This document shows positions 1 to 32,986 of a stretch of DNA of 32,986 nt, in pieces. The DNA comes from Bacteroidaceae bacterium (GTDB lineage: Bacteria; Bacteroidota; Bacteroidia; Bacteroidales; Bacteroidaceae), in contig JAGCCV010000021.1 of NCBI GenBank assembly GCA_017651505.1, forward strand, positions 1-32,986, in the 5' to 3' direction. Every line of letters begins with the position of its first letter. Position 1 is the first letter of the stretch. Under the pieces are notes generated by a model. That model saw only the letters and a program-made list of their open reading frames with translations. It did no database searches and was not told the DNA's origin. Made by a program: the position numbers and the translations under genes.

Positions 1-824
1 AACTACAAGCAGAGTATAAAGGTATCGTTGTCAAGGCGATACCCATGACCGACGATGGTGTTCTCTGCATGGATGAATATGAAAAGTTGTTTACCTCACG
101 TACTAAGTTGGTGAGTGTGGCGCATGTCAGCAATGTATTAGGCACCATCAACCCTGTCGCTGATATTATTCGTATTGCCCATTCACATGGCATACCAGTA
201 CTTATCGATGGGGCGCAGAGTGTTCCGCACATGCCAGTAAGTGTGCGTGCACTCGATGCTGATTTCTATTGTTTTTCTGGTCATAAGGTCTATGGCCCTA
301 CAGGGATAGGTGTGCTATATGGTAAACGTGAATGGCTCGACCGTCTGCCCCCTTATCAAGGTGGTGGTGAGATGATTGGTACTGTGAGCTTCGAGAGAAC
401 TACCTTTAACACCATTCCTTATAAGTTCGAGGCTGGAACACCTAACTATGTAGATGCCACAGGCTTAGCTGCAGCACTGGAGTATGTTGATAAGATAGGT
501 ATTAAAGCCATCGCTGCCTATGAGGAAGAACTTACACGATATGCTCTTGACCAAATGTCTCAAATTCCCAACATTCGTATTTTGGGACCAAAAGAAAGGG
601 GTAGTGTTATTTCCTTCTTGGTAGGTGACATCCACCACCTTGATATGGGTACCTTGCTTGACCGCATCGGTATTGCCGTTCGCACGGGTCATCATTGTGC
701 TGAACCGCTGATGCATCGGTTGGGAATTGAGGGTACCTTACGCGCTTCGTTTGGTCTCTACAACACCCACGATGAGGTAGATGCGTTGGTAGCAGGTATC
801 CATCGTGTTAGTCAGATGTTCTAA
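1..824 (+). CDS. sufS: Cysteine desulfurase SufS, C-terminal part (5' end outside window)
   Basis: Class-V PLP aminotransferase fold enzyme that takes sulfur from L-cysteine for Fe-S cluster assembly. The open frame runs to the left edge (first full codon at base 3), so the N-terminus is missing. Visible family marks are HVSNVLGTINPV, the DGAQS segment, the PLP-lysine motif SGHK (Lys codon 285-287), and RTGHHCAEPLM, whose Cys (codon 696-698) matches the persulfide-forming Cys of the SufS group. The C-terminus RASFGLYNTHDEVDAL is typical of the family. It is probably the last gene of a suf operon lying to the left. It converges on mtnN with only 7 bases between the stop codons, and I see no obvious terminator there. 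SufS rather than NifS/IscS is judged from the RTGHHCAEPLM context. Confidence 0.93.
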   Translation, partial: LQAEYKGIVVKAIPMTDDGVLCMDEYEKLFTSRTKLVSVAHVSNVLGTINPVADIIRIAHSHGIPVLIDGAQSVPHMPVSVRALDADFYCFSGHKVYGPTGIGVLYGKREWLDRLPPYQGGGEMIGTVSFERTTFNTIPYKFEAGTPNYVDATGLAAALEYVDKIGIKAIAAYEEELTRYALDQMSQIPNIRILGPKERGSVISFLVGDIHHLDMGTLLDRIGIAVRTGHHCAEPLMHRLGIEGTLRASFGLYNTHDEVDALVAGIHRVSQMF

Positions 825-831
825 ATGATTA

Positions 832-1479
832 CTACTTTTTGATGCTTTCCACGAACGACTTGGTTACGTCAAAAGAGTTCTCTGCCACCATGTTCCAAAA
901 GTCGTGATACTGACTGGCATCGGTGTCTCGTAGCGGCATATCGCTTACTACACGAAAAGAGATGAAAGGTACCTTGTTGATATGGCAAGTCTGTGCAATG
1001 GCGCAACTTTCCATATCCACTGCCTTTGCATCGGGGAAGTGGCCAATAATCTCACGCATCTTATCGCGGGAATCTACAAACCAGTCACCCGTTACAATCA
1101 GTCCGGCATGGATTTTTACCTTGCAATCCATGCTCACTGCCTTCTGTAGCAACCACGGTTCGGGTTCAAACCTTACCGGCATGCCCTGCACTTGTCCATA
1201 TTGTGTAGTGTTGTCAATGGCTGCACCACAATATACATCGTGGTATGCCAGCTGGGCACTCACTACCACATCCTGTATGTTGATGTCATCGCCATTACCC
1301 CCCGCACAACCGCTGGAAATAATCACATCGGGCTTAAACTCGTTAATCATCTTTTGTGCACCCAACGCCGCATTCACCTTGCCAATGCCGCATTTTTGCA
1401 CCATTACCTCTGTTCCCTCAAACAGCTGACGCAATTGGCGTAGCTCCTTATCCATCGCTACAATAATTCCTATCTTCAT
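832..1479 (-). CDS. mtnN: 5'-methylthioadenosine/S-adenosylhomocysteine nucleosidase
   Basis: Cytoplasmic nucleosidase that cleaves adenine from MTA and SAH in the activated-methyl cycle and methionine salvage. The 215-residue protein begins MKIGIIVAMDKEL, with Glu12 at the position of the catalytic/substrate Glu of the family. It carries SSGCAGG near 55-61, the ribose-binding VDMES (Glu157) and RVVSDMP (Asp180, the proton donor position). Length is slightly below the usual 225-235. It lies 20 bases downstream of the PfkB kinase on the same strand, so the two are probably co-transcribed. The stop codon is TAG, which matters for reading the parC anomaly in this window. Confidence 0.93.
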   Translation of the reverse strand: MKIGIIVAMDKELRQLRQLFEGTEVMVQKCGIGKVNAALGAQKMINEFKPDVIISSGCAGGNGDDINIQDVVVSAQLAYHDVYCGAAIDNTTQYGQVQGMPVRFEPEPWLLQKAVSMDCKVKIHAGLIVTGDWFVDSRDKMREIIGHFPDAKAVDMESCAIAQTCHINKVPFISFRVVSDMPLRDTDASQYHDFWNMVAENSFDVTKSFVESIKK

Positions 1480-1499
1480 ATATGTATAATGTTTAATGA

Positions 1500-2417
1500 T
1501 TAATACTCAATATCAAACCCTTTCGGTACCGAGTTATCCGTACTTCTGCACACCTCAATGGCGCACTTCTGCCCATACGCTATCAGCTCGTCCCACTGCG
1601 TCTCAGTCAGCGAGGGCAGGTCGTCATATCCAATACCCAGCTTAAGCAAGCCCATCACCAGTCCGGCATTAAAGTTGTCGCCGGCACCCACAGTGCTCAC
1701 AGGATCCACTTTCGGCACACCATAGGATTTGCTTAGTGTAGCGGTGCGCAGCTGCACATCCTTGACACCGGCAGTATAAACAAAATTCTTGCAGTAGAAA
1801 CGTATCTTGTCGGCATATATCTTATCAGCATCGCTTAGGTCATACAGACACATAAAATCTTCCTCCGATCCGCGTACAATATCGGCAAACTCCAGGTTCT
1901 CTAGTATAAACGGAGCCACCTTTATGGCGTCGTGCTTGTGCGGACGTCTGTAGTTCAGGTCATACAGCACAATGGCCTTGTTGTCCTTGGCCTTCCGCAG
2001 CAGCTCCACCACCTTGTGACGCAGCGCAGGATCCACTGCATAAAACGAGCCCAGCATCACCACATCGTTCTCCTCCACCTCGGGCAGCTCCACCATCAGG
2101 CGCTGCTTGGAATAGTTTTTATAGAAGGTGTATTGTGCTTCGTTGTTGGCATCCAGAAAGGCCAGTGAAATGGGCGACTTACTGCTGGCATTCACATCCA
2201 TATATTGAGGTGATATGCCGTTGTCTTGCATAAAACGCTGTATCATTTCACCCACAGGATCCTGCCCCACCTCGCTCACAAAGTCCACCTTCACTCCCAT
2301 GTGGGCTAGCGACACAATGCTGTTGAACACCGATCCCCCAGGCACAGCGGTCCATGGCTGTTCGTTCTTAAAGATGATGTCCAATATCGTCTCTCCTATT
2401 CCTATTACTTTTCTCAT
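1500..2417 (-). CDS. PfkB-family carbohydrate kinase (fructokinase-like)
   Basis: Ribokinase/PfkB-fold sugar kinase of 305 residues, ATP-dependent. The N-terminal sugar-binding motif is visible as PGGSVFN (26-32), and the C-terminal signature GAGDNF (244-249) contains the catalytic base Asp247. The mid-protein DLNYRRP (153-159) fits fructokinase-like members. The precise substrate cannot be read from the sequence; fructose is the most likely because of similarity to Bacteroidales fructokinases. It leads a probable two-gene unit with mtnN. A good Bacteroidetes promoter lies about 55 bases upstream and is back-to-back with the promoter of the M16 peptidase gene. Confidence 0.85.
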   Translation of the reverse strand: MRKVIGIGETILDIIFKNEQPWTAVPGGSVFNSIVSLAHMGVKVDFVSEVGQDPVGEMIQRFMQDNGISPQYMDVNASSKSPISLAFLDANNEAQYTFYKNYSKQRLMVELPEVEENDVVMLGSFYAVDPALRHKVVELLRKAKDNKAIVLYDLNYRRPHKHDAIKVAPFILENLEFADIVRGSEEDFMCLYDLSDADKIYADKIRFYCKNFVYTAGVKDVQLRTATLSKSYGVPKVDPVSTVGAGDNFNAGLVMGLLKLGIGYDDLPSLTETQWDELIAYGQKCAIEVCRSTDNSVPKGFDIEY

Positions 2418-2472
2418 ATCGTATATTGTTGTATTTTACGTGATTCTCCCTTACACAATCGCTTTTTTGGTG

Positions 2473-2504
2473 TAAAGATAGTGCAAAGCCTGCTTATATA
2501 CAAA
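2473..2504 (-). promoter_or_regulatory. Bacteroidetes-type promoter for the PfkB kinase gene
   Basis: Read on the minus strand: TTTG (2504-2501), 20 bases, then TATCTTTA (2480-2473), which is TANNTTTG with the last base changed. Spacing matches the consensus. Start codon lies 56 bases downstream. Confidence 0.45.
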
Positions 2505-2510
2505 GTTTTC

Positions 2511-2542
2511 TTTGTTTTTACGCCCAGTTTATGCTATTTTTG
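2511..2542 (+). promoter_or_regulatory. Bacteroidetes-type promoter for the M16 peptidase gene
   Basis: TTTG at 2511-2514, 20 bases, then TATTTTTG at 2535-2542, a full match to TTTG-N20-TANNTTTG. Predicted transcript start is near 2549. This places an in-frame ATG at 2481 upstream of the transcript and supports the start codon at 2562. Confidence 0.6.
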
Positions 2543-2561
2543 CAGCCTCAAAACTTTGATC

Positions 2562-3794
2562 ATGGAAACCGAACGCTACTTCACCCACAGCTTGACCAAC
2601 GGCCTGCGTATCATCTTGCAGCAAACCACCTCACAGGTGGCCTACTGTGGCTATGCTGTCAATGCGGGTACTCGTGACGAGGATCCAGACACACCTGGTA
2701 TGGCGCACTTCATCGAGCATATGCTGTTCAAGGGTACTACCCATCGCAAGGCATGGCATATCCTAAATCGAATGGAGCATGTTGGAGGCGACCTTAATGC
2801 GTTCACCAACAAAGAGGAGACGGTAGTCTATTGTTCATTCATGAAGCAGGACTTCACCCGTGCAGCCGAACTGCTCACCGACCTGGTGTTCCATTCGGTG
2901 TTCCCACAGCACGAGATTGAGAAAGAGTGTGAGGTGATTATCGATGAGATCAAGATGTATGAGGACACGCCCGCCGAACTCATCTTCGATGATTTCGAGG
3001 ATCTTATCTTTGCAGGTCATCCCTTAGGGCGCAACATCTTAGGCAATGCCGATGCCCTGCGCACCTACACCAAGACACATGCCGACGCCTTCTTCCAACG
3101 GTACTATAAGCCCGATAACATGATTTTCTTCGTTATGGGTAACTATACCATCGAGCAGGTCGTCCGTGAGGTAGAGAAACGTACATATGACATCTCGGCC
3201 GATCCAGTGGTGCTGAATCGCCAACAACCATCTTTTAGTCCTGCCAAGCGACTGGATATAAACAAGCAATCTCACCAAGCGCATGTCTTGATGGGAGGGC
3301 GTGCCTACGATGGAAAAAGTACCAAGCGTGTGGCACTCAACCTTATTAACAATATCTTAGGAGGACCTGGCATGAATAGCCGTCTCAACATCGCTTTACG
3401 CGAGCATCGTGGGTTGGTCTATGAGATTGAATCCAACTTCACGCCCTATACCGATATTGGCACTTTCTCCATCTACTTTGGTTGCGACCACGACGATGTT
3501 GAGTCGTGTATTAATCTGGTGTTCAAGGAACTCAAGCAATTCCGTGAGCAGCGTCTCAGCGAAAGTCAAATGCGGGCAGCTAAAAAGCAGTTTATAGGTC
3601 AGATAGGCGTCAGTTCTGATAATAACGAAAACAATGCCTTAGGTATGGCGAAGACTTTTCTCCACTATAATCGTTTTATAACCAGCGAGGAGGCGTTCCA
3701 TAATATAGATCTCCTCACCTCCGACTTACTGCATGACGTGGCTCAAGAAGTCTTAGCGGAGAGCAACCTTTCTATTTTGCATTACGGTCGATAG
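2562..3794 (+). CDS. M16 family zinc metallopeptidase (single-chain, about 45 kDa)
   Basis: Inverzincin-type peptidase of 410 residues, related to the mitochondrial processing peptidase beta subunit and the PqqL/YmxG group. The zinc site is complete: HFIEH (His49, Glu52, His53), with Glu129 in the later EVIIDEI segment as third ligand. It has both the M16 N- and C-terminal halves, one active and one inactive as usual. There is no signal peptide from this start. I chose ATG 2562 over the in-frame ATG 2481 because the promoter -7 box lies at 2535-2542 and the M16 fold starts at residue 5. Its last 23 bases overlap the convergent downstream gene. The stop is TAG. The natural substrate is unknown. 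Confidence 0.9.
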   Translation: METERYFTHSLTNGLRIILQQTTSQVAYCGYAVNAGTRDEDPDTPGMAHFIEHMLFKGTTHRKAWHILNRMEHVGGDLNAFTNKEETVVYCSFMKQDFTRAAELLTDLVFHSVFPQHEIEKECEVIIDEIKMYEDTPAELIFDDFEDLIFAGHPLGRNILGNADALRTYTKTHADAFFQRYYKPDNMIFFVMGNYTIEQVVREVEKRTYDISADPVVLNRQQPSFSPAKRLDINKQSHQAHVLMGGRAYDGKSTKRVALNLINNILGGPGMNSRLNIALREHRGLVYEIESNFTPYTDIGTFSIYFGCDHDDVESCINLVFKELKQFREQRLSESQMRAAKKQFIGQIGVSSDNNENNALGMAKTFLHYNRFITSEEAFHNIDLLTSDLLHDVAQEVLAESNLSILHYGR

Positions 3795-5061
3795 CTTTCT
3801 TGAGCTTGCCAACGGCCTCTTCCAATGACTCGGTAGGCTCAATGATGTTGTAATCCTCCCAAAAAGCCTCATCATAAAAATCCTGTACCTTGTCAGACAA
3901 GACATCACTGTTGTGGAACGACTCGCGATATGACATACGCTCTATAGGATTATCCACACGGTTTGTCACCACCATCTCCGACACCACCGTATAGTTCGTA
4001 GTAAACAACCTGCGACGCCAATCGCAGCGGAAACGATATTCACCGCGGATATAGTTCAAGTAAAAGTGCCCCTCCTGATAGCGGTAGGTTACCAGATATG
4101 TCAGCTCCAATGGGCGGAATCGCATTGACGCCGGCTTCTTGCGCAACATCTGCCTCGTCACCTTGTTAGGGTCGCTCATGTCCATAGAAAATTCTATTCT
4201 ACTGATGCCTAAGCTTTCTCGGTCAATATAGATAGTGCCGGCATATAGTGGGAAATCCAGCACCACTGGCTTCGGCTTGAAGCTAATGGCATACTGCACA
4301 CGGTCGTCTATCGAGACATAGTCCTTGAAGTCATAGCTGTACATCTCCATAAACTCAGGATCCAGCAACACATCAGGGTTCTTCACCGCATCCACATAGG
4401 TAGCCAGGTTAGGACCGCCCTCCAGCTTCACACTCAGCGTGTCCTTCAAGTCAGGGCTTGCCACACTGCGGCTCTTCGCAATCCTCACCCTGTCTCTGAT
4501 GGCACCTTGCGTATAGCTGGTCTTAAACGACTCAGTCACCGCCTCCGAAATGGTGATATACCGGTTGCGCTTCTGAATTGTCTCTCGATAGAACATATAG
4601 TTCAGCGTTGGCACCGTGCTGTAGTTCTGCCTCACTTTGTCAAGGGCGCTCTCCACCAACAGGCGTGCATTCACAGGACTCACCACAATCTCATTCAGGC
4701 GGAATGAGCTCTGTGACAGGAAATATTCGTTGCCGGTGCTGGCCAGCCTGTCCACCTCCACCTGGTTAGAGCTATAGCCAAGGTACGAAAACTGCAGAAA
4801 CACCTTTGTGCCGGGATCCTTAAATTTCAGTGTAAATACACCGTCGGCATTGGTCACCGTACCAATGTTGGTACCGGGCACATAAACGCTCACATACTCC
4901 AGTTTGCGGTGCGACTTCTGATCTTTCACCACACCACTTACGGTAATCATGTTTTCATTCATTCGCTCAGTGATGGTCTGGGCCATAGCAGATGTGACAC
5001 AGCCTACCAGCATGAGGCAAGCTATCCAGATTCTTAACTGTGTATGCATGATTGATTTCAT
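3772..5061 (-). CDS. Secreted protein with carboxypeptidase-type regulatory domain and DUF5686-like body
   Basis: 429-residue exported protein. Residues 1-27 form a signal peptide ending AMAQ with no lipobox. Residues about 38-115 are a CarboxypepD_reg-like beta-sandwich (SGVVKDQKSHRKLEYVSVY, then NADGVF), the domain found at the N-terminus of TonB-dependent receptors and many Bacteroidetes envelope proteins. The rest resembles the DUF5686 type of secreted/outer-membrane protein and contains no TonB plug or full barrel. Location is probably periplasm or outer membrane; function unknown. Met5 (start at 5049) is an alternative start. A TATATTTG -7 element lies upstream. The 3' end overlaps the convergent M16 peptidase gene by 23 bases. 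Confidence 0.8.
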   Translation of the reverse strand: MKSIMHTQLRIWIACLMLVGCVTSAMAQTITERMNENMITVSGVVKDQKSHRKLEYVSVYVPGTNIGTVTNADGVFTLKFKDPGTKVFLQFSYLGYSSNQVEVDRLASTGNEYFLSQSSFRLNEIVVSPVNARLLVESALDKVRQNYSTVPTLNYMFYRETIQKRNRYITISEAVTESFKTSYTQGAIRDRVRIAKSRSVASPDLKDTLSVKLEGGPNLATYVDAVKNPDVLLDPEFMEMYSYDFKDYVSIDDRVQYAISFKPKPVVLDFPLYAGTIYIDRESLGISRIEFSMDMSDPNKVTRQMLRKKPASMRFRPLELTYLVTYRYQEGHFYLNYIRGEYRFRCDWRRRLFTTNYTVVSEMVVTNRVDNPIERMSYRESFHNSDVLSDKVQDFYDEAFWEDYNIIEPTESLEEAVGKLKKAIDRNAK

Positions 5062-5090
5062 CTTCGTGTAGTTTTGTAGTTATACTTTTG

Positions 5091-5098
5091 CAAATATA
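5091..5098 (-). promoter_or_regulatory. -7 element TATATTTG upstream of the carboxypeptidase-regulatory-domain gene
   Basis: Minus strand TATATTTG matches TANNTTTG, 29 bases before the start codon at 5061. No TTTG is found at the expected upstream spacing, so support rests on the -7 box alone. Confidence 0.4.
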
Positions 5099-5186
5099 AA
5101 AGAAAAATATGAAAGATAATCATCAATGATGATGCCTTTTTTTCGTTTTGATGCAAAAAGTATCCCCCCCTCATCTCTTCTCGCGA

Positions 5187-5765
5187 TTATTCATTCAGTC
5201 TTTGGCGACTAAACTCGCATCCACAATACAACTGATTATAGAAACCATACTCCCTAAGCAGTTGATTTCGTCGTTCCTGCAAGCCCCCTTTACGCCAATT
5301 CTGTTCCCAAAAGGTCACTCCCTCCATTTGCGCAGCTGCCCATTGTCCCGCCTCGTTAATCTGCTCCAAGCTCTTCCAACGCGAAGATGCTAGTGTGGTA
5401 GTAAATGTCGTGAATCCATGCTCTGCAGCGTAGTGAGCCGTTTGCAATAATCGCATCTTGAAGCATTGCAGGCAACGCCTCCCTCGCTCTGGTTCGTTTT
5501 CCAGTCCACACACACCCTCTTTCCATTCCTCATAATCGTAGTCAGCATCCACAAATGCCAAACCTTGACTCTTCACGAAGCGCTTTGCCTCTGCCTTGCG
5601 GGTTTCATATTCCTCAAAAGGATAGATATTGGGATTGTAAAAATAAACAGTAGGATGAATACCATTGGCCACCATACATTCTATGATGGCAGACGAGCAA
5701 GGAGCACAACAGCTATGCAGCAACACCTTATCATCCTTATTCGGCGTTTCTATCTTCAACATCAT
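5187..5765 (-). CDS. queH: Epoxyqueuosine reductase QueH
   Basis: Last step of queuosine biosynthesis: reduces epoxyqueuosine to queuosine in tRNA. QueH is the non-cobalamin replacement of QueG. The 192-residue protein carries the family's cysteine set: HSCCAPCS (Cys19, Cys20, Cys23), RCLQCF (Cys98, Cys101) and YCGCEFS (Cys181, Cys183). These hold the Fe-S cluster and a second metal in this family. It also has the family segment FYNPNIYP (42-49). The start overlaps the 3' end of the WbqC gene by 29 bases (26 if Met2 is used), suggesting translational coupling. Last gene of the dapB-lepB-WbqC-queH run. Confidence 0.93.
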   Translation of the reverse strand: MMLKIETPNKDDKVLLHSCCAPCSSAIIECMVANGIHPTVYFYNPNIYPFEEYETRKAEAKRFVKSQGLAFVDADYDYEEWKEGVCGLENEPERGRRCLQCFKMRLLQTAHYAAEHGFTTFTTTLASSRWKSLEQINEAGQWAAAQMEGVTFWEQNWRKGGLQERRNQLLREYGFYNQLYCGCEFSRQRLNE

Positions 5766-6396
5766 TAATCGACTGCTTCAGCAACAACAAGCTCTCAGGA
5801 CCGAGATTAAACAGTAAATCCACAATACTCAAGTTCGGTATAAAACCCAGTTTCTCTTGAAACACTTGGTAGTAAGGCACTACCTTAAACGCCCCATCCA
5901 TCATAGCATAGTCATGCTTGGGATGGATTACCTCTCGCAAGTCCAATGAACCATTGCCTACCTCCTTAATATATTCAGAAGTCCTCTCTACACAAGGTTG
6001 CATATCAATCAGTCCGCAAATCATCTCCTGCAATGCTTCATTGAAATCTATTAGGAATTCATATCCCTTTTCATAGAAAGGCACGAAATCATCACGATAG
6101 TATTCAAAATAAGGCGTATGGCCATAGGCCGATTCAAGTGCATAAAAGTGCAGATGCCTCCAATTGCCGTGGTCGCTGATACGTATATCCTTTGTAGGGC
6201 ATTTCAGAGAGTCCGGTTTCACCGTAGGTACTGTAAGATCTATTCTACCCGCTGGCCCTGCAATGATACATCTGTTGCGGTAGGTCTGCTTCATATAGTG
6301 ATCATGTTGTTCCACCCGCACTTTGTCGGCAGCCAGCATATGTGCATAATACTCTATTGGTGCCAGATAAGCAGTTGTCAGAAAAACCACACCCAT
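5737..6396 (-). CDS. WbqC-like family protein
   Basis: 219-residue cytoplasmic protein of the WbqC family (PF08889), whose members often sit in O-antigen or glycan loci but whose biochemical role is not firmly established. The N-terminal TAYLAPIEYYAHM (residues 7-19), the YRNRC segment, HLHFYALESAYG and the PYFEYYRDD stretch are family-typical. I chose ATG 6396 because its A is shared with the lepB stop (TGATG junction), a classic coupling arrangement. An upstream in-frame GTG at 6417 would add seven residues inside lepB. It overlaps queH downstream by 29 bases. Confidence 0.85.
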   Translation of the reverse strand: MGVVFLTTAYLAPIEYYAHMLAADKVRVEQHDHYMKQTYRNRCIIAGPAGRIDLTVPTVKPDSLKCPTKDIRISDHGNWRHLHFYALESAYGHTPYFEYYRDDFVPFYEKGYEFLIDFNEALQEMICGLIDMQPCVERTSEYIKEVGNGSLDLREVIHPKHDYAMMDGAFKVVPYYQVFQEKLGFIPNLSIVDLLFNLGPESLLLLKQSINDVEDRNAE

Positions 6397-7904
6397 CACT
6401 TGATGCCATCCACCCACTTAAACAGTCGGCTCCATCGAATCTTACCGTCCAACCAGTCACGGTCCTTATCGAGTGACAGCCATATCAATACAGGCTTACC
6501 AACCACATGATCCTCGGGCACAAAGCCCCAATAGCGTGAGTCTGCACTCTTATGGCGGTTATCTCCCATCATCCAGTAATAATCCATCTGGAAAGTATAT
6601 TCATTGGTCTTCACCCCATTGATATAGATGCCGTCGTCCTTACGCTCCAGTTGATTACCCTCGTATGCCACGATGCAACGCTCATAAATTGGCAAGTTGT
6701 CGTCGTTCAGTGTTATGGTAGCCCCTTTCTTAGGTATCCATATCGGGCCGTAGTTGTTACGGTTCCATTTCGTATAGAGGTTTAGCGGATAGAGGTCACC
6801 AATGAAGTTCTCCCTTTCTGGCTCCATCACAATCTTGCTCACCAGCTTCTTGTTAGCTTGCAGAGTCTGCAACATCTTCTTTGTCAGCGGCAGGTTATAG
6901 GTAGGTGCCAGCTTACCGTTCTGCATACGCGTGTTCAGACCCATGCTTTGCAATTCGGTTTCCCACGAAGCATCGCCACCCATCTCCCAACGGTCCTCCT
7001 CGCTGATGCCCAATTCCTTAAACATCTCGTCAGTAATCACAGGCCCAGTGGTTTGCACAAAGTAGTTCAGCTGCATATTCTCAGGATCCTCTATCTGTTT
7101 CCCGTTCAGCCACACATGCGTATCAATGATTTGCAGTGTGTCGCCAGGCAGACCCACACAACGCTTTACATAGTTCTCCCTACGGTCAACAGGTCTTGTC
7201 ACCACCTCACCATATATACGCGGATTACTCTTTATCAATTTACTGCCTTCGGCATAGAAGATACCATAAGCTGTGCGTTGTTGACTACGTGTCAGCGATT
7301 CCATATCCACCCTTTCGCCAAATCGGCGTTTACCTTCAGAATATGCCAGCGAGTAGAAGTCGGTCTGTTGGAAGTTCAGTGCCACCGTATCGCCAGCGGG
7401 GAAGTTAAACACTACGATATCGTTCAGCTTTACCTTCTGCCATCCTGGTGCCCGTTTGTATTTCCATTGTGGCCATTCCACATACGATTTCATGTTCGTA
7501 CCAGGTATCGTGTGTTGCGTCAGCGGTAACGACAATGGTGTGTTAGGCACACGAGGACCGTAGCTAGCCTTGCTCACAAATAGGTAGTCGCCCACCAACA
7601 GGCTCTTTTCCAAACTAGATGAAGGTATTTGGTAATTTTGAAAAATATACAGATTCACAAAATAAACAGCCACTAGGGCAAACACTATGGCATCTACCCA
7701 ACTCATAATTCCTCGTGCCGTGTCGTTCTTCCATTCGTGCCAGAAGCCCCAAGGAATGAACTTAGTGATATAGGCGTCAAAGATAAACGGCACCACTATC
7801 AGTCCCCACCAACTCTTTATCCATAATAGAAACAGCAGATACAGCACCATCATGATGCCCATCATCAGCCATTGTCTTTTCGTTGCGTCTTTTAGTCTCT
7901 GCAT
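6396..7904 (-). CDS. lepB: Signal peptidase I
   Basis: Membrane serine/lysine peptidase that removes signal peptides from exported proteins. Counted from ATG 7904 (502 residues): hydrophobic segments at about 13-46 and 69-90, then QIPSSSLEKSLL with catalytic Ser97, ENYVKRCVGLPGD with catalytic Lys247, and box E GDNRHKSADSRYWG at 447-460. At about 500 residues it is much longer than the roughly 320-residue E. coli enzyme, because extra sequence lies between the Ser and Lys boxes and between Lys and box E; this is usual in Bacteroidales. A GTG directly after the dapB stop (7913) is an alternative start. Second gene of the dapB operon. Confidence 0.93.
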   Translation of the reverse strand: MQRLKDATKRQWLMMGIMMVLYLLFLLWIKSWWGLIVVPFIFDAYITKFIPWGFWHEWKNDTARGIMSWVDAIVFALVAVYFVNLYIFQNYQIPSSSLEKSLLVGDYLFVSKASYGPRVPNTPLSLPLTQHTIPGTNMKSYVEWPQWKYKRAPGWQKVKLNDIVVFNFPAGDTVALNFQQTDFYSLAYSEGKRRFGERVDMESLTRSQQRTAYGIFYAEGSKLIKSNPRIYGEVVTRPVDRRENYVKRCVGLPGDTLQIIDTHVWLNGKQIEDPENMQLNYFVQTTGPVITDEMFKELGISEEDRWEMGGDASWETELQSMGLNTRMQNGKLAPTYNLPLTKKMLQTLQANKKLVSKIVMEPERENFIGDLYPLNLYTKWNRNNYGPIWIPKKGATITLNDDNLPIYERCIVAYEGNQLERKDDGIYINGVKTNEYTFQMDYYWMMGDNRHKSADSRYWGFVPEDHVVGKPVLIWLSLDKDRDWLDGKIRWSRLFKWVDGIK

Positions 7905-7913
7905 AATTGTCAC

Positions 7914-8642
7914 TTAAAAACCGTAAACATCTTTATAGTAATCCTGTATAGTCAACAAACCCTGTTGATTAACCGTCCACTCTGCAGCCAGCACTGCACC
8001 TAGCGCAAAACCTTTACGGTTGTGTGCGTCGTGTGTAATCGTAATCAAATCGGCCTCAGAGTCATAGCGTATGGTATGTATGCCAGGCACCTCGCCACGT
8101 CTGATGTGGTCCACCCTCAGCAACTGCTTATCAGTTGTATCTTCTGCCCAAGCCGTCTTGCGGTCTATGTTGTTCACGATATCCTCTGCCAGTGTGATGG
8201 CAGTACCACTAGGATGATCCAGCTTATGCACATGGTGCGTCTCCTCCATTTCCACGTCATACTGTGGGAACTGGTTCATCACCTTGGCCAGGTATTTGTT
8301 GACAGCAGCAAATATGCCTACGCCAATCGAAAAGTTAGATGCCCAGAGCAGTGTCTTTCCCTCTTCATTGCACATACGGCGCACGTCATCGCCATGCTCC
8401 TTCATCCATCCCGTACTGCCACTTACCACCTTAACATCTTGTTTCCAAGCTTTCAGGTAGTTACTGTAGGCTGCCTGTGGAGCAGTAAACTCTATCGCCA
8501 CATCGGCACTCTTGAAAGCGTCGCTCTCAAAGTCCTGCTGGTTGTCAATATCTATTATGGACACAATCTCATGTCCTCGGCTTTGGGCTATTTGTTCTAT
8601 CATCTTGCCCATTTTTCCGTAGCCTATCAATGCGATTTTCAT
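7914..8642 (-). CDS. dapB: 4-hydroxy-tetrahydrodipicolinate reductase
   Basis: NAD(P)H-dependent reductase in the diaminopimelate/lysine pathway, supplying peptidoglycan precursor. 242 residues, a little short of the usual 250-270. The Rossmann motif GYGKMG is at 7-12, FTAPQA at 52-57 and SGSTGW at 74-79. The active-site signature ETHHVHKLDHPSGTA is at 134-148, with His136 and Lys140 matching the catalytic pair of E. coli DapB. It heads the operon dapB-lepB-WbqC-queH; lepB begins 0-9 bases after its stop. Its promoter region overlaps that of the divergent DUF2851 gene. Confidence 0.95.
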   Translation of the reverse strand: MKIALIGYGKMGKMIEQIAQSRGHEIVSIIDIDNQQDFESDAFKSADVAIEFTAPQAAYSNYLKAWKQDVKVVSGSTGWMKEHGDDVRRMCNEEGKTLLWASNFSIGVGIFAAVNKYLAKVMNQFPQYDVEMEETHHVHKLDHPSGTAITLAEDIVNNIDRKTAWAEDTTDKQLLRVDHIRRGEVPGIHTIRYDSEADLITITHDAHNRKGFALGAVLAAEWTVNQQGLLTIQDYYKDVYGF

Positions 8643-8679
8643 CTTTTTCGTGTTGTCTAAAAAAATAGTATTCGATTTC

Positions 8680-8712
8680 TTTGGTGCAAAGTTAATCTTT
8701 TTCTTACATTTG
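8680..8712 (+). promoter_or_regulatory. Promoter for the DUF2851 gene
   Basis: TTTG at 8680-8683, 21 bases, TACATTTG at 8705-8712; start codon at 8738, giving a leader of roughly 20 bases. Confidence 0.5.
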
Positions 8713-8720
8713 CCATCAAA
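8687..8720 (-). promoter_or_regulatory. Promoter for the dapB operon
   Basis: Minus strand TTTG (8720-8717), 22 bases, then TAACTTTG (8694-8687), a perfect TANNTTTG. The start codon is 44 bases downstream. It is interleaved with the promoter of the divergent gene. Confidence 0.5.
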
Positions 8721-8737
8721 TTAAAGCATTCTTAACA

Positions 8738-10018
8738 ATGGAACAGCTATTACATTTCGTTTGGAAGCACAGATTCTTCCCTTTAGAGGGGCTCAAGACT
8801 ACTACAGGAGAGGTTGTAGAAGTTGTAGACCCCGGTCTTCCTAACCCTCATGCAGGCCCCGATTTCTTTAATGCCAAATTAAAGATAGATGGTGTGTTGT
8901 GGGTAGGTAATGTGGAGATTCACCAGAAATCAAGTCATTGGTACAGTCATGCTCATCATTTGAATCCAGCTTATACCAATGTTATCATGCATGTGGTGGA
9001 AGAGGTTGATGCTGAGATTATTCGCTATGGTTCTACTAAAAAGATACCTCAATTAGTGATTGCTTGTCCTGACGAGGTGAGGCGCAAATACTCCTTACTC
9101 AAGCGAACGGACACATATCCTGCTTGTTATTCTATCATCAGGCAAATCCCTACGTTAACCATACATGCTTGGATGACGGCCTTGCAAGCTGAGCGTTTTG
9201 ACCAGAAGACAAACGCAATTAACGAACGCTTGAAACTCTGCAACGGCAATTGGGAGCAGACCCTGTTTGTTACTTTGGCGCGTAACTTCGGTTATGGACT
9301 TAATGGCGATGCCTTTGAGGCTTGGGCGAGACGAGTTAATTTTGCTGCTGTAGGGAAACACAGGGATGATATTCTACAGATAGAAGCCATCTTTTTCGGG
9401 TTAGCAGGCTTATTGAACGATCATCTTGACGATCCTTATTATCTCGCACTGCAAAAAGAATTCAAATATCTCAGTCATAAATTCAGTCTCCAACCACCAT
9501 TGCAGGCTGAGCTTTGGAAGCTGTTGCGCATTCGTCCTCAAGCATTCCCCCATACTAAGATTGCCCAATTGGCATATCTCTATCAACATCAAGAGGCTTT
9601 GTTGTCAAAAATCATAGAGGCAAAAGATGTGGAAACTGCTAAATCTTTGTTGCAGACCTCAACCTCTAGTTATTGGAAAAATCATTATCTGTTTGGCAAG
9701 GAAACCATCATGAGCGAAAAGTTGTTGAGCGACAAATCACTGAGTCTGCAGTTAATAAACACGGTCATTCCTTTTTTGCTGGCCTACGGTAAACACAAAG
9801 GGAATAACGAACTATGCCTGCGTGCTTCAAAATTTTTAGAAGAACTAAAACCTGAGGATAACTATATTACCAGGCAATGGGAACGTTTTGGCATCCATTC
9901 AGACAACGCAGCCGACTCTCAAGCGCTTATCCAACTTCACAAGGAATACTGTAACAAGCGTGACTGCCTGCGTTGCCGCATCGGATACCAATACTTGAAG
10001 GAATGGAAACACTCTTAA
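8738..10018 (+). CDS. DUF2851 family protein
   Basis: 426-residue cytoplasmic protein of the DUF2851 family (PF11013), common in Bacteroidetes; no established function. The N-terminus MEQLLHFVWKHRFF and PGLPNPHAGPDFFNAKLKIDG are family hallmarks. The early region has a strongly charged signature, GPDF (Asp42) followed by GNVEIHQK (Glu60, His62, Lys64), that resembles the D...ExK layout of PD-(D/E)XK nucleases. The C-terminus has a CX4CX2C cluster (Cys405, Cys410, Cys413), a possible metal or Fe-S site. The nuclease idea is inference only. The gene is monocistronic or weakly linked to the small gene 147 bases downstream. Confidence 0.85.
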   Translation: MEQLLHFVWKHRFFPLEGLKTTTGEVVEVVDPGLPNPHAGPDFFNAKLKIDGVLWVGNVEIHQKSSHWYSHAHHLNPAYTNVIMHVVEEVDAEIIRYGSTKKIPQLVIACPDEVRRKYSLLKRTDTYPACYSIIRQIPTLTIHAWMTALQAERFDQKTNAINERLKLCNGNWEQTLFVTLARNFGYGLNGDAFEAWARRVNFAAVGKHRDDILQIEAIFFGLAGLLNDHLDDPYYLALQKEFKYLSHKFSLQPPLQAELWKLLRIRPQAFPHTKIAQLAYLYQHQEALLSKIIEAKDVETAKSLLQTSTSSYWKNHYLFGKETIMSEKLLSDKSLSLQLINTVIPFLLAYGKHKGNNELCLRASKFLEELKPEDNYITRQWERFGIHSDNAADSQALIQLHKEYCNKRDCLRCRIGYQYLKEWKHS

Positions 10019-10164
10019 GAACTTATCTGTCTCTCACCAAGTACTGCTATTAAGCATGGTAAAAGGTTGATCTCTTATGCAATCATTCAGTTTTTTTGTT
10101 TGCTGCTTGCTACTTCCACCATTTTTATATAATATTGCAGCTGGAAATCTATAAACGATAAATC

Positions 10165-10566
10165 ATGATTAATCATAATACCGATCATCTGAAGACCAAT
10201 AAGCAGTTTATGTTGGGTAATGGTCTGCTTGCATTTGCCGTGTTTATCATCGTGGCATTATTCTTTTATCTTAGTTTCCGTGAGCAAGGAAAGAAAGAAG
10301 AGCGCAGGTATGCTGAATCGTATGCCATTTCACTCGTAAGGGGCTTTATGGGCAGCGATGTGCAAGTGCTGGTGAATGACAGCGTATTGCACAACGGTGC
10401 AGTTCAGACCGAACCGCTGACTTTCAGTATTACTCGCTTTGCCGAAAACAGTTCTGTCATTATCGTGGATAATGCTACCGAGAAAATGGCAGTGTTTGAA
10501 CTGAGTGAGCAGGGTGGGGTGTATAATTTTGAGATGAACAACGGCGAGGTAACACAAAAAGAATGA
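10165..10566 (+). CDS. Small single-pass membrane protein, unknown family
   Basis: 133-residue protein that I do not recognise. Residues 1-17 are polar, 18-40 form one strong transmembrane segment (LLAFAVFIIVALFFYLSF), followed by a charged stretch REQGKKEERRYAE and an about 85-residue soluble domain predicted rich in beta strands. The orientation rule favours the soluble domain on either side weakly; positive residues after the segment (REQGKKEERR) suggest N-out/C-in or a signal-anchor exception. Codon use looks like its neighbours. A clear hairpin terminator follows 21 bases after the stop, which supports it being expressed. No good TANNTTTG was found; TAATATTG at 10130-10137 is the nearest. 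Confidence 0.7.
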   Translation: MINHNTDHLKTNKQFMLGNGLLAFAVFIIVALFFYLSFREQGKKEERRYAESYAISLVRGFMGSDVQVLVNDSVLHNGAVQTEPLTFSITRFAENSSVIIVDNATEKMAVFELSEQGGVYNFEMNNGEVTQKE

Positions 10567-10587
10567 ACCTTTTCGCCTGAATATAAT

Positions 10588-10616
10588 AAGAGCTCCTGAT
10601 GAAAGGAGCTTTTTTT
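10588..10616 (+). terminator. Rho-independent terminator after the small membrane protein gene
   Basis: Stem AGCTCC (10591-10596) / GGAGCT (10605-10610) with an 8-base loop, extended by weaker AAG/TTT pairs, and a run of seven T from 10610. The U-tract favours the plus strand; on the minus strand it would follow the tRNA-Leu gene but lacks a good U-tract. Confidence 0.8.
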
Positions 10617-10617
10617 G

Positions 10618-10699
10618 TGCGGGTAAAAGGACTCGAACCTTCACGGATTTCTCCACCAGATCCTAAGTCTGGCGCGGCTGCCAATTACGCCATACCCGC
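10618..10699 (-). tRNA. tRNA-Leu, anticodon UAG
   Basis: Class II cloverleaf of 82 bases read on the minus strand. Acceptor GCGGGTA pairs with TACCCGC, discriminator A. The D stem is GCG/CGC. The anticodon stem CCAGA/TCTGG encloses loop CTTAGGA, giving anticodon TAG (UAG), which reads CUA and other CUN leucine codons. A 13-base variable region contains a short stem, and the T arm is GAAGG-TTCGAGT-CCTTT. A-discriminator and long variable arm both fit leucine. CCA is not encoded. It is a stand-alone gene with its own promoter. Confidence 0.95.
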
Positions 10700-10722
10700 A
10701 ATGCTTGCATTTAAATGCGCTG

Positions 10723-10754
10723 CAAAATTAACGTTATTTGTGTGGATTTGCAAA
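10723..10754 (-). promoter_or_regulatory. Promoter for tRNA-Leu
   Basis: Minus strand TTTG (10754-10751), 20 bases, TAATTTTG (10730-10723): full match to the Bacteroidetes consensus. Mature tRNA 5' end lies 23 bases further on. Confidence 0.6.
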
Positions 10755-10758
10755 TTTC

Positions 10759-11757
10759 TTATGGTTTTTTATTCAAAAAGGTTCGGGCGGCCTCAATAAT
10801 AGTGTCAACGCCTATCGCCTGATCAGCAGGGACTAAATCTACTTTTATATCAGGTTCGATGCCAAATTCAATCTGCTGCATCTCAGCATTGAACATCGGA
10901 CAGGCACTAAAACGAATACCCCAACCGTTAGGTAATTCTGAACTAAACGGCATACCTGATCCACCTCCTGTTTGGTCGCCTATAATGGTGGCCTGCGGCA
11001 TATAGTGCATAGAATTGACAAAGTCGTTGGTGGCACTATAGCTGTGTCGGTTGGTAAGCACTACCACGGGTTTCTGCCATCGTATGCCATCGGCTGGTTC
11101 TATATAGGTTGGCTTTGGTTCAGAAAAATCGCTATGCCCCTTACCCGTCTTGTGACACATATAGCCCACCAGTACTTTTTCGTTGGTGAAGCGTCCTGCT
11201 AAGCGTTGGGCATTGGTGAGGTCGCCACCTCCGTTGTTGCGCACGTCAATGATAAGACCATTGCAAATATCGAGGTAGCGCAGCATCTCACTCAGTGAGT
11301 TATTGCCGATGCCTGAGGAAAAACTGGTGCAGGTCACATAACCGATGTTATCCTCTAAAATGCGGTAGCGCAAGCCGCCACTGATGCGATACTCATGTCC
11401 TAAGTATTTTTCTACCAATTCTTCGCTGTAGTTGCGTGGGTAGTCTTCATACCAGTTCCAGTAACGTGCAGTGTTGTGGTAGGCATAAAGGTTTACATGG
11501 CCGTCTTTCAGTTCTGCCAGCATATTGCCCAATATCTGGAAAAGTTTGTCATTGTTAAGGTCATCGGTGACATATGGCAGATACTGCCTTTTCACAGCAT
11601 ACCAATCCACTTGCTTGTAGTCGAGAAAACAATAGTGCTCGTCGATGATTTTCCACAATGCCTCGAAATTGCCCATGGGCGAATTCTCATGGTTTTCCTC
11701 ACGCACACAACCTGTGAGCAGCGCCAGTGACACTATTAACAGTAACAGCCGTTTCAT
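10759..11757 (-). CDS. S41 family (tricorn/C-terminal-processing type) peptidase lipoprotein
   Basis: 332-residue lipid-anchored serine peptidase. The signal peptide ends in lipobox LLTGC (Cys17). The S41 core shows LAELKDGHVN (His87 in DGH), IIDVRNNGGG (170-178) and TNRHSYSATNDF with Ser241 at the nucleophile position, then IIGDQTGGGSG. The Lys found 25 residues after Ser in CtpA-type enzymes is replaced here by Gly, pointing to the tricorn-like Ser-His mechanism. No PDZ domain is obvious. It overlaps the upstream barrel gene by 4 bases (ATGA), so the two are probably translated together. The substrate is unknown. Confidence 0.88.
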   Translation of the reverse strand: MKRLLLLIVSLALLTGCVREENHENSPMGNFEALWKIIDEHYCFLDYKQVDWYAVKRQYLPYVTDDLNNDKLFQILGNMLAELKDGHVNLYAYHNTARYWNWYEDYPRNYSEELVEKYLGHEYRISGGLRYRILEDNIGYVTCTSFSSGIGNNSLSEMLRYLDICNGLIIDVRNNGGGDLTNAQRLAGRFTNEKVLVGYMCHKTGKGHSDFSEPKPTYIEPADGIRWQKPVVVLTNRHSYSATNDFVNSMHYMPQATIIGDQTGGGSGMPFSSELPNGWGIRFSACPMFNAEMQQIEFGIEPDIKVDLVPADQAIGVDTIIEAARTFLNKKP

Positions 11758-12551
11758 AATTTCTGAAAGCGTTTAACTACGCCAATCATGAAGATGTGGC
11801 TATAGATATGTGACTTAATCTGATTGATGTGCGCTTGCTGGGCATCCCATATGTAGGTGAAGCGTAGGGTGACCTTGCCAATGGGATAGTCAGCTGACAA
11901 CATCTGACGGAGTGACGGAGCACTAAATGGGGTTGTTACTTTCAGTGTGCCACCACGATCGCCCACAGAGAATATCTCGTAATACGACTGCCCGTAGTGA
12001 GGCATGAACATCAGTCCCAATAGAGGCAAGTTGGCTTGATAACGCAAAGTAAGTGGACGGTTCTTGACTTGCAAGTTCCACAAGGCCATGACAGATGCGT
12101 CGATAGAGGCATGCGCCCTGAGCGATACTGGGTTATTACCGTTGCGCATATTGTAGGTGAAGCCTCCATTCAGATCTGCAGCCCCACCCATCAGTACATC
12201 GAAGTTATGTGTCAATGGTTGACGATAAAGCCAGCCATAGTTCCAATTGGCCAATGCCGTAGCGGTCTTGTTGTTTTCAGCACGATTATCGGTATAGCCG
12301 AAGTTGCCCTGGAAGTAGGTCTGCTGCCATATGTTGCCCTGCATCAGTTTTGTCTGGTGCAGTGTCTCGCGTGAGAAACGTGCTTCCCAGCCTTTGTAGG
12401 TTTCAGGGGATAAATAGGTATCTTGCAACGAAGTGAAGCCGAGACCATAGGAGGTAGCACGGGTGTAAACGGGCCTTTGGCTCTCTTGTGCCTTTGCCGT
12501 TATAGCTAACAGCAAAAAAGCAATGGTCAATATATATTTTCCTGTCTTCAA
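11754..12551 (-). CDS. Outer-membrane beta-barrel-like protein (DUF3316-like)
   Basis: 265-residue exported protein: signal peptide to about residue 22 (AITAKAQ), then alternating aromatic/polar strands typical of a small outer-membrane barrel, e.g. GFTSLQDTYLSPETYKGWEARF, FQGNFGYTDNRA and the C-terminal IGVVKRF. It resembles the DUF3316 family of Bacteroidales. The assignment rests on pattern only. The start is TTG at 12551; an in-frame ATG at 12572 is followed five codons later by TAA (12555-12557), so it cannot be used unless that stop is an error. The gene ends with a 4-base overlap with the S41 lipoprotein and begins 37 bases after parC, so all three may form one unit. Confidence 0.7.
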   Translation of the reverse strand: MKTGKYILTIAFLLLAITAKAQESQRPVYTRATSYGLGFTSLQDTYLSPETYKGWEARFSRETLHQTKLMQGNIWQQTYFQGNFGYTDNRAENNKTATALANWNYGWLYRQPLTHNFDVLMGGAADLNGGFTYNMRNGNNPVSLRAHASIDASVMALWNLQVKNRPLTLRYQANLPLLGLMFMPHYGQSYYEIFSVGDRGGTLKVTTPFSAPSLRQMLSADYPIGKVTLRFTYIWDAQQAHINQIKSHIYSHIFMIGVVKRFQKL

Positions 12552-12588
12552 TTCTTACTGTTTAGTGGTCATCCCTTTGGAGTGAAAA

Positions 12589-15267
12589 TCAATTGTCGAA
12601 TAGTTTCATTTGTCCCGTCAACTCATCTAAGATATCACCATTGCTTTTATCTGCATCGAGATTCTCTACCTCTGTTGGCTCATCTGCGGGACTAGGTTCG
12701 GCAAGAGGTTCTGGAAAACGGGTAGGTTCCAGTTCCTCGACACTTTTAATAGTATAGGTAGTGAGGCGTTTACCCTTAGCTTTGTAACCCTTGATAGCGA
12801 TAAACTCGTCAGCATCCACCTCTATCTTGCCACGGAAAGAATCACCGCCTCCAAATGTAACTGAGAAGCGGGCGTAATACTGGTCGCTAAGCAATATCAG
12901 GCGGTTTTCAGGGTTGTCCCCTAAGTAGTTCTGCTTGCGATTGGTAGCCTCGAAAGCAAAACGCTTCACATATGGGAATCCCTTTTGCGACTCATCATAT
13001 AACACTGCCGTCCAAACTTTGTGTGGATCGAACTTCTCAATCACCAGGATATTATCATCGTAATGGTTATTGGTATCGAAGTCGGTAGTATAGAAATCGC
13101 CATTCTCTAACACTACGAGAATCAGCTCTCCATCTTGGAACTCACCCAGATGCTTGCCGTGACCGTCGTAGTTGAGGCGTTTCACGTCTTCGTCAAACCA
13201 AACCTCACGCCCACCTAACGTAGAGGCACCATGTGCTTTGAGGGAGATGCGATGGATGGGGAATTTGGTGAGGATGTTGCCCATTGCTTGACGACCCTTG
13301 ATGAGAATCTGACTGAAGTCTTGGTCGATGACTAAGTTCTTTAGACGCTGGTTAGGCTTAAGTGTCACCTTGATGATTTCGGCCTCGCCATTGGGATTAG
13401 CAGTGAAATACAGCATTCGGGAACCCTCCTTGCCTTGGGTGATGGTGTATTCACGGTCGTGTACCACCGCTGTTACGGCAAAGCGTTTGATGAAGTTCCA
13501 ACCATTCTTGCCATCACGATACACCACATTGTAGATAGTACGCTTGTCGTTCTTGTTGAATAGGGCGATGTAGTAAATGTCCTTGCCAACGAACTTCTTA
13601 TCGGCTACGGATGTCACCACATAGCGCCCATCGCGGAAGAAAACAATCACATCGTCAAGATTAGAGCAGTTGCTCACAAACTCTTCTTTTTTCATTTGTG
13701 AGCCATACCCTACGAAACCTTCTTCCCGGTTGACATACAATTTCTCGGTAGCCTCAATGACACGCGCTGAATCGATGACGTCGAAGTTTCGTACCTCTGT
13801 ACGGCGAGGGAATTGCGCCCCATATTTTTTCTTCAGTTTGCGGAACCAGTTGGCAGTATATTCTATCAAGTCGGCTAATAACTTGTCGATTTCCTCAATA
13901 TCGGCCTTCATCTTCAGAATAGCCTCTTCTGCCTTGTCGGAGTTGAACTTCAGGATGCGCCCCATCTTGATTTCCAGGAGTTTCAGTATATCCTCCTTGG
14001 TAACCTCACGCACCATGTAAGGATAATAAGGCGTGAGGCGATTGTCAATGTGTTCGCAAGCTGCATCGATGCTTTGCGCCTCTTCAAAATTCTTGTCCTT
14101 ATAGATGCGCTCTTCTATGAATATCTTTTCTAATGAAGCAAAATGCAACTGCTCCAGGATTTCACTCTTCTTGATTTCCAATTCCTTGCGTAACAGTTCT
14201 TTGGTGTTGTCCACCGAGCGGCGCAATACATCGCTAACACTGAGGAATTGTGGTTTCCGCTCATCGATAACGCAGCAGTTGGGTGAGATATTGATTTCGC
14301 AGTCGGTAAAAGCATATAGAGCATCGATGGTTTTGTCGGACGAAACGCCGCTTTGAAGGTGCACCAGAATTTCTACGTTGGCAGAGGTGAGGTCTTCCAC
14401 TTGCTTTACCTTGATTTTGCCTTTGTCATTGGCCTTCACGATAGAGTCACACACATTTGCTACCGTGCGACCAAAAGGCAGTTCGCGGATGGCCAAGGTG
14501 TGATTATCTACTTTCTCAATTTTGGCACGAACACGTACACTCCCACCACGTTCGCCATCATTGTATTTCGATACCTCTATGGCACCACCCGTCTGGAAGT
14601 CGGGATAGAGCTTGAAGTCCTCGTTGTGCAGGTAGCTCACGGCTGCATCGCATATCTCGTTGAAATTATGTGGCAAAATTTTAGATGATAAACCAACGGC
14701 GATACCTTCCACACCCTGCGCCAACAGAAGTGGGAACTTGACCGGCAGGTTCACTGGCTCCTCATTACGGCCATCGTAAGAGAACTGCCATTCGGTGGTT
14801 TTAGGATTAAACACCACTTCTTTTGCAAAATTGGTGAGACGTGCTTCAATATATCGGGGAGCAGCGGCCCCATCGCCAGTGAGGATATTACCCCAGTTTC
14901 CCTGGGTGTCTATCAACATTTCTTTTTGTCCTAACTGCACTAAAGCATCGCCGATAGAGGCATCTCCATGGGGGTGAAATTTCATAGTTTCGCCCACAAT
15001 GCCCGCTACTTTGTTGTAGCGTCCATCTTCCATGCGCCACATGGTGTGCAGGATACGGCGTTGCACAGGTTTGAGTCCGTCAATGATATGAGGAACAGCT
15101 CTTTCCAAAATTACATAAGAAGCATAATCCAGGAACCAATTCTCCTACATACCGCTCAATTGATGCTTGGCATTGGCATCATGGGTGTCCGTTGGTTTGT
15201 AGTCAGAGTGCCCTGTAGCTTCCTCTGTATTGAAGTCGTCAATGGGCTTATCAGCGTCTTTACTCAT
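12589..15267 (-). CDS. parC: DNA topoisomerase IV subunit A, interrupted by in-frame TAG at codon 41
   Basis: Type IIA topoisomerase breakage-reunion subunit that decatenates chromosomes with ParE. Full length would be 892 codons from ATG 15267. Family marks include NWFLDYASYVILERA (codons 43-57), DGLKPVQRRIL, HPHGDASIGDALVQL and AAPRYIEAR, whose Tyr (codon 139) is the DNA-linking tyrosine. The C-terminal beta-pinwheel and acidic tail follow. Codon 41, expected to be Tyr in the family motif GMYxNWFLDYA, is TAG (15147-15145); the frame is otherwise open across it with no indel. Without readthrough the longest downstream product starts at TTG 15108 and lacks the N-terminal arm that contacts ParE. 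Nonsense mutation, sequencing error and suppression all remain possible. Confidence 0.9.
15145..15147 (-). other. parC: Premature amber codon within parC
   Basis: TAG directly after ATG (15150-15148) in the frame ...L-S-G-M-stop-E-N-W-F-L-D-Y-A... The reading frame is conserved-family sequence on both sides. One substitution (TAC or TAT to TAG) explains it. Confidence 0.9.
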
Positions 15268-15287
15268 AAAATAGTCCTTAATTTGTG

Positions 15288-15295
15288 CAAATATA
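15288..15295 (-). promoter_or_regulatory. -7 element TATATTTG upstream of parC
   Basis: Minus strand TATATTTG, perfect TANNTTTG, 20 bases before ATG 15267. It supports the long parC start rather than a start after the TAG. No clear TTTG at the -33 spacing. Confidence 0.45.
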
Positions 15296-15329
15296 AAGAA
15301 AATTGTAGAATTATTTGAACGGAAAGCAG

Positions 15330-15337
15330 TATCTTTG
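15330..15337 (+). promoter_or_regulatory. -7 element TATCTTTG upstream of glyS
   Basis: TATCTTTG matches TANNTTTG, 32 bases before the glyS start; the -33 TTTG is not well placed. Divergent from the parC promoter within about 40 bases. Confidence 0.4.
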
Positions 15338-15369
15338 TGGCAATTTTAAGAATTTATGTGTAAAAATAG

Positions 15370-16917
15370 ATGGATATGGCACAAGAAGATGTTTTTAAAA
15401 AGATTGTTGCACACTGCAAAGAATATGGATTCGTTTTCCCAAGTAGTGATATTTATGACGGACTGGCTGCAGTATATGACTATGGCCAGAATGGTGTAGA
15501 GCTGAAAAACAACATCAAGCAGTATTGGTGGCAGAGCATGGTACTGTTGCACGACAATATCGTGGGTATCGACTCAGCTATCTTCATGCATCCAACCATA
15601 TGGAAAGCCAGCGGACACGTTGACGCATTTAACGACCCTTTGATTGACAACCGTGATTCTAAGAAGCGTTATCGTGCAGATGTGCTGATAGAGGATGAGA
15701 TTGCCAAATATGACGATAAGATTGAAAAGGAAGTGGCTAAGGCTGCTAAGCGTTTTAAAGAAGACTTTGACGAGGCTAAGTATCGTGCAACCAGTCCAAA
15801 AGTACTGGAACTGCAAGAGAAGCGTGAGGCATTGCATGCACGCTATAGTGCAGCCATGAATGCAATGGATCTGAATGAGTTGCGCCAAATTATCCTCGAT
15901 GAAGAGATTGTTTGTCCTATCAGCGGTACCAGAAACTGGACAGAGGTACGTCAGTTCAATCTGATGTTCTCAACCGAGATGGGTTCTACAGCTGATGGTG
16001 CCATGAAAGTATATTTGCGTCCTGAGACGGCTCAAGGAATCTTCGTAAACTACTTGAACGTGCAGAAGACAGGCCGTATGAAGGTACCTTTCGGTATCGC
16101 TCAGATAGGTAAGGCTTTCCGCAACGAGATCGTGGCTCGTCAGTTCATCTTCCGTATGAGGGAATTTGAACAGATGGAGATGCAGTTCTTTGTACGTCCT
16201 GGCACAGAAATGGAATGGTTCAGCAAGTGGAAGGAAACCCGTATGAAGTGGCACCAGGCACTAGGCTTCGGAGCTGATCACTATCGTTTCCATGATCACG
16301 AGAAGCTGGCACACTATGCTAATGCTGCTACCGACGTAGAGTTCCTAATGCCATTTGGTTTCAAGGAGGTGGAGGGCATCCATAGCCGTACGAACTTTGA
16401 CTTGAGCCAGCATGAAAAGTATTCAGGTAAGAGCATTAAGTATTTCGACCCAGAGACCAACGAGAGCTATACTCCGTATGTGATTGAAACCAGTATTGGT
16501 GTGGATCGTATGTTCTTGAGCGTAATGAGTGCAGCCTATACCGAGGAGCAGTTGGAGAATGGTGAGACTCGCGTGGTTCTGAAGTTGCCTGCAGCGTTGG
16601 CTCCTGTGAAGTTGGCTGTATTACCATTGGTAAAGAAAGATGGTCTGCCAGAGAAGGCACGTGAGATTGTGAACGATTTGAAGTTCCACTTCAATACTAT
16701 CTATGATGAGAAAGACAGTATCGGCAAGCGCTATCGTCGTCAGGATGCCGTGGGCACACCTTACTGCGTAACTGTTGACCACGATACGCTGAACGATAAT
16801 TGTGTGACTTTGCGTAACCGTGATACCATGCAACAGGAGCGTGTTGCTATCAGTGACCTGAACACCATCATTGCCGACCGTGTGAGCATCACCAGTTTGT
16901 TGAAGAAATTACAATAA
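15370..16917 (+). CDS. glyS: Glycyl-tRNA synthetase (alpha2 type)
   Basis: Class II aminoacyl-tRNA synthetase charging tRNA-Gly, of the single-polypeptide homodimeric type. 515 residues from ATG 15370; ATG 15376 (MAQEDVF) is equally plausible and gives 513. The N-terminus FVFPSSDIYDGLAAVYDYG and motif 1 region are canonical. Motif 2 is FRNEIVARQFIFRMREFEQ around 250-268, motif 3 is IETSIGVDRMF around 372-382. The C-terminal anticodon-binding domain starts near LAPVKLAVLPLV. It is followed after 3 bases by the FKBP-like gene, so the two are almost certainly co-transcribed. Confidence 0.96.
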   Translation: MDMAQEDVFKKIVAHCKEYGFVFPSSDIYDGLAAVYDYGQNGVELKNNIKQYWWQSMVLLHDNIVGIDSAIFMHPTIWKASGHVDAFNDPLIDNRDSKKRYRADVLIEDEIAKYDDKIEKEVAKAAKRFKEDFDEAKYRATSPKVLELQEKREALHARYSAAMNAMDLNELRQIILDEEIVCPISGTRNWTEVRQFNLMFSTEMGSTADGAMKVYLRPETAQGIFVNYLNVQKTGRMKVPFGIAQIGKAFRNEIVARQFIFRMREFEQMEMQFFVRPGTEMEWFSKWKETRMKWHQALGFGADHYRFHDHEKLAHYANAATDVEFLMPFGFKEVEGIHSRTNFDLSQHEKYSGKSIKYFDPETNESYTPYVIETSIGVDRMFLSVMSAAYTEEQLENGETRVVLKLPAALAPVKLAVLPLVKKDGLPEKAREIVNDLKFHFNTIYDEKDSIGKRYRRQDAVGTPYCVTVDHDTLNDNCVTLRNRDTMQQERVAISDLNTIIADRVSITSLLKKLQ

Positions 16918-16920
16918 ACC

Positions 16921-17565
16921 ATGAAGTTAAACATAAGACATATCCTTCGTGCTGTGCCACATGTGCTGTTATTGAGTCTGATGGCCGTGACAACCATTGC
17001 TTGCCAGGTAATTAAGGAGCCAAGCGAGTACGACAACTGGGAAGAACGCAACCAGGCATTCATTGACTCTATCAGTGACCTGTCTGCTGGCAGAGTGGTT
17101 GCTTCTGCAGCAGATGCCGATGCCATGCAAGTGGGTACCTATTATGCCATCGAGACCAGTGCCAGCACCAACTATAAGCTTCAGTATATCTATGTGAAGA
17201 AACTGTTGGCAAATTCTGATGGACTTCGTTCCTATTATACGGATGCTGCTTTTGTATATTATTATGGTACCAATATCCTAGGTGAACGGTTCGATGGGAA
17301 TTTCACGGGCTTCACTGCGATAGATAAAAGAACGTTAGATGGTCATGAAAACCTGCCTACGCAGTTTAATACCCCTTCGAAATTCAACGTTGACAGCTCT
17401 ATTATTGCTGGTTGGAAAACAGCTTTGCAGTATATGCGTGAAGGGGAGCGATGGATAGTGTTTATCCCTTATCAAAGTGCTTATGGCAAGAATGGCAGTG
17501 GCAACATCTTGGGATATTCGATGCTATGCTTCGACATGATAGTTGATCAGGTGATAAGGCAATAA
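16921..17565 (+). CDS. FKBP-type peptidyl-prolyl isomerase lipoprotein
   Basis: 214-residue lipoprotein: signal peptide with lipobox TTIAC (Cys28). The C-terminal half (about 100-212) has the FKBP pattern of Bacteroidetes members, with SSIIAGWKTALQYMREGERW, FIPYQSAYGKNGSGN and YSMLCFDM. These correspond to the V-I-x-G-W...G, IPYxxAYG and FDxxL segments of FKBP12-like domains. The prolyl-isomerase role in periplasm/outer-membrane folding is inferred from the family; several active-site aromatics cannot be confirmed by eye. Linked to glyS (3-base gap) and closed by a strong bidirectional terminator. Confidence 0.8.
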   Translation: MKLNIRHILRAVPHVLLLSLMAVTTIACQVIKEPSEYDNWEERNQAFIDSISDLSAGRVVASAADADAMQVGTYYAIETSASTNYKLQYIYVKKLLANSDGLRSYYTDAAFVYYYGTNILGERFDGNFTGFTAIDKRTLDGHENLPTQFNTPSKFNVDSSIIAGWKTALQYMREGERWIVFIPYQSAYGKNGSGNILGYSMLCFDMIVDQVIRQ

Positions 17566-17590
17566 ATAATCTTTTGAAACATATCCAAAC

Positions 17591-17624
17591 AATAAAGCCG
17601 GCTCCTTGTGGGACCGGCTTTATT
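17591..17624 (+). terminator. Bidirectional Rho-independent terminator between the FKBP-like gene and lpxA
   Basis: Perfect 11-bp stem AATAAAGCCGG (17591-17601) / CCGGCTTTATT (17614-17624), with an inner TCC/GGA extension after a 1-base bulge and a 5-base loop. A/T-rich arms give U-rich tails on both strands, suiting the convergent genes on each side. Confidence 0.85.
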
Positions 17625-17650
17625 TATTATCTCAACTAAAATAAGTATGA

Positions 17651-18421
17651 TTATACAATCAGTTTTGAATTGGTAATGAACTGGATGATGTTTTCCACCT
17701 CTGGGCTGCTCTCAATCTCACTCTTGATACGGATGGCCGCATCTTGAGTACTGATGTTGGCATGATAGAGGATGAGGTAGGCGTTCATGATGTGACGCAT
17801 GGTACGGTCGTCAAACTTCATAAAGGTATTCTTCTCCATAATGACAGAGTTTACGCCATGATATGCAGCAGGATTTCCTTTTACTACGATGTAAGGAGGC
17901 ACATCCTTGCGCAGACGGGTACCTGAAAGGATCAGCGTCCAGTTTCCAATGTGTACACCCTCATAGATAATGACGGCGTTGCTTAATACGTTGTAGCTTT
18001 CAATAACTACATCGCCGCCAATAATGGTCTTTAAGCCCACCATTACATAGTCTTTCAGTACGGCGTCATGACAGATATGAACACCATCCATCAAGTGACA
18101 GTTGTTGCCGATGCAGGTGGCATGCCCCTCTTTGGTACCGCGGGCAATCACCACGTTCTCGCGTATGTCATTGTCATCACCAATAATCAGTTCTGTCTTG
18201 TCGCCCTTGTACTTCAGATCCTGAGGTTCTGAGGCTAACACAGCACCTTGGTGCACCTTGTTGCGGTTACCCATACGGGTACCATCCAGTATCGTTGCAT
18301 GAGCGTAGATGTAGCAATCGTCGCCAATAACTACATCGTCAGCGATATATGCGAAAGGCTCAACGGTTACGTTTTTGCCTAATTTCGCTCCTTTTCCGAT
18401 ATATGCTAATTCACTAATCAT
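17651..18421 (-). CDS. lpxA: LpxA-type acyl-ACP--UDP-GlcNAc O-acyltransferase
   Basis: Left-handed beta-helix acyltransferase of 256 residues, the LpxA family that starts lipid A synthesis by acylating UDP-GlcNAc. Hexapeptide repeats fill residues 1-190. LASEPQDLKYKGD (62-74), NDIRENVVIARGT (84-96), VHICHD with His118 at the catalytic-His position, and DVPPYIVVKGNPAAYHGVN are typical, followed by the helical C-terminal domain. It resembles the stand-alone LpxA seen as a second copy in Bacteroidales, so it may be a paralogue rather than the only LpxA. It starts 17 bases after the efflux outer-membrane factor gene and is probably the last gene of that operon. Confidence 0.8.
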   Translation of the reverse strand: MISELAYIGKGAKLGKNVTVEPFAYIADDVVIGDDCYIYAHATILDGTRMGNRNKVHQGAVLASEPQDLKYKGDKTELIIGDDNDIRENVVIARGTKEGHATCIGNNCHLMDGVHICHDAVLKDYVMVGLKTIIGGDVVIESYNVLSNAVIIYEGVHIGNWTLILSGTRLRKDVPPYIVVKGNPAAYHGVNSVIMEKNTFMKFDDRTMRHIMNAYLILYHANISTQDAAIRIKSEIESSPEVENIIQFITNSKLIV

Positions 18422-18438
18422 GATATTGATATTTAAGG

Positions 18439-19821
18439 TTATTCTTTTCCTCCACCCAATGCCGCATAGAGGTTGATGACAGCCTGCATACGTTCGTAAG
18501 TATCAGACACCTCATTCAACTGGGCACTGAGGTATGACTGCTGTGCGCTCAGTACCTCTAAATAAGAAGAGTTGCCCAACTGGAATAGTTCTGCAGTATC
18601 GTCAGAAGCCTTCTTGGCTGAGGCTACCTGCACCTTGCGCGATTCTGATTTCTCTGTGTTCATCTGGTATTGATAAAGCGCATTGCTCACTTCGTTGCCA
18701 GCCTTTAACAAAGCAGTCTGGAAAGTAAGCTTGGCTTTCTCTTCATTAGCCTTGGCAGCCTTTAGGCCGGCAATCAGTCTGCCTCTTGCAAACAGTGGCT
18801 GGGTGATGCCCGCCATGAGGGTGGTCATGAATTTTCCAGGATTGACAACCTGTCCCAGGTTGTTGGTCCAAGCCTCTTGACCAGTAATTGTGAGCTGAGG
18901 GAAGAAAGCGGCACGTGCACTGTTGGTGTCATAATAGCAAGCAGCTAACGACATCTCAGCGGCCTTGACATCAGGACGGTTGGCAAGCAGCTGTACAGGA
19001 ACACCGGTCAGGAAGTCGGTCGGCAACTGTTGCTCGTCAAACTTGTTGCGGGGAATCTGCTGACCAGGTACGTTCAGTATCAGGCATAGAGAGTTCTCTA
19101 TCTCACGGATGCTCTGCTTGATACCCGAGAGCGAAGCCACTACCTGTGCATATCCTGTACGGCTCTGCTCTACGGCAGCACTATTGGTCATACCTGCATC
19201 CTTCATTGCTTCCATAGTTTCCACTGTGCGTTGCATCAAACCGGCTGTCTCTTCGGAAATCTCGTACTGGCGGTCCATCATCAGCAGGGAATAATAGAGA
19301 TTGGCAACTGCTGAGATGATGTTGGTCTGCACGGCCTGCTGGTAATACTGAGCCTGCTGGTAGGTAACCTTTGCCTTGCGGTGAGGGTTCAACAACTGAC
19401 CGAACAGGTCAACCTGCCAGGAAGCTGCCACTGGTACTGAGTAAGTCCATACGTTAGTGCCCATGGCATGGTTAAAAGTACCTTGAGGTGAAAGCGATAA
19501 GCTGGGCAGGTATGACAAGCGGGCAGATGTCAGCGATGCCTGAGCCTGCTCAATGGTCAGCTCAGCGCTTCGCATATCCGCATTGTTCTCTAAGGCCTGC
19601 TCAATGAGAGCCTGAAGCTGAGTATCGGTGAACACTTCGCGCCAAGGCAGGTCGCCAAATGTCTCACCTGCTACGGCATTCAGTGTGTCTGTGTCCGACA
19701 TGGGGTCACGATACAAGCCCTCTGTCACCAGGTCTTCTGGTCTTTCGTAAGATTTGTAGATACGGCAGCTGCTCATCATAACTGCCACACCTACCATATA
19801 TATTATAATACTCTTCTTCAT
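18439..19821 (-). CDS. RND efflux outer-membrane factor (OprM/NodT family lipoprotein)
   Basis: 460-residue TolC-fold outer-membrane channel of a tripartite efflux pump. Lipobox MSSC (Cys19) follows a signal peptide. Two OEP-type repeats with long alpha-helical hairpins are visible: ALIEQALENNADMRSAELTIEQAQA near the start, then LLANRPDVKAAEMSLAAC (280-297), the conserved NRPDV...AE signature of NodT-family factors. The C-terminal half ends QQSYLSAQLNEV. It lies 9 bases downstream of the pump gene. Confidence 0.93.
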   Translation of the reverse strand: MKKSIIIYMVGVAVMMSSCRIYKSYERPEDLVTEGLYRDPMSDTDTLNAVAGETFGDLPWREVFTDTQLQALIEQALENNADMRSAELTIEQAQASLTSARLSYLPSLSLSPQGTFNHAMGTNVWTYSVPVAASWQVDLFGQLLNPHRKAKVTYQQAQYYQQAVQTNIISAVANLYYSLLMMDRQYEISEETAGLMQRTVETMEAMKDAGMTNSAAVEQSRTGYAQVVASLSGIKQSIREIENSLCLILNVPGQQIPRNKFDEQQLPTDFLTGVPVQLLANRPDVKAAEMSLAACYYDTNSARAAFFPQLTITGQEAWTNNLGQVVNPGKFMTTLMAGITQPLFARGRLIAGLKAAKANEEKAKLTFQTALLKAGNEVSNALYQYQMNTEKSESRKVQVASAKKASDDTAELFQLGNSSYLEVLSAQQSYLSAQLNEVSDTYERMQAVINLYAALGGGKE

Positions 19822-19830
19822 AGATAGTTT

Positions 19831-22800
19831 TTATTTAGTATATTGTGCAATTTCAGGAGTAGCGTCTGAATTGTCGATATCCGACCATTCAATAGGCTTC
19901 ACTTTCTCCTGCAAGTGCTGGAATACCACGAACAGCATCGGTACGAAGAAAATCTGTAGAATCATACCGATTAACATACCGCCTACAGCTGCGGCACCCA
20001 AAGTACGGTTGCCATGAGCACCTACACCGAAGGCAAACATCAGCGGCAACAGACCTACGATCATGGCCAAAGAGGTCATCAAAATAGGACGCAGACGGGC
20101 TGCTGCACCTAATACGGCAGCCTTAGATAAGCTCATGCCTTGCTTTCTGCGATCGAGGGCAAACTCCACAATCAGAATGGCGTTCTTTGCCAACAGACCC
20201 ATCAGCATGATCAATGCAATCTGCATGTAGATATCGTTCGACATTGAGCCCATGATCATCTGCAAGATTGAGAACGAACCGATGGCGCTCATGATGTTCA
20301 CGAAGATGAAGCTGCCCATCAGACCGAAAGGTACTGACAACAATACCGCAAGCGGCAGGATGTAGCTTTCGTATTGTGCACTCAGCAGCAGATACACGAA
20401 TACAAAGCAGAGCAGGAAGATGATGGCAGTAGTACTGCCGCTGGTCTCTGCTTCCTCACGTGCCAGACCGCCCAGTTCATAGCCAAAGCCTGAAGGCAGG
20501 GTCTGAGCCACCTCGTCAATGGCCTGTAATGCCTGACCAGATGTATAGCCGGCAGCAGGAGAAACCATGACAGTCATAGCTGTGTACATGTTGAAACGGT
20601 TGATCACATCAGGGCCATATACCTTCTTCATACTGAAGAACTGTGTAATAGGAGCCATTTCTCCCTTGCTGTTCTTGATCTTGATGTTTTTCAGTGTCTC
20701 AATGTCCTTGGTTGCCTCAGGGTCAGCCTGTACCATTACACGGTACATACGTCCGAAGCGGTTGAAGTTGGATGCATACATACCACCATAGTAGCCTTGC
20801 ATGGCAGCGAGGATGGTAGAAGGACTTACTCCTGCACGCTTACAAGCGGCAGCATCGATGTCCATCTCATACTGGGGGAAATCAGGACTGAATGAAGTAC
20901 GTGCAGAATTGATCTCTGGACGAGCCTCCAAAGCAGCATCGTAATCGTTTACTACCTGGAAGAAGTTCTCCAGTGAACCACCCGTCTTGTCCTGCATAAA
21001 CAGCTGGATGTCGCTTGACATTGAGTAACCCTGGATCATAGGCGGCTGGAAGAAAAGTACCTGAGCCTCAGGAATGATCTTCTGTGCACGCATATATAAG
21101 GTGATGAATACCAGCTGTGAGTTTTGCATCAAGCCACGCTCCTCAAAGTTTTTCAACTTGATGATGAACGAGCCGTATGAAGGACCGCTACCGCCCGTGA
21201 AACTGAAGCCGGAAATCATGGTACGACTCTGAACGGCTGGTTCTGCTGCGATGAGGCTGTCAACGCGGAGCATGATCTCAATAGCACGTTCCTGCGAGGT
21301 ACCAGCTGGTAGGGTTACAGTTCCCATCAGTGTACCGGTATCTTCGTTAGGCACCATACCCGTGGGGGTGGTCTGCATCAGCAGTACCAATGCGATGATA
21401 GATGCTGCCACGATACCCCAGGAAAGTTTCTTGTGCTCAATAAAGTAAGCTACATGCTTCTTGTATTTTTCCAGTGTCTTGTCATACCAGCGGTTGAAGC
21501 CACGGTGGAACTTCTCGACACGGCTCACTTTCTCCTCTTCGCCTTCCTCATTCTTCTTGTGAGGTTTCAGGAAGATGGCACAAAGCGCAGGACTCAATGT
21601 CAGTGCATTGATAGCCGAGAAACCGATGGCGATGGCCATGGTCATACCAAACTGCTGGTAGAATGCGCCTGCTGTACCGCTCATGAAGCTCACAGGGATA
21701 AACACAGACATCATGACCAGGGTGATGGAAACAATGGCACCGGCCAATTCGCGCATGGCATCAATACTTGCCTGCTTGGCAGAGGTATAACCTTGGTCAA
21801 GCTTGGCATGGACACCTTCCACCACCACAATCGCATCATCGACCACGATGGCAATGGCAAGTACCAGTGCCGAGAGTGTCAGCAGGTTCAGGCTGAAGCC
21901 TATGACGTATAGTAGGAAGAAAGTACCAATCAGTGCCACGGGGATGGCGATGGCAGGAATCAGCGTAGAACGGAAGTCCTGCAAGAAGATATACACCACG
22001 ATGAACACCAGGATGAACGCCTCAATCAAGGTCTTGATTACCTCGTAGATGGAAGCGAACAAGAATTCGTTCACACTTTGGGCAACATTAATTTTCAAAC
22101 CTGCAGGCAACCGGCCATCAAAGCTGTTCAGGGTCTCTTCAATTGCCTGTACGGCCTCTGTAGCGTTAGAACCGGGTAGCTGCATGGCTATGGCAGTCAC
22201 GGCCTTGTGTCCGTTCACGCGGTTGAAGAATGAGTAAGACATACGTCCCAACTCCACACGCGCCACGTCTTTCATGCGCAGCAGGCTACCGTCATCCAGT
22301 GATTTGAGAACGATGTCCTCAAATTCCTCAGGCGTCTGCAAACGGCCCTTGTAGCGAATGGTGTATTGGTAGGTCTGGTTGCCTTGTACACCAAACTGAC
22401 CAGGGGCAGCTTCAACGTTTTGTTCTGACAATGCGTTGGTGATGTCTGATGGCATCAGGCCATACTGTGACATGATTTCGGGCTTCAGCCATATACGCAT
22501 AGAGTAGTCCACACCCATCACCTGGGTATCGCCCACACCTTTGATACGCTGAATCTCCGGTAAGATGTTGATAGAAGCGTAGTTCTCAATAAATTCTGTT
22601 GTATGGGTGTCGCTCTCGTCAAAGAGTGAGAAAATCAACAGGAATGATGTTTGACGCTTCATGGTCATGATACCCACTCGTGTTACCTCGGCAGGCATCA
22701 GACCTTGTGCCATTGACACGCGGTTCTGCACGTGAATAGCAGCCATGTCAGGGTCGGTTCCCTGCTTGAAGGTAATGGTAATCTGCGCCGTACCGCTATT

Positions 22801-23052
22801 GGAAGCGGATGAACTCATGTACATCATGTTCTCCACACCGTTGATCTGGTTTTCCAGCGGAGCCACCACTGAGTTCAACACCGTCTGGGCATTTGCACCA
22901 GGGTAGGTGGTATATACCATGATGGTAGGAGGCGCGATATTAGGATACTGGGTAATTGGCAGCTGAGTCAGTCCAATGAAACCCAATATCACTATTAGGA
23001 TGGAGATAACCGTACTGAGTACCGGCCTATTTATAAATCTATCTAAATTCAT
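19831..23052 (-). CDS. RND-family multidrug efflux permease (AcrB/HAE1 type)
   Basis: 1073-residue inner-membrane proton antiporter. It starts MNLDRFINRPVLSTVISI (first transmembrane helix). The proton-relay pair Asp405-Asp406 sits in IVVDDAIVVVEG, and the partner Lys is in GLLAKNAILIVEFA near residue 955. LPITQYPNIAPP and YPGANAQTV are HAE1 hallmarks. Twelve membrane segments and two large periplasmic loops are as expected, making it AcrB-like rather than a metal (CusA) pump. Substrates cannot be told from sequence. Middle gene of the three-part efflux operon. Confidence 0.95.
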   Translation of the reverse strand: MNLDRFINRPVLSTVISILIVILGFIGLTQLPITQYPNIAPPTIMVYTTYPGANAQTVLNSVVAPLENQINGVENMMYMSSSASNSGTAQITITFKQGTDPDMAAIHVQNRVSMAQGLMPAEVTRVGIMTMKRQTSFLLIFSLFDESDTHTTEFIENYASINILPEIQRIKGVGDTQVMGVDYSMRIWLKPEIMSQYGLMPSDITNALSEQNVEAAPGQFGVQGNQTYQYTIRYKGRLQTPEEFEDIVLKSLDDGSLLRMKDVARVELGRMSYSFFNRVNGHKAVTAIAMQLPGSNATEAVQAIEETLNSFDGRLPAGLKINVAQSVNEFLFASIYEVIKTLIEAFILVFIVVYIFLQDFRSTLIPAIAIPVALIGTFFLLYVIGFSLNLLTLSALVLAIAIVVDDAIVVVEGVHAKLDQGYTSAKQASIDAMRELAGAIVSITLVMMSVFIPVSFMSGTAGAFYQQFGMTMAIAIGFSAINALTLSPALCAIFLKPHKKNEEGEEEKVSRVEKFHRGFNRWYDKTLEKYKKHVAYFIEHKKLSWGIVAASIIALVLLMQTTPTGMVPNEDTGTLMGTVTLPAGTSQERAIEIMLRVDSLIAAEPAVQSRTMISGFSFTGGSGPSYGSFIIKLKNFEERGLMQNSQLVFITLYMRAQKIIPEAQVLFFQPPMIQGYSMSSDIQLFMQDKTGGSLENFFQVVNDYDAALEARPEINSARTSFSPDFPQYEMDIDAAACKRAGVSPSTILAAMQGYYGGMYASNFNRFGRMYRVMVQADPEATKDIETLKNIKIKNSKGEMAPITQFFSMKKVYGPDVINRFNMYTAMTVMVSPAAGYTSGQALQAIDEVAQTLPSGFGYELGGLAREEAETSGSTTAIIFLLCFVFVYLLLSAQYESYILPLAVLLSVPFGLMGSFIFVNIMSAIGSFSILQMIMGSMSNDIYMQIALIMLMGLLAKNAILIVEFALDRRKQGMSLSKAAVLGAAARLRPILMTSLAMIVGLLPLMFAFGVGAHGNRTLGAAAVGGMLIGMILQIFFVPMLFVVFQHLQEKVKPIEWSDIDNSDATPEIAQYTK

Positions 23053-23089
23053 CTATGTCTCAATTAATTTAGTGAATGTTTAATGTTCA

Positions 23090-23111
23090 ATTGTCAATGG
23101 CTATTGTCAAT
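23090..23111. repeat. Short direct repeat ATTGTCAAT x2 in the adaptor-pump gap
   Basis: ATTGTCAAT at 23090-23098 and again at 23103-23111, within a sequence also containing two CAATTG. It lies in the 61-base gap between the adaptor and pump genes. Similar in style to the AATTCTC repeat in parE; possibly a simple-sequence element common in this lineage. Confidence 0.5.
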
Positions 23112-23113
23112 TG

Positions 23114-24295
23114 TTATTGCATTGCACTCTGCAAGTTACCTTCCTTCTGGTCCTTCAGGTTCTGCTGGTAGATTTCCTCTTTCTCTGACGAGGTGATAGG
23201 ATCAATCGTCGCACCGTCGCGCAAGGTCTGGATGCCTTCAATAGCAATCTTGTCACCAGCTTTCACACCGCTTAATACAACGAAATTCTTGCCGTCGGCA
23301 ACGGGATGGACGGTAATCTCGGTAGTCTTAACAGTATTGTCAGACTGCAGCAGGTAAACGAAACGCTTGTCCTGTACCTCGAATGTAGCGCTCTGTGGCA
23401 CCAGGATAATGTTCTCCAGGTCGTTGGGGAACACTACATTTACAGTAGAACCACGGCGCAGCACCTTCTTGGGGTTAGGGAACAGGGCACGTAGATTTAC
23501 AGAACCGGTGGTAACATCAATGTCACCGCTGATGGTCTCAACATGGCCTCTTTCGGCATACATGGAACCATCGATCAACTGGAGACGTACTTCAGGGAAT
23601 CCCTTGAGGATGTCTTCGGCGCCGTTGCTCTCGGTCATCTGCAGCAGCTCACGCTCTGTCATGCTGAAGTAGGCATACATGTTGCTCAGGTCGCTTACGG
23701 TAGTCAGTGGTTGTGCTGATGAAGGACTTACCAGACTACCCAAACGGTAAGGAATCTGGCCTACTACACCGTCAGTAGGACTTGTAACAGTGGTATATTG
23801 TAAGTTTTTCTGTGCGTTCATCAAAGAAGCCTCAGCCTGTGCCAAACCGGCTTTTGCACTTGCCAGTTGGTTTTCCTGCATCTGCAGGTCGTAGTCGCTA
23901 GTGATATTTTTCTCGTTTAGTCGTCTGCGGTTGTCAACAGTAAGCTGTTGGGTTGCCACTGTAGCCTTGGCACTCTCAACTGCTGCCTTAGCTTGGTTCA
24001 CAGCTGCTTGATACTGAGTCTGATCAATGGTGAACAGCACTTGTCCGCGTCTTACAAAAGAACCTTCATCTACATGCAGATGAGTAATAAATCCGCTTAC
24101 CATTGGACGGATGTCAACATCTTGCTTACCTCTGATGGTAGCAGGATAAGAGTTTGTCAAGTGAGAGGATGTTGTGTTCAGTGTCATCACAGTAATCTTA
24201 GGCGCATTGCCACCTGCTTGTGAACTGCCTCCACCTCCGCAACTGCTCAGCAAAGCTATACAGCTGGCAGCTAATAAAATCAAATTACTCTTCAT
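23114..24295 (-). CDS. RND efflux periplasmic adaptor (AcrA/membrane fusion protein)
   Basis: 393-residue lipoprotein that bridges pump and outer-membrane channel. Signal peptide with lipobox LSSC (Cys19) and Gly/Ser linker. The lipoyl half-motifs flank a helical hairpin: GFITHLHVDEGSFVRRGQVLF before it, NLQYTTVTSPTDGVVGQIPYRLG after it. Beta-barrel and membrane-proximal domains follow (FPNPKKVLRRGSTVNV, VLSGVKAGDKIAIEG). First gene of the efflux operon. The leader upstream holds a -7 element and a hairpin-forming inverted repeat. Confidence 0.94.
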   Translation of the reverse strand: MKSNLILLAASCIALLSSCGGGGSSQAGGNAPKITVMTLNTTSSHLTNSYPATIRGKQDVDIRPMVSGFITHLHVDEGSFVRRGQVLFTIDQTQYQAAVNQAKAAVESAKATVATQQLTVDNRRRLNEKNITSDYDLQMQENQLASAKAGLAQAEASLMNAQKNLQYTTVTSPTDGVVGQIPYRLGSLVSPSSAQPLTTVSDLSNMYAYFSMTERELLQMTESNGAEDILKGFPEVRLQLIDGSMYAERGHVETISGDIDVTTGSVNLRALFPNPKKVLRRGSTVNVVFPNDLENIILVPQSATFEVQDKRFVYLLQSDNTVKTTEITVHPVADGKNFVVLSGVKAGDKIAIEGIQTLRDGATIDPITSSEKEEIYQQNLKDQKEGNLQSAMQ

Positions 24296-24344
24296 AAACT
24301 AATGATAACGTATTGTTTAGTTATTATAATATCCAATTTCTAAC

Positions 24345-24362
24345 GGAACTATTTTCAGTTCC
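24345..24362. repeat. Inverted repeat GGAACT-N6-AGTTCC in the efflux operon leader
   Basis: Perfect 6-bp arms at 24345-24350 and 24357-24362, between the efflux promoter -7 box and the adaptor start codon. Could be an operator or an mRNA hairpin. TTCCACCT occurs at 24359-24366 and again at 24439-24446. Confidence 0.5.
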
Positions 24363-24382
24363 ACCTCATATTAATGAAGATG

Positions 24383-24390
24383 CAAAGTTA
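24383..24390 (-). promoter_or_regulatory. -7 element TAACTTTG for the efflux operon
   Basis: Minus strand TAACTTTG, a perfect TANNTTTG, 88 bases before the adaptor start. No TTTG at the usual spacing upstream. Implies a leader of about 80 bases. Confidence 0.4.
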
Positions 24391-24495
24391 CTTATTTTAT
24401 TGTTCATGGCAATGACTTTAATCTTATTTTACTTATTTTTCCACCTTTTAGAGTATTTTTTGCTCCAGATGGAACAATAATTCAGTAAGAACCTT

Positions 24496-24503
24496 TATTT
24501 TTG
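24496..24503 (+). promoter_or_regulatory. -7 element TATTTTTG at the start of the Ig-like lipoprotein gene
   Basis: TATTTTTG matches TANNTTTG and ends only 4 bases before ATG 24508. If functional, the transcript would begin at or just after that ATG. No TTTG at the -33 spacing. Confidence 0.35.
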
Positions 24504-24507
24504 CACC

Positions 24508-26463
24508 ATGTTATATTTCAATTGTAAATATGCAACCCGTTTGTTGAGACGTGGCGCACTACCATTGACGGCAGTGGCAGTGTTTCTTTATTCATGTGCT
24601 AGTGTGGGTACACTGGGAGGGGGCGACTATGATGAGGCACCTCCAAAGTTTCTCAAAGGCAAACCCATGCCCAATGAGCTGAACGCATCGCAAAAGCGTA
24701 TCACCATTGAATTTGATGAATACATCAAGTTAGATAAGCCGCAAGAGAAGATTGTCATCTCACCTCCTCAGGTACAACAGCCGAATGTGCGCGCCAGTGG
24801 CAAGAAAGTCTTGATCGACTTACAAGATACCCTTATTCCCAATACCACATACACCATCGATTTTGGTGATGCTGTACAAGATAACAATGAAGGCAATCCA
24901 TTGGAGAATTTCGTTTACACGTTCTCTACTGGAGAACGTCTCGATACGATGGAGGTGTCTGGTACTATACTGAATGCTATGAATCTGGAACCTATCAAGG
25001 GCATGATGGTAGGTTTGCATGCCGATATGGCAGACTCTGCTTTCACTTCCAAACCTTTCGACCGTGTAGGACGCACCGATAGTCGAGGACGGTTTACCAT
25101 CAAGGGAGTGGCTCCTGGCGAATACCATATTTTTGGTTTGCAGGAAAACGACCAGAATTACTATTATTCCCAGCCTACTGAGATGGTGGCGTTTGATGAC
25201 TCATTGGTAATACCTTCCTTCGACTTGCGCATGCGTCAGGATACCACATGGATTGACTCATTGGTCATCGATACCATCGTTGAGCGTCAGTACACGCATT
25301 ACCTGCCCGATCAGCTGATACTAAAGGCGTTTGTCAACAACAAGAAAGACCAGCGCTTGGCCAAGTCTGAGCGCACCACCAAGAAAGATTTTACCTTATT
25401 TTTCACAGCCCCTGCCGATACATTTCCCACTATACGAGGTATAAACTTCGATGAAAAAGATGCTTTTGTAATCGAACAACTCACCGATCGTATAGATACC
25501 CTCAAGTATTGGATTAAGGATTCGCTTATTTTTCAGCTCGATACTCTCCAGATGGAGGTCTCTTATCTTTATACCGATTCTTTGAAAGAGTTAGTGCCTC
25601 GTACAGATACCTTACGTTTAACTTCAAGAGAGAAACCAAAGAGCGAGCGAGAGTTGCAGAAAGAAAAAGAAGAAAAGGAAAAAGAGGAGAAGCGCCGTCG
25701 TGAACGAGGTGATACGCTCAATGTTGAGCCCAAGATTGAATTCTTGTCCGTAGATATCTATGCGCCATCGAGTATTGATATATATGACTACCTTACCCTC
25801 ACCTTCCCTGAACCTGTGGCAAACCTTGATTCCGCAGCTTTCCATCTTTTGCATAAGGTTGACACCTTGTGGCACGATGTTCCTTTTGAGCTTCAACCTG
25901 ATACCCTCAACATCCGGGTCTTTAATGTTTATGCAGACTGGAAGGCTGGGGATAGTTATTCGCTTCAGGTGGACAGTGCTGCAGTATTTGGTATCTACGG
26001 GCGTTTTATTGATAAACAGAAGAAGGACTTCAATGTGAAGACTCTTGATAGTTATGGTCAAGTGTTCTTTAATATAAGTGGAGCAAAAGAGGGTGATTTT
26101 GTTGAGCTGTTAGATACAAAAGATGCGGTAGTACGTACCGAGAGTGTGGTGAATGGAAGGGCTGATTTCTACTACCTTAATCCTGGTAAATATGCTGCTC
26201 GTTTAATAAGGGATGTTAACCGCAACGAGAAATGGGATACTGGCGACTATGCACAGCACCTGCAACCCGAGGAGGTGTTCTACTATCCGCAGATGATAGA
26301 GTTCAAGGCCAACTTTGACGTGTTACAGGATTGGGACCTTAATGCCAAGTCACCCGACCTCCAGAAGCCTGAAGAGATAAAGAAACAGAAACCAGAACAG
26401 CAGCAGCGGAACAATAATCGTAACAGGAACAATAGCAACAACCGAAATGGTAGTAGAAGATGA
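24508..26463 (+). CDS. Ig-like domain (Big_5 type) lipoprotein
   Basis: 651-residue lipid-anchored envelope protein. Lipobox FLYSC (Cys30) follows LLRRGALPLTAVAV. Residues about 43-145 form an SbsA/Big_5-like Ig domain (APPKFLKGKPMPNELNA, ITIEFDEYIKL, ending FVYTFSTGE). Next is a carboxypeptidase-regulatory-like domain (VSGTILNAMNLEPIKGMMVGL, then GRFTIKGVAPGEYHIFGL). The later region has a charged Lys/Glu/Arg stretch near 380-400 and a C-terminal Asn/Arg/Gln-rich low-complexity tail. Function unknown; this architecture is common in Bacteroidales. ATG 24508 may be too close to the -7 box; the TTG codons at residues 12-13 are alternatives. It overlaps the DUF3108 gene by 4 bases. Confidence 0.85.
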   Translation: MLYFNCKYATRLLRRGALPLTAVAVFLYSCASVGTLGGGDYDEAPPKFLKGKPMPNELNASQKRITIEFDEYIKLDKPQEKIVISPPQVQQPNVRASGKKVLIDLQDTLIPNTTYTIDFGDAVQDNNEGNPLENFVYTFSTGERLDTMEVSGTILNAMNLEPIKGMMVGLHADMADSAFTSKPFDRVGRTDSRGRFTIKGVAPGEYHIFGLQENDQNYYYSQPTEMVAFDDSLVIPSFDLRMRQDTTWIDSLVIDTIVERQYTHYLPDQLILKAFVNNKKDQRLAKSERTTKKDFTLFFTAPADTFPTIRGINFDEKDAFVIEQLTDRIDTLKYWIKDSLIFQLDTLQMEVSYLYTDSLKELVPRTDTLRLTSREKPKSERELQKEKEEKEKEEKRRRERGDTLNVEPKIEFLSVDIYAPSSIDIYDYLTLTFPEPVANLDSAAFHLLHKVDTLWHDVPFELQPDTLNIRVFNVYADWKAGDSYSLQVDSAAVFGIYGRFIDKQKKDFNVKTLDSYGQVFFNISGAKEGDFVELLDTKDAVVRTESVVNGRADFYYLNPGKYAARLIRDVNRNEKWDTGDYAQHLQPEEVFYYPQMIEFKANFDVLQDWDLNAKSPDLQKPEEIKKQKPEQQQRNNNRNRNNSNNRNGSRR

Positions 26464-27278
26464 AGAACTTTATTGTCATAATATTATTAATGGCATTATT
26501 GCCATTGAACTTGCAAGCGCAGTTGTGCGAAGTGAATAATACAGCTTTCAGGGCAGGTGAGAGTGTGCAATACGACCTTTATTTTGATTGGGGTATCATC
26601 TGGAAGAAGGTGGGACGGGCTTCATTGACCACAGAGATGACAACCTACCAAAACCAACCTGCTTACGATATCCGTCTCATGGCTATTGGTAGTAAGGAAG
26701 CTGATTTGCTGATGAAATTACGTGATACCCTGCAAGTTTATATGTCTGAACGCTTGGAACCCCTCTACTACAAGAAAGCAGCTGAGGAGGGCAGTTATTA
26801 TAGTGTGGACGAGGCTTGGTATAGCCGTGAAAATGGTGTAAGCAAAGTACACCAGCGTCGTACACGTCCAGGGGTAGCAGATTATACTCCTTTAATAAGT
26901 GATGTTGAGGATAGCCGTTGCGTTTACGATATGCTGAGCATCATTGCCCGTGCCCGTAATTTCTCAGCTGAACATTTCAGTGAGGGACACAAAACCACCC
27001 TGCCTTTGGCTACAGGCCGAACGGTGGATGATGAAATCCTTACTTGCTTGGGCAATGCCACTATTAAGGCGAAGGACGGACTTAAATATGCCTGCAAGGG
27101 TTTTTCTCTTTATGCAGTCACAAAAGAAGGTGATAAAAAAGAAATCCTTCGCTTTTACATCACTGATGATGCTAATCGTCTCCCTATCCGCATTGATATC
27201 AACCTCAAGATTGGTTCTGCCAAAGCATATCTGAAAGAAGTAAAGGGCAATGCCCATCCATTGAAGCCTGTAAAGTAA
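26460..27278 (+). CDS. DUF3108 domain-containing exported protein
   Basis: 272-residue protein with signal peptide ending NLQAQ (about residue 21) and a DUF3108 body (FRAGESVQYDLYFDWGIIWKKVGRASL, DLLMKLRDTLQVYMSERLEPLYYKK). Members are predicted periplasmic or outer-membrane beta proteins of unknown function. Its ATG overlaps the stop of the Ig-like lipoprotein gene (ATGA), so the two proteins are likely made together and may act together at the envelope. Confidence 0.85.
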   Translation: MKNFIVIILLMALLPLNLQAQLCEVNNTAFRAGESVQYDLYFDWGIIWKKVGRASLTTEMTTYQNQPAYDIRLMAIGSKEADLLMKLRDTLQVYMSERLEPLYYKKAAEEGSYYSVDEAWYSRENGVSKVHQRRTRPGVADYTPLISDVEDSRCVYDMLSIIARARNFSAEHFSEGHKTTLPLATGRTVDDEILTCLGNATIKAKDGLKYACKGFSLYAVTKEGDKKEILRFYITDDANRLPIRIDINLKIGSAKAYLKEVKGNAHPLKPVK

Positions 27279-27356
27279 CATCAGGTATCTGCAACAAAAA
27301 GCGAACAAACAGATAGAAGAACAGTAAAAACTTAGGTGAGTTTCAAAATTATTTCT

Positions 27357-27364
27357 TATCTTTG
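27357..27364 (+). promoter_or_regulatory. -7 element TATCTTTG upstream of the Ca/Na antiporter gene
   Basis: TATCTTTG, perfect TANNTTTG, 21 bases before ATG 27386. It overlaps an in-frame TTG at 27362, ruling out that codon as start. The -33 TTTG is not evident. Confidence 0.45.
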
Positions 27365-27385
27365 TTCCCGAATGTAGATTTGGCA

Positions 27386-28339
27386 ATGGATATCTTATGC
27401 TTGCTTGGTGGATTGATTTTGATTCTGTTAGGAGCTAATTACCTGACAGACGGAGCTTCGTCACTCGCAAAAAAACTTAAAGTGTCTGATTTAGTAATAG
27501 GCCTGACCGTAGTAGCCTTTGGCACGTCGGCTCCAGAACTGGCTGTGTCTATTTCATCTGCCCTTAAGGGCAGCGCTGATATCTCTATCGGTAATGTTGT
27601 GGGCAGCAATATGTTCAATACTTTGATGATTGTTGGCTGTACAGCATTCTTCGCTCCCATCATCCTTACCAAGAACACCTTGCTCAAGGAAATACCCCTT
27701 TGCATTCTTGCATCCATAGCGTTGCTTGCTATTTGCAATGATAGGATGCTTGATAATCAACATGCAGACATGGTGAGTCGTGCAGATGGCATCTTGTTAT
27801 TGTTGCTCTTCATCATCTTCATGGTTTATACTTTTTCCATCGCCAAACAAAGCGACAATGAGGAGGTAGAAGCTGTGAAGCAGATTCCATTGTGGTTGTC
27901 TATTATATATATAATAGGTGGACTGGTTGCTCTGGTGTTTGGAGGTAATATTTTTGTTGATGGAGCTACCGGTATTGCTCGCAGCTTAGGTGTTAGCGAG
28001 TCTGTCATTGGTTTGACGTTGGTGGCTGGAGGTACATCACTGCCAGAGTTGGCTACATCGGTGGTAGCAGCCTTAAAGAAGAACCCTGAGATGGCGATTG
28101 GCAATGTGGTAGGCAGCAATCTGTTCAATATCTTCCTGGTGCTGGGTGTTTCAGCTTCCATCTCTCCATTACATTTGATAGGTATCACCAACTTTGACCT
28201 TGGGTCGTTGGTGTTGGCATGCATACTATTGTGGTTTTTTGGTGTTTTCTACAAAACGCGTACCATTACCCGCATCGAGGGCACCATTTTGGTGGTATGC
28301 TATGTGGCTTATACCATTTTGTTGATAATAATGAGTTAA
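27386..28339 (+). CDS. Calcium/sodium antiporter (CaCA family, YrbG-like)
   Basis: 317-residue inner-membrane cation exchanger with about ten transmembrane helices. The two internally duplicated alpha repeats are clear. The first has VVAFGTSAPELAVS (42-55) and IGNVVGSNMFN (68-78). The second, around 208-250, has LVAGGTSLPELATS and IGNVVGSNLFN. The conserved Glu in each PEL motif binds the cation in this family. I chose ATG 27386 because an upstream in-frame TTG (27362) falls inside the promoter -7 box. The GNAT-like gene follows after 6 bases. Confidence 0.93.
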   Translation: MDILCLLGGLILILLGANYLTDGASSLAKKLKVSDLVIGLTVVAFGTSAPELAVSISSALKGSADISIGNVVGSNMFNTLMIVGCTAFFAPIILTKNTLLKEIPLCILASIALLAICNDRMLDNQHADMVSRADGILLLLLFIIFMVYTFSIAKQSDNEEVEAVKQIPLWLSIIYIIGGLVALVFGGNIFVDGATGIARSLGVSESVIGLTLVAGGTSLPELATSVVAALKKNPEMAIGNVVGSNLFNIFLVLGVSASISPLHLIGITNFDLGSLVLACILLWFFGVFYKTRTITRIEGTILVVCYVAYTILLIIMS

Positions 28340-28345
28340 AAAATT

Positions 28346-29488
28346 ATGATAGAGATAAAGAAAGTTGAGACAAAGAGTGAGTTAAAGCAATTCATCCGCT
28401 TCAACTATGAGATGTATAAGGACAATCCCTATTCAGTACCCGACTTGTATGAAGACATGCTCAACACCTTTAATCGAGAGAAGAACGGAGCATTCGAATT
28501 TTGTGAGGCAGATTATTTCCTGGCTTACAAAGACGGGACGTTGGTGGGGCGAGTAGCCGCTATCATCAATCACAAGGCCAACCAAACTTGGAACACCAAA
28601 AACGTTCGTTTCGGATGGATTGATTTTATCGATGATCCTGAAGTTTCAAAAGCGTTGATTAATACTGTTGAGCAATGGGGAAAGGATCATGGTATGACAC
28701 ATATCCAGGGGCCTTTGGGCTTTACCGATATGGATGCAGAAGGTATGCTGATAGAGGGTTTCGACCAATTAGGCACCATGGCAACCATCTATAATTACCC
28801 CTATTATCCTCAACACATGGAGAAGTTGGGCTTTGCCAAGGAGGCCGACTGGATAGAGATGCAGCTGTTTATGCCAGAAGATAGTCAGGTGCCAGAGAAA
28901 CACAAGCGCATTTCCGAGATGGTGATGAAACGCTACAACCTGCGCATCAAGAAATACACTTCCAGCAAGAAGATTCGTGAAGAGTATGGAGAAGCTATTT
29001 TCGAACTGGTTAACGAAGCTTTTGCACCTCTCTATGGTTACTCAGCTCTCTCACCCCGACAGATCAGGCAGTATATAGACATGTATCTGCCCATTGTCGA
29101 TTTGCGCATGATAACCTTGATATTGGATGAAAATGACCAGCTGGTGGGTGCTGGACTTTCGATGCCATCTCTATCAAGAGCGTTGCAGAAGGCTAAAGGC
29201 AAACTCTTCCCCTTTGGCTGGTACCACCTGGCCAAGGTGCTCTACCTGCACCAGTATGGCGATTGTCTCGACCTGTTGCTGGTGGCGGTGAAGCCAGAAT
29301 ATCAAAATAAGGGTGTGAATGCGCTGTTGTTCTACGACTTGATTCCTGTCTATGCCAAGTTAGGTTTCAAATATGCTGAGAGCAATGTGGAATTGGAAAC
29401 TAACGATAAGGTACAGGCACAATGGAGCTATTTCGAGCATAAGGTGCATAAACGCAGAAGGTCATTTGTCAAAGATATTAATATTTGA
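28346..29488 (+). CDS. GNAT-superfamily N-acetyltransferase-like protein
   Basis: 380-residue cytoplasmic protein of a Bacteroidales family annotated as N-acetyltransferase/hypothetical. The N-terminal half starts IEIKKVETKSELKQFIRF and contains YFLAYKDGTLVGRVAAIINH (residues about 58-77), the strand-turn-strand of GNAT folds. The C-terminal half has LDLLLVAVKPEYQNKGVNALLF, matching the acetyl-CoA loop region (V-x-P-x-Q-x-K-G) of GNAT motif A. Acceptor substrate unknown. Probably co-transcribed with the antiporter. Confidence 0.75.
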   Translation: MIEIKKVETKSELKQFIRFNYEMYKDNPYSVPDLYEDMLNTFNREKNGAFEFCEADYFLAYKDGTLVGRVAAIINHKANQTWNTKNVRFGWIDFIDDPEVSKALINTVEQWGKDHGMTHIQGPLGFTDMDAEGMLIEGFDQLGTMATIYNYPYYPQHMEKLGFAKEADWIEMQLFMPEDSQVPEKHKRISEMVMKRYNLRIKKYTSSKKIREEYGEAIFELVNEAFAPLYGYSALSPRQIRQYIDMYLPIVDLRMITLILDENDQLVGAGLSMPSLSRALQKAKGKLFPFGWYHLAKVLYLHQYGDCLDLLLVAVKPEYQNKGVNALLFYDLIPVYAKLGFKYAESNVELETNDKVQAQWSYFEHKVHKRRRSFVKDINI

Positions 29489-29515
29489 TAATTGGAAATT
29501 GAGTTTCGCTCCAAT

Positions 29516-29549
29516 TTTGTTGCGATTCAGCAGAGCTTAGGTAAGTTTG
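29516..29549 (+). promoter_or_regulatory. Candidate promoter for parE-coaD
   Basis: TTTG at 29516-29519, 22 bases, TAAGTTTG at 29542-29549. The -7 box is a perfect match; spacing is slightly long. Start codon 29590 lies 40 bases downstream. Confidence 0.4.
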
Positions 29550-29589
29550 GTTCTGTCTTCGCTACTCAAAAAAATGATAACTATTTTAT

Positions 29590-31530
29590 ATGAATAAGGA
29601 ATCGGATAATACTATGAAGGACAATGAACAATTGGCATCGTCTAATTCTCAATTCTCAATTCTCAATTCTCAAACACCTGTAGATTATACTGACGATAAC
29701 ATCCGCCATTTGGATGATATGGATCATATCCGCATGCGTTCAGGTATGTATATCGGTCGCCTCGGCGATGGTTCACAGTCTGACGATGGTATCTATGTCT
29801 TACTGAAAGAAACTGTTGACAATAGTATCGACGAGTTCAAGATGGGGGCGGGCAACCGTATTGAGGTAACCATTGAGGATAACCTTCGTGTGAGTGTGCG
29901 CGACTATGGTCGAGGCATTCCTCAAGGAAAGATGGTAGAAGCCGTGAGCAAACTGAATACGGGTGGCAAGTATGACAGCAAGGCGTTCAAGAAAAGCGTG
30001 GGACTTAATGGTGTAGGTCTGAAGGCTGTCAATGCCCTTAGCATACACTTCGAGGTACGTAGCTTTCGTGATGGAATGGTGCGAATTGCCAAGTTTGAGT
30101 GTGGCAAACTTGTGAGCGATGTAACTGAACCTACTACCGAACCTACAGGTACCTATATCTATTTCGAGCCTGACAGCACCCTCTTCACCGGCTATATCTA
30201 TCACAATGACATAGTGGAGAATCTGCTCAAAAACTATACTTATCTGAACACAGGTCTTTCCATTTTGTATAATGGACAGAAGATTCTCTCTCGTCACGGA
30301 CTGGAAGACCTGCTGAAAGACAATATGACGATGGATGGCCTGTATGATATCGTCCACTTGAAGGGCACTGACATCGAACTGGCTTTTACCCACACCAACC
30401 AGTATGGTGAGGAGTATTATTCGTTCGTCAATGGTCAGCATACCACCCAAGGTGGAACCCACCAGAGCGCATTGAAGGAGCATTTGGCGCGCACCATCAA
30501 AGAGTTTTACAACAAGAACTTTGAATACAGTGACATCCGTAACGGATTGGTAGCTGCCATTGCCATCAACGTTGAAGAACCTCAGTTCGAGGGACAAACC
30601 AAGACCAAACTCGGTTCTACGCTGATGGAACCAGATGGTGTGACCATCAACAAATATATAGCCGACTTCGTGAAGCAGGAGGTAGATAACTACCTGCACA
30701 AGAACCCACTGATGACCGAAGCTATGCTACAGAAGATACAAGCTTCTGAGAAGGAGAGAAAGGCGATAGCCGGTGTCACCAAGCTGGCGCGCGAGCGTGC
30801 CAAGAAAGCCAATCTGCACAACAGTAAACTGCGCGATTGCCGTTACCACCTCAATGACGGTAAGGGAAAGTCTCAGGAAGAGCAGTCTTGCATCTTCATC
30901 ACCGAGGGTTTGTCGGCCAGCGGTTCTATCACCAAGAGCCGTGATGTCAATACCCAGGCGGTATTCAGTCTTCGAGGCAAGCCACTCAATTCATACGGTC
31001 TTACTAAGAAAGTAGTGTATGAAAACGAGGAGTTCAACCTTTTACAAGCTGCCCTCAATATTGAGGACGGTCTCGATGGCTTGAGATATAATAAGGTGAT
31101 TGTCGCGACCGATGCCGATGTCGATGGCATGCATATCCGCCTGCTAATGATTACCTTCTTCCTGCAGTTCTTCCCCGACCTTATTAAGAAAGGACACGTC
31201 TATATATTACAAACGCCGTTGTTCCGCGTTCGTAACAAGAAGAAAACCACCTATTGCTATACTGAAGATGAACGTGTGAAAGCCGTCAAGAAGTTAGGCC
31301 CTAAGCCAGAAATTACCCGATTTAAGGGTTTAGGAGAGATTGACCCTGATGAGTTTAAGAACTTTATTGGTGAAGATATGCGTCTTGAGCAGGTCAACCT
31401 GCACAAGACCGATTTGGTGAAGGAGTTGTTGGCCTTCTACATGGGCAAGAACACCATGGAGCGACAGGCATTCATCATCAACAACCTGGTGATTGAAGAA
31501 GATTTGGTAACCGAAGATTTCAATATATGA
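29590..31530 (+). CDS. parE: DNA topoisomerase IV subunit B
   Basis: ATPase/TOPRIM subunit partnering ParC, 646 residues. GHKL ATPase motifs: [11 protein letters not shown] (Glu74 base, Asn78 for Mg), DYGRGIP (105-111), [14 protein letters not shown] (138-151). [14 protein letters not shown] (439-446) and [11 protein letters not shown] with Asp508/510/512. [13 protein letters not shown] is near the C-terminus. The usual EGDSA has Leu441 in place of Asp. ParE rather than GyrB is judged by Bacteroidetes-type sequence and the coaD linkage. The first 30 residues are non-conserved and include peptide from four AATTCTC repeats; Met9 (29614) is an alternative start. The stop overlaps the coaD start (ATGA). 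Confidence 0.93.
29644..29671 (+). repeat. Heptanucleotide repeat (AATTCTC)x4 inside the parE 5' coding region
   Basis: Four perfect tandem copies, encoding part of residues 19-27. Seven is not a multiple of three, so a one-copy change would shift the reading frame from either upstream ATG (29590 or 29614). Confidence 0.95.
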
Positions 31531-31985
31531 GCAAAGCATTATTTCCTGGCACCTTTGACCCCTTCACCATAGGCCATGATGCCATTGTGAAACGTACCCT
31601 TACCTTTATGGACGAGGTGGTGATAGCCATTGTCAGCAACCCTGACAAGCATGCCTTGTTTCCTGTGAAGGAGAGAGTGCGTATGATTAGCGACCTGTAT
31701 AAGGATGAACCTCGTGTTAAGGTGTTGTCGTTTGAAGGCACTACACCCGATATCGCTGCTGAGGTAGGGGCTAACGCTATTGTGAGGGGTGTTCGCAGTG
31801 TGAAGGATTTTGAATACGAGGAAAACCTGGCTTTCATTTATAAGAAAATGTGCGGTGTTGAAACCATCTTGCTTTATACTGACCCAGAATTGTCTTGTAT
31901 AAGTTCGTCTATTGTCAGGGAGATGATCAAATATGGTAAAGACCCAAGCGAATTTGTTCCTTTCCCATTGTCCATTAATAATTGA
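31527..31985 (+). CDS. coaD: Pantetheine-phosphate adenylyltransferase
   Basis: Penultimate step of coenzyme A synthesis: transfers AMP from ATP to 4'-phosphopantetheine. 152 residues, slightly short of E. coli (159). The nucleotidyltransferase motif is [12 protein letters not shown] with T-x-G-H at 14-17. [12 protein letters not shown] (88-99) and ISSSIVR (125-131) are the other family signatures. Overlaps parE by 4 bases and is followed 6 bases later by the processing peptidase, so parE-coaD-ctp form one unit. Confidence 0.95.
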
Positions 31986-31991
31986 TCGTTC

Positions 31992-32986
31992 ATGAAGAGA
32001 CTACTATTCATAATGTTTATATCCGCATTGGCATTGCCGATATTATCGCAAACCACATCCCGCATGGCCATGCGCAAACTCAATATGGCGGAATATGCCA
32101 TCAGTCAGTTATATGTTGACAGCGTCGATGAGACCAGCCTGGTGGAAAGCGCCATCACCAAGATGCTGCAACAGCTCGATCCGCACTCTACTTATAACAA
32201 TCCCGATGAGGTAAAGGAGATGAATGAGCCCCTGCAGGGCAATTTCGACGGTATTGGTGTGCAGTTCCAGATGATGGAAGACACCTTGCTGGTGATTCAG
32301 CCTGTAAGTGGCGGACCTTCCGAGAAGGTGGGCATACTGGCGGGCGACCGTATCATAGCCGTTAACGATTCTACCATTGCGGGGGTGAAACTCAGCACTG
32401 AAGAGATTATGAAGAAGTTGCGTGGCCCTAAGGGTACTCTCGTTAATCTGACCGTGTTGCGGCGTGACGTGCAAGACTTGCTGCATTTTACCGTGAAACG
32501 TGATAAGATACCCCTTTATAGCCTTGATGCTGCTTATATGATTGAACCCGGCATCGGCTATATCCGTGTCAGTCGTTTTGCCTTGAACACAGGCAAGGAG
32601 TTCTTAGAGGCATTGCAGAAGCTGCAGGCTAGGGGCATGGTTGACCTGATTCTCGACCTGCAGGGTAATGGCGGAGGCTACCTGAATGCTGCCATTGACT
32701 TGGCTAACGAATTTTTAGGACAACGCGAATTGATTGTCTATACCGAAGGGCGTTCTGAAAAACGCAGTAACTTCTTTGCTAAGGGTAATGGCCATTTTCA
32801 GCAGGGACGCCTTGTGTTGTTGGTGGATGAATATTCTGCTTCAGCATCAGAGATTCTGGCGGGTGCCATGCAGGATTGGGACAGGGCCGTCATTGTGGGT
32901 CGCCGATCTTTTGGCAAGGGCTTGGTACAACGTCCTATCGACTTGCCCGATGGCTCGATGATTCGTCTTACAGTGGCACGCTATTA
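31992..32986 (+). CDS. C-terminal processing peptidase (S41A), 3' end outside window
   Basis: Exported PDZ serine peptidase cut by the right edge after 331 codons; no stop is reached. The signal peptide ends near residue 19 (ALPILSQ). A short helical region contains LDPHSTYNN (62-70). The PDZ domain is about 82-165 (FDGIGVQFQM, GGPSEKVGILAGDRIIAV). The peptidase core shows LDLQGNGGG (221-229), YSASASE with catalytic Ser284, and RRSFGKG with catalytic Lys309, the correct 25-residue spacing of CtpA/CtpB. Substrate unknown. ATG 31992 lies 6 bases after coaD, so it is in the same operon. Confidence 0.92.
   Translation, partial: MKRLLFIMFISALALPILSQTTSRMAMRKLNMAEYAISQLYVDSVDETSLVESAITKMLQQLDPHSTYNNPDEVKEMNEPLQGNFDGIGVQFQMMEDTLLVIQPVSGGPSEKVGILAGDRIIAVNDSTIAGVKLSTEEIMKKLRGPKGTLVNLTVLRRDVQDLLHFTVKRDKIPLYSLDAAYMIEPGIGYIRVSRFALNTGKEFLEALQKLQARGMVDLILDLQGNGGGYLNAAIDLANEFLGQRELIVYTEGRSEKRSNFFAKGNGHFQQGRLVLLVDEYSASASEILAGAMQDWDRAVIVGRRSFGKGLVQRPIDLPDGSMIRLTVARY

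Follow-up and report, generated by a model that had tools for sequence, protein, structure and literature searches.

The A subunit of topoisomerase IV in Bacteroidales (NCBIfam NF009397, PRK12758) features an N-terminal block of the form GM-Tyr-x-NWFLDYA. The parC gene described here is like it in sequence, length, start, and this block, but the source draft alone has a stop at codon 41. In-frame TAG codons in conserved genes are a feature of amber-suppressed or recoded genomes. Spurious inferences of recoding are treated in the Codetta paper, which attributes those in eight species of yeast to pseudogenes and puts several more down to contamination (PMC8629427). In the available part of a further paper, readthrough is given only relative to wild type (PMC12713390). 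A search of an open-licence library of papers found no report of an amber codon in parC.

The source genome (G000) is a draft in 98 contigs totaling 1,635,938 bases, with a completeness of 59.94% and a contamination of 1.08%. Its closest named relatives with a stated source, whose parC is 87–95% identical, are metagenome assemblies of Bacteroidaceae or Bacteroidales sampled from the reticulum of goat, the rumen of sheep and roe deer, and the omasum of yak; the source genome was presumably also metagenome-assembled and of like origin. The window—the whole stretch of DNA that was analyzed, 32,986 nucleotides long—is contig C5 of this genome, positions 1–32986. It contains the gene and the stop codon as follows:

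12589..15267, minus strand: parC, encoding topoisomerase IV subunit A; only codon 41 interrupts the frame

15145..15147, minus strand: TAG in the parC frame at codon 41, from frame reading; among the genomes compared, a stop in the source genome alone

On the minus strand, the frame of parC opens with ATG at 15267–15265, runs through 40 sense codons ending in LSGM, and meets TAG at 15147–15145. Downstream of the TAG, the same frame resumes with ENWFLDYASYVILERAVPH without any indel and extends to the terminal stop at 12591–12589. The original prediction had described this arrangement, and reading of the minus-strand frame bears it out; the observation is right in all details that can be tested, yet it concerns one event in one genome. 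The poststop frame, taken from TTG 15108, is identified by NCBIfam NF009397 (DNA gyrase/topoisomerase IV subunit A) over profile positions 40–869 of 870, with 1340 bits against a cut-off of 780. The encoded protein is 95.3% identical to ParC of the relative G029 across the 891 residues of the latter. As judged by the near-full-length profile match, the gene belongs to ParC, and its reading frame is interrupted by the TAG at codon 41. The stop is present in the deposited sequence and private among the compared genomes, and the gene that surrounds it is normally constrained.

A strong match to ParC was found in 58 of the 61 genomes searched, the source genome included. Of 111 loci, 103 have a readable N-terminal block; none but that of the source genome has a stop at the codon-41 site, and in the relatives, at least 833 codons separate the block from the next stop. 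The set for the N-terminal motif was reduced from 110 loci to 99 distinct rows by omitting seven—L007 and L037, which begin after the site, and L081, L090, L099, L103, and L110, which do not match the motif pattern—and by merging four identical rows. At codon 41, these rows, some of which are near-identical copies from one species, carry Tyr in 97 cases, Phe in one, and the stop of the source genome in one. The claim that the amber codon replaces a conserved Tyr thus holds, with Tyr in 97 of the 99 rows. The sole Phe row is L039, from a yak cecum Bacteroides metagenome-assembled genome, and it indicates that the site conserves an aromatic side chain and not Tyr as such. The survey was extended to 399 genomes of the family, evenly sampled from a larger group and including the source genome. 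The pattern for a stop or TGG at codon 41 occurs in one of them, the source genome; the Tyr pattern occurs in 249, and 149 match neither.

Two further candidates were rejected in the course of this comparison. A conserved or programmed readthrough site was dismissed because no stop stands at codon 41 in any of the 98 other rows or, by pattern, in any of the 398 other family genomes (149 of which match neither pattern). Apparent internal stops in parC of L009, L013–L016, L019, L020, L025, and L026 are ordinary terminal stops at residues 888–891; this inspection covered the flagged rows that have a locus, which leaves aside the second G033 match and G038.

The start of the gene and a hypothetical start downstream of the stop are placed as follows:

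15288..15295, minus strand: TATATTTG, presumed -7 box of the Bacteroidetes type, 20 bases upstream of the ATG at 15267

15370..16917, plus strand: glycine--tRNA ligase, intact divergent neighbor, from profile match and comparison with relatives

15106..15108, minus strand: TTG at codon 54, first ATG, GTG, or TTG past the TAG; hypothetical re-initiation site

The element TATATTTG, which we take from the general consensus of such elements to be a -7 box, lies where it had been predicted, and a box like it is retained at the equal offset in five of seven close relatives (L032, L033, L034, L036, and L038). In L046 and L040, the box is not at that offset; the parC leader is longer, with the box near -60. 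The start codon and the first 40 residues are kept in close relatives with few changes, which speaks against the possibility that the conserved frame begins only after the amber site. An interval of about 100 bases (15267–15370) separates parC from the divergent gene for glycine--tRNA ligase, and the parC leader differs in two of the seven relatives.

Re-initiation at TTG 15108, or at some nonstandard start, would yield a ParC without approximately 53 residues. A frame of 839 codons does open at this TTG, and in a search with the intact ParC of L032, the match starts at residue 56 for 1ab4 (GyrA) and at residue 54 for 1zvu (topoisomerase IV subunit A), so that a protein beginning at residue 54 could perhaps fold. 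However, 1zvu, 1ab4, and a few others among the 60 matches listed for L032 start at 52–57, whereas most GyrA/ParC rows among them start at residues 28–44. The shortened product would also lack NWFLDYASYVI, a segment nearly invariant in the relatives' rows, which were chosen by a motif partly covering it. Without the N-terminal arm, both contact with ParE and cleavage would be expected to suffer, and the upstream start is the one retained in close relatives. Re-initiation at TTG 15108 is a purely theoretical possibility, and such a truncated ParC is very unlikely.

The remainder of parC bears no mark of decay. Across the whole frame, compared with relatives, the source gene has neither a second stop nor a frameshift, and in the 99-row alignment, it has no private residue in columns that are invariant among the other rows; this count excludes the stop column since one relative has Phe there. 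The dN/dS ratios of the source gene against G029, G027, and G013 are 0.0249, 0.0219, and 0.0299, and those for the three pairs among these relatives are 0.024, 0.0317, and 0.0212. Against G006, no ratio is given because silent sites are saturated. Private base changes in the source gene amount to 12 amino-acid-changing and 19 silent ones; the corresponding counts are 7/11 in G029, 1/11 in G027, 3/8 in G013, 15/13 in L034, 25/35 in L036, and 17/16 in L038. A decaying pseudogene was therefore rejected as a candidate: Further stops or frameshifts are absent, and dN/dS is like that among relatives. Given an otherwise undecayed gene, the stop at codon 41 is either young or not real.

Whether a genuine stop could be tolerated depends on the complement of topoisomerase subunits, for which the window contains one more relevant gene:

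29590..31530, plus strand: parE-like gene, presumed partner subunit, from an open frame with a PF00204 match above cut-off

Among A subunits, the source genome carries one parC and one gyrA; among B subunits, it carries one gyrB and one more gene, that at 29590–31530. The NCBIfam models for gyrB and parE match the latter below their curated cut-offs, and the other B subunit, on contig C1, is recognized as gyrB, so that the name parE is assigned by elimination. The parE-like gene is 96.1% identical to its counterpart in G027. A second parC, which had been put forward as an option, finds no support: In the approximately 60% complete genome, the only other match is gyrA on contig C84. parC is normally essential, and with one parC found, true loss of function would deprive topoisomerase IV of an A subunit. 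A real and recent nonsense allele would mean cells with little or no ParC, which are dying or slow, or which survive by weak natural readthrough or by means of gyrase. The TAG base is present in the consensus, parC is single in the genome as assembled, and none of the other 49 compared genes is broken, all of which would suit such an allele. It is at odds, however, with the normal essentiality of the gene, with the lack of relaxed selection in parC, and with a stop common to no other compared genome, and we consider it unlikely.

The decoding of TAG in this genome appears ordinary. The genes for both release factors are open, with RF1 scoring 482 bits against NF001859 (cut-off 400) and RF2 449 bits against TIGR00020 (cut-off 370). 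In 45 orthologous genes of the source genome, the stop is TAA in 30, TGA in 11, and TAG in four, and all four TAG-ended genes end within three residues of the relative's end; the view of TAG as an ordinary stop here is thereby upheld. No CUA anticodon was found by ARAGORN at the 27 tRNA places of the genome, which is 59.9% complete. The missing anticodon is weak evidence since tRNA-Tyr was likewise not recovered from this incomplete genome. A genome-wide reassignment of UAG was rejected because RF1 is not lost and a single in-frame TAG occurs in 50 genes with 20,228 codons. The doubt that had been cast on global reassignment is hence confirmed by the presence of RF1, by TAG at true gene ends, and by the lack of any other internal TAG in the sample. 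Taken together, RF1 and RF2, TAG-ended genes, and the single internal stop offer no evidence that the code has been altered, and none that speaks positively for suppression.

A real stop that is passed efficiently, either by an amber suppressor tRNA or by a local readthrough signal, would give full-length ParC. This would suit the poststop frame, which is fully kept, and with 27 tRNA genes only, a suppressor might reside in the missing part of the genome. Against it stand RF1 and RF2 with scores above the curated cut-offs, the absence of a CUA anticodon at the 27 places, TAG as the conserved end of four of 45 genes, and the absence of further in-frame TAG codons inside genes over the 20,228 codons. 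In addition, a conserved regulatory site would need a stop in relatives, and none of those compared has one. Functional readthrough of codon 41 has no positive support and is very unlikely. Were it true, which is highly improbable, a genuine amber codon in the single parC of the lineage, passed by an unseen suppressor tRNA or strong local readthrough, would throttle topoisomerase IV.

In-frame stops were surveyed in the window and 318 kb of other contigs of the source genome (of 1.64 Mb) against stretches of G027 and G029. Matches with at least 65% identity over at least half of the relative's open reading frame were retained, a rule by which finely fragmented genes would escape. The 63 comparisons (26,372 codons) reduce to 50 distinct genes with 20,228 aligned codons, 27 of these genes lying in the window, and within genes, no in-frame stop other than codon 41 of parC occurs. 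Three stops upstream of the window-gene starts at 24508, 27362, and 28346, which fall in over-long open reading frames of relatives, were not counted as breaks, and stops in many small or antisense shadow frames were disregarded.

Other parts of the window were described in the same comparisons. Colinearity with G027 breaks near 10.0–10.6 kb (1–10010 and 10617–10699); a tRNA-Leu with anticodon TAG is located at this break, and the genes at 3–10009 are inverted and approximately 50 kb distant on the same G027 contig. A putative three-gene efflux set of the RND type adjoins lpxA at 18439–24295. An outer-membrane subunit and a periplasmic adaptor, both identified by profile matches, flank a protein of 1073 amino acids, and against G029 or G027, all frames of the set are complete.

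A private stop, a single-copy and normally essential gene, normal constraint, and a 60% complete draft are together best fitted by one wrong or minority base. Judged from the sequence, the TAG is probably due to a single such base in the thin draft's consensus. It may have been taken into that consensus either as a sequencing or assembly error or as a rare or very recent nonsense variant, and the TAG base would then not represent the majority of living cells. In the population, parC would most likely code for a normal topoisomerase IV subunit A of full length, which at codon 41 has an aromatic residue as in relatives. In parC, 4.2% of single-base changes create a stop (333 of 8019), so that one stop per approximately 20,000 codons would require an error rate of a few in 10,000 bases—an estimate based on one event. 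Two observations count against an error: The other 49 aligned genes are free of internal stops, and the sequence is thus not visibly error-ridden; and the site lies 15 kb into the 33 kb window, away from its ends. The original prediction had left its options unranked; sequencing or assembly error emerges as the best-fitting one and its reservation about global reassignment stands, while the second parC falls away.

The case serves mainly as a caution: When an essential gene in a fragmentary draft has a lone in-frame stop, the reads call for a check before recoding is invoked. Should the stop prove real and fixed, the locus would offer a natural example of an essential gene behind an amber codon. 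Like amber-suppressed or recoded genomes, the source genome has an in-frame TAG in a conserved gene, parC; unlike them, it retains RF1, ends genes with TAG at their true ends, and yielded no CUA tRNA. As far as the available part of the Codetta paper describes them, spurious stops resemble the present one in being in-frame on a sense column with no suppressor tRNA found (PMC8629427). They differ from it in that a single codon of a single, otherwise undecayed gene is affected here.
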